NCBI RefSeq assembly: GCF_000226975.2
Contig: NZ_CP019286.1
Coordinates: 62,001-126,000, forward strand
Length of the DNA stretch: 64,000 nucleotides
Source of the DNA: Halobiforma lacisalsi AJ5
Lineage (GTDB): Archaea; Halobacteriota; Halobacteria; Halobacteriales; Natrialbaceae
Reading direction: 5' to 3'
Both the position numbers and the translations under genes were made by a program. This document shows, piece by piece, positions 1 through 64,000 of this stretch (position 1 is its first letter; each line of letters opens with the position of its first letter). A model generated the notes under the pieces. That model ran no database searches and had not been told where the DNA came from. It saw nothing but the letters and a program-made list of their open reading frames with translations.

Positions 1-1
1 G

Positions 2-211
2 TCGACGAATAACAGCACGGAGACAACAACCTTCTCCGTCTCGACTGAAGGGCAGAACAAGAGTGTGACTATCGACCGTGAACCCACCTACCTCGAGGAT
101 GAAGTGAGTGTCAGGGTATTAGATCCCAGTAGCGATGAGACGCACTACTCCATCACAGTGAATCTTGAAACAGAGACGGTCACGGGTATCACAGATTGGA
201 CTGACCTGTAA
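2..211 (+). CDS. C-terminal fragment of an unidentified protein (gene runs in from the left)
   Basis: An open frame runs from the window edge to a TAA at 209-211 and encodes the last 69 residues. It is rich in Ser, Thr, Asp and Glu and looks like a beta-strand-rich extracellular segment (for example TFSVSTEGQNKSVTID). No domain is recognised. A GC-rich hairpin begins 5 nt after the stop. The frame has no competing open frame with a plausible start on the other strand over its full length. Function unknown; the 5' part is outside the window. Confidence 0.5.
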   Translation, partial: STNNSTETTTFSVSTEGQNKSVTIDREPTYLEDEVSVRVLDPSSDETHYSITVNLETETVTGITDWTDL

Positions 212-215
212 GCTA

Positions 216-318
216 CCCACCGCTTTAGCGGTGGGATTCAGCGTGGACTCCCGTTCTGGCCAATTTGGTTCGAGAGACCGGGGGTCTCTCGTCATCACGA
301 GACGGCTTCGCGGTCTCG
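216..318. other. Run of three hairpins, possible IS200/IS605-type end remnant
   Basis: Three perfect inverted repeats lie in series: arms CCCACCGC/GCGGTGGG at 216-223 and 228-235, GAGAGACC/GGTCTCTC at 272-279 and 283-290, and CGAGAC/GTCTCG at 298-303 and 313-318. The first hairpin resembles the short palindromes found at ends of haloarchaeal IS200/IS605 (IS1341-type) elements. No tnpA or tnpB is left. A terminator for the upstream gene is an alternative for the first hairpin. The rest of 240-433 holds no supported gene. Confidence 0.35.
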
Positions 319-433
319 AACGACCTCGGCAAGAGAATGGCCTCCGTTCACGTTCACGTTCAACGTCCCGCTGTGTAAGCGCACGCTCATCGGAACCGCT
401 ACCCATCCAGTCGTCGAACGGTGGTCGAACCGA

Positions 434-991
434 TTAGCCCAGGACGTACCGGAGCCTGGGGAACCGCTCGAGGAGCGGTTGGCCACCGACGTTGATTCCT
501 TCGATGTAGCGGTCGAGACCGGCGATGCGGCCCGCTGCGAAGGCGCCGAGCGCGAGGAACGCGACGGCGTAGATCAGCGTCGAGTCGAACAGCGCGAGCC
601 ACTGTCCCTCCCAGCCGCCGAGGTAGAACAGGACCATCTGTATGGCCCCGCCCAGGGCTGCCAGGCGGACGAACGCGCCGGCGAGCAGCGCGACGCCGAT
701 CAGCACCTGCGTTGCGGGCACGACGACGTTGATGACCTCCATCAGCGCGGGGTTGGCTGCCATCGCGGCGTAGAGACCGCTGACGGGACTTGCCGGGTCG
801 ACGCCGTGGACCAGAAAGCCGCTGGCGTCGAACGGCCAGTCCAGGACCTTCCCCAGGCCCGCAAACAGGATCATTCCGCCCATTACGAACCGCAGCGCTA
901 CGACGAACCACGCGCTCAGCGCGTGGGGTCGTCCTTCGAGTGTGATTCCTCCGTACCGGCTTTCGAGCTTATTTCGAGTGGTAGTGGACAT
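434..991 (-). CDS. DoxX-family membrane protein
   Basis: 185 residues, with about four hydrophobic segments: residues ~28-48 (AWFVVALRFVMGGMILFAGL), ~85-110 (NVVVPATQVLIGVALLAGAF), ~113-130 and ~135-155. The pattern FxxGxxxxxxGxxKxxDWP near residue 40, followed by a G-rich transmembrane bundle, is typical of DoxX/DoxD-like proteins (TQO small-subunit family), which sit in the membrane and are linked to thiosulfate or quinone redox chemistry in some members. The substrate here is unknown. The ATG at 991 follows an AT-containing stretch (cttcaaatac on the coding strand) about 20 nt upstream. Transcribed alone. Confidence 0.8.
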   Translation of the reverse strand: MSTTTRNKLESRYGGITLEGRPHALSAWFVVALRFVMGGMILFAGLGKVLDWPFDASGFLVHGVDPASPVSGLYAAMAANPALMEVINVVVPATQVLIGVALLAGAFVRLAALGGAIQMVLFYLGGWEGQWLALFDSTLIYAVAFLALGAFAAGRIAGLDRYIEGINVGGQPLLERFPRLRYVLG

Positions 992-1248
992 GATCGGGTG
1001 ACCTCTTGTATTTGAAGAGACGAGCTGAACGGAGATGATCGAATACCCTTTATTTGATGGGTTGCCGGAGAGTTCTATCGCCGACCATTTTCGGTGTCGA
1101 GACGGCGGTTTCCAGAGAGGGCGGATCGAGTATCACTGGGTTCGACCTCGAGCCAATTTTTCGGGTCCAAAATCTGGTGAATCTCTCAACCGCTGAATGA
1201 CTTCAAAGACTATATTAGTGAAGGAGAATCGTCTTATAAACAACCAGT

Positions 1249-1356
1249 ATGGGGGAAAGAATTGGGGACAACATACAGAAATGTTTGCATTGTGGCCGGA
1301 TGTACAACGAATTCGTCAACAGCCGTTGTCCCAATTGTGGCTCGGCTGATGACTGA
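1249..1356 (+). CDS. Small two-CxxC zinc-finger protein (35 aa)
   Basis: A short frame encodes 35 residues with two knuckles, CLHCG at residues 12-16 and CPNCG at 27-31, spaced as in the zinc-ribbon microproteins common in haloarchaea. It probably binds one zinc ion and may act in regulation or protein-protein contacts. The start is supported by a TATA-like stretch (ctatattag) at 1210-1218, about 35 nt before the ATG, fitting a leaderless or near-leaderless transcript; a second AT-rich box lies at 1233-1240. A longer frame overlapping at 1262-1522 in another phase has no such support. Confidence 0.65.
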   Translation: MGERIGDNIQKCLHCGRMYNEFVNSRCPNCGSADD

Positions 1357-1438
1357 TTCCGATTTTCTCTCAAAACGGCGTCAGTGCCAACACGTAGGCT
1401 GCTACCGCCGGAAGATCAAGTTGGGTAGCCGTCTCGAG

Positions 1439-2467
1439 TCACTGTTTTGTGTTCGGGATCGCGATCTCAACGACGTTCCCTCGAGGGTCGTTTGCTCCAA
1501 ACGAGAGTTCACCACCGAGTGAATCGACCGACCACTTCATGAGCCAAAGTCCGATTCCGGAGCCGTGAAACGTACTGTGGATATCGGTATTATCCTGCAG
1601 TACCTCGATTTCGATGTCCGGTATCGAAGGCCCGTTATCAGCGATTCGAACCACTCCCTGATCGGTTTCGGTATCCTCGGTGACGGTCACCGCCACCTCC
1701 GGCGTCTCCTGATCGTTGTGGACGATTGCATTTTCGATCGCGTTATCGATCGCGTATTGCAGCCCAGAATCTGCAGTGACCCAGACATCCGACGCTCCCT
1801 CAACAGTAAACGTCACGGATGAGTGGGCTGACTGAAACTCCTGTACACGGTTTGTGACCATCCTGTGGAGATTAATCGCTTCACGTTCTGTCGCATCGGA
1901 TTGGACGATCTGTTCGATCTGATCAAGTGAATCGCTCAACGCTCCGACCTCCGATGCAATATCCAAAATCGTCTCGATCTGGTCCTCGAGTTGCTCGCTT
2001 TCGACCGAGGTTTTGACCCGGTCGGCGTACCCGATGAGGATGTTCATGTCGTTGCGGAGGTTGTGCCGAAGTACCCGGTGGAGGAGTCGCAGCAGTTGTT
2101 CACGAACCTTATACTCAGTAACGTCGGAGACCTGGCCGAGAACGTACTTTTCTGAACTAATCGCTGTCTGGGTCAGTTGGATATCCACCCAGCGATACTC
2201 TCCGTTTGGCCGTTCGATCTGCAGTTCGAACGACTGCGGTTCGCCAGTTGCTGCTGACCGAACGTGCTGGTGGACCTCCTCCGATGTCATTTGCATTGAT
2301 GGGGCAGTAAACGTCGCCATCGGCTGTTCGCGCAAGGCCGTAAGAGAGTATCCGAAGATTTCTTCAAACTGGTCATTCACATCGAGGATAGTGCCCGTTT
2401 CCGGGTCGTGGATCGAAATACCTGTCTCGAGACTATCGAGAAATGGGGGCAACATGTGGGTAGTCAC
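1439..2467 (-). CDS. PAS-domain sensor histidine kinase
   Basis: 342 residues. A PAS domain covers ~8-120 (GISIHDPETGTILDVND, with the PAC-like end VSDVTEYK). Then follow the HisKA dimerisation helix with the phospho-acceptor His in LHRVLRHNLRNDMN (~130-142) and the HATPase domain with N box NAIENAIVHND, G1 box IADNGPSIPD and G2 box GSGIGLWLMKW. It has no transmembrane segment, so it is probably a soluble redox or energy sensor, as many haloarchaeal PAS kinases are. No response regulator lies next to it. The first codon is GTG at 2467; ATG at 2455 is an equally good start. Confidence 0.88.
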   Translation of the reverse strand: MTTHMLPPFLDSLETGISIHDPETGTILDVNDQFEEIFGYSLTALREQPMATFTAPSMQMTSEEVHQHVRSAATGEPQSFELQIERPNGEYRWVDIQLTQTAISSEKYVLGQVSDVTEYKVREQLLRLLHRVLRHNLRNDMNILIGYADRVKTSVESEQLEDQIETILDIASEVGALSDSLDQIEQIVQSDATEREAINLHRMVTNRVQEFQSAHSSVTFTVEGASDVWVTADSGLQYAIDNAIENAIVHNDQETPEVAVTVTEDTETDQGVVRIADNGPSIPDIEIEVLQDNTDIHSTFHGSGIGLWLMKWSVDSLGGELSFGANDPRGNVVEIAIPNTKQ

Positions 2468-2530
2468 GGTAATCTAGTATGTTGCCAATAGCCGTAGCTA
2501 TCGGATAAAAATAGTGGGAGGCGACTTTAT

Positions 2531-2550
2531 AACATAACATAACATAACAT
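2531..2550. repeat. Short tandem repeat, (AACAT) x4
   Basis: Four exact copies of AACAT stand between the kinase gene and the IS-like hairpins. It is a simple repeat, probably arising by slippage; no function is evident. Confidence 0.8.
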
Positions 2551-2570
2551 CAGTTATCGAACATCTTGTC

Positions 2571-2628
2571 GCTTTCTACAGAGAAAGCAAGGCGAGTGCC
2601 TCGGGGCTTGACCCCGAGGCGGTTCACG
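2571..2628. mobile_element. IS200/IS605-type end remnant (hairpins, no transposase)
   Basis: Two perfect hairpins stand side by side: GCTTTCT/AGAAAGC at 2571-2577 and 2582-2588, and GCCTCGGGG/CCCCGAGGC at 2598-2606 and 2612-2620. They are followed by GGTTCAC. The second hairpin plus GGTTCAC is the arrangement seen at ends of haloarchaeal IS1341-type (tnpB) elements, and it recurs in inverted orientation at 8172-8200. No tnpA or tnpB frame is present, so this is a solo remnant. Confidence 0.45.
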
Positions 2629-2730
2629 AACGTTCCAACCACCAGGCCAGAGGAGACATCCGCAACTGTGCTTAAAACTCCATAGTGGGATTCCACGCCG
2701 TTTACGGCATAGAAGCGGCCAATAAGCAAT

Positions 2731-3126
2731 ATGAACCGTCGCTCCGCGCTATCCATAATGGGGGCGATAGCTTGTATGGGTACTGCTGGTTGCCTTTTCT
2801 CAGAGAGACAGCAGAACCCACAGTTTACCCTTCGGAATATTCGGTCATATATAACAGACGAGGGGATGGCTCTCGTAGTTGGAGTCGTTGAAAAACAAGA
2901 AGGCAGACGAGGAGAGGTGACGGTGAGGGCAGAACTTCTGATTGACGAAGCGTATGATCACGTGAGTACGCAAACATTCGTTGTGCCTGCAGATCTTACT
3001 GAGCGCACCATTGCACTCCCATTCACCACAAGCTCTCCGTTTTACGGAGATCAGGAGTTCACTTCCCGGGCAAAGATCGTTCGCCACGGGGAACCAGATG
3101 GCCAGTGGGTAGCTGAACGCGAGTAG
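2731..3126 (+). CDS. Small lipoprotein, unknown function
   Basis: 131 residues. The N-terminus MNRRSALSIMGAIACMG ending in the lipobox TAGC (Cys ~21) marks a lipid-anchored haloarchaeal lipoprotein, with Arg-Arg at 3-4 suggesting Tat export. The rest is predicted beta-rich (ALVVGVVEKQEGRRGEVTVRAE), as in small Ig-like haloarchaeal exoproteins. No known domain. It is transcribed alone, after the IS remnant. Confidence 0.6.
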   Translation: MNRRSALSIMGAIACMGTAGCLFSERQQNPQFTLRNIRSYITDEGMALVVGVVEKQEGRRGEVTVRAELLIDEAYDHVSTQTFVVPADLTERTIALPFTTSSPFYGDQEFTSRAKIVRHGEPDGQWVAERE

Positions 3127-3548
3127 GGTCAGGGTCGGTTGCACCAGTTGTCGATTTTTGCCCGCCACTGTGGACTCCCCTCTCTGGTAGCCCTACCTCG
3201 TCTTAAAGAACTCAGAGGAGCCGGGATCAGTATTTTCAGAAGAGCATAGAGTTCAATCGGAACGAATTATATACGACGAGTTAGTATCACTCACCACTGA
3301 TGGTATTTGGGGAGATTAGCCAATTAGGTCTCCTCGAAGTCGTTCTCTTCCTTATCCCCGGACTTGCCGGTATCAAAGTCTTGTTATGGATAACTAACCA
3401 GTCTGATCGATTCAATCAATTAGATACGATTGGCATCAGTTTTGGCCTCAGTCTCGTTTCGATGGGCATTCTGTATGTAGCGTTTAGCTATCAGCAGAAA
3501 GGGCGCGAGGGCTACCTTCCTACTGACTTTTTAGAGATTACCGATATA

Positions 3549-5153
3549 GTATGTGTTTAGCCCGGGCTGATTTCGGTACTCTCTCGTAGGAAGCGTTCAA
3601 CGGACGCGATATGAACAGGCAGCAGACCTCGGATACGATTCTCAGGGATGGGCTCCGCACCGGAGCCCATCCCGTTACTTCTGCTGTCACTACTGGTTGG
3701 TGGAGTCTGTGAACGCAGACGATTTCACCAAAGAAGAGCTCCTTTCTCGGCTTCTCCAACTTGAGCAACGAGTCGAAGAACTCGAACGGGAGAACAAGCG
3801 AAAGGACAAGAAAATCGATCAGAAGGACGAGCGGATAGAAGAACTCGAAACACGCCTTCGCAAATACGAAAATCCGCATACACCGCCCAGTAAGCGACGG
3901 TCGGGGACTGACGAGTCCCCGACCTCGCAGGACGACGAAGACGAGAATGTTCGAACCGATGGCGGTACTCCCGGACGGAAGGACGGTCACGACCCTGAGT
4001 GGCGTGCAACAGCAGATCCCGACAAAGAGATCGATGTCACCTGTGACTGTTGTCCCGAGTGTGGCGAACACTTCGACGAGTCGGTGGGCGTCAGCCCCCG
4101 ACTCGTCGAGGAGGTTCCCGATCCACAGCCACCAGAAATCACCCGGTACAACCGTCACTACTACCAGTGCAGCTCTTGTGGAACAGAAACCGTTGCTACA
4201 CACCCCGACTGCCCCGATGAGGGGCAGTTCGGGGTGAACGTCATCTCTCAAGCAGCACTTTCTCGGTACGATCACCGCCTCCCCTACCGGAAAATCGCTG
4301 ACCGGTTCGAGCAACTGCATGGATTAGAACTCTCGGGCGCGTCCGCGTGGCACGCGACCGAGCGCGCTGCGCGCGCCGGTCGCTGCGAATACGAACAGAT
4401 TCGAAGACAGATTCAGCAAGCAGAGATCGTTCACGTTGACGAAACCGGTATCAAACGCGAGGGTGAGCAGGCGTGGATTTGGACGTTTCGGACGAGCGAG
4501 CACACGCTATACGCCGTAAGGGAGAGTCGTGGAAGTGATGTTCCCGCGGAAGTCCTCGGCGAGGACTTCCCGGGAACGGTCATCTGCGATGGGTGGACGG
4601 CGTATCCAGCGTTCAGCAGTAACCTTCAGCGGTGCTGGGCACATCTTCTCCGAGAAGCTGAAGACGCTGCTAGTGACCACGAGGAGGCAGAACCCGTTTA
4701 CCGGTATCTCAAGCAGATGTTCGTCGGTCTCCAGTCGTGGCTGGAGACCGACCCGAGTCTTCGTGAGAGAGCACAGATGCACCGCTCATGCCAGAACGGG
4801 CTTAGATCGCTCGTGGGGCGGTCAGTAACCGACGAACCAGTGGCAACACTACTCGGGAAAATCGAAGGAGGGATCGACCACTGGCTCACCTTCGTCGGTG
4901 AGCCAGCGGTCTCCCCGACGAACAACGCAGCTGAGAACGCACTTCGTGAACCAGTCGTTCTCCGGAAAATCATCGGGACACTCCGTAACGATCGAGGTAT
5001 GTTCGTTCACGAGACGATCTTGTCCCTGCTGGCGACATGGCGCCAGCAGGGACGCAATCCCTACGAAGAACTTCGCCGAGTCGTCAACAACAATGAGATG
5101 ATATCACGGGCTCACACTGAACCGGCTGTTGAGACTTCGGGGTAAACACGTAC
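3549..5153 (+). mobile_element. Complete IS66-family insertion sequence (copy 1)
   Basis: 1605 bp, bounded by imperfect inverted repeats: left end GTATGTGTTTAGCCCGG, right end (reverse complement) GTACGTGTTTACCCCGA. It is flanked by the direct repeat CCGATATA at 3541-3548 and 5154-5161, the 8-bp duplication expected for IS66. It carries one transposase gene and no accessory tnpA/tnpB, as in the single-gene haloarchaeal IS66 branch. A second copy starts at 62985 in opposite orientation with an identical protein over the shared part. Confidence 0.92.
3697..5145 (+). CDS. IS66-family transposase
   Basis: 482 residues: an N-terminal coiled coil (~8-55, LLQLEQRVEELERENKRK) and Pro/Ser-rich linker, a zinc-binding region with CPECGEHF and CSSCGTET, then the DDE core with VDETGI (~250), CDGWTAYPA (~298) and NNAAENALREP (~407) supplying the catalytic acids, and the CWAHLLRE motif. 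The listed start is TTG; GTG at 3700 or 3709 is equally likely. The stop lies 8 nt inside the right terminal repeat. The gene looks intact and so may be active. Confidence 0.93.
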   Translation: MVESVNADDFTKEELLSRLLQLEQRVEELERENKRKDKKIDQKDERIEELETRLRKYENPHTPPSKRRSGTDESPTSQDDEDENVRTDGGTPGRKDGHDPEWRATADPDKEIDVTCDCCPECGEHFDESVGVSPRLVEEVPDPQPPEITRYNRHYYQCSSCGTETVATHPDCPDEGQFGVNVISQAALSRYDHRLPYRKIADRFEQLHGLELSGASAWHATERAARAGRCEYEQIRRQIQQAEIVHVDETGIKREGEQAWIWTFRTSEHTLYAVRESRGSDVPAEVLGEDFPGTVICDGWTAYPAFSSNLQRCWAHLLREAEDAASDHEEAEPVYRYLKQMFVGLQSWLETDPSLRERAQMHRSCQNGLRSLVGRSVTDEPVATLLGKIEGGIDHWLTFVGEPAVSPTNNAAENALREPVVLRKIIGTLRNDRGMFVHETILSLLATWRQQGRNPYEELRRVVNNNEMISRAHTEPAVETSG

Positions 5154-5874
5154 CCGATATAGAATCATTTCTCAGTAGTGGCGAAATCCACGTTATTGGT
5201 GGTCTGTACCTTCTTGTAGTCACTATCTGTGTTTTACTTGGGATCGCTCTTGGCATCATCAGTCGACGTCGGAAATCACCACTATGGGCAGAAAACCGTA
5301 TCTGGGAGAACTATTTCAATAAGGTCGAAGACGATGAATTCCAATTGCGTGTTGTAACATCTGATGGCACCAAGATCGAGGGTCGGATCGATAAGTACGG
5401 AGAGTCTGCCGGAAAACGAGATATCACATTACGGAAACCTCGCACTGTCTCTATTACCGAGGACGGGGAGGTTCAGACTATTGAAAAGTGGACTGGGGCA
5501 GTCTATATCCACAATCAAGATATCTCATACGTGAAAATTGATGAGTTGCCGGACGCTGAGGAGGTTCTTGACGACGAAGAAGACGGCAAAGATGGTGAAG
5601 AGATTCAATTTGATGAACAGGGCCCTTCGGAAGAAGATATCAAAAGTGACCGGAACGAAGTCGCGGCATTTGCCGTCGAAGAGTCTGGTGAAAACGGATT
5701 TCTGTCCCGACTCGGGGATAAGCTTCGTCCATTTAGTACATCCTCATCAGAGGGGCAAACCGATGGCCGATCAACAGAAACAGAGACTGACGGTCACGCT
5801 CACCAAGGCTCTCGGTCGGATGATTCGAGTGAGGGTGATACGACGCGAGAGGAGAAGTCGACTCAACCGCGGAA

Positions 5875-6315
5875 TTAAATATTTAGCTTGCTGTTCTTGG
5901 CCATTCTGGGGTATTTTTCGTAGACTGTCTCGAGGAGATTCCACAGATTCTGATCGTTGTAATCGTCTTTGATGTTCGAAAGTTGCTGCTCGTCGAACTC
6001 AAGTTGGCCTTCGTCGCGTGCCCGCTGTAGAGCGCGTTTGCCTTTGCTCGTTAGCTTGTATCGTTGCGTATCGTTCCCGAACGGCGACTTCGTCGTATCC
6101 CTCTCGACGAGTCCTTCTTCGACGAGCCAGTCGAGATCGTCGTATAACCGCTTCGAAAACGGACCGTATTTGTCCGGTCGGAATTGGTAAATGTCCTCCT
6201 CTTCGTGTATTTCGCGGTCGAAGAGGAAGACGAGTTTCTGGAATCGCGTGATTCCTTCTACCGGCTCCTCATCATTGGCTTCCAATAGCGCCAGTGGGAG
6301 GAGCGTCGGGTTCAT
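5875..6315 (-). CDS. Winged-helix-like protein of unknown role
   Basis: 146 residues. The segment ITRFQKLVFLFDRE...YQFRPDKYGPFSKRL followed by LDWLVEEGLVERD and YKLTSKGKRAL resembles YwgA/Panacea-type winged-helix proteins, some of which are antitoxins or regulators. This is pattern recognition only. No toxin gene is beside it; its right neighbour is a lipoprotein on the same strand after 150 nt. It converges on, and overlaps by a few bases, the split membrane-protein gene. Confidence 0.6.
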   Translation of the reverse strand: MNPTLLPLALLEANDEEPVEGITRFQKLVFLFDREIHEEEDIYQFRPDKYGPFSKRLYDDLDWLVEEGLVERDTTKSPFGNDTQRYKLTSKGKRALQRARDEGQLEFDEQQLSNIKDDYNDQNLWNLLETVYEKYPRMAKNSKLNI

Positions 6316-6464
6316 GCTTCTATCTTTCCTCCACGCATATACGGCTCTTATGGAAAAGACACTTCGTTTGTGTGTAATAAAATGTACTGATATCTTGGAA
6401 TAATTGTCGACAAGATCGTGGGCAGTCTGTGTCCGACATCCTCACTAAGTGATCACCTGCAGGA

Positions 6465-7220
6465 CTAGATGAGATTGCCCTCGTCGTCCCAGGAACACGG
6501 TGTGGACGGGTGGCCGGGACGCCCGATGGCGCCGTACAGCGTTTCGTCGTATTCGGGTCCGTTGTCGGTGATCGCGTATCGATTTCGTCGCGGCGGGTAG
6601 CCCATCGTGAACCAGACGTCGACGCGTTCTGGCTCGCCGTTATCGGGATCAAACGTCGCCTCGTAGCGGCCGTATTCGTTCGTCACTGGGAGCTGGACGA
6701 TCCGGTCCCGATCGGCTTCCGTGTAGTGGTCTGGGGTCTCCTCGCGCGGATAGGATTCGATCGTCAGTCGCTCCTCGAGCAGACGCTCATCAGCCGGATC
6801 GTCGATTGCAATGACGCCAGTCCACAGGTCAGTAGTAACGTTTCGAACAAGGAGTTCCGCCGGAGTGTCGCTTGTGAATGCTGTTTCCTCGAACGAAAGC
6901 GTTCGCGTCCGTCCCAGCCCCGCCCACGAGGTAGACGACTCGACGCGAGCCTCGTAGTAGGTGCCGTCCTTCCGGAGCGCGTCCACGGATCGGCCCGCGA
7001 CCCGCTCGTACCGTAGTTCGTCTTCTACGAGGAAACTCGTGGTCTCATATGCGCCCTCCTCGAGCGCTGTATCGACCTCAGCTTTCACCGGGTCAGGGAG
7101 CCGGTCGTAGACGAGAACATTCTCGTGACACGGTTCATACGAGTCGCCCATATTTGCGAGACAGCCGGCAGCCCCCGCCAGAGTGGCCGTCGTCGCGGCG
7201 AGCAGCGCCCGTCGATTCAT
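6465..7220 (-). CDS. Lipoprotein, unknown function
   Basis: 251 residues. A Tat-type N-terminus MNRRALLAATTATLAG is followed by the lipobox GAAGC (Cys ~20), so the protein is probably exported folded and lipid-anchored outside. The mature part is acidic with repeated short beta patterns (RYERVAGRSVDALRKDGTYYEARVE) and no catalytic motif that I recognise. It appears to be transcribed alone. Confidence 0.68.
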   Translation of the reverse strand: MNRRALLAATTATLAGAAGCLANMGDSYEPCHENVLVYDRLPDPVKAEVDTALEEGAYETTSFLVEDELRYERVAGRSVDALRKDGTYYEARVESSTSWAGLGRTRTLSFEETAFTSDTPAELLVRNVTTDLWTGVIAIDDPADERLLEERLTIESYPREETPDHYTEADRDRIVQLPVTNEYGRYEATFDPDNGEPERVDVWFTMGYPPRRNRYAITDNGPEYDETLYGAIGRPGHPSTPCSWDDEGNLI

Positions 7221-7286
7221 ACGGAGGCCTGAGAGGCGAGCGATAAGTGTCTTCGGATGCTACTAGTCGGAACTGCCGTTGTAAGC

Positions 7287-7362
7287 TATCTCGCGGTGTA
7301 CTCGAGTCAGCGGGCGACTTCACGACGACCTCTGGAGTTCGTCTTCGGCGTCTTGGACGGAG
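7287..7362 (-). pseudogene. 3'-end fragment of a gene like the one at 15755-16450
   Basis: About 75 bp align with 15753-15829, the C-terminal end of the PD-(D/E)XK-like gene beside CRISPR array 1. Shared blocks include TGTACTCGAGT, CAGCGGGCG, CTTCACGACGA and GTTCGTCTTCGGC, with small gaps that shift the frame. Nothing of the 5' portion is present. It is a remnant of a second copy, left by rearrangement. The rest of 7221-7429 holds nothing recognisable. Confidence 0.6.
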
Positions 7363-7429
7363 TTTTATCCTCTGTACTTACCGCAAAGGGGGGCTAATCC
7401 CATTCTGTTCTAAGGTTTCGGCAGAGCCG

Positions 7430-7864
7430 CTAGTTTGGATCGTAGGGGTTCGTCGCTGTGTCAAGTCGATAGACGTCCTCGACTGCGTCGAAGTCATCGT
7501 CGAATGCATACAGGTATCCAAGCCCCTCGGTTTGCATGTATGCGATAATACAGGCATCGACGAAGGAGAGAGGTTCGTGTTGACGGAAGTGGGCCTTCCC
7601 TGTTGCGAAGGCGTCGCTAGTGAGTGAATCGATATGGAAGCGGGCGTTTTCTTCGATTCGATCGAGGAGATCAACAGCTGCGCCTGGACCGGCATGGGTC
7701 GTGAGGCCATTGAGCGTCTCGGCGAGTACGTAGTCGACGACGACTGCTTCTGGAAGTGTTCCATCGTCGATGCCGTGGAGCACCGGGAGTGCGGCGTCAT
7801 GTGAACTGTCTCGCTTGTACGTGGCTGCAAACAGGACCGACGTATCGATGAGTGCGCGGGGCAT
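7430..7864 (-). CDS. vapC: PIN-domain toxin (VapC-type)
   Basis: 144 residues with the PIN layout: LIDTSVLFA at 5-13 (first Asp), VVDYVLAETLNGL (~42-54, the Glu), LSFVDACIIAYM (~99-110, the Asp) and FDDDF near 120. PIN toxins are Mg-dependent RNases that cleave tRNA or rRNA. The start codon directly follows the stop of the AbrB-type gene at 7865, the normal antitoxin-toxin order. The two would be co-transcribed and the antitoxin would neutralise the RNase and repress the pair. Confidence 0.85.
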   Translation of the reverse strand: MPRALIDTSVLFAATYKRDSSHDAALPVLHGIDDGTLPEAVVVDYVLAETLNGLTTHAGPGAAVDLLDRIEENARFHIDSLTSDAFATGKAHFRQHEPLSFVDACIIAYMQTEGLGYLYAFDDDFDAVEDVYRLDTATNPYDPN

Positions 7865-8116
7865 TTACTCGACGTCGATGCCCCAGGCGTCATGGTCTCT
7901 TGTTACATCGGTCGTCTCCTCACCGGCGTAGCCGTCGAAATCGGAGAACGTACCTGTTTCCTGTTGAATAACCTGAACTCGAATGCTTCCATCCTCCTCG
8001 AGGTGCCAGCGGAGGTGGTCGCCGTCGTCGATATCGAGTTCACGTCGAATGCGGGCAGGGATGTTTGCTTGATTCCCTGAGACCTTGCTTTCGGCGTCGA
8101 TTCGGTCGCTGCTCAT
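7865..8116 (-). CDS. vapB: AbrB/SpoVT-domain antitoxin (VapB-type)
   Basis: 83 residues from the ATG at 8116. The swapped-hairpin signature is DAESKVSGNQANIPARIRRE followed by LDIDDGDHLRWHL, and the acidic C-terminal tail (FSDFDGYAGEETTDVTRDHD) would bind the PIN toxin. An in-frame upstream ATG at 8164 would add 16 residues lacking conserved sequence and is rejected. It lies just downstream of an IS-like hairpin remnant on this strand. Confidence 0.82.
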   Translation of the reverse strand: MSSDRIDAESKVSGNQANIPARIRRELDIDDGDHLRWHLEEDGSIRVQVIQQETGTFSDFDGYAGEETTDVTRDHDAWGIDVE

Positions 8117-8165
8117 ATCCCCTGATAGGTGACCAGCCCGGAAAAGTCTAGTGTGCAGCCACACT

Positions 8166-8216
8166 GCTCAGTGAACCGCCACGGGCACGGTGGCCCGTGG
8201 CTTCCCGTGGATTAGT
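8166..8216. mobile_element. IS200/IS605-type end remnant
   Basis: The palindrome CCACGGGC-ACG-GTGGCCCGTGG and the nearby CTTCCCGTGG follow GTGAACCGC. On the opposite strand this reads hairpin plus GGTTCAC, the same arrangement as at 2598-2628. It is a known style of haloarchaeal IS1341-type element end. No transposase or tnpB remains. It abuts the truncated 3' end of the radical-SAM pseudogene, so an element probably inserted there and was later lost. Confidence 0.5.
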
Positions 8217-8229
8217 CAGATACTCCCGC

Positions 8230-8751
8230 GACACCATCGGTCTGATAGCCTCGAACGGCGTCGTGGGTCACGGTCGGGGCGTTCACGGCCCCCGATGCCT
8301 GCCGTCGCACCTTCCGAACAACGGGAAGGCTGTTGAGAGCAGTCTGTTTTTGGTCGCTCGGGTCGCGGTCCTCGAGGATGCCTGCAAGTCGTTCCGGGAG
8401 GTCGTCGCGGTAGAGCAGGTACCTGCCCCAGTCACTCTGAGGATCGTCGACGTCGGCTTGATCGGCGAGCATTTCGTCCCGGTTGTCGATCGCTGGCGTG
8501 GTCGGCACGTAACAGAACTCACAGCCGTGACGACAGTCCGTCGCGACGGTGACGACGTGGTCTCAGATATTGAGGTGGTGGTCTTACTCGTTAGTCTGTC
8601 GAGGATCCATGTCCACAGGAGTCCTTTGTGCTCAGTGGCAGTCCCGGTCGTCGCATCCGATCGCCCTGTCAATGACCCTGGAAACGAGCTGGGAGCCCTT
8701 TCCGCTTTTTTGTCCCTTTTCTTTGGCCTTCTCGCGGCTCTCAGCACTCAT
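8230..8751 (-). pseudogene. Decayed radical-SAM gene (SPL-like family)
   Basis: From the ATG at 8751 a single frame runs through a basic N-terminus (MSAESREKAKEKGQKSGKG) and includes VATDCRHGCEFCYVPTT, where CxxxCxxC is the radical-SAM [4Fe-4S] motif. Then comes the conserved-looking stretch SDWGRYLLYRDDLPERL. Three in-frame stops occur before the Cys motif (after residues reading DRDCH, RQTNE and HHLNI). The similarity fades after LEDRDPSD and the rest is missing, next to the IS remnant. Intact relatives are much longer. The gene is dead. Confidence 0.72.
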
Positions 8752-8901
8752 ACCGTTCTATACGAGGTATAATCCGAATAGTACTGCGCCAGCGTGGATG
8801 GCCACTAATCGGCGTGATCACTATTCATGGGCCTGTATAGCCGAGAACGAGATAGTGAAATTAGTCCTGAAGACGAGTGACGGTCCCAACGACAGGCTGG
8901 A

Positions 8902-9450
8902 TCAGCGCTGCTCAGCACTGATCGCGGCCTCGGTCGCCGTCGCCAGCGCCTCGTAGTAGGGCTCGTGTGTCTCCACCCTGACAGCCTCGAGGAACTCCCC
9001 GGTCCACTGGCGGAGGTGTTCGTCGAGGAACTGTTCGCAGGCGTCGACCTCCCCGCGCTCGAGCAGGTGCGCGGCGAACTCGAGTTCGGTCGCGATGTGG
9101 TCGGGCAGGTCGGGCCAGTCCGGCTCGAGGCCCAGATCGTAGGCGCGATACCACTCGACGGCCGCGCGGGTCGTCGGCCCCAGCACGTCGCCGTCGTCGC
9201 GATAGACGCTCTCGTAGGGCGGACACGGTGGGTCACCGGGACCGACGAACAGCCGTGCGTGTTCCGTCCGAAGGCCCGTAACGTCCGTAGTTGCGGTCGA
9301 GGAGTCGACCTCCTCGAGCAGTTCGGTCGTCACCGCGTCGACCACGTCAGCGGTCGGTTGCCGCCAGCAGCGGGCCAGCATCGCGTAGCCGGTGGCCAGT
9401 TCCGCGGCCGCGGGTTCCGTTTCCGCCCGTTCGGAACGCACGCCACTCAT
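8902..9450 (-). CDS. TorD/DmsD-family molybdoenzyme chaperone
   Basis: 182 residues, nearly all helical. It holds the family motif PPYESVYRDD (~77-86) and the second conserved stretch LPDHIATELEFAAHLLERG (~112-130). TorD-type chaperones bind the Tat signal of the Mo catalytic subunit and hold export until the cofactor is in place, which fits the Tat signal on the catalytic subunit upstream. It is last in the operon; its ATG overlaps the stop of the NrfD gene by 4 nt. The 150 nt between its stop and the radical-SAM pseudogene show nothing. Confidence 0.88.
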   Translation of the reverse strand: MSGVRSERAETEPAAAELATGYAMLARCWRQPTADVVDAVTTELLEEVDSSTATTDVTGLRTEHARLFVGPGDPPCPPYESVYRDDGDVLGPTTRAAVEWYRAYDLGLEPDWPDLPDHIATELEFAAHLLERGEVDACEQFLDEHLRQWTGEFLEAVRVETHEPYYEALATATEAAISAEQR

Positions 9451-10823
9451 CGGCGATCACCGTCCGTTCCGTCGGCGACGTAGCCGCCGTCCGCGACGGC
9501 CGCGTCTGGCGGTGTTTCCGCGTCGGGGTCGCTCGCCTCGTCTCGCGCGGCGGGCATGGGCTTGCGGCCGCCGGGCTGGACGGGCAGGAACCGCAGGCCG
9601 AGCGTGACGATCAGCGCACCGACAGCGACGATGCCGAGCGTCACCAGCAACTCGATCAGCGTCGGCGTGTAGCTGCCGACCGTCGCCCAGACGTCGGAGC
9701 CGATGCCCGTGTAGTCAGTACCGGTCGTAACACCGGGGGAGGCGTCGATGTTCAGGTCACGGTAGCCCGTGAAGATCAGGTACACCCCCTCGAAGAGGAT
9801 GCCCACGATCGCCGCGACGCTGGCCGCGAAGACGACGCCCACCTTCCGCCGCCAGGACGGCACCGCAAGCAGGGCGATCGGCACCGCGCCGCCGACGACC
9901 GTCCACAGCCAGAAGTGGACCGTGTCGCCGACCAAAAAGGCGCTCGTGATCGACCAGAACTCGAAGTTCGCGGCCCACGCGTGGGGCAGCCGCTCGGCAG
10001 CCACCAGGTAGACGACGTGGACTGCGACGAAGATGCCGAGCACCTTCCCGAGTTCCGGCACCAGTTCGCGAGGCATCCGGAACCGCGTGACTCGGTCGAC
10101 GACGATCGCCGTCACCAGCAACAGCGCCAGTCCAGACACCAGCGCCTTCATGATGAACATCGGCGCGACCAGCGGGTTGAACCAGTCGCCGCGGCCGATC
10201 TGGGTCGCGAAGATCCAGCCCGTCACCGAGTGCAACGCGATCGCCAGCGGCATCGCGACGGCGGCCGCCCAGAAGGCGAGCTTTCGGTCGCGCTCGCGGC
10301 CTGCGGGAGTATCCTCGACGCCGAACGCCAGTTGCGACCCCATCTTCGCGAGGTCGCGCCGGGTCAACAGCCAGAGGTAGCCCACGTTGAACAGCCCATA
10401 GAGGAGCACGATCCCGAAGTCCCAGACCATCGGTGACCGGAAGTCCGGCGAGGTCAGGAACCCGGTGACGCGACTCGGCTTGCCCAGGTCCGGCAGGATC
10501 AACAGCCCGGCGACGACGATACAGCCCAGGCTCACCAACACGCCCAGCGCCGCCAGACTGTCGTAGCGCTTCGAGTGGAAGAACTTCGGCGCACTCGAGA
10601 TGATCAGGCCGCCGGCCGAGAGGCCGATGAAGAAGACGAACAGCATGATGTATAGCCCCCAGGAGAAGACGTTGTCCATGCCGGTGACGGCGAGTCCGCG
10701 GCTAAGCTGGTAGCCCCAAGCGGCGAGGCCCGCGACGATGACGATCCCCAGCAGAGCGAGCCACGCTTTCCCTCGGGTGCCGAACTGCGGGACGACGACA
10801 CCGGAATCCCGTTGGGTGCTCAT
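9447..10823 (-). CDS. nrfD: NrfD/PsrC-type membrane anchor subunit
   Basis: 458 residues with about ten transmembrane helices, beginning with WLALLGIVIVAGLAAWGYQL (~20-40) and FSWGLYIMLFVFFIGLSAGG (~54-73, the conserved NrfD segment). The Gly/Ser-rich helix pairs are typical of the quinol-binding anchor of complex iron-sulfur molybdoenzymes. It would pass electrons from menaquinol to the Fe-S subunit. The acidic C-terminal tail (~425-458) is cytoplasmic or extracellular. It overlaps both neighbours by 4 nt, showing translational coupling. Confidence 0.9.
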   Translation of the reverse strand: MSTQRDSGVVVPQFGTRGKAWLALLGIVIVAGLAAWGYQLSRGLAVTGMDNVFSWGLYIMLFVFFIGLSAGGLIISSAPKFFHSKRYDSLAALGVLVSLGCIVVAGLLILPDLGKPSRVTGFLTSPDFRSPMVWDFGIVLLYGLFNVGYLWLLTRRDLAKMGSQLAFGVEDTPAGRERDRKLAFWAAAVAMPLAIALHSVTGWIFATQIGRGDWFNPLVAPMFIMKALVSGLALLLVTAIVVDRVTRFRMPRELVPELGKVLGIFVAVHVVYLVAAERLPHAWAANFEFWSITSAFLVGDTVHFWLWTVVGGAVPIALLAVPSWRRKVGVVFAASVAAIVGILFEGVYLIFTGYRDLNIDASPGVTTGTDYTGIGSDVWATVGSYTPTLIELLVTLGIVAVGALIVTLGLRFLPVQPGGRKPMPAARDEASDPDAETPPDAAVADGGYVADGTDGDRR

Positions 10824-11557
10824 TCGCTCTCACCTCCGTCGGTTGCGACACCGTCAGGGTTGCCGACTTCCTTCTTCTCGGTCCCCTCGAGTTCGTTTCC
10901 GTGTCGCTTCCGACCGGGGGTCATGTCGCCACGAACGTAGTAGGTGTTGGGGTCGGTCTCTAGCTCCTCGAGGAGTTGATCCGTTTCGTACTTGTTGATG
11001 TACCGCGAGACGGTGCTTTCCTCGTCGTCGAGGTCGCCGAAGATCCGGGCGTCGGCTGGGCAAGCGACGGTACAGGCTGGATCGAGGTCCTCCTCGACCC
11101 GGTGGCTACAGAACGTACACTTCTCGACGACGCCCTGTTCGCGCTGCTCGACGTTGCCCGTGCCCTCGGCAGGGAGCGTCTCCGGCTCGTCGTAGTTGAA
11201 CACCCGCGCGTTGTACGGACAGGCGCTCATGCAGTAGCGACAGCCCATGCACTTGTCGTAGTCGATCGCGACGATGCCGTCGTCGCGCTTGTAGGTCGCG
11301 TTGACCGGGCACACCTTTACGCAGGGTGCGTTCTCACAGTGCTGGCACGCCATCGGCAGGTGGTTCATCGAGAGTGTTCCGTCCCGGCCGTCTTCGGGGT
11401 ACTTGCCCTCCGGCGTATCCATCGAATCCCCGCCCTCGGTGAGGATCCGGTTCCACTGCTGGTCAAGCGAGACGTTGTTCTCCTGGCTACAGCTCACGGC
11501 ACAGGCGTGACAGCCGATACACCGCTCCAGATCGATTACCATTCCGTAGTTCGTCAT
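10820..11557 (-). CDS. 4x[4Fe-4S] electron-transfer subunit (DmsB/PsrB-type)
   Basis: 245 residues holding four ferredoxin-type Cys clusters: CIGCHACAVSC (~15-25), CQHCENAPCVKVC (~72-84), CMGCRYCMSAC (~105-115) and CTFCSHRVEED...CTVAC (~148-165). All sixteen Cys needed for four [4Fe-4S] clusters are there. It links the NrfD anchor to the catalytic subunit. Loss of no cluster suggests function. The last 45 residues are charged and poorly conserved. Its start overlaps the stop of the catalytic gene. Confidence 0.93.
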   Translation of the reverse strand: MTNYGMVIDLERCIGCHACAVSCSQENNVSLDQQWNRILTEGGDSMDTPEGKYPEDGRDGTLSMNHLPMACQHCENAPCVKVCPVNATYKRDDGIVAIDYDKCMGCRYCMSACPYNARVFNYDEPETLPAEGTGNVEQREQGVVEKCTFCSHRVEEDLDPACTVACPADARIFGDLDDEESTVSRYINKYETDQLLEELETDPNTYYVRGDMTPGRKRHGNELEGTEKKEVGNPDGVATDGGESE

Positions 11558-14052
11558 TGTGCATCACCTTCGCTGGGGTAGTCGCCGAGCCAGTCGGCTG
11601 ACTCGGGATCGGTGTACATGCTCGTGTCCACGTCGGGCGCGGGTTCGATCTCCGCACGGACGTCGTAGAACGCAAACGTCGGCGCGAGATCGTTGACTTC
11701 CATGTGGGTGAGGTCCTGCAAGCTTCCCTCGACGAAGTCCTCGGCCCACCAGCCCTGATCGATGTTGATCAGGCCCGGCTGCATGCCCTCGTTGTACTCG
11801 GCGCGCACGACGACCTCGCCGCGATCGTTGTAGACGCGGACGTAGTCGCCCTCGTCGATCCCGCGTTCCCGGGCATCGGACGGGTGGACGTCGAGGGTCG
11901 GCTCGGGGTTCATCTTCCGGACCATCGCGTTGTCGGCCCACTGGGAGTGAATCCGCCACTTCGAGTGCTTCTGCATGAACATCAGCGGATACTCGTCGGC
12001 GAGTTCGTGGTCGTCGGTGGTCCGGTCCTCGATCGGACGTGGGAGATCGAGGACCGTTCCCTCGTCTTCGACGGGCTGGTCCTCGTCGTAGATCTCGATG
12101 CGGCCGGTGTCCGTCGGGAACGGATCCTGGTACTTGATGACGTCCACGTCGATTCTGACGTTCCCCTTCTCGCGCAGTTCGTCGAAATCGAACCGGTCGT
12201 CGTTCGACGCGATCTCCTCCAGTTCGGCGCGCTTATCGTTCAGGAACAGGTCGTCGTATCCCAGCTTTTCCCCGAGGTCGTTGATGATGTAGTAGTCGTC
12301 ACGGGCATCCCACAGCGGATCGTGGGCCTTGGTCCGATACGAGATGTGCGGATGCGACCCCCAGGCGTCGGTGATGTCCTCTCGCTCGAACCAGTGGGCC
12401 GCTGGCAGGAGAATGTCCGCGTGCTGGACCGTCGGGGTCCGGTGGATGTCGGCCATCGCGAACATGTCGACGTTCTCGAGCAGGTCCATCCAGCGCTGGC
12501 GATCCGGGAACTGGTTGACCAGCATGTTCGACTCCATCCCGTAGATCGCCTTGATCGGGTACGGCTCCCCGTTCTCGAGCGCGTCCGGAACCTCGTGCAT
12601 CCGCAAGGATTGAGCGCCTTCGGCACCCTCGGGGCTCCCGTAGTCCCCGCTCGAGAGCGAAGCGCCCAACGGGTGCTGGGCGTGAATAGTGCCGGATTTC
12701 CCGTAGTCGCCGGTCAGCGCGAGCAGGATCGCGTACGTCTGCCCGAACACGTGACCGTACTTGTACCGGCCAAGCGCGTAGCTCGAGGCGATTCCGCCGG
12801 GACCTCGAGTTGCTAACCACCGAGCGGCGGTTCGAATGTCCTCCGCATCGAGTTCCGCGACGTCGGCGACGGCTTCGGGTGAATACTCCTGGACGTGGTC
12901 CTCGAGCAGCGTCAGCCCCGTCGTCGCTTCGATGCCGTCGACCTCGTACTGGCCGAACAGTTCGACGTCGGCGTAGGTATCGGGCTCGAGCGGAACCGGC
13001 TCGCCGGTTTCGGAGTGGACGCCGACGACGCGATCGTCGTCGCTACCGTCGATATCGCCCATCCGGAGCAGTTCCCCGGTATCGTCCCGGACGAGCGCGC
13101 CGGCGGTCGTTCGCTCCCGGAGGAACTCCGCGTCGTAGATCCCCTCGGTGAGCACCTCGTTGATCATTGCGAGCGCGAGGTGCGTGTCCTTCCCGGGCTT
13201 GATCGGCAGCCAGAGGTCGGCTTTCGCGGCCGTCGTCGTGTAGACGGGATCCACGACGACGAGTTTGGCCCCGCTTTCCATCGCATCCAGAACCTTCGAA
13301 GCGTCGTTCTGGAACTGGCTCGCCAGCAGGTCGGAGCCCCAGACGATGATCGTGTTCGCATTGACCCAGTCCTCGGACTCGTTCGTCGGGGGCAGGAAGT
13401 ACCCGTACCCGGTAACGCGGTTGAATCCGATACCGACGTTGGAGTCGATCGACCACCCCTGCTGGGTGCCGCCGAACATCGACGCAAGTCGGCCGAAGAT
13501 CGTCGTCCCCATTCCGTTATCGCCGGACCCCGTGTGGAAGAAAACGCTCTCGGGGCCGTATTCCTCACGAACCCGGAGCATCTCCTCCGCGACGTAGTCG
13601 AGTGCCTCGTCCCAGGACACCTGTTCGAACTCGGCACCCTCGCCCCGACCCTCGGGGTTCGGATCGCCTGGCGACCAGTCGCTACGCACCATCGGGTACT
13701 TCAGCCGTTTCGGGCTGTAGACCCGCTGGACGTGGGACTGACCCAGAAGACATCCACGCCGGTACTGCTCGTCGTCGGTCATCTGGGGTTCGACGAACTT
13801 GATCTGACCATCCCTGACGTGGACGTTGAGCGGGCACTTCCCGCGACAGTTCGGTGCACACGCCGTATTGAGGACCTGCGTTTCGTCGAACAACCCGTCG
13901 ACGGATCCGCTCGTTGCGTCTCGAGTGAGCGAGTCGAGCGTTTGCTTGCCGCCGATCCCCAGCACCCCGGCGGCTGCTCCAGCCGAGAGCAATACGGACC
14001 GTCTGCTCACTCCTGATTCAGTCCGCTCTTCCTGCTTACTCATCGTCGTCAC
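11554..14052 (-). CDS. DMSO-reductase-family molybdopterin catalytic subunit
   Basis: 832 residues. A Tat signal (SRRSVLLSAGAAAGVLG, ~16-32) sends it outside the cell. The [4Fe-4S] motif is CAPNCRGKC with RRGC about 40 residues on. Other family blocks are VSWDEALDYVAEEM, HTGSGDNGMG, IVWGSDLLASQ, and a C-terminal dinucleotide-binding domain from ~690 (PTLDVHPSDARERGIDEGDYVRV). The family reduces DMSO, TMAO, polysulfide, tetrathionate or oxyanions as respiratory acceptors; the substrate cannot be told from sequence. It follows a small gene with which its start overlaps. Confidence 0.9.
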   Translation of the reverse strand: MTTMSKQEERTESGVSRRSVLLSAGAAAGVLGIGGKQTLDSLTRDATSGSVDGLFDETQVLNTACAPNCRGKCPLNVHVRDGQIKFVEPQMTDDEQYRRGCLLGQSHVQRVYSPKRLKYPMVRSDWSPGDPNPEGRGEGAEFEQVSWDEALDYVAEEMLRVREEYGPESVFFHTGSGDNGMGTTIFGRLASMFGGTQQGWSIDSNVGIGFNRVTGYGYFLPPTNESEDWVNANTIIVWGSDLLASQFQNDASKVLDAMESGAKLVVVDPVYTTTAAKADLWLPIKPGKDTHLALAMINEVLTEGIYDAEFLRERTTAGALVRDDTGELLRMGDIDGSDDDRVVGVHSETGEPVPLEPDTYADVELFGQYEVDGIEATTGLTLLEDHVQEYSPEAVADVAELDAEDIRTAARWLATRGPGGIASSYALGRYKYGHVFGQTYAILLALTGDYGKSGTIHAQHPLGASLSSGDYGSPEGAEGAQSLRMHEVPDALENGEPYPIKAIYGMESNMLVNQFPDRQRWMDLLENVDMFAMADIHRTPTVQHADILLPAAHWFEREDITDAWGSHPHISYRTKAHDPLWDARDDYYIINDLGEKLGYDDLFLNDKRAELEEIASNDDRFDFDELREKGNVRIDVDVIKYQDPFPTDTGRIEIYDEDQPVEDEGTVLDLPRPIEDRTTDDHELADEYPLMFMQKHSKWRIHSQWADNAMVRKMNPEPTLDVHPSDARERGIDEGDYVRVYNDRGEVVVRAEYNEGMQPGLINIDQGWWAEDFVEGSLQDLTHMEVNDLAPTFAFYDVRAEIEPAPDVDTSMYTDPESADWLGDYPSEGDAQ

Positions 14053-14296
14053 CCCCCTCGAGCGGCCGGTCGTCGACGCCGAACTCCTCGAGGACGGCGT
14101 CGTGATATTTCTCGTGGAACTCCGCTTCCGACATGCGACCCGCGCTGACCCGCACGGCGTCCCTGCTCATCTCCTTGCCGAGGTCCGTATCGTACGGACT
14201 CTCCTCGAGGAGGTCATCGGCCGTCTCCTCCCAGACCGCGGGATCGACGCCGGCGGCGTCCTCTTCGATCGGTTGCTCGTCGTCTGATGTTCCCAT
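14036..14296 (-). CDS. Small acidic protein heading the molybdoenzyme operon
   Basis: 86 residues, strongly acidic, with a central helix motif RMSEAEFHEKYHDAVLEEFG and flanking Asp/Glu-rich ends. I do not recognise a family. It is the first gene of the operon and its 3' end overlaps the start of the catalytic gene by 17 nt, so the two are translated together. A role in maturation or as a small subunit is inference from position only. Confidence 0.6.
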   Translation of the reverse strand: MGTSDDEQPIEEDAAGVDPAVWEETADDLLEESPYDTDLGKEMSRDAVRVSAGRMSEAEFHEKYHDAVLEEFGVDDRPLEGGDDDE

Positions 14297-14358
14297 CGTC
14301 GGCTCACCGTTCGTGGATAGCGGTCCTCGGCCGGAACCCCCGGCGGCAAACAGTTCAC

Positions 14359-14371
14359 ACTTTTATATGAG
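14359..14371 (-). promoter_or_regulatory. Likely promoter of the molybdoenzyme operon
   Basis: On the minus strand the sequence CATATAAAAG forms the best TATA-like box in the gap, about 65-75 nt before the first start codon (14296). That would leave a 5' untranslated region of about 40 nt. The rest of 14297-14552 shows a near-palindrome (TGATGGGTCGAA...TTCGACCCATCA at 14439-14479) that could be an operator or terminator. Confidence 0.4.
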
Positions 14372-14552
14372 GGTCGGTATCGGAACTGGATATCAGAGTT
14401 GGTTGTAATCACAGCTAGTGGCGGTCCAAGCCTGAACTGATGGGTCGAATCCGCTCGTGTGGGCCGGTTCGACCCATCAGTCGACGGTTGGAACGGTACT
14501 AGATTCGGGAACGACCGAAAGGACTAGTAGGCCCGACTACAATTTTGTTCCT

Positions 14553-14771
14553 ATGGCCACCAGTTCGAATACTCCAAGCAACACGATCAGAGAGTCAGAT
14601 ACACGTGATATTCCCGAAAGTCGATCCTACGATGAGGAAGCGATTAAAGAATTAGACCAAGCGCTCGAGGAGGCCCTCGAAGCTGCCGAAAATGCAGATC
14701 ACGAGTACTTGACTCACCTATTGGAATGCGAACTCTCGTCACTCTATTACGAACAAAAACTCGGAGTCTAA
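14553..14771 (+). CDS. Small acidic helical protein, unknown
   Basis: 72 residues from the ATG at 14553 (an earlier in-frame start at 14457 adds residues with no protein character). The C-terminal half is a predicted long helix (EEAIKELDQALEEALEAAENAD). I do not recognise a family. It stands 51 nt before a winged-helix gene on the same strand. Confidence 0.5.
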   Translation: MATSSNTPSNTIRESDTRDIPESRSYDEEAIKELDQALEEALEAAENADHEYLTHLLECELSSLYYEQKLGV

Positions 14772-14822
14772 TACGTCGATCAGTCGCCAATCTTTTTGTG
14801 TATTCACTAACAAGTAGCTTTC

Positions 14823-15149
14823 ATGACGGGTTTGGATCCAGAGAAGCTCGAGACCGTGAAAGAACTACTTCTGGAACACCGCGGCCGAGACAATCCAATC
14901 TCCTCCAGAGAGATCAATGAGGTAATCGAAGTCGATAGTGTCGGCTCGTTTCCGAAAACGCGAAAATATGTCCGTCAGGTACTCTACGAAGAGGAGATTC
15001 CAGTTGCTTCCGGCAGCAACGGGTACTACGTGATCGAGGATCAAGACGAACTCGAAGAGGAAATCAGTAGCATTGACCGCCGAATCGGGATATTGCTGAA
15101 CGGCGTGTTGCCGTTCGTCGAGCTGCGATCAACTGGAGTGACGAAATAG
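14823..15149 (+). CDS. Winged-helix-like DNA-binding protein
   Basis: 108 residues. Residues ~6-65 have an HTH look (LETVKELLLEHRGRDNPISS, REINEVIEVDSVG) followed by a beta wing (IPVASGSNGYYVIED) and a short helix (LEEEISSIDRRIGILL). It may regulate itself and the HEPN-like gene that begins 31 nt after its stop, on the same strand. Similar small wHTH proteins are found in haloarchaeal mobile regions. Confidence 0.55.
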   Translation: MTGLDPEKLETVKELLLEHRGRDNPISSREINEVIEVDSVGSFPKTRKYVRQVLYEEEIPVASGSNGYYVIEDQDELEEEISSIDRRIGILLNGVLPFVELRSTGVTK

Positions 15150-15180
15150 AAGGAATCAACGTCGACGATATCTAGCCTAT

Positions 15181-15711
15181 ATGTTTGAGACAACCGATAT
15201 CGAGAAAAGATTACTCGACAGACTCCCCCATCGTATATCCCGAGCAAATTGGATCGAAGAAATGCGACCCGAGGTCAGAGCCCTGACTAGTGGGTCGCTA
15301 GTTGGCGTCGAAAACGCGGAAGGTGCGTTCATAGATGGGCACTACTTTGCATCGTTCTTGGCGGCAACAGCCACTATTGAGCAAATCCTTCGCGAGCAAC
15401 TCCCGGACAGTTCCGACTACTATTACTTCTCTACAATCGTTACTGAAGCAGAGGAACAGGACCTTCTCGGCTCGGAGGCTGCTGCTCGGTTTTCAGATCT
15501 CCACGAGCTTCGAAACGCCCACGTCCACTATCGCGGTGAGAAAGGGCCGAGTGACCCCGCAGAGAGTATGCTCGAGCGCTCGACGGGAGCTAACGAACGC
15601 CCCAAGCGGATTGTGAAGGAGGATGCAGAACTTGCCCTCCAGTGCCTCTACGAAGTTCTAGAGATCGCCAAAAAGGACATTCCTGATGGAGCACTGCCTG
15701 GTGAGAAGTGA
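15181..15711 (+). CDS. HEPN-like protein (possible RNase)
   Basis: 176 residues, mostly helical. The segment LHELRNAHVHYRGE (~120-133) holds R-x4-H, the active-site pattern of HEPN ribonucleases, in a helix preceded by IEQILREQL and followed by a second helix ELALQCLYEVLEIAKK. HEPN RNases act in toxin-antitoxin and abortive-infection systems; the upstream wHTH gene could be a partner. The ATG at 15181 has a cctatatg box next to it but a weak TATA upstream. The HEPN call rests on one motif and predicted helices. Confidence 0.5.
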   Translation: MFETTDIEKRLLDRLPHRISRANWIEEMRPEVRALTSGSLVGVENAEGAFIDGHYFASFLAATATIEQILREQLPDSSDYYYFSTIVTEAEEQDLLGSEAAARFSDLHELRNAHVHYRGEKGPSDPAESMLERSTGANERPKRIVKEDAELALQCLYEVLEIAKKDIPDGALPGEK

Positions 15712-15754
15712 CGGCTGGTACCCACAGAGAAGGTCTGTGTGGGGATTGGGGAGG

Positions 15755-16450
15755 TTATCCGGCGCTGTACTCGAGTCCAGCGGGCGGCTTCACGACGATC
15801 TCGGTTTGGGGTTCGTCTTCGGCCTCCTGGATCACGTGCTCGACGGACTCCTTGTTCGCGGGGAGATCGCGCTCGCGTTCGGCGACCATGAATACGAACG
15901 AGCGGCGGAGGTACGGCACCTTCTTTCGGTACTTGCGCAGTTGGGAGAGCAAGCGTTCGCGGCTGTTGTAGTTGCCCGCGAGTTTGACCTCGGTGAGGTA
16001 GTTGCGATCGTCGTGGGCGTGGCTGACGAGCAGGTCGATACTACTGCGGCCGAACGTGGCTTCTTGCGTGATCTCGTACGGGAGGTCCGCGAGTTCGTAC
16101 TGGAGCGCCTGGTAGCATTCTGAGCTGATCCAGCGTTCCCTGACGGCGCGGCCGTCCCTGTAGCCGGCACAGGGAGAGATCGTGAGGTCTTCTAAAGTGT
16201 GGCGAATGCAGGTCGTCGCTCGTTCGGGCCCGTTGGATTCGAACTCGTCGCGGAGGAACTCGACGAGGTCCTCGTAGGTGAGCTCGCCGTCATCGATCGA
16301 GCGTTTCAGTGAGTTGCGGAGGCGGTCGACGAAGGCGGTTTTGTTGCCGTCGTACTCGGTGACCTGTGGGCAGTGGGTGCGGCGCAGAGAGCGGAGTTCG
16401 GCGACCGTCAGTGTCCGGAGGATCTGTTTGAGTGGGCCCGCTCGAGGCAT
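15755..16450 (-). CDS. PD-(D/E)XK-like protein beside CRISPR array 1
   Basis: 231 residues from the ATG at 16450 (MPRAGPLKQIL...); a start at 16576 would add 42 unconserved residues. The N-terminal ~1-60 looks SAP-like (LRTLTVAELRSLRRTHCPQV). The C-terminal half has FGRSSIDLLVSH and YLTEVKLAG, an ID-x(n)-ExK pattern seen in PD-(D/E)XK nucleases, then LLSQLRKYRKKVPYLRRSFV. It may be a nuclease linked to defence. It converges with the HEPN-like gene and lies 182 nt from the trailer end of array 1. A broken copy of its 3' end is at 7287. Confidence 0.6.
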   Translation of the reverse strand: MPRAGPLKQILRTLTVAELRSLRRTHCPQVTEYDGNKTAFVDRLRNSLKRSIDDGELTYEDLVEFLRDEFESNGPERATTCIRHTLEDLTISPCAGYRDGRAVRERWISSECYQALQYELADLPYEITQEATFGRSSIDLLVSHAHDDRNYLTEVKLAGNYNSRERLLSQLRKYRKKVPYLRRSFVFMVAERERDLPANKESVEHVIQEAEDEPQTEIVVKPPAGLEYSAG

Positions 16451-16632
16451 CTTGGTTGTGGGTGGTTGTGGTTGGAAAAAGTAGGTGTCGGAATGGGGTG
16501 GGCAGGACTGTCTTGAGATGGGTCGAAGTATATTTTCAGAAGAAAAACAGAGAAATGGCTCTGGTCTATTCTTCAATTCCAGAAAGCCTGACTAAACTGA
16601 GGGTCGACATAGTGATCTCAATCCGGCGATCG

Positions 16633-18163
16633 GTTTCAATCCCACAAGGGTTCGTCTGAAACCGCGTTCACGCCCTGAAGGTCCCGAATCGGGTCTTCGC
16701 TTCAATCCCACAAGGGTTCGTCTGAAACCGAGCAACTGCAACTCGAGTACCGCGACGCCGAGCTTCAATCCCACAAGGGTTCGTCTGAAACTCTGGTCGT
16801 CTTGGCTAATCGGAACGTCGCCCTTCTTGGCTTCAATCCCACAAGGGTTCGTCTGAAACAATTACTCACGAAAACGAGGTTCCAGGGGGCCGAGCTTCAA
16901 TCCCACAAGGGTTCGTCTGAAACGCGGAGGTTCCGCTGGAGTGGACGTCGATCGAGGTACTTCAATCCCACAAGGGTTCGTCTGAAACAGGTCTCGGGGA
17001 GTTCCTCGAGCGGGGCCTCGTCAGGGCTTCAATCCCACAAGGGTTCGTCTGAAACGATCAGGATCCAGCCGCCGTCGCTTCGCGGCTCGCTTCAATCCCA
17101 CAAGGGTTCGTCTGAAACCCTGCTCGGGGGCTCCGGAGTCGTAGAGGTAAAGGTCGCTTCAATCCCACAAGGGTTCGTCTGAAACGCCGTTCTCCATCCG
17201 CCGTGTACGGCGTACTCGAGCTTCAATCCCACAAGGGTTCGTCTGAAACGCGCGCTGTTGGTCGCCCAGTACATCGGCGTCGAACTGCTTCAATCCCACA
17301 AGGGTTCGTCTGAAACTGCTCCGACTCTCCCGGCCCGTCGCCGTCGTCGACGCTTCAATCCCACAAGGGTTCGTCTGAAACGAGCACGCCCCGACGGGTG
17401 CCGGGGGACTTGCGCGCTTCAATCCCACAAGGGTTCGTCTGAAACGCAGGCGTCGAGGGTGGCGAGGCCGTGCGCGGGCTCGCTTCAATCCCACAAGGGT
17501 TCGTCTGAAACACGCGGATCTATCTGCGAGTGTTCATCGTCGTCGATGCTTCAATCCCACAAGGGTTCGTCTGAAACAAAACGTTCAATCCGACTTACCC
17601 CGGCGGAGACGTGCTTCAATCCCACAAGGGTTCGTCTGAAACCGCCCCTGGTGTCGACCGCGCAGTGGGAGAGAACGCTTCAATCCCACAAGGGTTCGTC
17701 TGAAACAACGACAATCTGGCGCATCCAGTACGCTACTTCCGAGCTTCAATCCCACAAGGGTTCGTCTGAAACGTTCATGGAGTCGAACGCGCACTACGAC
17801 CGGCGTGCGCTTCAATCCCACAAGGGTTCGTCTGAAACGCACGGCCAACTGAGCGCACGCATCGTCGAAGAGGGGCTTCAATCCCACAAGGGTTCGTCTG
17901 AAACCCGCCCCCGAAATCAGGACGTGCGCGCCGTCTTCGAGGCTTCAATCCCACAAGGGTTCGTCTGAAACACAGGCACATGAGCACGAGACAAGGATCG
18001 GCGTCGCTTCAATCCCACAAGGGTTCGTCTGAAACAGGCCGTCGCCGTCATCCATCCGACGCACAACGAGCTTCAATCCCACAAGGGTTCGTCTGAAACT
18101 CCCGACGACGAGGAGGTGACCGCCTAATGGCGAGCTTCAATCCCACAAGGGTTCGTCTGAAAC
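16633..18163 (-). CRISPR. CRISPR array 1, type I-B, 24 repeats and 23 spacers
   Basis: Twenty-four 30-bp repeats; read on the minus strand the repeat begins GTTTCAGACGAACCC and ends GGGATTGAAGC, the well-known haloarchaeal type I-B repeat. Spacers are about 33-38 nt. Transcription is inferred on the minus strand because the leader-like region conserved with array 2 lies at the high-coordinate end (18164-18290). The repeat at 16633-16662 (trailer end) has a base change, as does the sixth from that end at its first base. Cas6 would cut to leave the 8-nt 5' handle ATTGAAGC. Confidence 0.98.
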
Positions 18164-18290
18164 CCACCGACATTCTGGTGGACGAGCGAATAATACGGGC
18201 GATTTCACAAAGTCATTTCCATCGACCCTCAATTCCCCTTCTACCCCCAGGGGGTCGATGGAATTTGCATGTACTACAAGCTAATTTCCA
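18164..18290 (-). promoter_or_regulatory. Leader of CRISPR array 1
   Basis: This region shares most of its sequence with 31556-31660 next to array 2. Directly against the last repeat is a hairpin CCACC (18164-18168)/GGTGG (18177-18181). Then come a TATA-like stretch (ATAATACG, 18189-18196) and an inverted repeat with arms ATTTCCATCGACCC (18215-18228) and GGGTCGATGGAATT (18252-18265). It reaches the cas2 stop codon. By family knowledge it holds the array promoter and the site where new spacers are added. Confidence 0.85.
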
Positions 18291-18551
18291 TCAGGTGAAC
18301 CGACTGCCTGGTTCTTGACTCGCACCGAACGTGGTAAAATCAAAAGCAGCAGGGCTCGTTGACTCAAAAACAACCACTGAATCTTCCGGTACTAGTTTCT
18401 CTTCAATTTCATTTTTCATTGATGTGACCTGTCCTTCCGTAAGTTCTCCAAAGAATACCGACTGCTGAACATGCTCCAACCTTCGCCGCAATAATTTTCG
18501 AAAGATATGAGTTCGGTCGCTAGAGACATCATAGACAACTATTACGTGCAT
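18291..18551 (-). CDS. cas2: Cas2 adaptation endonuclease
   Basis: 86 residues from ATG at 18551. The Cas2 ferredoxin fold starts MHVIVVYDVSSDRTHIFRKL (catalytic-type Asp ~8) followed by LEHVQQSVFFGELT, the strand that makes the Cas1 contact. It dimerises and bridges Cas1 dimers during spacer acquisition. It is the last cas gene, 1 nt after the cas1 stop, and its stop touches leader 1. An in-frame start 36 nt upstream lies inside cas1 and lacks conserved sequence. Confidence 0.95.
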   Translation of the reverse strand: MHVIVVYDVSSDRTHIFRKLLRRRLEHVQQSVFFGELTEGQVTSMKNEIEEKLVPEDSVVVFESTSPAAFDFTTFGASQEPGSRFT

Positions 18552-18552
18552 T

Positions 18553-19548
18553 TCACCACCACCGTTCAGTTGCGTGGTAAGGTTCATCCGTTAATACATG
18601 CTTTTTCAGACTGTAAACATCAGTCTGGACCAGCGTTTTGAAACTTACCTTTCTATTCAAACGAGGGTGATCAATAGTCTTATCAAGAGTTTCCTCAAAC
18701 TCTTCAAGGACGGTCATTCGTCCCTTTTCATCTAACAGACAGCCCTCGAGTTCTTCTTCAAAGTCATCAATAGACAATTGTTTTCGATTGACTAACCGGA
18801 ATAGTAGCCGATCAGCTAGAATCGGCTTGAATATGTCTGCAATGTCGAGGGAGAGTGTGAATCGGCGTTCTCCAGGTTCATGAACAAAACCCACCGTCGG
18901 ATCGAGCGCTGTCTTCCGAATGGCCGAAACACTGGTAGTATATACCATTCCATTCAGGAACGATATTACTGCATTTGCTTCATTTGTAGGAGGATTATAT
19001 TTTCGCTGAGTTAGCGTAAATGGGCTACGAAGAATCCGGTCAAAACATCCGTAGTAGGTCTTTCGGGCACGTCCTTCGACCGAACGAAGTTCGTTAATAT
19101 CTGTTGTCCCAGCAGCAGAATTTTTCAATTCCTCGAGATCCTCAAGTTCAGTTGAGAAATTGCCTTGTCGGTCATTGTAATATCGGAGATTCGCTCGCAT
19201 ATTGTGGATACTAGCTTCGATAATGGTCTGACCGATCTGAAGTCGCCGGTCTAGATTATCATATGCTCGAACTTGTTCAACGACGGTATTCCCCGACACC
19301 TGTCCTCGTTTCGGGAGGTAGGAACCACGATAGTAGTCTTTCCATCCAAATATGTGTAGAGGTACGTTGTGCTCATTCAACAGACCAAGTGCACGCGTAT
19401 TGAAATCGATCTGTCCGTGCAAATACAATGTATCAATGGATTCAATGGGGAGGTATTCTGTCTCCCCGTCTAATGTATCGATCCGTAGTGTCCCTTCATT
19501 CCGCGATAACTCTCCATCAGCGAAAATATGGTGATTTGGTTTTGTCAT
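18553..19548 (-). CDS. cas1: Cas1 integrase
   Basis: 331 residues from the ATG at 19548, 2 nt after the cas4 stop. The beta-rich N-terminal domain (HHIFADGELSRNEGTLRI...YLPIESIDTLYLHG) leads to the helical domain with NEANAVISFLNGMVYTTS (catalytic Glu), GFVHEPGERRFTLSLDIADIF (catalytic His and the Asp/Glu pair) and a C-terminal RLNRKVSFKTLVQTDV. It joins protospacers to the leader-proximal repeat. Adaptation appears intact, since cas1, cas2 and cas4 are all full-length. Confidence 0.96.
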   Translation of the reverse strand: MTKPNHHIFADGELSRNEGTLRIDTLDGETEYLPIESIDTLYLHGQIDFNTRALGLLNEHNVPLHIFGWKDYYRGSYLPKRGQVSGNTVVEQVRAYDNLDRRLQIGQTIIEASIHNMRANLRYYNDRQGNFSTELEDLEELKNSAAGTTDINELRSVEGRARKTYYGCFDRILRSPFTLTQRKYNPPTNEANAVISFLNGMVYTTSVSAIRKTALDPTVGFVHEPGERRFTLSLDIADIFKPILADRLLFRLVNRKQLSIDDFEEELEGCLLDEKGRMTVLEEFEETLDKTIDHPRLNRKVSFKTLVQTDVYSLKKHVLTDEPYHATERWW

Positions 19549-19550
19549 AG

Positions 19551-20099
19551 TCACATCCAACAAATATCTTGGTACAGACAAGAGTCGCAGTATGCTTTCT
19601 TCTCCAATTCTGGGGGAGTATCCAGATCCACTACCTTCAGAATTCCAGTGATAGTCGATTCAACCTTTTCTATGGTTGAAGAGTTGAGTGTGATCGTTTC
19701 TCGTTTCCGTTCTGTGGGATATGCTAAGATACCATCTTTTTCGATGCCATATATTTCCTGTAAAAACCATAGATAAAATAATAACTGCATGCGGGCTGGT
19801 TCTTCTAATCTTGAGGATGCTTTGACTTCCATTATATCTCCTGAGCCGAGGACATCTAATTGAATCCGATTGTTGATCATAAAGGAATGGCGTTCATTTT
19901 GGTAACTAGTTTCGTCTATATGTGTTCCACGTTGGATGTTGGTAGTTTCACGGTCAATATCGATTCCTCGAGACATAAACCAGAGTTCGCGTTTACAAAC
20001 ATGGTAATACTGGACCATCAAGCCCGTAATCCTGACTTCTGGTTCCCTCTCAGGTTGTCGTTCATCCCTAGCGTATTTTTCAGCTAATTCACTTGTCAT
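19551..20099 (-). CDS. cas4: Cas4 Fe-S nuclease
   Basis: 182 residues from ATG at 20099 (a TTG at 20117 is the only longer option). RecB-type nuclease motifs are QLDVLG and IMEVKASS followed by the QLLFYLWFLQE helix. The iron-sulfur cysteines are HVCKRE near the N-terminus and CDSCLYQDIC at the C-terminus. Cas4 trims prespacers and helps choose the PAM. The 90 nt between its start and the cas3 stop are AT-rich with no gene. Confidence 0.94.
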   Translation of the reverse strand: MTSELAEKYARDERQPEREPEVRITGLMVQYYHVCKRELWFMSRGIDIDRETTNIQRGTHIDETSYQNERHSFMINNRIQLDVLGSGDIMEVKASSRLEEPARMQLLFYLWFLQEIYGIEKDGILAYPTERKRETITLNSSTIEKVESTITGILKVVDLDTPPELEKKAYCDSCLYQDICWM

Positions 20100-20207
20100 G
20101 AGAAGATAAAATGACAATTTGAGTTCAAGGCCATCAATTATTACCTGATATGATATTCACTTTCTAATACTTATTACTTGCTCTACCCACAGAGGAAATT
20201 GAGTATA

Positions 20208-23036
20208 TTAAAGCGTAAATCGATTTGATACCGATTCAGTTGCTTGCTCCAATCCTCCTGCAGCGAAGCCATACTCGAGATCGCCATCTCCAGAGTATCG
20301 GAAGACCTGAACACCATCACTATCGCGCTCTTGATGGTCGATTCTAGAGAGTCGTGGTGATTCTTCGATAATGGATTTTGGAAGAGAGACCCGAAGAGCA
20401 GACGCGTTTTGAAGTCGAGCATAGCCATCAGGATCACCATTCATGAGAAGATTAGACATCTGCTCAATTTCTGCTCTTTCAGCATCTGTGAGTGCGACTA
20501 AGACGTCTAACGTTTGGGCCCCACTGATCAAGGATTGGCGACCGAGCCAACGAGCTTTAGCCGTATCAATGGCGTCTCGGAGTTCACCGCTCCAGAGCGA
20601 TCTGCTGTCAAGCGCGTCAAAATATGCAGTTACGGCGTCTCGAGACAGCGTCACGTCAGCCACATCATCGGGATTCGGAATTTCGCTGAGCACCCTAGAG
20701 ATAATCCTGAGATGATCTGGGACGCCAGCATCGGTTGCCCCCCGTTCGTAGACGTAATAGGCGGGCGGTTTCTTCGAAGGATCGTGTGGCGTTTCCTCGT
20801 CTGGATCAGCCAACATCCAGACGATTACTCGACCGCCGTTCTGTCCCCATTCATACGACCGATTACATCGGCCCGCAGCCTGAACGATACTATCTAATGG
20901 AGCGAGATCTCGAAAGACGGTCTCGAAACTGAGATCAACACCTGCTTCGATAGCCTGGGTTGATACGAGGATGAACGGCGTCTCACCGGTCGAAAAGCGG
21001 TCGGCGAGTTCGATCAGGATCCGTCTGTCGAACGGCCGATACCGAGAATTCAACGTGAGCAGGTATGCCGTAGGGTCGTTAGTTGATTCCTGTGTTTGAT
21101 TTGGGGTAGCCAGATCGTCTCTCGGGGAAATTCCACTATCGAGACTGAGGCGTCCCACCACCTCATTGACGACTTGCTTCGGTGTGAGGTCTGGATTGAT
21201 CGCATTCACGCCAGTCTCTTCTAGTACGGACTCAATTTCGCTGCCCAAGTGGGCGACACCAGGACGATTTTGAAGCTCATCTGTGAGTTCTCTCGAGCTG
21301 CTAATCGTGTTGCACACTGCTAGGGTCGATCCACCGGCGCCAGTGGCTTCGAGAATCCGATTGGCAGCCGTATCATATCCAACATGAGTCTCAGAAACCC
21401 CGATTTGACGACTTAATGCCGTTGGGTCAATCGTGTACCGAACGCGCTCAGCTTCTGCAAAGTACTCGTCACGGGGAGCCGGCGGCAGAGTCACCTCGTA
21501 AGCGGGCCCTTCTCGACATGCTGGACAAGTAGTGAGGTTGTGGTTCTGTCCAGCTGTCAACAGTGATTCCGTCTGCAGATTACGAACCAAACTAGGCTGA
21601 GTTGCGGTCATGGCGATGACTCGAGCATCGAATTCGTCGGTGAGGACCCCCAGCAGTCGCTCGACTCCATCCCACCAATCCTTTGGTAGTGCCTGGGGTT
21701 CGTCTAAGATGATAAGGCTCGAGTTGAGTGCTGAAAGCTTCAATCCTTGCCTGTTTGTCGGGCCAGTGAGACTCTCAAAGAGTTGGACGAATGTCGTCAG
21801 AATCGTCCCATCGCGCCACGCCTCCCCGAGTAGTTCAGCAGTCTCATCGTCATCGGTCACTGTTGTGTCCTTGTTCGCGTACTCGTCGCGATGAACAACG
21901 GTTTCACTGAGATAATGATGGACTGTCAGAGCTGATCGCTTTGGATCAGCACCCCAGAGATCTGGATCCTCGAAGAGTTCCCGTGTCTGTTCGATGATAC
22001 TCGTATAGGGGAGTGCATAGATGATTGGCCTCGGTGTGGAACCATCATCAGCGGTAAGGAGATTCCGAGCCTCAAAAGCCGCTGACAAGCCGGTGAATGT
22101 CTTCCCCAGCCCCGTCGGAAGAGTGAGCGTCGCGATCTGCGAGTCACCGTTGTGCACCCACTCGTGTACGCCTCGAATAGCCTGTCGTCGAGCACGCTCA
22201 CGTTCATCGTTCAACCGGGCTTCTAACTCACTTTCTGAGGGGTCGTCCCGGATATCCCTAATGTAGTTCTCGATGGTTTCACGGTCCAGAGTATCCAGAT
22301 CGAATAACCAGTCCTCAGGAATGTCCATCGCATGGCTCTTATCTGCTAACGTGATGGCCGACCAGTACCGAAGAGTCCGGTCATAGAGCTTTCTGGGAAG
22401 TGCCCCTGAATCTGGGGTATAGCCACCGAGCGTTTGCTGTGCACTTATCTCTCGTAGCTCCGAGGCCACATTGCCGGTGACGGCCCACGAATAGAAGGAC
22501 TCCCACTCGGCATCAGATAGCTGTGTTTCTGAGAGTAGTTCCAACGCTGCTTCAGGCCATTTCTCGTCGATGGCGTCCAGTTGGGCCTGGATCACGCCGT
22601 CTTGTTCTTCGAACGCACGGGCCAACGGTTCGGCAGTATACTGGGCAGCGTTAGGAAGGGCTTGGTGGTGCCGAGCAACCGCGAGAGTGGCTGCAAGACG
22701 GTCACGATCAGGTGCATCTAGCTCGCCCAGCACGTACCATGTTGCTAACGCCCCAAGGCGGGCATGTGTCGTTTCCTCGTCGGGACAGTCGACCGTTTCG
22801 TCAGGACGCACATAAGCCTGGAACTGTGGAGTAGCTTTGCCGAAGTCGTGTAGCACAGCAGCTGCACGGAGGTATTCCGCCGTATCATCACTCTCTCCGA
22901 ACAACTGGACTGCTCGATCCGCTACGACCTGAGCGTGGGCAGTGAGTCGAAGATCCCCTTGGTCAGTGAGGTGGGCATCAGCGTAGGTGTTCGTCTCTTC
23001 GTCTCGGGCCGGGTGTGAAATGAGTGGAAGCCGCAT
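20208..23036 (-). CDS. cas3: Cas3 helicase-nuclease (HD fused to helicase)
   Basis: 942 residues. The N-terminal HD nuclease domain has LHDFGKATPQFQAYV (~66-80). The superfamily 2 helicase follows: Walker A LPTGLGKTFTG, DEPQ box ILDEPQALP, motif III MTATQPS, motif V VSTQAIEAGVDLSF and motif VI QAAGRCNRS. It is recruited by Cascade to unwind and degrade the target strand. It lies between cas5 (14 nt) and cas4, as in haloarchaeal I-B loci. All key residues seem present. Confidence 0.96.
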   Translation of the reverse strand: MRLPLISHPARDEETNTYADAHLTDQGDLRLTAHAQVVADRAVQLFGESDDTAEYLRAAAVLHDFGKATPQFQAYVRPDETVDCPDEETTHARLGALATWYVLGELDAPDRDRLAATLAVARHHQALPNAAQYTAEPLARAFEEQDGVIQAQLDAIDEKWPEAALELLSETQLSDAEWESFYSWAVTGNVASELREISAQQTLGGYTPDSGALPRKLYDRTLRYWSAITLADKSHAMDIPEDWLFDLDTLDRETIENYIRDIRDDPSESELEARLNDERERARRQAIRGVHEWVHNGDSQIATLTLPTGLGKTFTGLSAAFEARNLLTADDGSTPRPIIYALPYTSIIEQTRELFEDPDLWGADPKRSALTVHHYLSETVVHRDEYANKDTTVTDDDETAELLGEAWRDGTILTTFVQLFESLTGPTNRQGLKLSALNSSLIILDEPQALPKDWWDGVERLLGVLTDEFDARVIAMTATQPSLVRNLQTESLLTAGQNHNLTTCPACREGPAYEVTLPPAPRDEYFAEAERVRYTIDPTALSRQIGVSETHVGYDTAANRILEATGAGGSTLAVCNTISSSRELTDELQNRPGVAHLGSEIESVLEETGVNAINPDLTPKQVVNEVVGRLSLDSGISPRDDLATPNQTQESTNDPTAYLLTLNSRYRPFDRRILIELADRFSTGETPFILVSTQAIEAGVDLSFETVFRDLAPLDSIVQAAGRCNRSYEWGQNGGRVIVWMLADPDEETPHDPSKKPPAYYVYERGATDAGVPDHLRIISRVLSEIPNPDDVADVTLSRDAVTAYFDALDSRSLWSGELRDAIDTAKARWLGRQSLISGAQTLDVLVALTDAERAEIEQMSNLLMNGDPDGYARLQNASALRVSLPKSIIEESPRLSRIDHQERDSDGVQVFRYSGDGDLEYGFAAGGLEQATESVSNRFTL

Positions 23037-23050
23037 AAATGGGGGTCAGA

Positions 23051-23863
23051 TCAGCGGAATACGACGGTTCGTGATCCAACCGAAACAGGAACGGGATCTG
23101 CATCAGCCCGGATCTGGACCACATCATCGGCTTGATTCGTGTAAACGTAGTCGTCGAATCTCGTTGTTCGTCGACCGCCATCAACCCGTTCCATTACGGC
23201 CGGAGACCGTTCGGTACCGTAGGTTACACCGCCTTGTGGGATGGCATCCGAGAGCGATCCAGGAACGACAGAATCTATCTCGACGACGCCGTCAGTATCT
23301 ACTCTACTCGGGGGGCGATCGATCTCGATATCCTCAATCGTTGCGAGGTATTCTGATTTCCCTAAACTAGGTGGATAAACAGCGGTCCCACTCTCGAGAT
23401 GGTCTCGAAGCTCGTCATAGAACGCTTCGTCCTCCAGTGCTACATCGATTCGATACGCTGGATCGGCCAGCACCTCGTATGCGTGGAGTTGCCGATCTTT
23501 GGTCGTATCTTGGTAGGTGAGGTTGTACTCACTGTAGTAGTTTCCGACAGTCGTCGTTACATCTTGCCCGGGATCAGTTCCGAGGCCGACCGTTGGGATG
23601 TTTACGGTCCGGATGTCGGACAGCGGTGTAATTGCGATGGCAGCATTATCAGCGCCGAAGACATCGTAGTATGAATTTCGCTCGGCGCCAACGATGGCTG
23701 CCAGCATACCTGCGACGGTCGTCCGTGGTGGGACCCGGTACGTTTGCTTGGTAACGCTTCGGCCAACGCGCTTGAAATGACCCCAGGTGGACCTAACGGT
23801 GAACGACAGGCAGCGATCAGGGACCCCATCGTCGTCGATCTGTGGTGACATCTGCTGACTCAC
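23051..23863 (-). CDS. cas5: Cas5 Cascade subunit
   Basis: 270 residues from a GTG at 23863; an ATG at 23851 would drop four residues. It has the RAMP start [19 protein letters not shown] and the Cas5 feature [19 protein letters not shown], with [17 protein letters not shown] further on. Cas5 caps the 5' handle of the crRNA in Cascade. It begins 9 nt after the cas7 stop. Confidence 0.94.
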
Positions 23864-23872
23864 GTCCAGTAT

Positions 23873-24898
23873 TCAGGCCACGAGATCTCGTTCTTCGATC
23901 ACATCGATCCGGTGGACATGGTGTCCGTCCGACTCGAGGTAGTCAGCGAATGCATCGCCTTGTATCGTCTCGCCATCAATCTTGATGGTGAGACGGTCGT
24001 CGCCGACAGTATGGATCGTCTTGATACGGTCACTTACGGACTCGAGTGCGGCCACTAGGTCCGTCGCATCTACGACCACATCACGCACCGAGCGGAGCGA
24101 CTCAGCGCTCTCCTCCCCGAGTTCGAGCATCTCATGAAGGCCACCGACGTGATAGTTCCCCTCCTCGTACTCAACACGGAGATAGAGCCGTGGTTCCTGG
24201 CCTAGCTTGGAGCGAGATGTCGTCTGATTCTTCAGCGCCCGCCAACAGAGTGTGTCGAGCCGTTCGACGTCTTCTTGGCTCAACTGCGTTGTTTCGGCCC
24301 CATTGTTGTCGACGAGCCCCCAGAACGGGAAGATGCCGTACTTGATCCGCTTATCGTCCAGATCGAAGCCGCCCTGTCGGTTCTCTTCTCCGGTCGAGAT
24401 GACGCTCGTGAGCGAGTCGTACTCTTCGTTGACTTCGACCTCGTTCAGGGACTTCGAAGGGAGGAACTGGACTGGGCCCTGATAGTGATTCGGCAGTGCA
24501 CTATTCAGCCCTTCTCGGAAAGCTTCGTCTTCCTCATCATCACTAGCCTCGAAGCTGAGAGTTGCTCCAAAGTACCGAACGTCAGTTGCGGCCTGTAGGA
24601 AGTCAGTCCCGAGATCTTCGACTTCCTCGATCTCTTCAGCATCACCGACCATATTCAGGACATCCTTGATCAGAGTCGTCCTGGTCTTTGATTCGCCGTC
24701 GACTTTCTTGACGTAGATATCGTATCCGTCATCAAGCAGCTGATCTCGAAGGTAACGCTTGAGTCGAACGTCAGTGATAATCCCCTGACCGGTATCCGGA
24801 TCACGTCGAGGGCGATTGTCGCCGATCGGGTTGCCATTGGGGTTGCAGTCCTGTGCGTCGTAAACGAACAGCAGTTCGGAACGATTTGGTGTCGTCAT
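23873..24898 (-). CDS. cas7: Cas7 Cascade backbone subunit
   Basis: 341 residues. It opens with the family signature LLFVYDAQDCNPNGNPIGDN and continues RRDPDTGQGIITDVRLKRYLRDQL, the RNA-recognition core of I-B Cas7 (Csh2). Several copies line the crRNA. It is spaced 20 nt from the cas8b stop. The segment YGIFPFWGLVDNNGAETTQL and the C-terminal HHVHRIDVIEE are further conserved. Confidence 0.96.
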   Translation of the reverse strand: MTTPNRSELLFVYDAQDCNPNGNPIGDNRPRRDPDTGQGIITDVRLKRYLRDQLLDDGYDIYVKKVDGESKTRTTLIKDVLNMVGDAEEIEEVEDLGTDFLQAATDVRYFGATLSFEASDDEEDEAFREGLNSALPNHYQGPVQFLPSKSLNEVEVNEEYDSLTSVISTGEENRQGGFDLDDKRIKYGIFPFWGLVDNNGAETTQLSQEDVERLDTLCWRALKNQTTSRSKLGQEPRLYLRVEYEEGNYHVGGLHEMLELGEESAESLRSVRDVVVDATDLVAALESVSDRIKTIHTVGDDRLTIKIDGETIQGDAFADYLESDGHHVHRIDVIEERDLVA

Positions 24899-24918
24899 TG
24901 GTATTCAGGTGGATGAGT

Positions 24919-27054
24919 TTAGTTGGCAGTTGATTCTACAGTGGCGGCCTCAGGACTCTCCGTCTCATCGCCGTCGTACATTTCGAAGGCAACCGGCATC
25001 GACCGTCGACCATGTGCATGGCCCAGCACATAGCAGAACTGGAGTTCACGCTTATCGATATCCCACTCCGTAGGGAGTGCCTCAGTTTCTTCCAGCAGTT
25101 GGTCGACGGTTTCTGGGAAGAGCAAGTCGCGGTCAAACGACCGGTCAGAGTCTTGGGCGTAGACTTTTGCCTTCTCTAGTGCAGTTGTGAGTGCATTCTC
25201 TAGCCCATGTTTCGTGAGCTGATCGCCCTTCGTCCCGGCATCAAGTGGACGGCCGACACCACGAACTGAATCTTGGTGCCAGCTAATCTGCCCAACAAGA
25301 ACACCTGCAAGGGCAGCTGCTTTCCGCGTTGTCTCGTCGAACAGTGGCCGTTCGAGGAAGGCCTCGAGGCGTTGTTCGCGTATCGCTGCGATATCGCTCG
25401 TGTCGATGGGTTCTGAAGTCATGGTCTCTGTTGGTTCGATTGGCGTATCGATTCCCTCCAGCAGCCCCGCTCGTGAGAGTGTCTCGAGGTGAACGAGCTG
25501 CTGGACAACGATCTGGTGTGGTGGAAGCTCACCGTCCTCTGCAGCATCGGCATACCGCTGCAGATACTCTTCGAATAGTACCTTCACGTTGATTGGTGTT
25601 CCCGAGAGGAGTCGATGATCGACAATACGACGGAAGTCATCACCTTCTTCGTCATCTCGATAGGCGAACACAGCGTCCGTAAACTCGTGATTCGTAATCC
25701 GCATGAACGCCAACCGACGTTTCTGCATTGTATCTGTCCCGTCAAGGGTCAGCAGTGGCCACTTATCGAACGCCTGGAAGCCACCCTTCGATAGATCCAG
25801 TGTCGGACCTTCGACCGTTTCCCGGAACGCCTCTGAAAGGACGTTTGGCCAGTAGATCGATGCCGCTGGTTCTTCAGCGACAACGTTCTTATCATCGCTA
25901 ATCGGCATCGAAACGGTATAGAACCGGAGTTCTTGCTCAGCCAGTTCCCGAATGGCTTCGTCCTCGTTCTCGGTGAGGTGGAATGTAACCTGGGACATCG
26001 GTGGATCAGCAGACTCGTCAACCTCACGATCAGCATCTACAGAAGCGATAGCCAGGTAGAGGGCATGGGCCTTCTCTCCAGTCATTTCACCGGCGAAGTA
26101 CGGGAGCGCATATGTTTCCATTCCGCCATTTCGATAGACACAGCGCTCGATCAGATCCTGTCCCTTGGCGAACAGCATGGCCACGTCATCGCTGACTGGA
26201 TAGTGCCGCCAAGATTCAGTCTGGAGAAGACCCGGCTGTGCATCAGGGTGTTTCACAGAAAAGACACCCAGTGGGCTCTCCGGTGTCCCAACGACACGGC
26301 CCTCTTCGCCAGTGACCACGCCTACGCCTTGTCCCTCAGAGGAGCCTTTGTCGATGTTTTTGTCGGCGGCATTGGCGGTTGCATATCGCTTCATGGCCTC
26401 TTCGAGAACACCGATTTCAGCAGGATAGAACCACTGCTGGTTGGTTGCGTTTGCTGACTCAACGTCCCTAGAATCGAGTTTGAGCCGAATTGTCATTACG
26501 TAGGGAAGGGACTCATCAGCCGGCAGGAGGTCGATAATATTCTCTTCCAGGGCTTCAAGCGTTTTCGAGTCTTTCTCAAAGACCTCTGCGAGCGTTTCGA
26601 TGAGCCACCCATCAGGATGCCCATTCTCGCCAGTAAGGCTCTGGACACTGTCCTGTTCAGTCCACGAGCGGATTCGTCCCAAGATTGTACTGCTGACGCC
26701 CTCTGCGTCATTACCGTTCTTTGAGCCGATCTGCGTCAGGCTGTACTTGGCACCACGCCCAGAGGATTTGTGCGAGTAACCAAGCTTAGGAACGTCTTCC
26801 TCACGGAGTACATCTTGGTCCAGACCGACCACTGCTGGTGAATCCTCAGTTAGGTCTATCGAGATCGTCACGAGACGACCATCGTCTATGAACGGCTCAA
26901 GCTTACTGGGCGTCGTATAGAGGCCCCCGCCGCTTTCGACTACCGCGAGGACTCCATACAGGGCCATGACGTCCTCGAGACTCGCGGGCGGACGATCATG
27001 CCAATATTCGTCGAGAGCCGCTTGGAAATCTCCGGGGGTTGGATTATCACTCAT
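24919..27054 (-). CDS. cas8b: Cas8b large Cascade subunit
   Basis: 711 residues, acidic, matching in length and position the haloarchaeal type I-B large subunit (Csh1/Cas8b), which recognises the PAM and recruits Cas3. I see no nuclease motif. Conserved-looking blocks include [20 protein letters not shown] near the N-terminus and [13 protein letters not shown] at the C-terminus. Identification rests mainly on its place between cas6 and cas7. Its ATG overlaps the cas6 stop by 4 nt. Confidence 0.9.
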
Positions 27055-27872
27055 GATGTATCTGCCCGTGGTGGATTCTGTTCCCGGAGGTTGAGGAACC
27101 CAAACCCGTGTTCACGACGTTGTCCGATCCCTGCATCTAGCGCTAGATTTAGGTGATACCGATGTGTTTCGTCCCGGACTCGATAGCCAAGCCGCCACTT
27201 CGAGAGGATGACTGTCCGATCAACAGCTGTGGCCGGTTGGAAGTGAATCGAGTATGTGACGTCGTCTTTGATCGGCTCGATTTGGTTAAACAGGGGTTCG
27301 TCTACTTCAGTCGGACCATCGTAGTATTCATCACCAAATTGCTCGTGAGTTCGCTGGAGCGATCGGCGGATTGTCGCTTGGAGGGGTTCCATTCCGTGCT
27401 TTGGTCTCCAGAAGAGCTTGGTCTCTGACTCGCCGGACTCTATTTCCGTGGTATCCAACCCATGTTCTTCCGCTAGCTGGCGGGTGAGTGCACAGAATAC
27501 GCCCGTCCCAGTATCCATACGGCCAGTCGAGCCTGCTTCACCAACTTGGGGTGCATGGCCGGTGATATCCGCCACTTCAAAACGCATCTGCCCGACCTCG
27601 AACTCACGGTTCCGGCTAAAATGGGCAATGAGTTCATCCAAGAGGTCGCGACGCGGGGAAGCGATTCGGATATACCGACGATCACCCTCTTCAATTGGGC
27701 CCCACGGAAAGATATTCGAGAACGAAAAGCCGACCCCATGGTGTGTGTCATGGACCTCAGCGTATTCATCCGTGTTCTCGAGTGCACGCCAAATGCGGCC
27801 CCGGATTTTGTGATGTGCAGCAGTATCGTAGGCTGCATCCGCGACCGCATCCAGTGCGAGTTCGATACGCAT
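27051..27872 (-). CDS. cas6: Cas6 crRNA-processing endonuclease
   Basis: 273 residues: two RAMP-like ferredoxin folds and the C-terminal glycine loop [16 protein letters not shown] His-rich segment [15 protein letters not shown] (~41-55) is where the general-base His of haloarchaeal Cas6 is expected. It cuts pre-crRNA in each repeat. It is the first cas gene; 27873-27984 upstream holds an AT-rich stretch with a TATA-like TAGTAATTTA on this strand and then the trailer end of array 2. Confidence 0.94.
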
Positions 27873-27984
27873 CCGTCAGACCACCTGATTATTCCTACTG
27901 TTTAATGCCACGTTGATATCACTAAATTACTAACATATGAAACTATTGGGCCGAGGTTGGAATCGATTTCATCGCCGCGACTGC

Positions 27985-30900
27985 ATTTCAATCCCACAAG
28001 GGTTCGTCTGAAACCTATTCTCGAGGTGGCGCTGATACCGGCGACCGCGAGGCTTCAATCCCACAAGGGTTCGTCTGAAACAGCGGCCGTTCGACCTTGT
28101 CCCCGAGGAAGAACTCGCTTCAATCCCACAAGGGTTCGTCTGAAACGGTCCCTGACCAGGTGGTGATGTGGACCGGCCACTCGCTTCAATCCCACAAGGG
28201 TTCGTCTGAAACTCTTGGCGTTGCACTCCGACTCGTCGTGCACGAACATGCTTCAATCCCACAAGGGTTCGTCTGAAACGACGTACAGCCGGTAGACCTC
28301 CTGTGGCCACTCGCCGCTTCAATCCCACAAGGGTTCGTCTGAAACCGACGAGGTCTTTGTCGATCGCCCGCTCGAGGCTGCTTCAATCCCACAAGGGTTC
28401 GTCTGAAACCTATACGTTTCCTCTATAGAATAGCCTTCATAGACGCTTCAATCCCACAAGGGTTCGTCTGAAACTCTTGGCGTTGCACTCCGACTCGTCG
28501 TGCACGAACATGCTTCAATCCCACAAGGGTTCGTCTGAAACCGCACTCGAGGCAGCCGGCCTGGACCCGAATCACGAGCTTCAATCCCACAAGGGTTCGT
28601 CTGAAACATGATGCCGACAAGCGTGTCCTCCGGTTCGTCGCCGCTTCAATCCCACAAGGGTTCGTCTGAAACGAGCCCCGTTCGATGGTCCGTCCTTCGA
28701 AACCGGAGCTTCAATCCCACAAGGGTTCGTCTGAAACCTTGATCGTTCCTTCGTCAACGTCTTCGCTCAGGTTGCTTCAATCCCACAAGGGTTCGTCTGA
28801 AACCGACCACGGCCTCGTGGAGCAGGTCGATCGAGGCAAGCTTCAATCCCACAAGGGTTCGTCTGAAACCGTGTCGATATCGTCGATGTTCTCGTCGCTC
28901 ATGCGCTTCAATCCCACAAGGGTTCGTCTGAAACTCGGATGTTGGTTATAACATCATCAGCGGGAATTGCTTCAATCCCACAAGGGTTCGTCTGAAACAC
29001 TCACCTTCGTCCCTCTAAGGAATTGATCGAACGTGCTTCAATCCCACAAGGGTTCGTCTGAAACAAGTCACGTCTGACGGCGTCACGGCGACCACCCCGC
29101 GCTTCAATCCCACAAGGGTTCGTCTGAAACACCCGTGCGGTCGCTCGCGTACGTCTTACTGACGTTGCTTCAATCCCACAAGGGTTCGTCTGAAACCGAT
29201 AGAGCCCCGAATCCTCGTAGCCAGTTTCGCTCAGCTTCAATCCCACAAGGGTTCGTCTGAAACCCGACGACTATCACTCGAGTCGATCGGTTCGGTTGCG
29301 CTTCAATCCCACAAGGGTTCGTCTGAAACGACCTCGCGACCGACGTCGACGACGTCAGGTTGCTTCAATCCCACAAGGGTTCGTCTGAAATGCCTTCGTC
29401 GACGGTGACCGAGAGGTCGTCCTTCGCTTCAATCCCACAAGGGTTCGTCTGAAACTCGTGCGTGGTTGATCGGTTAGCTATCCGTCTGCGTGCTTCAATC
29501 CCACAAGGGTTCGTCTGAAACGACGGGACTGAACACCTCGTCACGCAGGTCGGCAGCGAGCTTCAATCCCACAAGGGTTCGTCTGAAACACCACACTCGC
29601 ATTTGACGATGCAATCCGAGTAGTGGCTTCAATCCCACAAGGGTTCGTCTGAAACCGACGACGACCTCGTTGAGAAGGTCGACCGCGGGCTGCTTCAATC
29701 CCACAAGGGTTCGTCTGAAACTCGAGTGCCTTCGGAAACGTCCCCTAGCCGCGCCTGTGCTTCAATCCCACAAGGGTTCGTCTGAAACCACTCTCGTACA
29801 CGCCCCAGTCGCCAGCCTTCGGTGCGCTTCAATCCCACAAGGGTTCGTCTGAAACCGTCCGGTTCGTCCGTGGGACTACCGTTAAGTCCGCTTCAATCCC
29901 ACAAGGGTTCGTCTGAAACCGCGACGAGGGCGGCACCGGCGGCCTCGAGCTCAAGCTTCAATCCCACAAGGGTTCGTCTGAAACGGTGGTCAGAGTGGAC
30001 CCCCAATCCCGCGCGGGTCAGAGCTTCAATCCCACAAGGGTTCGTCTGAAACTCTCCAGCAGCGCCTCGAGCAAGCCGACGTCCCGCTTCAATCCCACAA
30101 GGGTTCGTCTGAAACGACGTCTACCAGCGGTTCACCGACGAGTGGGGGCAGCTTCAATCCCACAAGGGTTCGTCTGAAACGTCGTTTCATACACGAGGGT
30201 CCTACCCGAACGGCCGCTTCAATCCCACAAGGGTTCGTCTGAAACCGCTTCCCTCGACTTCGCGGTCGACTCGCACGGCAGGCTTCAATCCCACAAGGGT
30301 TCGTCTGAAACCATCACGCGGCCCCACATCTCGCACTGGTACGGTTCGCTTCAATCCCACAAGGGTTCGTCTGAAACGAGGAAAAGCAGTGTACTCGCGA
30401 GGTCCGTGACGCCGCTTCAATCCCACAAGGGTTCGTCTGAAACCTGCGTTCCGGAGGGAGAGCGGCAGGCAGACCCAGCTTCAATCCCACAAGGGTTCGT
30501 CTGAAACCATCGCGACGACCCGATGGTCAGTCCCTCGGAGTCCGCTTCAATCCCACAAGGGTTCGTCTGAAACTCTCATAGACTCGCCACGAGACGCCCT
30601 CACGGTTCTCGCTTCAATCCCACAAGGGTTCGTCTGAAACGGACCTTCGCCTCGTTGCATCGCCGGCACTGATCCAGCTTCAATCCCACAAGGGTTCGTC
30701 TGAAACACTGATTAGTAGTCGCTAACCGACGTTTCTATTTCGCTTCAATCCCACAAGGGTTCGTCTGAAACTGGAGGGTTTCACCGGAAAGGCGGCGTAC
30801 ACCGAGCTTCAATCCCACAAGGGTTCGTCTGAAACCCGCGCGCTTGTGCACGAGGTTACGAGGTGATTGAGCTTCAATCCCACAAGGGTTCGTCTGAAAC

Positions 30901-31555
30901 GCTGACTGGGCTGGGCTTAATCGCTTCGACACTGACAGCTTCAATCCCACAAGGGTTCGTCTGAAACCCCGTTCGTTAGGGCCGTCTCACCAAGGCAAGA
31001 GTAGCTTCAATCCCACAAGGGTTCGTCTGAAACGTTTCCACCTGCGGACGTAGAGACGGCCGTAACGGTGCTTCAATCCCACAAGGGTTCGTCTGAAACG
31101 ATAGTATGATAGTGTGTTAGGGGAGTTCTTTGAGCTTCAATCCCACAAGGGTTCGTCTGAAACTCCGCGACCAACTCGAGCGTTCCCGGCTCGAGATCGC
31201 TTCAATCCCACAAGGGTTCGTCTGAAACGGATCTCCCGACCGCCGTCGCGCAACTCCTCGAGCGAGCTTCAATCCCACAAGGGTTCGTCTGAAACCCAAC
31301 GACGGTAACACGGTCGATTTCCGCGGCGCGTGCTTCAATCCCACAAGGGTTCGTCTGAAACACGACGAGCTCACCGAGGAACTCCTGCTCGAAGCCGCTT
31401 CAATCCCACAAGGGTTCGTCTGAAACGGTGACTGCCCCACCCCACCCTGCCCCTTTTAGGTGCTTCAATCCCACAAGGGTTCGTCTGAAACCGTGCTCGC
31501 CGTCGGCCTCGAAGCGCTCGTACCAGCTTCAATCCCACAAGGGTTCGTCTGAAAC
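27985..31555 (-). CRISPR. CRISPR array 2, type I-B, 55 repeats and 54 spacers
   Basis: Fifty-five 30-bp repeats, identical to array 1 in consensus and orientation. Leader side is the high-coordinate end, so transcription runs toward cas6. The trailer repeat at 27985-28014 differs in its first two bases, and the repeat at 29362-29391 ends GAAAT on the plus strand. Spacers are about 33-38 nt. The spacer at 28213-28249 is repeated exactly at 28475-28511. Spacers at 28804-28839 and 29656-29691 are related variants. None of the short open frames that cross the repeats is a real gene. Confidence 0.98.
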
Positions 31556-31660
31556 CCGCCAACATTCCGGCGGATAAGCGGATAATACGGGCGGTCTCAC
31601 AAAGTCATTTCCATCGACCCTCAATTCCCCTTCTACCCCCGAGGGGTCGATGGAAATTCG
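31556..31660 (-). promoter_or_regulatory. Leader of CRISPR array 2
   Basis: It matches leader 1 closely. A hairpin CCGCC (31556-31560)/GGCGG (31569-31573) abuts the first repeat, followed by ATAATACGGGCGG, CTCACAAAGTC and a perfect inverted repeat with 14-nt arms at 31607-31620 and 31644-31657 around a pyrimidine-rich loop. On the minus strand a TATA-like box lies about 25-30 nt upstream of the first repeat. It runs right up to a decayed IS1595 gene, so its outer boundary may have been cut. Confidence 0.85.
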
Positions 31661-31661
31661 C

Positions 31662-32113
31662 TCATCCCGATGACTCGTAACTCAGGATTTTGCTGAACCA
31701 GTCGGTGTCATCGTTCAGCAAGAGGCCGAGAAAGTTGAGATAGCCCTGAAGATGATGCTTCGAGACACCTCTGAACTTCGCCAGCCACTGGCGAAGGAAG
31801 CTATGGCGGGTCTCGCCGCGATCTGTGTCGTCGGCACAGATCGCATCTCCTTGATCATGTAGAACATCTCCTCGATGGGGAACTTCCGATGCTCGAAGAC
31901 CGAATTCGTGAGGTCGTTGAAATATGTCTCACACCCCTTGCAACGGTACTGTTGAGCGCCTTTCCCCGTCGTCCCCTTCTTGATGACTGGGTTGCTCTCC
32001 CCGCAGTAGACACACGACACCGTCGCGCCGAATCGGGCGCGACGGAGTCGCTCGTAGCAGTCGTCCGGATTGGGAAGGAACACTTCTACCGAGTCCCTGT
32101 CCATCAACAGCAA
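31662..32113 (-). pseudogene. IS1595-family transposase with an internal deletion
   Basis: The N-terminal part (start about 32104, MDRDSVEVFLPNPDDCYERL) has the zinc ribbon CVYCGES...CKGCETYF and YMIKEMRSVPTTQIA. It then jumps, in another frame, to the C-terminal end GETRHSFLRQWLAKFRGVSK...LSYESSG with its stop at 31662. The whole DDE core is missing. The element is dead and lies between leader 2 and an ISH3 remnant. Confidence 0.72.
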
Positions 32114-32128
32114 CCAACGAACTCCTCG

Positions 32129-33279
32129 CTACTGGAAGTTACGACTGGTCGGGATGAGCGGATCGCGGTTTAACTCCCGGACGACCCCGTGGAGAAACGC
32201 ATCTCCGAACGTGAACTCAACGGGGAGTGCTCGCCCGCCACGGCGTGGCCGGGCGAGCACGGCCACTGTAAGACCAGCCACAACTGCTCTAACAAGAAGC
32301 CGACCCCCACGTAGAAGAGACGAATCGTCGTTGACGGTGTTGTCGTCACTGCACGCGCCTCACGGAACTTCTCGTAGCTCTTTTCGATCCGTGATCGCTT
32401 GTTGTAGATCGTCGCAACCTGCGCCGGCGTCCGGTCTTTCAGACCGTACGCCGCGTATCCGGTCGCCTTCACGCCAGACTTTCCACGGTCACCGTTCTGG
32501 TAGGTAACGTTCACTGCCATCGGAAACGTCTGTTCGTGCTCTTTCCCCTCACAAATCGTCTCCTCGGTCATGTATGACGCTGTTACGGAGAGCTTCTTTC
32601 GGATCGACGCCTTCCCGGTCTTGACCGGGAAGACTGGCGGTGCACTCTCCCGAAGGACGCCAATCAGCTTCCCAACGTAGGCGTCTCGATCCATGAGAAT
32701 GCGGTCGATCTCGAATGGATACGTCTCGACGCGGGCGAGCAGGCGCTCGACCGCGTCGGCCTTGCTATCTTCGCCAGCAACCGGTTCAACCGCGAGTGTC
32801 AGCGGCTTTCCCTGCGCAATCACGAACGCTGTGCAGTAACGATGACACTGGGTAGTCCCGTCCCGAGCAGCCATCCGTCTGGTCTCGCCGTCACTGCTGG
32901 GAGTTCCGTGGAACGGGTTGTCCATGAAGTCGATGCAGACGGTTCTCGACCTGTGGCGGTCGAGAACCGTCATCGCCAGCGTAGCGAGAATATCGTTGAC
33001 GGAGTCTAGCATCGGGTCTTTCTGGATCGTGTGGAGCCAATCCATGACGGGCTCTCTATTGGGCGTTTCCTCTGTGTTGGTCGTGACGCCGTTGACAGAG
33101 GTTGTCCCAGCAGCGGCTCGAAGAACGACTTCCATGATATCGCCGGGATCGAGGGGCGAACCCTCGATCCCCGGCATCGGAATCAACAGGAGCAGCTCCA
33201 GAGAAAGAGCCTTGAGTTGCCGGTTCGAAATGAACTCGTCTGGATCAGTAAGTACCTGCTTGAGTTTTGGAATGTTCAT
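32129..33279 (-). pseudogene. ISH3-family transposase, frameshifted near its 3' end
   Basis: From the ATG at 33279 the frame encodes an ISH3-type DDE transposase (CIDFMDNPFHG, RILMDRDAYVG, NKRSRIEKSYEKFREA) as far as LEQLWLVLQW. A missing base near 32262, in a run of G on the coding strand, shifts the frame. The original C-terminus AVLARPRRGGRALPVEF...PTSRNFQ can be read in the next phase to a stop at 32129. The 3' terminal repeat is not seen, and the element abuts the IS1595 fragment. It is probably inactive. Confidence 0.8.
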
Positions 33280-33420
33280 CAGGTGCGGATCCGGACAGCG
33301 GATGAATCAGATTTCTGATTCACCCGCTTCCCTCATCACTACGTGTTAGCCAACTGGCCGCTTAGCCAGAGTGGACAACTAGCGAATTTGTGTCAGAGCA
33401 TGAAGCACTGTCGTCGGTGA
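33280..33420. other. Outer end of the ISH3 remnant; no gene
   Basis: The stretch upstream of the transposase gene includes the palindrome GAATCAGA-TTTC-TGATTC (33304-33322) and, on the reverse strand, TAGTTGTCCACTCTGGCTAAGCGG-type sequence at 33363-33386 that is likely the element end. No matching opposite end was found beside 32129. I see no gene here. Confidence 0.35.
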
Positions 33421-33585
33421 TCACTGCGCACTGAACGGCTCGAACGCAGGTCGGATATCTGGGGATGACTGGACGGAAATCCCGAACAGTTCCGTGAATA
33501 GAGCCGACTCGAACCATGCTTCAGTCGGTTGGAAAATCTGACCGGGGACAATTGCTGGACCAATGACGCCCCTGTAGCGGATCTC
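33421..33585 (-). pseudogene. Possible C-terminal remnant of a lost gene
   Basis: A minus-strand frame ending at 33421 reads RYRGVIGPAIVPGQIFQPTE followed by AWFESALFTELFGISVQSSP and ends RPAFEPFSAQ. It has protein-like composition but no start of its own; it begins where the gene at 33584 ends. It may be what remains of a gene cut by rearrangement. No family is recognised, and chance coding is possible. Confidence 0.25.
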
Positions 33586-34435
33586 AGTCGACGATCGTAA
33601 TATCTCCGTTGGTCGTCTCAAAGTGCAAATCGTTTGTCCCCTCGCCGATAACCGCTTCGAGTTCCTCGTCGGTTCGGGTTGCGACGCTCGCCCGGTCGCT
33701 CTCGAACTCGATCTCGCCGTTGGTCGTCGAGACGGTGACGGTCGTATCGACGGCATCACCGAGCGTGCAGTCGATCTCTCCGTTCGTCGACTCGAATGTC
33801 ACGTCGCCGTCGAGTTCGTCCGTCTCGAGAGCGACGTCGCCGTTCGTCGTCTCGATCACTGTCTCAGCAGCGAGGGCCTCGACGACGGCGTCGATATCAC
33901 CGTTCGTAGAGTTGAGACCCGCGATATTCGAGCTATCCACGTCGATCGTTCCGTTGGTAGTACTCGCGGTTACGGTCGCTTCGATATCCCGCGCGTCGAT
34001 AGCCCCGTTTACCGTCTCGAGTACCGCCCGCTCGAGTTCGTGTGGCACAGTAAGTACGATTTCGGAGTCCGGTCTGGAGTCGGGCGTCAGCCCGAGTCGC
34101 TCCGTGATCGTTTGCTCGTAGTCGACCGTCACATCAAGGGTGTTGGTACTCCCGTCAACCGTTAACGTCGTCCGGTCTAGAGAACGTACCGAACCGGACT
34201 GTTCGACTTCGAGTTCGACCGTTTCGCGGTCAGCACCGATTACCGAAACGGAACCAACGTCAGTAGCTATGTCGATTTCGGCGGCATCATAGGTTTCGTT
34301 GAACGTTTCCGTCGTGTGTTCCTCGCTTTTCTCGTCAGCCAGTTGCCGGGACGCGATCCCGCCGATCGCGAGTCCGCCGACTGAGACGGCAGCACCTGCA
34401 ATAACGGCTCGTCGACGAGTGATATCGAAATTCAT
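33584..34435 (-). CDS. DUF4097-like beta-repeat exported protein
   Basis: 283 residues. The N-terminus (ITRRRAVIAGAAVSVGGLAIGG) is Tat-like, so the protein is probably exported. The body is a right-handed beta-solenoid of repeats ending in TNG(T/D/E)I(D/E): TVNGAID, TTNGTIDV, STNGDIDA, TTNGDVAL, STNGEIDC, TTNGEIEF, TTNGDITI. These are typical of DUF4097 (putative adhesin) proteins. It has its own promoter region (34436-34500) and is divergent from the lanthipeptide precursor at 34660. Confidence 0.8.
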   Translation of the reverse strand: MNFDITRRRAVIAGAAVSVGGLAIGGIASRQLADEKSEEHTTETFNETYDAAEIDIATDVGSVSVIGADRETVELEVEQSGSVRSLDRTTLTVDGSTNTLDVTVDYEQTITERLGLTPDSRPDSEIVLTVPHELERAVLETVNGAIDARDIEATVTASTTNGTIDVDSSNIAGLNSTNGDIDAVVEALAAETVIETTNGDVALETDELDGDVTFESTNGEIDCTLGDAVDTTVTVSTTNGEIEFESDRASVATRTDEELEAVIGEGTNDLHFETTNGDITIVD

Positions 34436-34659
34436 ACGGGGAGATCACCTTCGTAGGCTAACAGTAGACGCCCTCGGTCAAATAACTTTATAGTCAGACA
34501 ACAAAAGTCCGGTGACAGTAACTGAAACAACTTCACTCGGAACTGTTCCCGCACCTGCCGACGGATCGCTCCGCCAGCACACACTCGGTCCGCCGCTCCT
34601 GTTCGTTCGATTACTGATGATAGAAACGAATAAAGTATTGTGATACTAACGTTTGATCG

Positions 34660-34857
34660 ATGTCAGGAATACAGTCCTCGTTCGGTATGACGTACAACGA
34701 ACGCGACGATGCGCTACGAGCGATATTCGACGAGCGATTCGGAGCATTCCCCTCGAAAGAGGCGGGGCCGATTATCTCGAACGGCTGTACCGGATCGTGT
34801 CTCTGTACGGTGTTTGATTGTGACTGCGAACCGTCCTGCAACGAGTGTACCGGCTAG
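34660..34857 (+). CDS. Lanthipeptide precursor 1 (Cys-rich)
   Basis: 65 residues. The leader shares SSFGMTYNERDDALRAIFDE with the other four precursors of the cluster (SFGM, then IFDERF). The C-terminal ~30 residues hold seven Cys with Ser and Thr (NGCTGSCLCTVFDCDCEPSC). A likely leader end is KEAG, by comparison with KKAG in precursors 2 and 3. LanM would dehydrate Ser/Thr and close thioether rings. A TATA-like AATAAAGT (34629-34636) lies about 28 nt before the ATG, giving a leaderless transcript. Function of the product is unknown; an antimicrobial role is inference. Confidence 0.82.
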   Translation: MSGIQSSFGMTYNERDDALRAIFDERFGAFPSKEAGPIISNGCTGSCLCTVFDCDCEPSCNECTG

Positions 34858-35006
34858 CGATCGGAGCGTCGCTCTGGAGCCCGTCGGCCCCGCTTCGACC
34901 GAAGATAGACCCGACGAGCGCGACCGATCCTTCCGCCGGCGAACCGCCGGCTGTTGACGTTTCAGACCTGACAGCGGAACCGTGCGAAACTGCGGTCGCA
35001 TAATGG

Positions 35007-35020
35007 TAGAAAAATTAAAG
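35007..35020 (+). promoter_or_regulatory. Core promoter of lanthipeptide precursor 2, shared by all five
   Basis: TAGAAAAATTAAAG sits about 29 nt (box centre) before the ATG. The same design occurs before precursor 1 (34621-34636), precursor 3 (35323-35336), precursor 4 (AATATTAAGT, minus strand, centre near 43416) and precursor 5 (TAGAAAAAATTAAG, minus strand, 43798-43811). Each has the box centre 28-29 nt from its start codon. This is a haloarchaeal TATA/BRE in leaderless spacing. Common control of the five genes is inferred. Confidence 0.65.
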
Positions 35021-35045
35021 TTAATTATCGTACAACTATCGGCTG

Positions 35046-35228
35046 ATGTCTACTCAGCAGGCATCCTTCGGAATGGCGCACAAGCAGCGAGACAGCGAAC
35101 TGAAGGTGATCTTCGACGATCAGTTCGAAAACTGGACCAAGAAAGCCGGAATCGCATCGCTGGATTGTACCGGCTCGTGTCTCTGTTCACTTAGTTGTGA
35201 CTGCGAGACGTGCGGCGGCGAGTGCTGA
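35046..35228 (+). CDS. Lanthipeptide precursor 2 (Cys-rich)
   Basis: 60 residues. Leader: MSTQQASFGMAHKQRDSEL then IFDDQFENWTKKAG. Core: IASLDCTGSCLCSLSCDCET followed by CGGEC, with seven Cys and about six Ser/Thr. Nearly identical to precursor 3. Cleavage after the AG is plausible by analogy with GG/GA leaders of class II lanthipeptides, though no peptidase is encoded nearby. Its own promoter is at 35007-35020. Confidence 0.85.
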   Translation: MSTQQASFGMAHKQRDSELKVIFDDQFENWTKKAGIASLDCTGSCLCSLSCDCETCGGEC

Positions 35229-35361
35229 CTGAACCGCACCGCCATCGAGAGCCCTAATCCATTTTTAAATCCGTCGCGCTTTGCGTTCGCAGTACCAGCT
35301 ACATGTGTATTGAGAATAATTATAGAAAAACTAAAGTTAATTATCGTACAACTATCGGCCG

Positions 35362-35547
35362 ATGTCTACTCAGCAGGCATCCTTCGGAATGGCGCACAAG
35401 CAGCGAGACAGCGAACTGAAGGCGATTTTCGACGACCAGTTCGAAAACTGGACCAAGAAGGCCGGAATCGCGACGCTGGATTGTACCGGCTCGTGTCTCT
35501 GTTCGCTTAGTTGCGACTGCGAGACGTGCGGCGGAGAATGCAATTAA
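35362..35547 (+). CDS. Lanthipeptide precursor 3 (Cys-rich)
   Basis: 61 residues, differing from precursor 2 at only a few positions (V to A before IFDD, S to T in the core start IATLDC, and an extra final Asn). It has seven Cys in the core. With precursor 2 it could form a pair as in two-component lanthipeptides, but their near identity argues for simple gene dosage or diversification. The ABC exporter gene follows after 152 nt. Confidence 0.85.
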   Translation: MSTQQASFGMAHKQRDSELKAIFDDQFENWTKKAGIATLDCTGSCLCSLSCDCETCGGECN

Positions 35548-35699
35548 GAGCCGCTGCGACCCTCCCAAATTCAACCAATTTTATTACACGATAGAATATT
35601 AACAATAATGAAAGTCAGGTTTGGAAATAGGAAGCCGATTATAGACAGTATACGATAGACACGATCATAATATTAAGACCACTACCATCAATAGTAACG

Positions 35700-36632
35700 A
35701 TGCCCGCGATTAGAACAGACGGACTGACGAAACGGTTTGGACGATCGATAGTCGCAGTCGAGAACGTGAGTTTCGAGGTCGAACGGGGGGAAATATTCGG
35801 ATTTTTGGGTCCGAACGGGGCGGGAAAGTCGACGACTATCGATCTCTTACTTGGCTTTCTCACACCGACATCGGGCGAAGCGTACCTGCTCGGGCGCGAG
35901 GTGAGCGCACGATCCGTTCGAGTACGGAAACGAGTCGGAATCCTTCCCGAAGGTGTGCCCCCGTACGCTCGATTAACTGCGCGCGAGCACCTCGAGTTCG
36001 TCGCCGACTGTAAGGGTGTCGAGGAAGATATCGACGAACTCCTCGCAGATATCGGCCTCGTGCCGGCTGCAGATCGAAAAGTAGGCGAGTTTTCGAAGGG
36101 GATGACCCAACGACTCCGGCTGGGGATGGCCCTGGTCGGCGACCCGGACGTGCTGATCCTCGACGAACCCTCGTCGGGACTCGATCCGACGGGCATCTCC
36201 GAAATGCGAGAGTTACTCCGAGAGCGAGCGGCGGCCGGAGCCACCGTGTTCTTTTCGAGCCACATCCTGTCCGAGGTCGAGGAGCTCTGTGACCGCATCG
36301 GGATCCTCAACGACGGCCAATTGGTAGCCGTCGACACGATCGATGAACTCCGTGCCGTCGCAGCACCCGAAACGACGCTCTCGATCGTAGTCGGAAACGC
36401 CGACTGCGACCCTCTCGACGTGCTAGCAGCCCATGAGGCCGTTTCCGATGTCTGGAAGGACGACGACCGTTTCTGTGCGTCGGTCGACCGCGGCGAAAAG
36501 GCGAGCGTCTTGGCGGCCCTCGAGAACGACGGCATCACCGTTGACGACTTTTCGGTCGACGAAGCCTCGTTAGAGGATCTCTTTACCGCGTATATGGACG
36601 GCAATCGGCGCGCACGGGAGGTGGAATCATGA
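35700..36632 (+). CDS. ABC transporter ATP-binding protein (first exporter)
   Basis: 310 residues: Walker A GPNGAGKST (~39-47), signature region EFSKGMTQRLRLGMALVGDP, Walker B VLILDEPSSGLDPTG, H-loop FFSSHILSE. There is no N-terminal C39 peptidase domain, so it is not a LanT-type bifunctional exporter. It pairs with the permease whose ATG overlaps its stop (ATGA). Within the lanthipeptide cluster it is a candidate exporter or self-protection pump. A TATA-like AATATTAAGA lies about 28 nt before the start. Confidence 0.9.
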   Translation: MPAIRTDGLTKRFGRSIVAVENVSFEVERGEIFGFLGPNGAGKSTTIDLLLGFLTPTSGEAYLLGREVSARSVRVRKRVGILPEGVPPYARLTAREHLEFVADCKGVEEDIDELLADIGLVPAADRKVGEFSKGMTQRLRLGMALVGDPDVLILDEPSSGLDPTGISEMRELLRERAAAGATVFFSSHILSEVEELCDRIGILNDGQLVAVDTIDELRAVAAPETTLSIVVGNADCDPLDVLAAHEAVSDVWKDDDRFCASVDRGEKASVLAALENDGITVDDFSVDEASLEDLFTAYMDGNRRAREVES

Positions 36633-37471
36633 ACTGGGTCGTCATCGCTCGAAGGGAGTTTCGGGACGTCCGACGGTCGAAAGCGTTGTGGGGGGCAGTT
36701 GGGGGATTCGCGGTCTTCCTCGGTTTCATACTCGTGAGCGGGCAGGGACGAACGGCGCCCGACACGGCGGCTCTTTCCAGTCTCGTCGGAATCCTCTCGT
36801 TTTTCTTACCACTCATGATCCTGGCGATCGGTTATCCCGCGATCACCGGTGAACGGGAGTCGGGGAGCATCAAATACTTGCTCGGACTTCCGAACACGCG
36901 GCTGGAGGTGTTCGCCGGCAAGGTTATCGGACGAACAGTGATCGCGATAGTCGCGGTTTCGATCCTCCTCACCGTCAGCGCGGTCGTCCTTCGGGTCTGG
37001 CACGGTAGCTTTCCGATGCTCGAGTACGCCGGTTTTGCACTTTTGACGCTGTACTTTACGGTCATTTGGATTGGGATCAGCGTCGGCGTTTCGGCGATGT
37101 GTGCCGCCCGCGGACGGGCGCTCGCCGCGATGTTGGGGATTTACCTGGGCGGCGGTATCCTGTGGGCTGTCCCCCAGCTCACTCCGCAGGCCAGTTTCGC
37201 CTACCTCGTGGAAACCGTCCTTGGACTCGATCCCGCACCGCAACTGTACGATTTCGTCTTGCACCTCAGTCCGTCGTTTACGTACATCATCGCCACCAAC
37301 GGCCTCGCACTCGGAATCAGGGACGACAATCCGGAGATTTACGCGGGACACTACACCGACGGCCATCCGGTGTACCTCCAGGATTGGTTCATGCTCGTCC
37401 TGCTGCTCGTCTGGCTGGTGGTGCCGCTCAGCATCGGCTACCTTCGGTTCCGGAGCGCCGATTCCGTGTGA
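36629..37471 (+). CDS. ABC-2-type permease (first exporter)
   Basis: 280 residues with about six transmembrane helices: near 22-45 (ALWGAVGGFAVFLGFILVSG), 58-80, 105-135, 140-165, 170-190 and the C-terminal LVLLLVWLVVPLSIGYLRF. The arrangement is the NosY/ABC-2 permease type. It is translationally coupled to the ATPase gene. It would dimerise to form the channel for lanthipeptide export or for immunity; which of the two is unknown. Confidence 0.85.
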   Translation: MNWVVIARREFRDVRRSKALWGAVGGFAVFLGFILVSGQGRTAPDTAALSSLVGILSFFLPLMILAIGYPAITGERESGSIKYLLGLPNTRLEVFAGKVIGRTVIAIVAVSILLTVSAVVLRVWHGSFPMLEYAGFALLTLYFTVIWIGISVGVSAMCAARGRALAAMLGIYLGGGILWAVPQLTPQASFAYLVETVLGLDPAPQLYDFVLHLSPSFTYIIATNGLALGIRDDNPEIYAGHYTDGHPVYLQDWFMLVLLLVWLVVPLSIGYLRFRSADSV

Positions 37472-37607
37472 AAAACGAAACGCGCCCCGCCGCTGATCGT
37501 TACCCGCTCGAGCGGTGCGCGAGAGCGACACGTCGGCGAGAACATCTTATACAGGCTACAATTAAGAAAATGTTTTATATTCAAAATTTGTATATTTACC
37601 TGAATTT

Positions 37608-40600
37608 ATGTCGAAGACGGAATCTGGCGTATTCTCCGACGAGCACAAGCGGTTGATCGTCGGTCGTGCACAAACGCTCCTCGAGCGGATCGATGCGGGA
37701 GACTCGCTGGAGCCGAGCGGGCTGAGTGAGGACGAGAACGAGGAGATCTTCGAGGAGTGGGAAGAGTTGTTTCCCAGCGAGGAAGCGTTCGAACGACGGT
37801 TAGAACGGGAAGGTATTACGAAAGCGGAATGCGAGGACGCCATCGCCTCCGACAAGCTCGCAGAGGACGAACCGCTACCCGAGTGGATAGAGCAAGTCGA
37901 GAACTTAGCCGCCTGGATCCTCGCTGGCGACCCCGACGACTACCGGGCACCGTCGACCGCTGCGGACGAGCCGGACTCCGGTGACACGGACGAACGTCCG
38001 TTTCCGGAACTGTCGGCAGCAGTGGGAGCGTACACCCGCACTCGACTCGCGGACGAACGCGTCGGCAAGATCCTCTCCGAAACGGCGATCGAGGAGATGA
38101 CGTCGTGGTTCCAGATCCGGTTCGAGGAACGGTTCATCCGGATCCTCTTCGTCGAATTCAAGACGTTCACCGCGGCACACGACGAGGACCGAGCGTTCGC
38201 CGACGCCGACGACTTCGAGGAACTCCCGACGGAGTACTACGAACGGTTCATCGAGTATCTCTTTACGGGCGGATTCGTCGACTTGTGTCAGGAGTACCCG
38301 ATGTTCGCGCGCCTGGTGGCGGTACAGATCCAGCAGTGGGTCGCCCACCTTGAGGAGTTTTGCGAGCGCTTAGAGGCAGATCGGGAGCGACTCCGGGAGC
38401 GATTCAGCGACGGACACTCGCTCGGTCCCGTAACGGATCTCAAACCGCTCGCCGACGACACGCACGGTGACGGACGTGCGATTATGCGTGTCGAGTTCGA
38501 TTCCGGGGTTACGGTCGTCTACAAACCGAGGAGCGTCGACGCCGGGGAGACGTTCTATCGAGTCCTCGACCGGATCGAGGACCACCTACCGCTGCCGGAC
38601 TTCAAACGCCCGAACTATCTCTGTCGCGACGGGTACGGATGGATGGAGTGGATCGAATCGGCGGAGTGTCCCGACGAGAGTGCCGTTGAGCGATACTACA
38701 AACGGGCCGGCTCGCTGCTCTGTATCGGCTATTTCCTCGAATTCACGGACTGCCAGTTCGAGAATCTCATCGTTTCGGGCGAATATCCAGTTCTGGTCGA
38801 TGCCGAAACGATACTGCACCCCTACATCATCCCCGATCGGAAACCGACGGCGACCGGTACGAGTGCGGTGACCGACGACAGCGTTCTCTTGACGCTGCTG
38901 TTGCCGTACAGCATCGAGAACCTCGCCAGTGAGGACGCACCAGGAGATATGCCGTCGCGGATTTCCGGATTCAGCGTGGCGTCCGATCCGACGGACCTCG
39001 AGGGGGTCGAGTACTCCGTGATCAAGTGGCCGAACACTGACGTGATGTCGGTCGAGCGGGAGACGGCGTCCGCCGATCGAAGTGAGAACATCCCGAAAGT
39101 TGACAGCACTGATCACCCCCCCGAAGAGTATATCGACGAGATCGTCGACGGATTCGAGACGACCTACGAAACGGTACTAGAACTTCGGGACGACGGCCGG
39201 CTCTCGGACGAGATCGGAATGCCGAACGCGTTCGAAACGATCGAGAACCGCCTCGTCTACCGGCCGACCATGCGTTATACGGCCGTTATTAAGTCCCTCT
39301 CGTCGAGGAAGAATCTCCACAACGGTGCGAACTTCGGCGCCACGATCGACGCCCTCTCGGTGCCGCTCTGTACGGAGCAGGTCAGCAAGCCGCGCCCGTG
39401 GCACCTGTACGAAGCGGAACGAGCGGCGATAAAACGCCTCGATCCGCCCCGAATCACGAGTCAACCGGACGCGACCGAGATTCAACGAAACGGAGAGAAT
39501 CTCGGCGTCAAAGTGGACGCGTCCGGAATGGATCGCAGTCGAAAGCGGATCGAAGCCGCAACACGAGCGGATATGCGGAAACAGATCGAGTTCATCCGGG
39601 GGTGCTTCGGGAAATCGCCGGACCCGACGCGGCGGGACTCCGTCGTGTCGGTGACGGAGGCGGCGCAAGCGAACGACGACCAACTGTTGACCGAGGCGAC
39701 GGATCTGTTCGAACAGACGAAAGACGCTGCGTTCGAGGCCACCAGCGGGGTATACCACTGGGGATCGATCGCTCCGAAAAACGAGACGGAGCGTCTCACG
39801 GTTCGTCCTGCGAACGAATCGCTGTACTCGGGACGGATCGGTATCGCACTGTTCGGAGCCGCTCTCTACCGCGTCACCGACGAGCAACGGTATCGCGAGT
39901 TCGTGTTGGACACTATCGATCCCATTTACGACGCGATAACGTCGAAAACCGGGACTGCGACGCTTTACAACCACGGAGCCTGCAGCGGGATCGGATCGGT
40001 AGCATACGGACTCAGCACCATCAGCGACCTCCTCTCGGACGAATCAGTACTCGAGAATTCGGTGCGACTCGTCGAGAACTTCCCCGACGAACAGTACCAG
40101 GACGACACGATGTACGACGTCGCCGCCGGCTCCGCCGGAACAATCCTCGGAACGCTGAAACTCTACGAACGAACTGGCGACGGGGAACTGCTCTCGGCAG
40201 CCGAAAAGTGCGGTGACCACCTCCTCGAGTCGCGCGTCGAGACCGAAGGGAACGTCCGCACCTGGAAATCGTTCGACGACTCGCCGCCGTTGACCGGGTA
40301 CGCCCACGGCGCGAGCGGAATTGCGTATGCGTTGATTCGGCTCGCCGATGTAACCGGAACCGAGGCATACGCGGACGCCGCACTAGAAGCGCTCGAATAC
40401 GAGTCGGAGACCTACTCGGAGGCGGCCGGAAACTGGCCGGATCTCCGGAGTTGGACGAACAACGACTTCCTCGATCAGTGGTGTTACGGCCGAAGCGGTA
40501 TCGGGCTCGCACGGCTCGGAATGTCGGAATACGTTACTGACGATCGGGTTACGCGCGGCATCGAACGCGCGGTCGACGGAATGCCGGCGGGCGAGATAGA

Positions 40601-40868
40601 CGAACTGGATCACCTCTGCTGCGGGGAGGCCGGCCGAGCCGAGTTCCTGTTGGAGGTCGAACGACGACTTGGAAAGCGGCGCGGCGAAGCGCGGGCAGCC
40701 ATCGGGACGGTACTCGAGCGGAAACGACGGAACGGGACGTACCGAACGACAGCACACACCAGACAGATCCCGAATCCGACGTTCTTCCACGGCGTCTCCG
40801 GTATCGGATACACCTTACTGCGGATACTGGAGCCGGACGCACTTCCGTCGGTCCTCCTCTGGGAGTAA
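37608..40868 (+). CDS. lanM: Class II lanthipeptide synthetase LanM
   Basis: 1086 residues, the usual LanM length. The N-terminal dehydratase (DUF4135) has YKPRS with Lys306, TDCQFENLI at ~380-388 and VDAETIL nearby. The family pattern DxHxxN reads D381-C-Q383-F-E-N386, so the His is replaced by Gln. The C-terminal LanC cyclase (from ~740) has NHGACSGIG, YAHGASGIAYAL, WCYGRSGIGLA (Cys959), LCCGEAGRAEF (Cys1004/Cys1005) and FFHGVSGIGY. The zinc motif is Cys-Cys-Gly rather than Cys-His-Gly, as in the ProcM-like, substrate-tolerant LanMs. TATA-like TTTATAT at 37574-37580 fits a leaderless message. Confidence 0.94.
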   Translation: MSKTESGVFSDEHKRLIVGRAQTLLERIDAGDSLEPSGLSEDENEEIFEEWEELFPSEEAFERRLEREGITKAECEDAIASDKLAEDEPLPEWIEQVENLAAWILAGDPDDYRAPSTAADEPDSGDTDERPFPELSAAVGAYTRTRLADERVGKILSETAIEEMTSWFQIRFEERFIRILFVEFKTFTAAHDEDRAFADADDFEELPTEYYERFIEYLFTGGFVDLCQEYPMFARLVAVQIQQWVAHLEEFCERLEADRERLRERFSDGHSLGPVTDLKPLADDTHGDGRAIMRVEFDSGVTVVYKPRSVDAGETFYRVLDRIEDHLPLPDFKRPNYLCRDGYGWMEWIESAECPDESAVERYYKRAGSLLCIGYFLEFTDCQFENLIVSGEYPVLVDAETILHPYIIPDRKPTATGTSAVTDDSVLLTLLLPYSIENLASEDAPGDMPSRISGFSVASDPTDLEGVEYSVIKWPNTDVMSVERETASADRSENIPKVDSTDHPPEEYIDEIVDGFETTYETVLELRDDGRLSDEIGMPNAFETIENRLVYRPTMRYTAVIKSLSSRKNLHNGANFGATIDALSVPLCTEQVSKPRPWHLYEAERAAIKRLDPPRITSQPDATEIQRNGENLGVKVDASGMDRSRKRIEAATRADMRKQIEFIRGCFGKSPDPTRRDSVVSVTEAAQANDDQLLTEATDLFEQTKDAAFEATSGVYHWGSIAPKNETERLTVRPANESLYSGRIGIALFGAALYRVTDEQRYREFVLDTIDPIYDAITSKTGTATLYNHGACSGIGSVAYGLSTISDLLSDESVLENSVRLVENFPDEQYQDDTMYDVAAGSAGTILGTLKLYERTGDGELLSAAEKCGDHLLESRVETEGNVRTWKSFDDSPPLTGYAHGASGIAYALIRLADVTGTEAYADAALEALEYESETYSEAAGNWPDLRSWTNNDFLDQWCYGRSGIGLARLGMSEYVTDDRVTRGIERAVDGMPAGEIDELDHLCCGEAGRAEFLLEVERRLGKRRGEARAAIGTVLERKRRNGTYRTTAHTRQIPNPTFFHGVSGIGYTLLRILEPDALPSVLLWE

Positions 40869-41031
40869 CTCCCGAGGATTTCGGGTGCCGTCGTCGCACC
40901 GGGTTCCTTCGCACGTCCGACGAGTCGCTCCGTCGGTTCGACGATTGCGCTCGAGCGACGCGTACCATCAAAAAGTGTCAACAATACCGTAAACCTATTA
41001 CCATCCTGTTCATAATTTAACCAGTACTACA

Positions 41032-42078
41032 ATGGTTACAGAGGAACAACTCCTTTCGGATCACTCCCAGGACTCCCTGCAACGTCCCGTCAGGGAGCAA
41101 TCCGACGATCCCATCGTGACCGTAAGCGGCCTCGAAAAGGTATACGGTAAGGGGGACGACGCGGTTGAGGCCGTCAAGGGGGTCGACTTCGATATTCAGC
41201 CCGAGACGGTGGTGGGTATTCTCGGGCACAACGGCGCCGGGAAAACGACGGTCATCAAATCGATACTCGCGCTGATCGTTCCGACGTCGGGGACGGTTAC
41301 GGTCGACGGCATCGACGTTCACGAAAACACCAGCGCCGCGTACGAGAAGATGGGGGCGATGCTCGAAGGCGCACGGAACACGTACTGGCGGCTCACCGTC
41401 CGCGAGAACCTCGAGATCTTTTCCGTGATCGCCGGAAACGATTACCGAAAAAATTCCGCGCGGATCGACGAGCTCATCGCACAATTCAAACTCGGCGAGA
41501 AAGAAGACACGCCCGTTCGAGAGCTCTCTCGCGGCCAGAAGCAGAAAGTATCGCTGGCCTGCACGATGGTTCGGGACACCGACGTCGTGTTCCTCGACGA
41601 ACCGACACTGGGACTCGACGTCGAGAGTTCTCGGAAACTCCGGCGCGAACTTCGGCGGCTGGCCGATCACGACGGCCGAACGGTGTTGTTATCCAGCCAC
41701 GATATGGACGTCATCGAAGACGTTTGTGATCGGGTTATCATCATGAACCAGGGCCGAATCATTGCGGACGATACAGTCGATAACCTGATCGAACTATTCA
41801 ATACGCAAATGTACGAGGTGGTGATCGAAGGGCGACTCGACGCGGGGAGTAGACGGCAACTCGAATCGAATTTTGTCCTCAAAAACGTCGAAGAGCGTCC
41901 AGAGACGACGAAGTTCGAAGCGCAGATTACCGGCGAGGAGTTCTATAATCTGGTGGGGACTCTGGAACGGGCCGGGGTGACTATCGACTCGATCACCGAC
42001 CTCGAACCGGATTTCGACGAGATCTTTTTACGGCTATCTACTGACCGATCGCACGCGGAGGGGGTGAAACACTCGTGA
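41032..42078 (+). CDS. ABC transporter ATP-binding protein (second exporter)
   Basis: 348 residues: Walker A GHNGAGKTT (~68-76), signature ELSRGQKQKVSLACTM, Walker B VVFLDEPTLGLDVE, H-loop LLSSHDMDVIED, and a C-terminal regulatory domain. It has the drug-resistance type DrrA look and lacks a peptidase. Its stop overlaps the start of the permease. A second exporter pair in the same cluster suggests one for export and one for self-protection, by inference. Confidence 0.9.
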   Translation: MVTEEQLLSDHSQDSLQRPVREQSDDPIVTVSGLEKVYGKGDDAVEAVKGVDFDIQPETVVGILGHNGAGKTTVIKSILALIVPTSGTVTVDGIDVHENTSAAYEKMGAMLEGARNTYWRLTVRENLEIFSVIAGNDYRKNSARIDELIAQFKLGEKEDTPVRELSRGQKQKVSLACTMVRDTDVVFLDEPTLGLDVESSRKLRRELRRLADHDGRTVLLSSHDMDVIEDVCDRVIIMNQGRIIADDTVDNLIELFNTQMYEVVIEGRLDAGSRRQLESNFVLKNVEERPETTKFEAQITGEEFYNLVGTLERAGVTIDSITDLEPDFDEIFLRLSTDRSHAEGVKHS

Positions 42079-42929
42079 GCAACCGCGCTCATGAGACGAT
42101 CGATCGGTTGAAACCGCAGTTCACTTCCGATCGTGACGCAGGCCCGATGTTGCTGCTGTGGACGATGCTCCGCATGAAGGTTCTGTTGATGATCCGATAT
42201 CGGGTGGATTTCGTGGCGCAGATCATTACGATGTACCTCTTTTTTGTCGTCCTCTTCTTTGGCGGGAGGGCCGCCGTCGGGAGCATCGGCGGGGGCGGTA
42301 CAGGAGTAATCGGCGATACGCTCGACGCGATCATCGTCGGCTGGTTTCTCTGGACGATGGCCGTAAGTTCGTACTCGAGTCTGTCGAGCGAGGTGACACA
42401 AGAGTCACGATGGGGAACGCTCGAGCAATTGTTCATGTCGCCCCACGGGTTCGGAGTCGTTTTGACGACGAAGGTCGTCGTAAACGTTCTCACGAGTCTA
42501 CTGATGGGCGGCATCATGCTATCGCTGATGATCGTGACGACGGGCCGGACGCTCACAATCGATCTCCTGTCGGTCGTTCCGGTCGTCATACTGACGTTAA
42601 TGACGACAATCGGGCTCGGATACGTGTTCGCCGGCCTGACGCTCATCTACAAGAAGATTTCGAGCGTGAGGCAGATCGCGCAGTTCGGGCTGGTCGGTCT
42701 CATCGCGGCACCCGCCGTCGACGTTCCGTTGCTACGGGTCTTACCGCTCGTACAGGGGTCGGCGATGTTACAGGAGACGATGCGGGACGGCGTTCGGTTC
42801 TGGCAGTTCCCGATGCCCGAGATCGGGGTGCTCGTCGTAACGGCGCTCGTATACTGGGCCGCAGGATACGTACTATTCATGTTCTGTTCGCGTGTCGCTC
42901 GGAGACGCGGCGTGATGGCGCACTACTGA
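42075..42929 (+). CDS. ABC-2-type permease (second exporter)
   Basis: 284 residues from GTG at 42075, coupled to the ATPase. About six transmembrane helices: ~45-65 (DFVAQIITMYLFFVVLFFGG), ~82-103, 130-150, 162-185, 195-215 and the C-terminal ALVYWAAGYVLFMFCSRV. DrrB-like layout. It completes the second exporter. The gap 42930-43198 that follows has no supported gene. Confidence 0.85.
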   Translation: MSNRAHETIDRLKPQFTSDRDAGPMLLLWTMLRMKVLLMIRYRVDFVAQIITMYLFFVVLFFGGRAAVGSIGGGGTGVIGDTLDAIIVGWFLWTMAVSSYSSLSSEVTQESRWGTLEQLFMSPHGFGVVLTTKVVVNVLTSLLMGGIMLSLMIVTTGRTLTIDLLSVVPVVILTLMTTIGLGYVFAGLTLIYKKISSVRQIAQFGLVGLIAAPAVDVPLLRVLPLVQGSAMLQETMRDGVRFWQFPMPEIGVLVVTALVYWAAGYVLFMFCSRVARRRGVMAHY

Positions 42930-43198
42930 TCCGAACCGCATCGGTGCGGGCGTCGTTCGAGGCGGACTCCAAGTCCGGTCGGAACCGGCCGGATCTCGAG
43001 GCCGAATCAACTGCTACAAGCAACGAACACGGTCTCGACCGATTTCATCCCGACCGCTTGACGGTCGTGAGTGGTCGCCCGGTCGGCGTCGGGTCTTCGA
43101 GGCCGGTACCGTCGGGACGAATCCTCGCCCGAGTGGACCCGTCTCACGACTCGACCCGACCCCGACGCGAGCGAGGGGACGAAAAGCGGGACGATCCG

Positions 43199-43387
43199 TT
43201 AACACCCGCACCCGCAGGAATTACAGTTACAACCGATCGAACACCCGCACGAACAACTCCAATCGATCGTCAGCGACAACGGCAGATCGGTCACGTCTTC
43301 CGCACCGAACCGCTCGTCAAAGGCGGTTTTGAGGCTCGTATCTGTGACGTCGTACGACATTCCGAACGACTGTTGGGTAGCCGACAT
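43199..43387 (-). CDS. Lanthipeptide precursor 4 (Cys-rich)
   Basis: 62 residues from the ATG at 43387 (a GTG one codon upstream is possible). The leader keeps TQQSFGMSYD and the FDERFG motif. The core (SLTIDWSCSCGCSIGCNCNS, then CGCGC) has eight Cys, more than its Ser and Thr. It lies on the minus strand, converging toward the permease. A TATA-like box in an AT-rich stretch is centred about 29 nt upstream (near 43416). Confidence 0.82.
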   Translation of the reverse strand: MSATQQSFGMSYDVTDTSLKTAFDERFGAEDVTDLPLSLTIDWSCSCGCSIGCNCNSCGCGC

Positions 43388-43538
43388 CACGTATCGTTAG
43401 ATATTTGTTATACTTAATATTATCTATCAAAATATTTATTTAAAAGCGGTAGAAAACACGTACCCGGCGTCGCCGACGCGCGAGACGTCAGTGCGGGTTC
43501 GCCGAGTCGCGTCGTCCGTCAACGTAACAGACGGGCGA

Positions 43539-43772
43539 TTAACAGTCGCACCCGTAGGTCGACCCTTCGCAGGTGATCGAACAACCGCACGAGCAGGTGT
43601 CCGGACAAAGAAGGGTTGGAGCGCCGGTGCTGCAAGGGCCCGGGGTTATCGTTAGTCCGAGAATGCTGAGGTAATTCGTCTCGAACTTTTCGTCGAATAT
43701 CGATCGAATTCGCTCGTCGATTCGTCCCGACGTGCCGTATTTCATCCCAAATGTTATTTCGTTGACCGACAT
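43539..43772 (-). CDS. Lanthipeptide precursor 5 (Cys-rich, longest)
   Basis: 77 residues. The leader has ITFGMKYGTSGRIDERIRSI and FDEKFETN, matching the SFGM...IFDERF pattern. The core is longer and more varied (TPGPCSTGAPTLLCPDTCSC, then GCSITCEGSTYGCDC), with eight Cys and about nine Ser/Thr. It would give the richest ring pattern of the set. The promoter TAGAAAAAATTAAG lies 29 nt (centre) upstream. The ISH6 element starts 195 nt away. Confidence 0.82.
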   Translation of the reverse strand: MSVNEITFGMKYGTSGRIDERIRSIFDEKFETNYLSILGLTITPGPCSTGAPTLLCPDTCSCGCSITCEGSTYGCDC

Positions 43773-43966
43773 CAGAATGGTAATTGTATTTGAAATACTT
43801 AATTTTTTCTAACATAGCGGAGAAGGGTACCGATCTTCGACGCGAGATCGATAAGCTCGCAGAGAACATCGACAGTGCGACCCGGAACGCGTTCGAGCGG
43901 ACGGCGAACCGGGACTGCGCGGTCGAGGCCGTCGGGACGCGAAATCTTGGTCCCGTCCCAAAGCCC

Positions 43967-45340
43967 TCTAGAGTTCAGTAGCAACTGGTTCCCGTGAGGA
44001 ACGGGACGCCTCTGGTGTCCACCCAAGAGGTGTCCCATGCACGCCACAATCGACGTGCGGTTCACGATTAGCATCGACGAGGACAAAACGGTACCGCTCG
44101 CCACCCTTGCCGAGTTCGTTACCGAGCAGAACATCGAATCTGTACTGCTCGAATCGATGGTCGAGAGCCTCGACGCGAGCCGCGTCGAGGCGCTCTGTGG
44201 CCAGAAACACGCGACTGGCAACGGTGATCGTCGCTTCCAACGCGCTGGTACCGACACCCGCACAGCCGTTACAACCGCCGGTGAACACGAATTCGACCTT
44301 CACTACGTCGAAGATACCGCCGCTGGCCACGACGAATCCAGCTACTTTCGCCCCGTCGAAGGCATTCTCAGCTTCGACGGGGAAAACCGCTATCAGCAGG
44401 ACATCGCCGCGAAAAGCGTCGATCTCGCCACCTCGCTCAGCTATCGTGACGCTGCCGACCACCATCAATCGCCGCGCTAAAGAGTACGGCAGCAAGCTCA
44501 AGCAGTTCCTTCCAGAGTGTGTCGCTGACACAGATGCTGATGCGGTTATTCCTGACGGCACGAAGTGTCACAGTCAAGACGACGACCGTGCGTACCACTC
44601 TGTCCAGGCCACGCTCGGCGAAGACATTGCCGAAGAGTCACGCTCTCTGCTGGATCTCTCGGTGAACGCTGATTGGGACGAGACAGCCGCCGACCTCGAT
44701 GACATCGACGCAGTCACTGACGACGCGACGGTCGTCAGTGACGCTGAGGAGGGTATCGTCACGGCATTTACCGACGAAAATCGCACTCACCAACTGGATC
44801 TTGTCCACGTCGGTCGGACGCTTGATTACAACCTTTGGGACGACGGTGTGTTCTCCTTGGACCGGCGAAACGAGATTGTCTCGGAGGTGATCGACGAGGT
44901 GTTCCATCTGAAGAACTCGGTCGCCAAGCACCGGCCAGACGAGGAGTTCGCGGCGATCCGCGAGCGGATCGCGCGAACGACCGAGCGTATCGAGAAGACA
45001 GCGTGGCAGTTGAATCAGTACGGGTCCGAGAAGGCAGCGGGGTATCTTCGGCGGTGGCTGCCCTCGATCGTGACGTTTGCCGAGCAGGCTGTCGAGGGGT
45101 TCGAGGTGCCGTGGACCTCGAACCCCGTCGAACGGTTGATGGGCGAAGTCAGCAAGCGGTGCAAGAACCAGTGGATGCGATGGACAACAGAGGGATTAGA
45201 GGCGATACTCCAGCTTCGGCTGGTGAAGTACGCTGATCCAGAGCACTACCAGTCGTTCCTCGATGAACTGCTCCAGCGATCGACCAAAACAGCAATGAGC
45301 TGTGTCCTCTCAATTGAGAGCACCAGAGGCAAACTCTAGA
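43967..45340 (+). mobile_element. ISH6-type element, decayed
   Basis: The ends carry matching terminal bases: TCTAGAGTT at the left (from 43967) and, as the reverse complement, TCTAGAGTTTGCC at the right (to 45340). The transposase stop lies within the right repeat. No clear target-site duplication is seen at the flanks. The single transposase gene is frameshifted. The right end cuts into the next gene. Confidence 0.7.
44037..45339 (+). pseudogene. ISH6 transposase, broken by a small deletion
   Basis: The N-terminal part (MHATIDVRFTISIDEDKTVP ... LSYRDAAD) is read from 44037; near 44452-44465 the frame changes, and the remainder is read from TTINRRAKEYGSKLKQFLPE to the TAG at 45337. Judged from the family, about ten residues are missing at the joint. 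The catalytic-core blocks VVSDAEEGIV, DLVHVGRTLDYNLW and VPWTSNPVERLMGEVSKRCK remain, but the gene cannot give a full protein. Confidence 0.8.
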
Positions 45341-45931
45341 CCGCTTTGCGACGCGACCGATTTATTGGAGGTGGTTCAGCCGGCGATCTACGTTCCCGAC
45401 GTGGTCTACAGCTACAACTGGATGGACGAGGAGATTCAAGACAATGCTATCGAGGCATACATCGGCCATGTCAGAGATCTCCAGAAGGAGATTATCGAGC
45501 AGGACTTCGATGTCCGATTGATTCCGACAAACAAGGGCTGGAAGTACGAGCACTTCGTAGAGTACCGGGAATTATACAACGAGTTCGATTACGAGGAGTT
45601 CGCGTTCTACGCTGTCCAATACACCGGCGGTGATGCCGGGAACGCGATCAACGTGTTACATAGCCATGTCAGGAACTCCATCGCCGCCATAGACATGAAG
45701 GATATTTTCCTGATTGGACGGCTTGCGGGGGACGACCTGTTTGATTTTGCTCCGCGTGTTCGTGGGGCTACCGGACTTCGGCAGTGGAAAGATGCCTGTT
45801 CTACGGGGGACGGGCTTTCGCAGGATCCGTGGCCGGAGTTCCAGGAGAATCGGGAGGCCAAGCTTGCAGTTAATGACGGTCAGGAGCAGCGGCCTGTAAA
45901 CGAGTTCAGCGACAAGAAAGAGGACAACTGA
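45341..45931 (+). CDS. Hypothetical protein, 5' end cut by ISH6
   Basis: About 196 residues remain from the ISH6 edge. TTG at 45365 and GTG at 45371 could serve as new starts. The sequence (YVPDVVYSYNWMDEEIQDNA, FAFYAVQYTGGDAGNAINVL) shows no domain that I recognise. Codon pattern and composition are those of a real gene. It is followed after 3 nt by the acidic DsbA-like gene, so the two formed one operon. The IS has removed the original start and promoter. Confidence 0.6.
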   Translation, partial: PLCDATDLLEVVQPAIYVPDVVYSYNWMDEEIQDNAIEAYIGHVRDLQKEIIEQDFDVRLIPTNKGWKYEHFVEYRELYNEFDYEEFAFYAVQYTGGDAGNAINVLHSHVRNSIAAIDMKDIFLIGRLAGDDLFDFAPRVRGATGLRQWKDACSTGDGLSQDPWPEFQENREAKLAVNDGQEQRPVNEFSDKKEDN

Positions 45932-45934
45932 ACA

Positions 45935-47167
45935 ATGTTTGTATTCCTTGGTTCGTACAGCGGAGGCGGCGGAGGAGGTTCGTCGGATGACGATGATTCG
46001 CAGGATGGAGGATCGACAGATGACCAGTCTCAGACAGGTATTGATGATTTCGGCGGAGATGGTGAAGAAGTCGATGATTCTGATAGCGGTGCGGCTGCTG
46101 CAGGTGCGGCCGGTGCCGCAGGTGCTGCAGCTGGTGCTGGTGCCGCTAGTGGTGCTGCTTCAGGTGCCGGTACGGGTGCTGGTACTGTTGTCGAACCACC
46201 GGAAGAAGAAGATCCTGAAGAGGGTGAGGACGAAGAGGAGTCAGAGCCTGAATCACCGGAGATAGAAGAACCAGATCTCGAAGAGTCGGAAACGGAGCCG
46301 GAAGACGACATCAATGAGCCTGAGACAGAGGAAGACACGGAAGAAGAGTACGATTTTGACGAGTCTGACGACGTTGAAGAGGATACGGAAGAAGAGGAAG
46401 ACGCCGACAAAGAAGACGAAGAGGATGAAGACGAGGACGAAGATAAGACAGTAGTCGTGGTCCAGGAAGTCGATGCGTTGAGCGCGATGTCCTGGGGCGT
46501 CCAGCCTGTGATGAAACGTGTTGAGGAGTGCTACGGCGAAGACGTTGAGGTCTTCTACAAACCTGCTCCTGTCCGAGAGATCGATCCTGAGCAGGAGAAA
46601 CAGAAGTGGAGAGACGTCGGTCAGCAGCTGGGTATGCCTGTTGATCCTTCGTTCTGCGACGAGGATCCACCGGAGTCCACGGACCTGGTCAACAAGGCGT
46701 TCGAGGCAGCTATCCAGCAGTACCGTGGAGAGGATTATATCCGGGCGTTGTGGCAGCAAGGTGTTGCAACTGGCCATGACATCAACGACAGGGAGGTCCT
46801 GATCGACCTGGCGTCAGATCTCGGGATGGATCGGGAGCGTTTCGAGGACGATTTAGATGAGGTGGAACTGGAGTCTGGTGAGCGTGACGAGCTTCCGTTC
46901 ACGTTTATGGAGATCCAGGGGAAGCCGGTGCCGAAGAATGGCCGTGTCCGGTACACGGATTTCAAGACTCAGTTCACGTTCCAGGGTATCGACGAGCAAA
47001 GTCCTCAGGACTTGCAGGGCTTCGTAGAGGAGCATGGTCCTGTAGCCACGCCCGAGGTCATGGAGGTCTACGGAATCCAGCGTCAGGAGGCGGTGCAACG
47101 TCTCCAGGATCTGGATAGTGTTTCGTCGTTCAAGGCCGGCGGCGAGCGCTTCTGGTATCTCGAGTAG
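45935..47167 (+). CDS. Acidic, Gly/Ala-rich protein with a DsbA-like domain
   Basis: 410 residues. The N-terminal ~175 are low-complexity: a Gly-run, Asp-rich stretch, an Ala/Gly repeat (AAAAGAAGAAGAAAGAGAAS) and a long Glu/Asp tract. Residues ~178-320 resemble a DsbA/FrnE-like thioredoxin fold (VDALSAMSWGVQPVMKRVEE, PSFCDEDPPES, DYIRALWQQGVATGHDINDR). The CxxC active site is absent, with SAMSWG in its place. A C-terminal ~75 residues look like a winged helix (TPEVMEVYGIQRQEAVQRLQ). Role unknown; it could be a scaffold protein. It is co-transcribed with the truncated gene before it. Confidence 0.6.
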   Translation: MFVFLGSYSGGGGGGSSDDDDSQDGGSTDDQSQTGIDDFGGDGEEVDDSDSGAAAAGAAGAAGAAAGAGAASGAASGAGTGAGTVVEPPEEEDPEEGEDEEESEPESPEIEEPDLEESETEPEDDINEPETEEDTEEEYDFDESDDVEEDTEEEEDADKEDEEDEDEDEDKTVVVVQEVDALSAMSWGVQPVMKRVEECYGEDVEVFYKPAPVREIDPEQEKQKWRDVGQQLGMPVDPSFCDEDPPESTDLVNKAFEAAIQQYRGEDYIRALWQQGVATGHDINDREVLIDLASDLGMDRERFEDDLDEVELESGERDELPFTFMEIQGKPVPKNGRVRYTDFKTQFTFQGIDEQSPQDLQGFVEEHGPVATPEVMEVYGIQRQEAVQRLQDLDSVSSFKAGGERFWYLE

Positions 47168-47182
47168 CTTGGAGTCAATCCT

Positions 47183-47344
47183 TTAGCAGGTGAGATTTAT
47201 TCGTCGATTCCTGCTTCTCTGAACATTTTCTTTCTGTGATCGGCAGTGTGAGCAGGCGTGCAGGGTGCCGTCGTTGTCAGCGAATACTCGCTTGTATTGG
47301 TCAGTGACGTGGTGGCCGCAGTTATCACAACGCAGGTTTGGTAA
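47183..47344 (-). pseudogene. Possible zinc-ribbon microprotein lacking a start codon
   Basis: A minus-strand frame reads (L)PNLRCDNCGHHVTDQYKRVF then ADNDGTLHACSHCRSQKENV to a stop at 47183. The two CxxC knuckles 25-30 residues apart and the RVFADNDG core match small haloarchaeal zinc-finger proteins (DUF7563-like). Where such proteins begin MP, this has TTA-CCA, and an in-frame stop lies just upstream, so the start codon seems mutated. The remaining gap 47345-47537 holds nothing clear. Confidence 0.42.
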
Positions 47345-47537
47345 GGCCAGTCAGTTCGCCAGTGAAATCTTCGGAAACTGTGGAGGGGTAGATACCGGTG
47401 TGTATTGAGGTTCTCGGAAAGGGCTTTGTGTTATTACTGATGATCTTCTATTGTATCTGAGGCACTGCGACAGGTGCTAAAGCACGACTCTCTGCCAGAT
47501 GACTAGACAGTAGCTCCGAGCCTCTTTTGTGTTGGTT

Positions 47538-48819
47538 ACTCAGCTTTGCACGTTAGCGTCGGTGGTTGAGTGAACGAAGAGGTGGTCGATCTCTTCCATG
47601 AGGTCATCGACGCCACGATCATCGTTGTCCCGAACCCACGAGAGAAGGTTGTAGACGGCTTCCTTCAGCGAATGTTCGAGGTTCGCTCGAAGCGATGACG
47701 CTTTCGAGCGAACCGTCCCCAAGGCGCTCGACTCAGGATCAAGACGAACGAGACTGTAGGCAGCCATCAGAAGGTGCCAGTGCCGACTGGCACCTTCGTC
47801 GGTCTGCATCTCGCAGTCTCCTAGGCCGAGATCCTGCTTCGAGTCCTCGAAGAACGTCTCGATGCGCCACCGCATCCCGTAGGAGCGGATCACGTGCTGG
47901 GTCGGTGCGTCGATTTTGTTCGTGGCGAGGTACTTGACCGGGTTCTCTTCGTCGTCTTCGTCAGTTTCTTTCTCGGCGATGACCAGCTTCACGTCTCCCA
48001 GTTGGGAGACGGGAAGCTTCTTCGTCCAGATGTGGTAGGTCTCGTCCTCAACGTTACGCTCGACGGTGTCGATGCGCTCTGCCAGCGCATCGACGCTGAT
48101 CTCTTCGCCGGCGTAGGTTACCTGTCGGTTGCTCCGGAGCGGGCCGATCCAGTCGTTACCGTAGGATTCGATGTGTTCGACGAGGGCAGAATCGTGAGCG
48201 AACCACGAGTCGAAGAGGTAGGTGTCCGCCGGGACACCTACCTCGTCTTCGAGTTCGGTGACGATCTCACGGGCGAGATCGTACTTGGTGTCGTGGTTTT
48301 GGTCATCTTCGTCCTGTTTTTCGTAGAGGCGGAAAGTGAGTGGGTAGGCAGTTTTGTCGTCAGCGTAGAAGGCGTAGATGAGGTCTTGGCCCCAGAAAGT
48401 GTCACCTTCGGCGTGATCATAGAAGTGTCCGACGCCGGGGACTTCGTCCCCGGCTTTCTCGGTGATCGTGTCGTCGAGGATGATGTAGCCATCCTTCGAC
48501 CAACGTGTTTCGCCGTGTTTTTGGAGTTCTTCGAGGCGTTCGTGGTTAAATTGCTGTTCGTCCCAGTCGTACTCGGTGAGGAACTTGTTGAGAGCGCGTT
48601 TGCCGCTGGCTGGAAGAACTTCGCGTGCGATGCCCGCCACGGTCTTGTTGCTGGCCGCAACAAGACCTGTGGCGTAGGTTTTGGCATGACGGCGTTGTGC
48701 CGGTGACAGCGAGTCGAACTCGTCGAACACGCGCGTACACGACAGGAAATCCGTGATCGGCATCATCTGTCTTTGGCACTTCCTACGTCACGCTCCTACT
48801 TCAACGTGCAAAGCTGAGT
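47538..48819 (-). mobile_element. Complete IS701-family insertion sequence
   Basis: 1282 bp bounded by perfect 17-bp inverted repeats ACTCAGCTTTGCACGTT at 47538-47554 and 48803-48819. The flanks share TGGTT (47533-47537 and 48820-48824), a likely 5-bp target duplication. It carries one full transposase gene and looks capable of transposition. It lies 25 bp past the end of the AbrB-membrane gene. Confidence 0.88.
47540..48766 (-). CDS. IS701-family transposase
   Basis: 408 residues with the DDE blocks IILDDTITEKAG (~95), LFDSWFAHDSALVEHI (~188) and MRWRIETFFEDSKQDLGLGD (~300), the last holding the catalytic Glu. The N-terminal helical domain (SLSPAQRRHAKTYATGLVAA) fits IS701. Its length is normal for haloarchaeal members, with no frameshift. 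The stop codon lies within the left terminal repeat. Confidence 0.93.
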   Translation of the reverse strand: MMPITDFLSCTRVFDEFDSLSPAQRRHAKTYATGLVAASNKTVAGIAREVLPASGKRALNKFLTEYDWDEQQFNHERLEELQKHGETRWSKDGYIILDDTITEKAGDEVPGVGHFYDHAEGDTFWGQDLIYAFYADDKTAYPLTFRLYEKQDEDDQNHDTKYDLAREIVTELEDEVGVPADTYLFDSWFAHDSALVEHIESYGNDWIGPLRSNRQVTYAGEEISVDALAERIDTVERNVEDETYHIWTKKLPVSQLGDVKLVIAEKETDEDDEENPVKYLATNKIDAPTQHVIRSYGMRWRIETFFEDSKQDLGLGDCEMQTDEGASRHWHLLMAAYSLVRLDPESSALGTVRSKASSLRANLEHSLKEAVYNLLSWVRDNDDRGVDDLMEEIDHLFVHSTTDANVQS

Positions 48820-48844
48820 TGGTTAGGAAAGAATCGAGGTTACT

Positions 48845-49501
48845 CTACTCTGATGGCATGTTGGCCAGTTTGCGGACTGTTTCCTTGCGATCCGGGAGTA
48901 AGAGGATCATCACGATCGCGCCGAAGGCAAGGGCAGTGATCAGACCGGCCCACTCGACCGGATCGCCAGCTGCAAGCCTCTCGATTGCGCCGTTCTGGCT
49001 CAGCAGTATAGTGGCAACCGCTGCGATCAGTGCCCAGCTTCCGATGATCATTGTCGCGGTGGACCTGTTTGGCGGATACTTGATCTCCGGGTGAGCCTTC
49101 ATGAAGACAGACTTCGCACGGCTCCATGAGGCCGCTACAGTCGCGTACCAGGAAGCAACAGCAACCAGCGAGATAGCACTGCGAGTCTTGGTCGACTCGT
49201 TAACTATCTTGGCCACTTCGATCCCGCTGATTTTGAGCTTCACTTTCTTGTCGTCGATTCCCAGTACCTCTCGCACCTCCTTGTCAATCCTGACGACTCC
49301 CCGGTCGTTGATACGCGAAATAGTGCTACAAGTTTCGTCCGGCAACTGTTTGACGTCGATTCCTTCGTCTTCGACTTTCACGACCTTGATTTCAGAGAGT
49401 CTAACGAGATCACCATCTGTGATATCAAGTAAATCCCGGATCTCGGAGTCGATTGTGACACTCCCGCGTTCGTTCATATAAGCGATCGTTTGTTCGCTCA
49501 T
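48845..49501 (-). CDS. Protein with two AbrB-like domains and a membrane tail
   Basis: 218 residues. Residues ~1-50 (AYMNERGSVTIDSEIRDLLD) and ~58-105 (SRINDRGVVRIDKEVREVLG) are two copies of a SpoVT/AbrB-like hairpin domain. Then come helices and two transmembrane segments (~152-170 TMIIGSWALIAAVATILL; ~185-203 WAGLITALAFGAIVMILLL). AbrB domains normally bind DNA, so a membrane-anchored double AbrB is unusual and could tether DNA or sense signals. An inverted repeat and TATA-like box lie upstream (49552-49567; near 49527). Confidence 0.65.
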   Translation of the reverse strand: MSEQTIAYMNERGSVTIDSEIRDLLDITDGDLVRLSEIKVVKVEDEGIDVKQLPDETCSTISRINDRGVVRIDKEVREVLGIDDKKVKLKISGIEVAKIVNESTKTRSAISLVAVASWYATVAASWSRAKSVFMKAHPEIKYPPNRSTATMIIGSWALIAAVATILLSQNGAIERLAAGDPVEWAGLITALAFGAIVMILLLPDRKETVRKLANMPSE

Positions 49502-49551
49502 GCAATCAACTGGTTAACGAAATACTATATTTCTGTTGGTCATTCAAAATA

Positions 49552-49567
49552 TTCCAATCAATTGGAA
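49552..49567 (-). promoter_or_regulatory. Perfect palindrome upstream of the double-AbrB gene
   Basis: TTCCAAT-CA-ATTGGAA has 7-nt perfect arms, about 50-65 nt before the ATG (49501). A TATA-like AATATAGTATTT is about 26 nt before the start, so the palindrome covers the region just upstream of the core promoter. It is a candidate operator, perhaps for autoregulation by the AbrB domains. The rest of 49502-49772 has no clear gene. Confidence 0.4.
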
Positions 49568-49772
49568 CGTTTGATATTGGTGTATTGACGTTTCAGACTC
49601 AGTCGAATACAATCTGACTTGTATTGAGAATCTCCGATTCAATTAGCCATACTCATCATGTTCTCGTTTTTCCCTCTCGATTAATACTGAGGTTAGCACT
49701 CTGTCCGAGGATACATTCAAAAATCTATTCGAGGCTTGGGATTCGTTTCCTGCGTATTTTAGCGGTTTTCGC

Positions 49773-51428
49773 TTGATAGCTGATGATCAGCGGTTGTTCG
49801 AATTGTCCGGAAGAGAACTCAGCGTAAACGATGAGGGGTTAGAAGCCCTCGTTGAACGCGATCTGGACCCTGCAGTCGACATCGATTATTATCGTGGCGG
49901 GTTCGACCGGTACTATCCAGACGAGATCCGGAACGCTGCTGGTTTGCTTTATGGATTTGCATCAGAACTCAACGATGCGAACACTACCGTCACCATCGAA
50001 CTTGGCCTTCAGAAGGGGCGAATTGCCTCGGAGCTCCTCAGCGAGGAGTTCTCCTCCGATTTAAATTTGAATCCTCTCCTTTGGTGGGCGCCATCGGATC
50101 TGTTCAGATGGATCGGAAGTCACAGCCCACATGAAGTTGCAGCTGAGCTATTCGAATACGAGTCCTTCCCTGTATTTCTCTTTCTTCAGGATGCTCCTGA
50201 TGAGGTCTTTCCTGTTACAATGTGGACTGCGAGTAGCGTTGAAGCACTCCCAAAAGAGGAACTTGAGGAGGCTGCCGACCAGTACTTTGACTGTATGTCT
50301 GCTTCCCGAAAGTTCACTCACTGGCGTGGAGACCTTTCACCAATCCACCCTTCGATAGTTGAGGGTCTTTGGGAAACCTGCGATAGCGAACAAGTTTCTC
50401 CTCTCTATTCATACTCTCTGTTAGGTGTTCTCTCCGCAGCTGTTGACCATGACGGCCAGATGATGCAGTTCCAATTCTCTAATGAACCTGAATTCAATCC
50501 TCGGCTTGACTTGTCTGAGCAATGTGTAGAGTGGGGCAATGACGGAATATGTGCAATTCGAGATCTCCACCAATCGTTTGAAGCTGAAGAGAAAAAAGAT
50601 GCATTTCGAGATCTCTGGCAGTTAGCTATAACTGAACACTGTCGAGGTACAGAGCGTGGTATCGAAATGCTTCCAGAGGTCATTGAGGATGTTAAATCGA
50701 GTTACCAAGACCTCCAGGTATCTGCTGTCGAAGAAAACTTCGAAGCTCTGAGTGACGTACTTGAAGACACGCAGACTTTAATGGCTGGATTAACTGATCG
50801 GCTTTCATCGGCAGCCAATGAAACTTCTCAAGATATTCAACGATTGACGTTTACACTCCTTGGTGCAATCGTCGCGAACATCTTCTTGGTACTTCGATGG
50901 AGCGACCGAAGTCTAGTGCCACCATTTTCGCTTTTTGTTCTTATTGTGATTGTTGGATTCTACCTCCCCCTCATTCAAGGAAGAATTGAGGATCTGAACC
51001 ACACAATCACAGAAGTGAAGAACGACTATGAATTCTACGAGAAGCATATTCGCCGGTTCAACAAGGACCTATTCCGGTTTGGTGATCTTGAAGATCGGAA
51101 ATCAGCATACGTGAAGTTAGCTGAAAAGCAACGCCAGCGGGCACAAACCCAGCTTCGAAGAGTCTTCTACGCTCTACTCACCGTTTGGTGCGGATTGGCC
51201 ATCTGGTCTGGGTTCGCATATTCGTTCGGACAACCGCAGTCGCTTGCGTTAGCGTTCTCTGGTGTAGTGCTTGCCATCCTTTCTTTTGCCCCCACTGATG
51301 GGCCGTTCGGTCACGGCGGTTACGACTATTTCAGCAGAAGTGCGGCGGTAGTCACTCTTGTCATCATCTTCCTTTCGTTCGCTTACCCCCTACTTCCGCT
51401 GTCTATCGGAAGCATCCAGAACTTCTGA
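49773..51428 (+). CDS. Large membrane protein, unknown function
   Basis: 551 residues from a TTG at 49773. The frame remains open and protein-like upstream (TFKNLFEAWDSFPAYFSGFR) back to a stop near 49640, but I see no ATG, GTG or TTG there, so the true start is uncertain. The N-terminal ~340 residues are soluble and acidic, a coiled-coil region follows (VEENFEALSDVLEDTQTLMA), and five transmembrane segments lie between ~365 and 545. I do not recognise a family. It precedes the AddB-like gene by 52 nt on the same strand and may share its operon. Confidence 0.6.
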   Translation: MIADDQRLFELSGRELSVNDEGLEALVERDLDPAVDIDYYRGGFDRYYPDEIRNAAGLLYGFASELNDANTTVTIELGLQKGRIASELLSEEFSSDLNLNPLLWWAPSDLFRWIGSHSPHEVAAELFEYESFPVFLFLQDAPDEVFPVTMWTASSVEALPKEELEEAADQYFDCMSASRKFTHWRGDLSPIHPSIVEGLWETCDSEQVSPLYSYSLLGVLSAAVDHDGQMMQFQFSNEPEFNPRLDLSEQCVEWGNDGICAIRDLHQSFEAEEKKDAFRDLWQLAITEHCRGTERGIEMLPEVIEDVKSSYQDLQVSAVEENFEALSDVLEDTQTLMAGLTDRLSSAANETSQDIQRLTFTLLGAIVANIFLVLRWSDRSLVPPFSLFVLIVIVGFYLPLIQGRIEDLNHTITEVKNDYEFYEKHIRRFNKDLFRFGDLEDRKSAYVKLAEKQRQRAQTQLRRVFYALLTVWCGLAIWSGFAYSFGQPQSLALAFSGVVLAILSFAPTDGPFGHGGYDYFSRSAAVVTLVIIFLSFAYPLLPLSIGSIQNF

Positions 51429-51479
51429 TTGGACTGTTCCGACGACACATTTTTGAAACCCACCTGAGTCTGATAGTCT

Positions 51480-54068
51480 GTGTCAATTATACGAGCGAAG
51501 TCTATCGATTCTCTCTATGAAGAATGCAAGGATTTCGACCTTGTGCTTGTGCCGGATGCGCCGATGGCGAGCGCCCTGAACCGGCGTCTTGACCAACCTC
51601 ACTTCGGACCATTCGCGATCACACCACGGCGCCTGGCTGCCCGACGTCGAGAACAGGCCGAAGATCGACTCGCGTTCCTCGAAATCATTCAGACGACTGA
51701 CCTCAACTGGAAGGAGACGTCCTATGCGGTCGGGAACATCCTCCAGTGCTGGGAGTATCAGGGGACGGCTGACGCTATTCTGGACTACGAGCAGTTCGCG
51801 ACGACGGCAACGCACACTGCTGTCGACTGTATCACAGAGATGGACACGACGTCTAACCGTCTCACTGAGTACAGTATCGAAGCCGACACGTCGGTCGCTG
51901 TCGTCGGCTTCAAGCAACTTACCGAACTCGAACGCTCGATCCTTCCCCCAGACTACGAGACGGTCGACCCGTTCACCGACGAGTCATTCGATCATCCACC
52001 CTTCCGCATTCTCGACTCACCGGCCGCAATCGTCGACGCGGTCCTCGATACGGTCACACCGGAGAACGCCGACGACGTGGCTGTCGTCCTCGATGCAGCT
52101 AGTCAGTATTCCTCGCTCATTGAGTCGGCGCTGGAAGCTGCAGAGATTCCATATTACGGTGGTCCGGGGTTCAATGACGATGCTCGTCACCGCGCATTCC
52201 TACAGCTCCTTCGAAGTGCCCACGCTGGCCGGGATACGCGAGTAGGCGACGTTCGACCACTCCTCACCCAGCTCGGGATGCCCGTCGACATCGAGCACGA
52301 CGAGAAGCGTCTCTACGACCTTGACCGCCCGGAAGTAGACTGGCTCCTTGAGTTCCGTGATGAGATTCGGTCCCGCACATTCGAGGAGGTCATCGACGAA
52401 TACGAAGCAGTCACGGACGCCTCTATTGACGCCTTCAGAGAGGAACTCGCGACGCTCGGCCTCCTTGACGACGCTGTCATCGAACCGGCAGTTGACCGTC
52501 TCGAGTTCTATCTACAGTCGTACGAAGTTCCTGTGGATCGGGAGAACGAAGGTGTCCTATTGGCAGATGCAAAATCGGCTGCTCACGTCGACCGCGCTGT
52601 CGTGTTCTATCTCGCCCTTGACGAAGGTTGGACACATTCGTCGCCCCGCCGCCCGTGGGTCGACCGAAATCAGGAGTTCGAGCGGAACATCCGGCAGTTC
52701 CAGCTCCTCCTGCAGAACGGCGTCGACCAGTACTACCTCGTGCAGGACACCGCCGGTGGAACGCCCGTCACCCCGTGCCTATACTTTGAGGAACTGTTCG
52801 ATGAGGAGTTCGACCGATTCAGTGATTTGGACTCACTGCAGCATTCACGGGCGTCTCGAACGACACAGGACGGATTCGAAAAAGAACCACTCGATGTCTC
52901 CCCCGAGGAAGTCACCGCACTCAGCCAGTCGAGCCTGAACTCCTACGTCAATTCACCCCGCGATTACTTCTTCAGCCGACTCGTCGACAATCCGGATAAG
53001 GATCACTTCAGGGAAGGGAACCTGTTCCACGACTTCGCGGAGTTCTATGTCTCGCATCCGGACGCCATCACGTCTGATACACTCGACGATGTAGCCGCAA
53101 CCATTCTCGACGAAGTCGACCCGTTCCTCCGGGGCGTCGACCAGGAAGTCCGACTCACTAAGTACCGTGTCGGTCTCCAGACCATCGTTGAATACCTGAA
53201 TGCAAACTCTCCTCACGGTGACACCCTGGTGACGCCTGACGGTGGTCGGGGAGAGAACTTCTTCGCCGAGTATTACGACCGCCCCATCGATGCGTCGCAC
53301 ACCGAACGCTGGTTCGAGAACACTGATCTCGGGTTGAAGGGCAAGATCGACCTCGTTCACAGCCCGACCCGACTCCTCGACTATAAGAGTGGCTCAAAGA
53401 AGTCAGCATACTCGATTGTAAAGCATTCGGCGATTGATCCACCGAGCGATAAACCGAACTTCCAGGCGTTGCTGTATCTCGCTCACCAGCGGACTGAGCA
53501 CCCGGATGAGGAACTGCGATTCACGTTCTTCCACTTCCTCGAAACGCTTGACGATGTGGTGACTGGGGATGGATCTCTCGAGGACTGCCTCACTACGGTG
53601 ACCTACTATCCAGTCACCTTCGAGGAATACATCGCGAGCCCAGCTGTCTTCATGGAACTGCAGGAAGACGCCGCGAACGACTGTAACAAGACCTTCTCGA
53701 AGTCGACATTTGAAGTCTACCGAGCGGTGTTGGATGCGTACGAGTTCCCGGACACCAACGACAGTGACGAACTCATCGGATCCGAGTTCGGAGACGCGCT
53801 CACAGAGCGATTGATTGCTGATGTTGGGGACTACAAGTACGTGAAAAACGGCTGTAAGCAGGCCCTGAGACACCTGCTCCGTATTCGCAACCAGAACTAT
53901 TTCACCGGCGATGTGGATGCATTCGAGCAGTTCGTCCAAGATCGCCTTTCGGAGTTGAACGACCGTCGTGCCGGTGATGAGCGCTTCCCGGTTCAGGGAC
54001 TCGGTGGCGATCCAAACTATCGGTACGTGGACAACCGCGATTGCATCCTGGAGGGTGAGTCGCGATGA
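51480..54068 (+). CDS. AddB-like PD-(D/E)XK nuclease subunit
   Basis: 862 residues from GTG at 51480. The RecB-type nuclease domain is at ~600-720, with GNLFHDFAEFYV, then LGLKGKIDLVHSPTRLLDYK (the D...DYK catalytic pattern) and KPNFQALLYLAHQ (QxxxY). The N-terminal ~500 residues resemble an inactive helicase-like AddB/RecC scaffold; no Walker A is seen. It overlaps by 4 nt the AddA-like gene, so the two make a complex that would process DNA ends, in repair or against phage DNA. Confidence 0.8.
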   Translation: MSIIRAKSIDSLYEECKDFDLVLVPDAPMASALNRRLDQPHFGPFAITPRRLAARRREQAEDRLAFLEIIQTTDLNWKETSYAVGNILQCWEYQGTADAILDYEQFATTATHTAVDCITEMDTTSNRLTEYSIEADTSVAVVGFKQLTELERSILPPDYETVDPFTDESFDHPPFRILDSPAAIVDAVLDTVTPENADDVAVVLDAASQYSSLIESALEAAEIPYYGGPGFNDDARHRAFLQLLRSAHAGRDTRVGDVRPLLTQLGMPVDIEHDEKRLYDLDRPEVDWLLEFRDEIRSRTFEEVIDEYEAVTDASIDAFREELATLGLLDDAVIEPAVDRLEFYLQSYEVPVDRENEGVLLADAKSAAHVDRAVVFYLALDEGWTHSSPRRPWVDRNQEFERNIRQFQLLLQNGVDQYYLVQDTAGGTPVTPCLYFEELFDEEFDRFSDLDSLQHSRASRTTQDGFEKEPLDVSPEEVTALSQSSLNSYVNSPRDYFFSRLVDNPDKDHFREGNLFHDFAEFYVSHPDAITSDTLDDVAATILDEVDPFLRGVDQEVRLTKYRVGLQTIVEYLNANSPHGDTLVTPDGGRGENFFAEYYDRPIDASHTERWFENTDLGLKGKIDLVHSPTRLLDYKSGSKKSAYSIVKHSAIDPPSDKPNFQALLYLAHQRTEHPDEELRFTFFHFLETLDDVVTGDGSLEDCLTTVTYYPVTFEEYIASPAVFMELQEDAANDCNKTFSKSTFEVYRAVLDAYEFPDTNDSDELIGSEFGDALTERLIADVGDYKYVKNGCKQALRHLLRIRNQNYFTGDVDAFEQFVQDRLSELNDRRAGDERFPVQGLGGDPNYRYVDNRDCILEGESR

Positions 54069-56926
54069 CTGCACCAAACGACCAACAGCAAGACCTCATC
54101 GACAGCAAACAGGGCATCCACGTCGTCGACGCCGGCGCAGGGACTGGAAAGACGTTCACCGTCACCCGTCGCTACGCCGAAATCGTCGACCAAGACGATG
54201 TCGAACCTGAGGACGTCCTCCTCGTGACGTTCACCAACAACGCGGCGACGGAGATGAAGGACCGAATCGTCGCCCACTGTGACTACGGGATGCGTGAACT
54301 CTCGGACGCACCGATCCAGACGTTCCACAGCCTCTGTCACGACATCCTCATGGAGCACGGCTTCGAGGCACCGACGCTCCTCGGCATCGACGACCGCATC
54401 ACGGGGTCCACACGTGTCCTCGAAGACGAGAACGTCGAGAAGGCGCAGTTCCGCGAGTTCATCCGTCGGTTCAGCGACGACCATCCCGAGTACGACGACT
54501 TCTTCCGCGCCGTCGAGGAACCAGTCGAACTCCTCGGGTTAATTAATCAGCTTGCAGCGAAAGGTGTCTTCCCGACGGCTCAAGGCTGGTATCGCAACGG
54601 CGAGCGGTATTTGGACGGTGATTTCGAGGCGTTCCGCGAGATCTTCGACGAATTGAACCAGCCCCGAAACGACGGGAACAAGCAGTCGAAGCTTCGCTCG
54701 AAACTCGGAGGCTATGGGGATGACAAGTGTTATCTCCCAGACGCGCCCGAGGAGGACGAGATCCGTGGTGGATGGGGTGAGAAGCAGGTTCCTGATGGCG
54801 TCGCACAGCTGGTGTTTGACGAACAGCGAGAGGCCCTCAAGAACTTCGTTCACGACGTCTACCACGAATACCTTGAGTTCGCACTCAGTCGGAACTACCT
54901 CAACTTCAGCTTTCTTCAACTATTTGCGTTCGTCCTGCTCTGTGACGACCATCGACTCCGCGACGACGTCGCGTTCGAGTACGTGATGATCGACGAGTTC
55001 CAGGATTCTAGCGAGATCCAGTTCAAACTCGCACTCCTGCTCGCGGACACGAACAATGTCTGTGTCGTCGGCGACTGGAAACAGAGCATCTACTCGTTCC
55101 AGTACGCCGCCGTCGAGAACATCACCGAGTTCGAGTCCCGCCTGGATCGGTTCGTCGACGAGCTCAACGAGGACCACGAACGAGTGTCGTGGCCAACCCG
55201 CCCGATCATCGATATCGAGCTCGTCGAGAACTACCGGTCGACGCAGGACATTCTCGACTTCTCCGAGCACAGCCTGGTGACACCCGCGGCGAGCACGGAC
55301 GACGTCGACGAGACGGCTGTGCGAGATAGAGTTGTGTCGCTCTCCTCGAACGCCTCGCACGAGAATTCTCAGATAGAGGCGATTCAACACGAAGACGAAC
55401 ACGAAGCCATTCTGACCAAGATTCAGGAGATCGTCGGGAACGACGCGTATCAGGTCGAGGAGGATGGGGAACTTCGTTTGCCAGAGTACGGTGACATCGC
55501 CGTCCTCACCCGGACTCGTGACTTCGGCCGAGAACTCCTCTCTGTCGCCGAGGCGTATGGGTTGCCGATGGCATACGAAGGAGGCATCGAGTTGTTCCGG
55601 TCTGACCCGGCGAAGCTTCTCCTGGCGTGGCTGCGAATCCTCGAATCCGACGCGGAGCGAGGATGGGCAGTCGTGCTTGAGGAAGCTGGCTACCCGCTCG
55701 ACGAAGTCAAACACGTGCTCGATAGTGAGGAGTACCCCACCAACATGCAGGCGTTCAAGTCGGAGCTTGCGTCGCTGGAGACGGTCGGTGGGGTTGCCCA
55801 GCGCGTGTTCTCCCAGTACGACTACGACGGGGCCTATGCCGACGTGCTGCTGACGACGATTCAGTCCGTCCACAGCGCGACGACATTGACACGAGGTGAC
55901 CTCATTCGATTCATCGAACGCGGCATCGAGGACGGAAGCACCCACGAGGTCCACGCGAGCGCCGGTATGAATTCGGTGACGGTCCAGACCATCCACGCGG
56001 CCAAGGGACTCGAGCACCCCATTGTCGTGCTCGCGAACATGAACTCCCATTGTTTCCCACCGTCAGGTGGGAACAGTAACGCGATCACGTTCGACGATCC
56101 GATCGGGATACGCCAGCGGAAACTCTACGCCGACGATCACGGGTATCCTCACATCCACGACAACTGGCGAGCCGACGTCCTTCGAAAGTGCCTGCCGCGT
56201 GGATACGATGAGGAACGACGCTTGCTCTATGTCGCGATGACGCGGGCTGAGAGCCACCTCGTGTTCGCTGCAGGCGAGAGCCCGAACACGTTCATTGAAG
56301 AGCTCCCGGTCGACCTCGAGGAACTAGAACCCAACGTTCAGGAAGATGATATCGACGAGACGACACAGGCACACTTGCAGATTGCTGTGCCGACGCCGGA
56401 TGGTCCAGTCGGTCACTCGCCGCATACGCTGATGCGTGACGATGTGTTCGAGGATGTCGATGGCGGGAGAGGGACAGCGTTCGGAACGCAGACCCACGAG
56501 TTCGCTGAGCGGTACGTACTGGAAGGAGACATCGAGCCCTCGAACGACGACGAACGTCACATCAAGTCGTTCATAGACTCGCTCGATGGTGAGCTTCGAG
56601 TTGAGGAGGATACGTATCTGCCACTCACTGTCGACGGAGAGCAGGTCACCATCTCAGGAATCGTCGACCTCGTTCACCTTCGTCCCGATGCCGTTGAAAT
56701 CATCGACTTCAAAACTGACCTCGGGCGGCACGCCGAGAATGAGTATCGGAAGCAACTCAGCGTGTACTATCACGTGCTGAATGAATGGTTCCCTGGTCGA
56801 GAGGTGACCACAGGGATCTTCTATACTGCACAAGGGGTCCGTGTTGATATTGATCCACTCTCGAAAGCGGACCTAGTCGTGCTGATTAGTCAAGAACAGC
56901 GTTCGGAAGCCAGCGTTCTCGAGTAG
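54065..56926 (+). CDS. AddA-like UvrD-family helicase-nuclease
   Basis: 953 residues. Superfamily 1 motifs are in order: Walker A DAGAGTGKTFTVTRRY (~21-36), motif Ia TFTNNAATEMKDRI, motif II MIDEFQDSSEIQ (~310), motif III GDWKQSIYSFQ, motif IV ENYRSTQDIL, motif V VQTIHAAKGLEHPIV, motif VI LLYVAMTRAESHL. A C-terminal RecB nuclease domain has GTQTHEFAERYV, ISGIVDLVHLRPDAVEIIDF-KTD and QLSVYYHVLNEW. It is coupled to the AddB-like gene by ATGA overlap. As a pair they would resect DNA ends. Confidence 0.88.
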   Translation: MTAPNDQQQDLIDSKQGIHVVDAGAGTGKTFTVTRRYAEIVDQDDVEPEDVLLVTFTNNAATEMKDRIVAHCDYGMRELSDAPIQTFHSLCHDILMEHGFEAPTLLGIDDRITGSTRVLEDENVEKAQFREFIRRFSDDHPEYDDFFRAVEEPVELLGLINQLAAKGVFPTAQGWYRNGERYLDGDFEAFREIFDELNQPRNDGNKQSKLRSKLGGYGDDKCYLPDAPEEDEIRGGWGEKQVPDGVAQLVFDEQREALKNFVHDVYHEYLEFALSRNYLNFSFLQLFAFVLLCDDHRLRDDVAFEYVMIDEFQDSSEIQFKLALLLADTNNVCVVGDWKQSIYSFQYAAVENITEFESRLDRFVDELNEDHERVSWPTRPIIDIELVENYRSTQDILDFSEHSLVTPAASTDDVDETAVRDRVVSLSSNASHENSQIEAIQHEDEHEAILTKIQEIVGNDAYQVEEDGELRLPEYGDIAVLTRTRDFGRELLSVAEAYGLPMAYEGGIELFRSDPAKLLLAWLRILESDAERGWAVVLEEAGYPLDEVKHVLDSEEYPTNMQAFKSELASLETVGGVAQRVFSQYDYDGAYADVLLTTIQSVHSATTLTRGDLIRFIERGIEDGSTHEVHASAGMNSVTVQTIHAAKGLEHPIVVLANMNSHCFPPSGGNSNAITFDDPIGIRQRKLYADDHGYPHIHDNWRADVLRKCLPRGYDEERRLLYVAMTRAESHLVFAAGESPNTFIEELPVDLEELEPNVQEDDIDETTQAHLQIAVPTPDGPVGHSPHTLMRDDVFEDVDGGRGTAFGTQTHEFAERYVLEGDIEPSNDDERHIKSFIDSLDGELRVEEDTYLPLTVDGEQVTISGIVDLVHLRPDAVEIIDFKTDLGRHAENEYRKQLSVYYHVLNEWFPGREVTTGIFYTAQGVRVDIDPLSKADLVVLISQEQRSEASVLE

Positions 56927-57136
56927 TCGTACCGCAAATCCAGATGTTTCCTACACAACGTCTTCGAACATAGTTGGACTTTGTTCGGGGACAAATTGTT
57001 CGACGGCAACGGAGCCTTCAGAGTGGGAAGAACATCTGCGCACTCAGCACTGATCGAGGTGAACTGAGGCTGTTTGATACTCGTCTGGAGCCATGCAAGC
57101 GTTTATACGGTAGAAGAGTCAAGATTAGGTTGACCA

Positions 57137-57241
57137 ATGAGTCTTGATGAGGCGGTTGACGAAGCGCTCGCGACGTACAATATGTCGCGCAGCCAAGAGG
57201 CCGAAGAAACGGGCCGAACAGTCGCCACACTCCAAGACTAA
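57137..57241 (+). CDS. Very small acidic protein (34 aa), unknown
   Basis: The frame MSLDEAVDEALATYNMSRSQ then EAEETGRTVATLQD ends in TAA, 9 nt from the convergent end of the Doc-like gene. A TATA-like TTTATA at 57101-57106 lies about 30 nt before the ATG, ideal for a leaderless message. This and the amphipathic composition support a real gene. Whether it is related to the neighbour Doc-like gene is unknown. The gap 56927-57136 otherwise shows nothing. Confidence 0.5.
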   Translation: MSLDEAVDEALATYNMSRSQEAEETGRTVATLQD

Positions 57242-57250
57242 CGGCACTTC

Positions 57251-58126
57251 TTAGTCGAGGTTCCGAATCTTTTCAGCGAACTCTGCTTTCGATAGCCCTG
57301 GCGTTTCCTTCAGCTCCGGATAGCCTGCGCGTTCGACGGCCTCCTCGACGAACTCGATCCAGAGGTCTTCGTGCTGCTCCGCATAGACGATCTTCGCCTC
57401 ACTCGGGTACATATCCAGCTCGTATGCGGTCAAGTCGATTTCGACGGCGTGTTTCCGTTCAAGTGTTCTCGCGCCGAAGCGGTACAGGTGCTTGAAGAGG
57501 ACATTCTTCCGTCGAACGGTCAACAGCCGCTTCGATTCGTTGATGTACTCATTAACCCATTCCCGCCAGTCGTACGTCTCTGGATCGACTTCTATAGACG
57601 TTTCCGGCATGGAGAAATTCGGATTCAGACGTCGGAGGTAGAACTGGATCAGTGCGACAGCCGTCCGGTGGTTGGCGTTCGGAAGTGCGTGTTTCAGAAT
57701 CAGGTTCGAGGCGAGTCGGCCTGCAACGGCTGTTGCTGGGCCCTCCCACGACGTCCGATCAAGCACGTCCGGCAGCGCGTCGACGTCAATTTTCTTGTAC
57801 GCCTCGACAGGAACACCTTCTTCTTTCTCGTTTTGAGCGATGAGGGCGCGGTAGATCTCGAGTAGACGAACGACGATGGTGCTGTTGTCCTCGCTCATCT
57901 TCGCGAGTGACTCATTCAGGTTAAAATCGATCTCACGAACAGGCTCACCGCCGACGCGGGACGTATAGACGACGTAGAATTCTTCGTCGATATCGTATTC
58001 CTGAACCTTCACTGCGACGTCGTCATCGTAACCGACGATCTGCGAGACGATTTCACCAGGGTCCGGATGGACGAAGTCAAGAGAGAATTGCTTGTCACCG
58101 GGATGGTGGTAGTAGACGTGGCCCAT
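57251..58126 (-). CDS. Fic/Doc-like protein
   Basis: 291 residues. The motif HALPNANHRTAVALIQFYL (~145-163) matches the Doc-type Fic core (HxFxxANKRTA), which in Doc phosphorylates EF-Tu and in most Fic proteins adds AMP. Here the usual Lys/Gly before Arg is His. Extra N-terminal (~1-85) and C-terminal (~185-291) parts are unlike minimal Doc toxins. No Phd-type antitoxin is beside it. It follows the giant gene at 58270 on the same strand, 143 nt apart, and probably belongs to its operon. Confidence 0.65.
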   Translation of the reverse strand: MGHVYYHHPGDKQFSLDFVHPDPGEIVSQIVGYDDDVAVKVQEYDIDEEFYVVYTSRVGGEPVREIDFNLNESLAKMSEDNSTIVVRLLEIYRALIAQNEKEEGVPVEAYKKIDVDALPDVLDRTSWEGPATAVAGRLASNLILKHALPNANHRTAVALIQFYLRRLNPNFSMPETSIEVDPETYDWREWVNEYINESKRLLTVRRKNVLFKHLYRFGARTLERKHAVEIDLTAYELDMYPSEAKIVYAEQHEDLWIEFVEEAVERAGYPELKETPGLSKAEFAEKIRNLD

Positions 58127-58269
58127 CTGGTATGCTATACTCTTTCGTCAGTACTTATTAACCCAGTTTGTCGAACAGGGGGTTTATATGTAAAGCGTTG
58201 TGCTGGCGATTGTGTTCTGCGTGATTTTGGAGGTGAAAATCTATTCGCAACCAACAATAATGGGGTGAG

Positions 58270-61200
58270 TCACTGATCTATGCTCATATTCATGTAGCCG
58301 CCTTTAACGACTTCCTCGAAGGGATCTCCACGAACCAGGGATTCAGCGTCCGACACATCTTCGAGTACTATCTCAGAGACGAACCGCGTCTCTGACGCCC
58401 AGTTGGGTGTCCCTGGCTCAGGAACGTGAACAAGCCGAATCACATACGAGCGATCTTCTCGGAGGAATGCCTTGCAGCGACGGTATTCGTTGGTCGTTAG
58501 TCGGAAGTGGAACGGTGGGGTTCGGCCGCCGACTGCTTTCACCTCCACGGGAACGAACTGGTCGATACCGAATTCTCCACGTGGACCTGACAATGGACCG
58601 AACGGGTCGATCACGTCGAACCCGGGGCCCTGTTCAAGCGTGACGTTACAGAGCCTGACCAATGGGTGGTCCCGAAGCCGTCCATCTTCAAGGTGATCAC
58701 GCCAGTCGACGATAGATTCCCGCGTTAACCCACCGCCCGACAATAGCGGCAGTAGTTCCTGTTCCCAGACTCGGTCGAGGTGCCAGATGTGATTCCCATT
58801 CTGCTGATCGTCGTGCAGCGCACGGAACGTCGAGCGAATCGTCCGAATCATTCCGATGGGTTGGTCGTCAAGCCAGACTGCAGCATCATCCAGTATCGCG
58901 ACGAGCGTCGCAGCCTCGCCTTGCTGACCGCGACCACGATACTGCGTACTACCGCCACCGCCGCCACTCCCGGTCGTCCGCGTTGAGGCGCTTTGCACCT
59001 CGAACCCTGCATCGAGAAGGCTCTCGGTTGAGAATTGCTGTCCACTTATGGCCGCAGACTGGAGGTCAGCAAGTGCGCCGTCCTGGTGGTCAGCAGCGGA
59101 GACCGTCGCTTCATTTTCCGGTAACTCTCCCTCAAGGATATACCGTCGCAGCATTGTCTTCAGATCCCCTGTTTCGTTCGCGATAGCTCCGGAAAGTCCC
59201 TCGAGGAAGGGAGTGACGACCTGCGACCGGAACCGGTCTTCGGGTGAATAGTAGAATAACAGCTCGCCGTCTGCGTCCTCATTCTGTAATCGGTCAGGGA
59301 GTCGGTCCACCCACTGAACGTTTGACTCCGTCGATAAGGCGCGAAGCCGCGACCGCCACACATCGACGTCGTTGAGATCCGTCGTCTCCGTCCGATCCCA
59401 GACGTTCATCACAGCGAGCACACGGACGTAGGCGGACGGAACTGACTGTGGGAAACATGCTGTCGCGTCGAGCGCTCTCGCGTTCTTCGCCAGCCAATCA
59501 ATCACGTCCGATTCGCGGCCGCTTTCGGACTCCAAGATTATCTCCCGCCACGGTCGCCGATCCTCGCCAAAGAGCCGATCGAGAACGAATCTAAGCTCGT
59601 GAGGAAGACTCTCTCGAACGTCGCGAACGAACATTCCTTGGGGCGATGTCCCGTCCAGAGTAGTGGCTTCATCGCCGCACAAGGCCCGCTTGAAGTCTTG
59701 AACAGCGATGTCCTCCTCGCGCTCGATTGCTTCAACGACTTCGTCGACTGTCGGAGCGACCACGCCGTCGAAGCGCTCAACCAAGGCGACAATGGCGTCA
59801 AGCCGTTGCCGGAGGTCTCGACGCCGTCTCGTACCCAGAATGCGTGCGACGTCGTCGACGGGGAAGGTTCGCCGCTGCCAACGCTTCGTGAGCTCTGCCG
59901 GAGAGAGATCATCGTCGAGTGCCTCTCGGAACGTCGCGATCGTCGTCGGTTGTTCGGCAAGGAGCGAGACAGCGTTCGCAAGCCCGTCGAGGGTGAGCCC
60001 GTCGTCGAAGGCTGCTGAATTGAACACGAAGGCTTCTTCACCGTCTCGAGGCGCGTAGAGGCCCGATTTCGGGGTGTCAAGATCGTCCTCGATCACCTCG
60101 GGGAACTGTTCAGCCACTCGAAGTTCTGCGATTGCGGCGTCTAAATCATCTGCAAACTCGCGGATACGGTCCTCACTCCGCTGTTCGAGTGATGCAACGA
60201 GGAGCACCATCCGATCACGGAGCGCCGAACGGAATTCGGCGACTGACTCGTCCGTGAATGTCAGCTCGTCCGCTTCGAAGATAGGCTTCGACGCGTCGAC
60301 CCGAGCAATCCCGAGAGCGTTGGTGAGACGGGTAAACGGCCCTGACGCAGTTCGGGGGAGGAGCCAGTGACCGCCCTGTTCGACGGCACGGCGTTCCCAC
60401 GGCTTCGGTGACTGATCCTCGTAGTAGCGACCCTTGTCGGCGTTCTCTGCCAGCCACTCTAGCGACGTGACTTGCCACTCACCGCTACGCTTAATCGGGA
60501 GGTGAGAGAGAAACGGTATGTCGACGTCCTTCGCTGCTGGGTCCTCTGCAGGCAGCTGACGTAGAATCGGTTCCAGGAGCGCCGTATAGGCCGCGTTCCA
60601 ATCATTATCCCGGTCGTCAGGGATATCGAGAGCGACCGGTTCCTCGCGTAGGCCGTCGACGGCGAGGACTTCGAGGAGCCGGTGCAGGTGCCACGCAGCT
60701 TCAGTTGCATCGAACGAACCGACTGGTTTCACCCCCAGCTTTCGGAGGAGTTCTTCAGAGAGATCAAGATCATCAGGATCGATGTGCGGGAAGAGTCGTG
60801 AGGCCCGGGCACCACGCGACCCCGTCTTTACGACTGTATAGGCAAATCGGGCAGCGTCATCTCCCCAGCGGCCTTGGAGTTCTGGATTCACTGTTACAGT
60901 TGTGTCCCAGACTGTCATCTGGCGAAGCTGCCAGTTCAGGAGTGTCGGAACTGATTTCGACCATCCGTAGCCGTCACGCTGATGACCATGCGAGCAGGTC
61001 CATCCCGTCTCAAGTATCGACTTGGTGAACTGGCCTTCGTACCGGTGAAGGAGTTCGAGCAGATTCTCTTCGCCGAGCTGTTGAACTGCGTCTAGGTCGT
61101 CGAACCAGATCCACGTTGCGAGGAAGACGTCTCTGAGGACGCCATCTGTCTTGACGTTACATTTGTTCGAGTGCTCGGCAGTCGTCTGCGGATGTCTTCC

Positions 61201-62984
61201 TGGCGCCGTGATCCACTGTTGATAGACATTTCCTGCGTCTGCTAGAGAACGCTGGAGTGCGCCAGCACTCTCTGGGACACCGTCACCCGCCAGAAAGTCG
61301 TCTGCAGACCACTTGACGGGATCCCAGGATGCGTCGCCTCGTGTTCGTGGATGTCCGGGTCCATACATCCACACCGTCCGGATATCGGGAAGCACCGAGA
61401 CACCGAACAACGAGAGTGTTTTCGCGATTCGCTCGTGAGCGTCGTCAGTCTCAAGCGCACCGGCAATAGGAACCCACGCCTCTTCAGTCGGTGCTGGCCA
61501 TGTCGTACTTGCATCTCCATCGAACGTGTCCCAGTCTTCAGTCGCATCCTCTCCGTGGGCTAGTGCCCGGATACGCTGCCAATCGTCGCCAAGTATCGTT
61601 TCCCGGATAGTATGGGTGCCTCCATCTCGCGGGAGGGTGAGACGATTATTTCGGAGGTTCAGACGTCGGCGGAGGTTTTGCCGCTGGTCACCATCTGATC
61701 GTGCAACCGCGGATTTCACGTATTCAGTCGGAACAAACGAGCCCTCGTCCGTCTGAAGGTCCGTCGATTCGCTCCCAAGTTTATTGATCTGCTTCGCAAG
61801 GAAGTAGAAGTCTAGTGCCTTCACACGCGCCGAGTCATCCATTGCGAATGTGTCCAGGAGTTCGCGGAAGTAGCTCGGCGTGCCATCGTAGACACGGACC
61901 CCCCACGGTCGACCAGCGAGGTCAAGAACGCGACGGGCCCGTTCGTTCTGTTCGACCGCTCGATCCAAGAAGTAGACTCGGAAACTCGACTTCTCACGCG
62001 GTACTTCAGGCGGTTGGGTGTCTCGTTCCGGTGAGTTGACATCCCAGATGACTGACCGTGTGCGGCTCGTCCCACGCTCGTTCGGATTTGGTCCCGATCG
62101 TGCTTCGATGGGAACGAGCAGGGTACTATCCGCCGCACCACTCTCAGAGTGCGTTCCATCGGAGTCGTCACCGACTACTCCGTTCTCGCTCGTGCGACGG
62201 CAGGGGAGGAGGTATACTCCCTCCAGGTGCGAGGAGAGCATGTCGAGCGTTGCTGACAGCTCATCGTCGTTCGAGCCAGAGCGGAGTATCGTCTCGATAG
62301 TACCGACAAATAATGCCCGAGCAGTACTAGAGTTACAGACGAGATGTGACGTATCCTGGCCGACCATTTGCCGGTCGAGATGGCTGCCAAGGATAGCCCC
62401 CCATGAACGGGCAATCTCGGTTGAGAACTGTTCTGCATCGTCAACCCAGAGGAGCGCCTCGATCCTCTCCTCCCATGTGGCCGGGACGGAACGACAACCT
62501 TCGAGTGTTTTCTTCGTCGGGAAGTGGCGGTCAACGACAGCGTCGGAAACTGATTCATCAAGCGAGTCGGTCACCTCGAACAGTGCGAGGAAGCCATCGC
62601 GCACGGTGCCGTCCCAGTGCAGAAGCGACTCCCCGGGTACAACAGGTGTCGATATCCCGTCTTCATCGCTAACTGTGGGAACGCACGGCCGCTCACGGAG
62701 TTCTTCATAGACTGCGGCACGGAACCATGTGAGCAAGCTCGCCTGTGAACTCGGGTTGTCCGGGTAGCTCTTCGGTGGTGGCGGGAGGAGGATCCACGGA
62801 TAGCGGTCGCCAAAGTTGCTCCCGCCAGCTGCTTCGGCAACTCGAGCTACGAGCTCCACTCCTCGTTCGAGGACTGCCTGATTCTCATCGAGGCTGTTGA
62901 GACTGAGATCCTTCCGATTCGTCTCGACCGTGAAGTGCCCATGGAGACAGAACGGGAGCGAAACGTCCCGTGTATTCTCGATCG
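58270..62984 (-). CDS. Giant protein with DUF3883-like C-terminus, 5' end cut off by IS66
   Basis: About 1570 residues remain; the start is lost because the IS66 copy at 62985 breaks the gene, and the first residues of the open frame come from the IS. The C-terminal ~110 residues (PGFDVIDPFGPLSGPRGEFG, QFVPVEVKAVGGRTPPFHFR, LTTNEYRRCKAFL) fit a DUF3883/PD-(D/E)XK-like domain with D...ExK. A Gly-rich linker (TTGSGGGGGSTQYRG) precedes it. The remainder has no domain that I can place. Large sacsin- or DUF3883-type proteins of this kind are common in defence islands. It is probably inactive unless internally initiated. Confidence 0.7.
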
Positions 62985-64000
62985 GTACGTGTTTACCCCG
63001 AAGTCTCAACAGCCGGTTCAGTGTGAGCCCGTGATATCATCTCATTGTTGTTGACGACTCGGCGAAGTTCTTCGTAGGGATTGCGTCCCTGCTGGCGCCA
63101 TGTCGCCAGCAGGGACAAGATCGTCTCGTGAACGAACATACCTCGATCGTTACGGAGTGTCCCGATGATTTTCCGGAGAACGACTGGTTCACGAAGTGCG
63201 TTCTCAGCTGCGTTGTTCGTCGGGGAGACCGCTGGCTCACCGACGAAGGTGAGCCAGTGGTCGATCCCTCCTTCGATTTTCCCGAGTAGTGTTGCCACTG
63301 GTTCGTCGGTTACTGACCGCCCCACGAGCGATCTAAGCCCGTTCTGGCATGAGCGGTGCATCTGTGCTCTCTCACGAAGACTCGGGTCGGTCTCCAGCCA
63401 CGACTGGAGACCGACGAACATCTGCTTGAGATACCGGTAAACGGGTTCTGCCTCCTCGTGGTCACTAGCAGCGTCTTCAGCTTCTCGGAGAAGATGTGCC
63501 CAGCACCGCTGAAGGTTACTGCTGAACGCTGGATACGCCGTCCACCCATCGCAGATGACCGTTCCCGGGAAGTCCTCGCCGAGGACTTCCGCGGGAACAT
63601 CACTTCCACGACTCTCCCTTACGGCGTATAGCGTGTGCTCGCTCGTCCGAAACGTCCAAATCCACGCCTGCTCACCCTCGCGTTTGATACCGGTTTCGTC
63701 AACGTGAACGATCTCTGCTTGCTGAATCTGTCTTCGAATCTGTTCGTATTCGCAGCGACCGGCGCGCGCAGCGCGCTCGGTCGCGTGCCACGCGGACGCG
63801 CCCGAGAGTTCTAATCCATGCAGTTGCTCGAACCGGTCAGCGATTTTCCGGTAGGGGAGGCGGTGATCGTACCGAGAAAGTGCTGCTTGAGAGATGACGT
63901 TCACCCCGAACTGCCCCTCATCGGGGCAGTCGGGGTGTGTAGCAACGGTTTCTGTTCCACAAGAGCTGCACTGGTAGTAGTGACGGTTGTACCGGGTGAT
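62985..64000 (-). mobile_element. IS66-family insertion sequence, copy 2 (runs off the window)
   Basis: The element begins at 62985 with GTACGTGTTTACCCCGA, the same terminal repeat as the right end of copy 1, and continues beyond the window. The encoded protein is identical to copy 1 over the shared 300 residues. The 8 bases before it, CTCGATCG (62977-62984), would be the target duplication; the other copy is outside. It interrupts the giant DUF3883-type gene. Confidence 0.9.
62993..64000 (-). CDS. IS66 transposase, copy 2 (N-terminus outside window)
   Basis: 336 codons are visible, covering the DDE core (VDETGI, CDGWTAYPA, NNAAENALREP) and the CWAHLLRE motif. Sequence matches copy 1 without change where both are present. 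The N-terminal coiled coil and zinc-binding portion are beyond 64000. Identity of the two copies points to recent transposition. Confidence 0.9.
   Translation of the reverse strand: MTRYNRHYYQCSSCGTETVATHPDCPDEGQFGVNVISQAALSRYDHRLPYRKIADRFEQLHGLELSGASAWHATERAARAGRCEYEQIRRQIQQAEIVHVDETGIKREGEQAWIWTFRTSEHTLYAVRESRGSDVPAEVLGEDFPGTVICDGWTAYPAFSSNLQRCWAHLLREAEDAASDHEEAEPVYRYLKQMFVGLQSWLETDPSLRERAQMHRSCQNGLRSLVGRSVTDEPVATLLGKIEGGIDHWLTFVGEPAVSPTNNAAENALREPVVLRKIIGTLRNDRGMFVHETILSLLATWRQQGRNPYEELRRVVNNNEMISRAHTEPAVETSG

Follow-up and report, generated by a model that had tools for sequence, protein, structure and literature searches.

A covarying hairpin before the first repeat of haloarchaeal type I-B CRISPR leaders and its possible role at the 5' end of the pre-crRNA

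In a type I-B CRISPR-Cas locus of Halobiforma lacisalsi AJ5, both leaders end in a short inverted repeat that touches the first repeat of the array. This raises the question of whether the element is a structure kept by selection and, if so, whether it acts as DNA, during spacer integration, or as RNA, at the start of the array transcript. The window, which is the whole stretch of DNA analysed, comprises 64,000 nucleotides (contig NZ_CP019286.1, positions 62,001 to 126,000), and the positions given below refer to it.

The locus and the hairpins of its two leaders

The haloarchaeal locus within the window consists of array 1 (16633-18163, minus strand), the cas genes and then array 2 (27985-31555, minus strand). 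A degenerate terminal repeat marks the leader-distal end of array 1 at 16633, and another is found in array 2 at 27985. Both arrays use one common repeat, GTTTCAGACGAACCCTTGTGGGATTGAAGC (Rfam RF01337), with identical leader-side copies at 18134-18163 and 31526-31555 (minus strand), and both are read leftwards, so that their leaders lie on their right. Between the arrays, cas6-cas8b-cas7-cas5-cas3-cas4-cas1 run on the minus strand from cas6 (27872) to cas1 (18553), as detected by matches to the NCBIfam profiles TIGR01877, TIGR02591, TIGR02590, TIGR02592, TIGR01596, TIGR00372 and TIGR03641, all scoring over the cut-off except for the Cas3 helicase core, which was at the cut-off. A 98-aa ORF (18291-18587, minus strand) is a putative cas2 by its position. 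Cas1 falls into TIGR03641, which is type I-B, and cas8b/Csh1, cas7/Csh2, cas5b, cas3, cas6, cas4 and cas1b were all found together with the arrays, as in type I-B systems.

Within array 2, the spacer TCTTGGCGTTGCACTCCGACTCGTCGTGCACGAACAT is present twice (28183-28279 and 28445-28541), and similar spacers are also carried by the units that begin at 28774 and 29626 (90% identity across the 99-nt unit, including repeats). An IS region (31715-33279) starts around 60 bp past the distal inverted repeat of leader 2 and contains an IS1/IS1595-type zinc-finger ORF fragment (31715-32113) and an ISH3-family transposase gene (32170-33279).

The inverted repeats described in the initial annotation were found with the same letters and positions, CCACC-GACATTCT-GGTGG at 18164-18181 and CCGCC-AACATTCC-GGCGG at 31556-31573 on the plus strand. 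In leader sense (minus strand), they read CCACC AGAATGTC GGTGG and CCGCC GGAATGTT GGCGG, with RNA fold energies of -7.0 and -9.1 kcal/mol, the latter for a hairpin of 7 bp in which two G.U pairs are included. Both are flush with the GTTTCAG of the leader-side repeat, and the middle stem pair changes from A-T to G-C between the leaders with pairing kept, which had been read as a sign of a needed structure.

Taken alone, the two window leaders are weak and merely suggestive evidence for covariation. Within the hairpin, 4 of 18 positions differ between them, compared to 5 of 44 upstream, and therefore the hairpin is the faster-changing part of these leaders, with one compensatory pair among the differences. 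When four random transitions were introduced, the 5-bp stem was still fully paired in 7.1% of the trials and a compensatory change appeared in 4.8%. Among the 8 leaders that share the exact register of the window, 92.5% of the cells were paired, and covariation within this small set was not significant (63 of 500 shuffles were equally good).

Pairing before the first repeat across Halobacteria

When the 99-nt window leader was used as a query, matches were obtained in 47 of 391 genomes of the class, mostly through the distal inverted repeat TTTCCATCGACCCCC...GGGTCGATGGAAA. Leaders were then anchored on a short piece of this distal element and on 10 nt of the repeat, with any 42-58 nt between them, and the hairpin region played no part in their selection. 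Named genomes, four families and model species from plasmid records yielded a set of 176 different type I-B leaders of Halobacteria, with 116 remaining below 80% identity (nr80), 80 below 70% (nr70) and 37 below 60% (nr60). A scan of the relatives' loci for leaders without the distal motif left five, none of them a clean independent leader. One array (L146) has the standard repeat with no recognisable distal leader element adjoining its first copy, and is possibly truncated or leaderless.

The distal element itself is a perfect 12-bp inverted repeat, TTCCATCGACCC / GGGTCGATGGAA, with arms 23 nt apart, and its sequence is conserved across Halobacteria. It is located 62-64 nt from the repeat, a nearly constant distance that the search patterns held roughly to that range. 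In leader 1 it spans 18217-18263 (arms 18217-18228 and 18252-18263) and in leader 2 31609-31655 (arms 31609-31620 and 31644-31655), without assigned strand. Its inner arm overlaps the predicted BRE described below.

Fixed-register column covariation over all leaders gave a weak signal, since the stem slides by 1-4 nt, and a register-free test was used instead, in which the final 22 nt were split and their 5' halves swapped between leaders, so that each half kept its composition and conservation. Of the 116 nr80 leaders, 47% had a stem of at least 5 Watson-Crick bp before repeat 1, compared to 17% after swapping (z 10.2), and the share was 51% versus 15% in the 37 nr60 leaders, which are less than 60% identical (z 6.8). 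The excess held over redundancy levels of 60-90% (z 6.8-11.2) and also when swapping was restricted to the 8 nearest leaders (z 6.2). With wobbles counted, stems of at least 4 bp were present in 106 of the 116 leaders versus 75.8±4.2 under the null, the remaining 10 having no 4-bp stem; raising the threshold to 5 bp left 86 versus 40.6±4.2. No stem excess was obtained in the same leader set with mirror, A-G/C-T or A-C/G-T control alphabets, and in the other 20-nt stretches of the leader, dyads stayed near shuffled values, none in excess.

The arms themselves are diverse, with 35 distinct 5' arms among 55 stems, the 3' arm being the more fixed side. The register varies (3' end mostly at -5 to -1), as does the loop (3-10 nt), and nearly every leader has its own short dyad, such as GCCCAGAATTGGGC-ATG, GCCGGATATCCGGC-ATG and GCTCAAGAATAGAGC-ATG in relatives or GCCCG-TATAT-CGGGC-ATG in H. 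hispanica. Two leaders beside one cas operon in H. alexandrinus carry different arms (CCCG/CGGG versus TGTCC/GGACA), and in the window, as at L291, L293 and L294, the two leaders of a single cell likewise have unlike half-sites. As pairing is maintained in spite of variation in arm sequence, in loop length and in register, the pre-repeat hairpin of haloarchaeal I-B leaders is a real, old and selected structure. The observation extends from two leaders to a class and supports the reading as a needed structure: relatives do keep a short stem with paired changes, and in the alignment of haloarchaeal leaders proposed along with the annotation, the class-wide set is the only one in which such changes greatly exceed chance.

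The end of the leader is also conserved in sequence (G at -6, 0.88; A at -3, 0.85; G at -1, 0.90). ATG makes up the last three bases in 81 of the 116 leaders, and the window leaders end in GG. These last bases (ATG) likely also have a DNA role in integration. Leaders ending in ATG are in frame with the repeat and form a mini-ORF, for example ATG GTT TCA GAC GAA CCC TTG TGG GGT TGA (MVSDEPLWG) at 8412-8444 of L290. This mini-ORF, which does not occur in the window, is probably a by-product of a DNA motif. Leaders are near-identical between the two active loci of H. volcanii, whereas that of the inactive locus C is different (PMC7521656).

Strand asymmetry and the predicted transcription start

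Single mismatches within the stems were G.T or A.C in a ratio of 17:4 at nr80 (p 0.008), compared to a G.T share of around 53% expected from swapped leaders. The ratio was 32:4 at nr98 (p 1e-5) and 10:2 at nr70 (p 0.02), the test getting weaker as redundancy is removed. The region from -22 to -1 folded at -7.69 kcal/mol as sense RNA and at -6.86 kcal/mol as antisense, with -4.94 and -4.72 kcal/mol for swapped leaders, and the difference between sense and antisense corresponded to a z of -4.7 at nr80 and -2.5 at nr60. As double-stranded DNA would show neither the G.T preference nor the advantage of the sense fold, RNA is favoured; a single-stranded DNA hairpin of the sense strand would give the same bias in mismatches and fold energy.

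The position of the element relative to the transcript was analysed with a promoter model built from 129 annotated haloarchaeal gene starts, which recovers the BRE (-37 to -33), the TATA box (-30 to -26) and the -10 WW element. Across 110 leaders, the model peaked for a start at -20 (2.87 versus 0.14 for the next offset), with offsets from -3 to 0 scoring below -3.6, and bootstraps placed the start between -23 and -18 in 52-60 of 60 cases (nr80). GG-ending leaders analysed separately also peaked at -20. A first model based on unannotated ORF starts had given no usable signal and was discarded, and a second one, from 48 annotated starts, peaked at -20/-21, was unstable in bootstraps and was replaced by the 129-start model. 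Start sites are described for the three CRISPR loci of H. volcanii (PMC4983044).

The class-average start at -20 lies at the foot of the hairpin and corresponds to predicted starts at 18183 for array 1 and 31575 for array 2 (minus strand). For this start, the trained columns identify a BRE-like GGAAA (-57 to -53) and a TATA-like ACTTT (-50 to -46) in leader 1 (18209-18220, minus strand), and BRE-like and TATA-like elements in leader 2 (31601-31612, minus strand). The TATA-like box noted in the initial annotation is present as TATTAT (ATAATA on the plus strand) at 18190-18195 and 31582-31587 (minus strand), and could be either an alternative TATA box for a start around -1 or, with the start at -20, its -10 WW element. 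In the closest relatives found, CATTGTT stands in place of the TATTAT of the window leaders. Scored alone, both window leaders give slightly higher values for a start at -1 (2.7 and 4.2) than for -20 (1.5 and 2.3); a start predicted at -1, if used in this organism, would leave the hairpin upstream of the transcript.

From a TATA-like box 25 nt away, the initial annotation had placed the transcription start in or close to the element and had supposed that it may therefore act as DNA rather than as RNA. For the class, this supposition did not hold up against a class start at around -20, upstream of the hairpin, the excess of G.T over A.C mismatches and the more stable sense fold; the DNA anchor is the weaker of the two readings and an RNA stem-loop is favoured. 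A second, DNA-level role of the hairpin at the integration site is possible, since the window leaders score slightly higher for a start at -1 and sequence conservation is seen in the final leader bases (ATG or GG).

A possible 5' stem-loop, its alternatives and known systems

Pairing of the leader with the first repeat over at least 3 bp was detected in 21 of 116 minimum-energy folds versus 54.4±5.0 after swapping, a measure that is tied to the hairpin test because swapping itself breaks hairpins. As pairing between leader and first repeat is thus infrequent, the hairpin may act as an insulator, and from this insulation comes the proposal that it leaves repeat 1 accessible to Cas6 and protects the 5' end. 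We consider it moderately probable that the element would be the 5'-terminal stem-loop of haloarchaeal type I-B pre-crRNA, leaving repeat 1 free for Cas6. Transcription would start around 20 nt before the first repeat, and the first bases of the transcript would fold into a hairpin of 4-7 bp ending 0-4 nt ahead of repeat 1. Leader RNA tied up in this hairpin would not pair with repeat 1, which, left free, could fold and be cut by Cas6 with release of the crRNA of the newest spacer, while the hairpin would probably also protect the long precursor at its 5' end. That the 3' arm and the final bases of the leader are partly fixed in sequence would probably be due to their being read as DNA by the integrase, and the 5' arm would change so as to stay paired with them.

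The alternative that survives best, unlikely as it appears, is a DNA dyad at the leader-repeat junction that, extruded or read as an inverted repeat, anchors or bends the DNA for integration by Cas1-Cas2(-Cas4). The dyad abuts the integration site, the final bases of the leader are conserved, the distal inverted repeat keeps its distance to the repeat within the range roughly imposed by the search patterns, and a start at -1 is possible for the leaders of the window. Moreover, the leader end and the inverted repeats inside the repeat are cited as mattering for adaptation in the I-B system of H. hispanica (Wang 2016, as cited in PMC5382924), and type I-F leaders bear inverted repeats contacted by the integrase (PMC12259127). 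A conserved leader-end sequence was indeed found, whereas arms that are both fixed, at a fixed spacing and with no strand preference, were not: register and loop are variable (3' end at -5 to -1, loop of 3-10 nt), the arms differ beside one cas operon in H. alexandrinus, unlike a sequence-read site, and the strand asymmetry in mismatches and fold energy and the class-wide start predicted at -20 point away from DNA.

A still less probable reading concerns the leader piece cut off by Cas6, which, with its repeat 3' tag, would stay folded and thus could not load into Cascade as a false guide. Type I crRNAs carry an 8-nt 5' handle, and a type I leader piece has none, so poor loading would be expected anyway. 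With the predicted start, the hairpin is nearly the whole transcribed leader, as this block on extraneous RNA would have it, and analogous hairpins occur in the type II-C extraneous guide (PMC12080349) and as leader-repeat hairpins in type VI-B (PMC13187072). An operator, where a dimeric regulator of array transcription binds a dyad at the start site, seems very improbable: the element is dyad-symmetric and located over or just past the predicted start, but two leaders in a single cell have different half-sites, the spacing is inconstant, and G.T and A.C mismatches should be equally common instead of 17:4. That the element has no function, its inverted repeats being perfected by template-switch mutation, which creates paired changes in a single step, is scarcely credible, as stems are kept among leaders less than 60% identical and only in the last 22 nt, the wobble bias is not expected from mutation alone and other leader windows have no dyad excess.

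If the 5' stem-loop reading is right, the leaders of widely used genetic models (Haloferax, Haloarcula) would carry a testable RNA element, and leader mutations interpreted as integration defects may also have hit crRNA maturation. Cas9 and Cas13 systems are known to have leader RNA structures that direct crRNA output; no report of such structures in type I systems or archaea was found in the open-access literature searched.

Among known DNA elements, the leader inverted repeats of type I-F, bound by Cas1-2/3 (PMC12259127), also keep a fixed distance to the repeat, and it is the distal TTCCATCGACCC...GGGTCGATGGAA that resembles them; their arms are sequence motifs read as DNA with IHF, whereas those of the haloarchaeal repeat-proximal hairpin are variable. 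The leader-anchoring sequence ATTTGAG of type II-A (Wei 2015, as cited in PMC5382924) touches the leader-repeat junction as well, but is described there as a fixed sequence, in contrast to a covarying stem. Among RNA elements, the extraneous crRNA guide of type II-C (PMC12080349) has a self-contained hairpin directly upstream of an extra repeat, in a system that differs in having promoters in the repeats, an array that grows at the other end and no Cas6.

The closest parallels are found in type VI-B (PMC13187072) and in type II-A, where a leader RNA hairpin is described as influencing how the newest crRNA matures (Liao 2022, as cited in PMC12080349 and PMC13187072). As described in these sources, both have a transcribed leader structure beside the first repeat that is kept in relatives, but their leader base-pairs with the repeat, which is thereby hidden, whereas the haloarchaeal leader pairs with itself; disruption of the first repeat by the leader was not the pattern in the folds of the 116 leaders (21 versus 54.4±5.0), where the stem is leader-internal. 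Type and domain also differ, the haloarchaeal case being I-B, with Cas6, in archaea. More tentatively, haloarchaeal I-B pre-crRNAs might begin with a conserved, fast-changing stem-loop with pairing kept that isolates repeat 1 and raises the crRNA of the newest spacer, a Cas6-dependent archaeal counterpart, with opposite geometry, of the leader-RNA prioritisation of Cas9 systems.

Follow-up and report, generated by a model that had tools for sequence, protein, structure and literature searches.

A probable CxC-rich class II lanthipeptide cluster on a plasmid of the haloarchaeon Halobiforma lacisalsi AJ5

The plasmid-borne locus described here very probably encodes class II lanthipeptides and belongs to a CxC-rich family that has related arrays in other haloarchaea. 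It sits on the second replicon of Halobiforma lacisalsi AJ5 (contig NZ_CP019286.1; genome completeness 99.99%) and was analysed within a 64-kb window, the whole stretch of DNA under study. An earlier note had proposed a haloarchaeal class II lanthipeptide cluster with five precursors, one LanM and two ABC pairs; all of these genes were found (Table 1), and the LanM domains, the zinc ligands and the five precursors bore the proposal out. Membership of the class followed from a bifunctional LanM with its dehydratase residues and three zinc ligands, together with precursors built of a leader and a Ser/Thr-Cys core.

Results

The genes with their domains and catalytic residues, the promoter-like elements, the conservation and the uniqueness of LanM were established directly; Table 1 collects the features.

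Table 1. Genes and promoter-like regions of the AJ5 cluster, in window coordinates
Feature	Coordinates	Strand	Description
Toastrack (DUF4097, LiaG-like) protein, Tat-type secreted	33584..34435	-	PF13349 E 6e-14
P1 promoter-like region	34622..34641	+	-38 to -19; promoter matrix
Precursor P1	34660..34857	+	65 aa; core ...NGCTGSCLCTVFDCDCEPSCNECTG; H. litoreus HMM E 3.7e-16; promoter rank 5/1282
P2 promoter-like region	35008..35027	+	promoter matrix
Precursor P2	35046..35228	+	60 aa; core ...LDCTGSCLCSLSCDCETCGGEC; HMM E 9.6e-20; promoter rank 2
P3 promoter-like region	35324..35343	+	promoter matrix
Precursor P3	35362..35547	+	61 aa; tandem copy of P2; HMM E 1.4e-19; promoter rank 4
ABC1 ATPase	35700..36632	+	PF00005, DrrA-like; accessory pair
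ABC1 permease (ABC2_membrane_2)	36629..37471	+	PF12679 E 1e-38
LanM, class II lanthipeptide synthetase	37608..40868	+	1086 aa, one uninterrupted frame; TIGR03897, PF13575, PF05147
ABC2 ATPase	41032..42078	+	PF00005, DrrA-like; homologues 41-62% in most lan loci
ABC2 permease (ABC-2 type)	42075..42929	+	weak PF12698; homologues 36-59% beside same loci
Precursor P4	43199..43387	-	62 aa; core ...WSCSCGCSIGCNCNSCGCGC; HMM E 1.2e-16; promoter rank 3
P4 promoter-like region	43406..43425	-	promoter matrix
Precursor P5	43539..43772	-	77 aa; core ...CSTGAPTLLCPDTCSCGCSITCEGSTYGCDC; HMM E 1.9e-4; promoter rank 1
P5 promoter-like region	43791..43810	-	promoter matrix

The description of five short genes with a common leader and Cys-rich cores was upheld by the ORFs and by their alignment, which contained 13 invariant columns (S2, F8-G9-M10, D16, F23-D24, F27 and, within the core, S46-C47-x-C49, C54 and C63), a degree of conservation beyond chance; the acidic leader pattern common to all five was FGM...L+..FDE.F. 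An HMM trained solely on Halorussus litoreus precursors and searched against the ORFs of the window recovered exactly P1–P5 (E 1e-19 to 2e-4; next match 0.42), and a promoter matrix derived from H. litoreus upstream regions alone, scored on the 1282 ATGs in the window, gave their start codons ranks 1–5. Since the independent HMM and the promoter matrix both recovered them, P1–P5 are real genes, and each apparently has its own promoter. The P4 start was placed at the ATG at 43387; the ORF list also permits a GTG one codon upstream. No additional precursors were detected elsewhere in the genome by a genome-wide search. The profile check suggested earlier succeeded for LanM but not for P1–P5, which gave no Nif11 or other family match above cut-off in the profile search; a TIGR04117 match on P5, whose 24.9 bits fell short of the cut-off (50), was discarded as chance.

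The cores contain 7–8 Cys per about 20–30 residues. They had been called diverse, which overstated the case: there are five, but P2 and P3 are near-copies with almost identical cores, and an S-C-x-C-[ST] head is common to all. P3 also duplicates the P2 promoter (repeat unit about 35001–35220, offset 316 bp), and the codon differences between the two genes, 8 synonymous and 2 non-synonymous, indicated that the protein sequence is under purifying selection. Counted from the first core Cys onward, Cys outnumber Ser/Thr in four of the five precursors, so that some Cys are probably disulfides or free thiols beside thioethers; the number of rings is uncertain because the cores offer few Ser/Thr per Cys. 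This Cys density, together with the metallothionein-like CxC pairs, would also fit Cys-rich zinc- or metal-binding microproteins of the CPxCG zinc-finger or metallothionein type, lying next to lanM incidentally. We consider that reading very unlikely, as the CxxC spacing of zinc fingers was strongly depleted (7 versus 17.9 in shuffles), on which ground zinc-finger microproteins were rejected, whereas [ST]CxC was enriched (19 versus 4.7 in shuffles, indicative only, the sequences being related). Moreover, the common leader recurs in H. litoreus with LanM, the ABC pairs and the promoter, and a generic FD..F leader box is also present in precursor ORFs with archalan alpha- or larlan-matching cores.

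LanM matched TIGR03897 with 761 bits (cut-off 304) and combines a DUF4135 dehydratase (PF13575) with a LanC-like cyclase (PF05147). The intact frame, the domains and an alignment to 42 other LanMs confirmed the reported length and the zinc set C959/C1004/C1005. With CylM D252 H254 K274 D347 H349 N352 D364 R506 T512 as the dehydratase reference, the kinase/elimination residues D284 H286 K306 D381 N386 D398 R548 T554 were present, and the sole non-conserved position was H349, replaced by Q383. The replacement is a weak concern because Gln is common here in haloarchaeal LanMs and CylM H349A retains slow activity (PMC4550811). As this is the only LanM and the only LanC-domain protein in the nearly complete assembly, the earlier suggestion that one enzyme would act on all five precursors is well supported on genomic grounds, and the shared leader and promoter point to the same conclusion.

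A decaying or silent cluster, in which LanM and the exporters were kept while the precursors fell out of use, might be suspected from the IS elements flanking the cluster on both sides and from split or truncated LanMs in related genomes. Such decay is highly improbable here: every frame is intact, the catalytic residues are retained, P2 and P3 show purifying selection, and the promoter-like elements are intact.

The earlier note had also taken the Cys-Cys-Gly (CCG) motif to mark a substrate-tolerant enzyme, and this claim failed. The three-Cys zinc set was present in 26 of 31 haloarchaeal LanMs and CHG in none, and many of the CCG enzymes adjoin one precursor, including those at loci with cores matching archalan alpha and larlan, which are characterised single-precursor products (PMC10105419, PMC12144867). 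We therefore rejected CCG, lineage-wide in haloarchaea and often beside a single precursor, as a sign of tolerance. Haloarchaeal lan loci mostly had one precursor, or none found. The label ProcM-like survived for the zinc-ligand chemistry only; it failed for the leader, which is not of the Nif11 type. In a tree with 11 bacterial LanMs other than ProcM, cyanobacterial (Nostoc) CCG enzymes among them, all 31 archaeal LanMs lay on one side of a branch with support 100, as a clade of their own. The prochlorosin system of Prochlorococcus MIT9313 resembles the AJ5 cluster in its CCG zinc site and in using one LanM for several precursors; ProcA, however, combines a Nif11 leader with hypervariable cores, whereas in the AJ5 precursors the leader is of a different kind and the head of the core is conserved. 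A ProcM-type diversity engine, with a CCG enzyme evolved for hypervariable cores, could explain the CCG ligands, the several precursors per LanM and the eighth H. litoreus precursor on a separate contig, but we regard it as unlikely given the distribution of CCG, the non-Nif11 leader, the separate archaeal clade and the shared core head, with a core identity (0.35) only moderately under that of the leader (0.47).

The two ABC pairs claimed for the cluster proved to be ABC-2-type ATPase/permease pairs (35700–37471 and 41032–42929). Of the partner genes in haloarchaeal lan loci, ABC2 was conserved most frequently, with an ABC2-like pair beside most lanM genes; it is the likely exporter of the product. 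The ABC1 ATPase and permease occurred together only in L042, L047 (=L073) and L054 among the lan loci compared, and may possibly serve self-protection. The Toastrack protein, whose LiaG/LiaX matches were below cut-off, is a candidate envelope sensor or self-protection factor. It has a DUF4097 counterpart adjoining the H. litoreus array, a link that comprises two loci and weak similarity. The C39-peptidase exporter LanT is typical of bacterial clusters and is no requirement of the class. A PF03412 search found no C39 peptidase in the genome, ABC-2-type pairs being present instead, and the leader would thus be removed by a host protease outside the cluster.

The closest counterpart was found in H. 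litoreus HD8-51 (NZ_KZ859514.1; L047/L073), whose LanM is 56% identical, carries the same CCG set and is sister to the AJ5 enzyme (SH-aLRT 98). Both ABC pairs, the DUF4097 neighbour and the promoter type are shared, and the seven precursors there have the AJ5-type leader and S/T-C-x-C-[ST] cores; they differ in forming one array on one strand, with one more precursor on a contig lacking LanM. No reported product of this array was found in the main texts consulted; the litlans appear to derive from the other H. litoreus LanM locus (L066), which has a PSASM..CC core. Genome G059 carries the AJ5 set of LanM, ABC1, ABC2 and CxC precursor; a single precursor is present there, at a distance of 8.6 kb from its LanM. 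More distant is Halocatena salina plasmid unnamed2 (NZ_CP096021.1), where a 53% identical LanM, an ABC2-like pair and two precursor-like ORFs were found, but the cores are less Cys-rich and no ABC1 pair was found.

LanM enzymes were rightly said to be known from some haloarchaea, as archalans alpha/beta/gamma, medlans, larlans, sallans, ciblans, pellan and litlans are characterised haloarchaeal members of class II. Activity against haloarchaea is documented for characterised archaeal lanthipeptides of this class, and archalan gamma has a disulfide (PMC10105419, PMC12144867). The LanM class is common to them and to AJ5. The generic leader box [FYL]D..[FY] is also found in precursors whose cores match characterised products, among them loci with archalan alpha or medlan/larlan-type cores, several of which have an ABC2-like pair. 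As printed, however, the characterised cores have few Cys (up to about four), against 7–8 in AJ5, where CxC recurs within the cores and one LanM is accompanied by several precursors. The CxC pattern is thus unusual relative to characterised products, as had been claimed, but recurs in H. litoreus and G059.

Discussion

For peptide modification, ring pattern, export route, leader cleavage and activity we infer the following course. Each precursor gene would probably be transcribed into a leaderless mRNA, starting at a promoter of its own, and the single LanM would bind the common acidic leader, phosphorylate core Ser/Thr and then eliminate them to Dha/Dhb, after which its three-Cys zinc site would close (methyl)lanthionine rings by adding Cys thiols. 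Leftover Cys probably stay thiols or disulfides around the S-C-x-C-[ST] head. The ABC2 pair would export the product; self-protection is plausibly the task of ABC1 and the Toastrack protein. In the lar cluster, larA and larM alone gave trace product, which was ascribed to host peptidases (PMC12144867). The likely role of the product is antagonism against other haloarchaea. A remote prospect is that the single enzyme makes a cocktail of CxC-rich peptides which, once mature and stapled by lanthionine, bind metals or act in redox chemistry, with a thioether head that is fixed and a thiol-rich tail that varies; if so, they would not be ordinary lantibiotics but metallophores, metallothionein-like and locked by thioethers.

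The CxC-rich family is uncharacterised in the main texts consulted; what is new is the shared gene set, the Toastrack neighbour in two loci and the excess of Cys over nearby Ser/Thr in most cores. In haloarchaea, the CCG motif cannot serve to mark out substrate-tolerant enzymes. The analysis thus defines an uncharacterised Cys-rich archaeal lanthipeptide family in which one enzyme would serve several precursors, names candidate exporter and self-protection genes, and does so in a group already amenable to heterologous expression in Haloferax volcanii.

Precursor genes

P1-P5, the five short ORFs that the earlier note took for lanthipeptide precursors, are real precursor genes on four lines of evidence. 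An HMM built from six H. litoreus precursors, with the window sequences left out, returned P2, P3, P4, P1 and P5 as its five best window matches (E 9.6e-20 to 1.9e-4), the sixth-best having E 0.42. A promoter matrix from seven H. litoreus precursor upstream regions (positions -38 to -19) placed the five start codons at ranks 1-5 among 1282 window ATGs. The A/T-rich box of this matrix ends ~22 nt before the ATG, the distance expected for leaderless haloarchaeal transcripts, and P1-P5 transcripts are probably leaderless. P2 and P3 form a tandem copy, promoter included, differing at 8 synonymous and 2 non-synonymous codons. Finally, the family profile matched six of 391 haloarchaeal genomes searched (E <= 0.01), all six with a LanM match.

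LanM and its zinc site

The window encodes one full-length class II LanM synthetase, and alignment confirmed its proposed zinc ligands Cys959, Cys1004 and Cys1005. The phosphorylation and elimination residues defined in CylM (PMC4550811) are kept except His349, which is Gln383 here and Gln in many haloarchaeal LanMs; the CylM H349A mutant retained slow activity (PMC4550811). Because this is the sole LanM and sole LanC-domain protein found in the assembly, modification of all five precursors, if it occurs, would be its work. To that extent the idea of one enzyme for five precursors stood, but reading the three-Cys (CCG) site as a mark of substrate tolerance failed. Among the bacterial LanMs with CCG are ProcM and SyncM, both highly promiscuous (PMC10027976). 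In an alignment of 31 full-length haloarchaeal LanMs, all three Cys are present in 26, Cys-Cys-His is absent throughout, and at least one ligand is missing from five; many haloarchaeal CCG loci have a single recognisable precursor, including those with cores matching archalan alpha (GCGFTCSPFSSW) and larlan (STCTY...CPTCDF). Thus, CCG in haloarchaea, on record for Halorussus (PMC10027976), is a clade trait and no evidence of tolerance. In the tree, a branch with support 100 divides the 31 archaeal LanMs from the 11 bacterial LanMs sampled. The cluster proved real and intact, of a kind already known: haloarchaeal class II lanthipeptides were first isolated in 2023 and expanded in 2025.

The LanMs of loci L057 and L059 (Halostagnicola sp. 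A-GB9-2) keep their dehydratase residues and still have a recognisable LanC domain, but all three zinc Cys are replaced by Ser/Ala/Asp. The precursor-like ORFs beside them are rich in Thr and contain little or no Cys (TTWTTVTTTTTTGTVD), and these LanMs are possibly dehydratase-only enzymes yielding linear Dhb-rich peptides. LanMs of several other haloarchaea are truncated or split, with a ~590-680-aa dehydratase standing alone without cyclase or with stop-broken frames; these are either pseudogenes or stand-alone dehydratases. Another haloarchaeal lan locus with several precursors, L050, has four, with CWFSCGLSCGLTG-type cores of a different family.

Core peptides

P1-P3 cores share CTGSCLC[ST], P4 and P5 share CSCGCSI.C, and all five contain S-C-x-C-[ST]. 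In ten cores, [ST]CxC occurred 19 times vs 4.7 in shuffles and CxxC 7 times vs 17.9, figures that are indicative only, as the cores are related. Cys:Ser/Thr ratios from the first core Cys on were 7:5 for each of P1-P3 and 8:9 for P5, and 8:4 for P4 counted from the preceding Ser; over all residues past the leader box they were 7:7 (P1-P3, each), 8:7 (P4) and 8:13 (P5). By these counts, P4 has more Cys than thioethers can take up, and the same probably holds for P1-P3. Archalan gamma, with one disulfide beside two thioethers (PMC12144867), is a precedent for non-thioether Cys. The CxC-rich core pattern, earlier called unusual, is so beside characterised archaeal products, but it recurs in H. 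litoreus and in the single precursor of genome G059 (ESCTCSIAC). Judged from main-text literature, this multi-precursor family seems uncharacterised; supplementary catalogues may already include its H. litoreus members.

Putative transport, protection and leader removal

An ABC2-pair homologue (identity about 36-62%) adjoins most haloarchaeal lanM genes, which makes ABC2 the best candidate exporter. The complete ABC1 pair occurred, among lan loci compared, only at L042, L047 (=L073, the H. litoreus array) and L054. In both the window and H. litoreus, the array has as its neighbour a Toastrack (DUF4097) protein that bears a Tat-type signal; since LiaX-type proteins are described as mediating peptide-antibiotic resistance in enterococci (PMC10269926), self-protection is a reasonable guess, no more. 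The genome search found no encoded C39 peptidase; the peptidases at work in archaeal systems appear to be host enzymes encoded elsewhere than in the cluster (PMC12144867). A protein with a very acidic N-terminal half and a DsbA-like thioredoxin fold (PF01323, E 3.6e-8), the fold having no obvious CxxC, is encoded 2.2 kb from P5.

Coordinates of features in the window and in other haloarchaeal loci
Feature	Coordinates	Strand
CRISPR repeats bracketing cas genes	17159-31565	
Cas1	18553-19554	
Cas3	20208-23036	
ISH3-family transposase, one flank	32170-33279	
Toastrack	33584-34435	-
P1	34660-34857	+
P2	35046-35228	+
P3	35362-35547	+
ABC1 ATPase/permease	35700-37471	+
LanM	37608-40868	+
ABC2 ATPase/permease	41032-42929	+
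P4	43199-43387	-
P5	43539-43772	-
ISH6-family transposase, other flank	44197-45339	
DsbA-like protein	45935-47167	
L057, LanM and precursor-like ORFs	7597-10896 and 4533-4966	
L059, LanM and precursor-like ORFs	7800-11039 and 4652-5088	
L050, four-precursor locus	7281-12089	
L075, truncated/split LanM	10123-12168	
L076, truncated/split LanM	9998-12004	
L078, truncated/split LanM	10193-11956	
Genomes G150, G182, G307, G345, truncated/split LanM		
H. litoreus eighth precursor, MSETQTS...GGCTDSCLCW	L065 5370-5543 (G161:C13:103387)	
LanM fragments, window's genus	G052:C1:2269862-2271298	

Relatives and spread

The window belongs to a second replicon (216,196 bp of a 4.38-Mb genome), all 16S genes being on the 4.16-Mb contig; this second replicon also carries CRISPR repeats and cas genes, a short distance upstream of the lanthipeptide cluster. 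The eighth H. litoreus precursor lies at least about 40 kb away, on a contig that has no LanM, so the H. litoreus LanM may act on it in trans. Within the window's genus, one genome has only LanM fragments, which suggests LanM loss or decay in this genus. The nearest LanMs, from H. litoreus (56%) and a Halocatena salina plasmid (53%), belong to genera outside the window's family, and this, taken with the insertion sequences on both flanks and the location on a plasmid, fits horizontal transfer.
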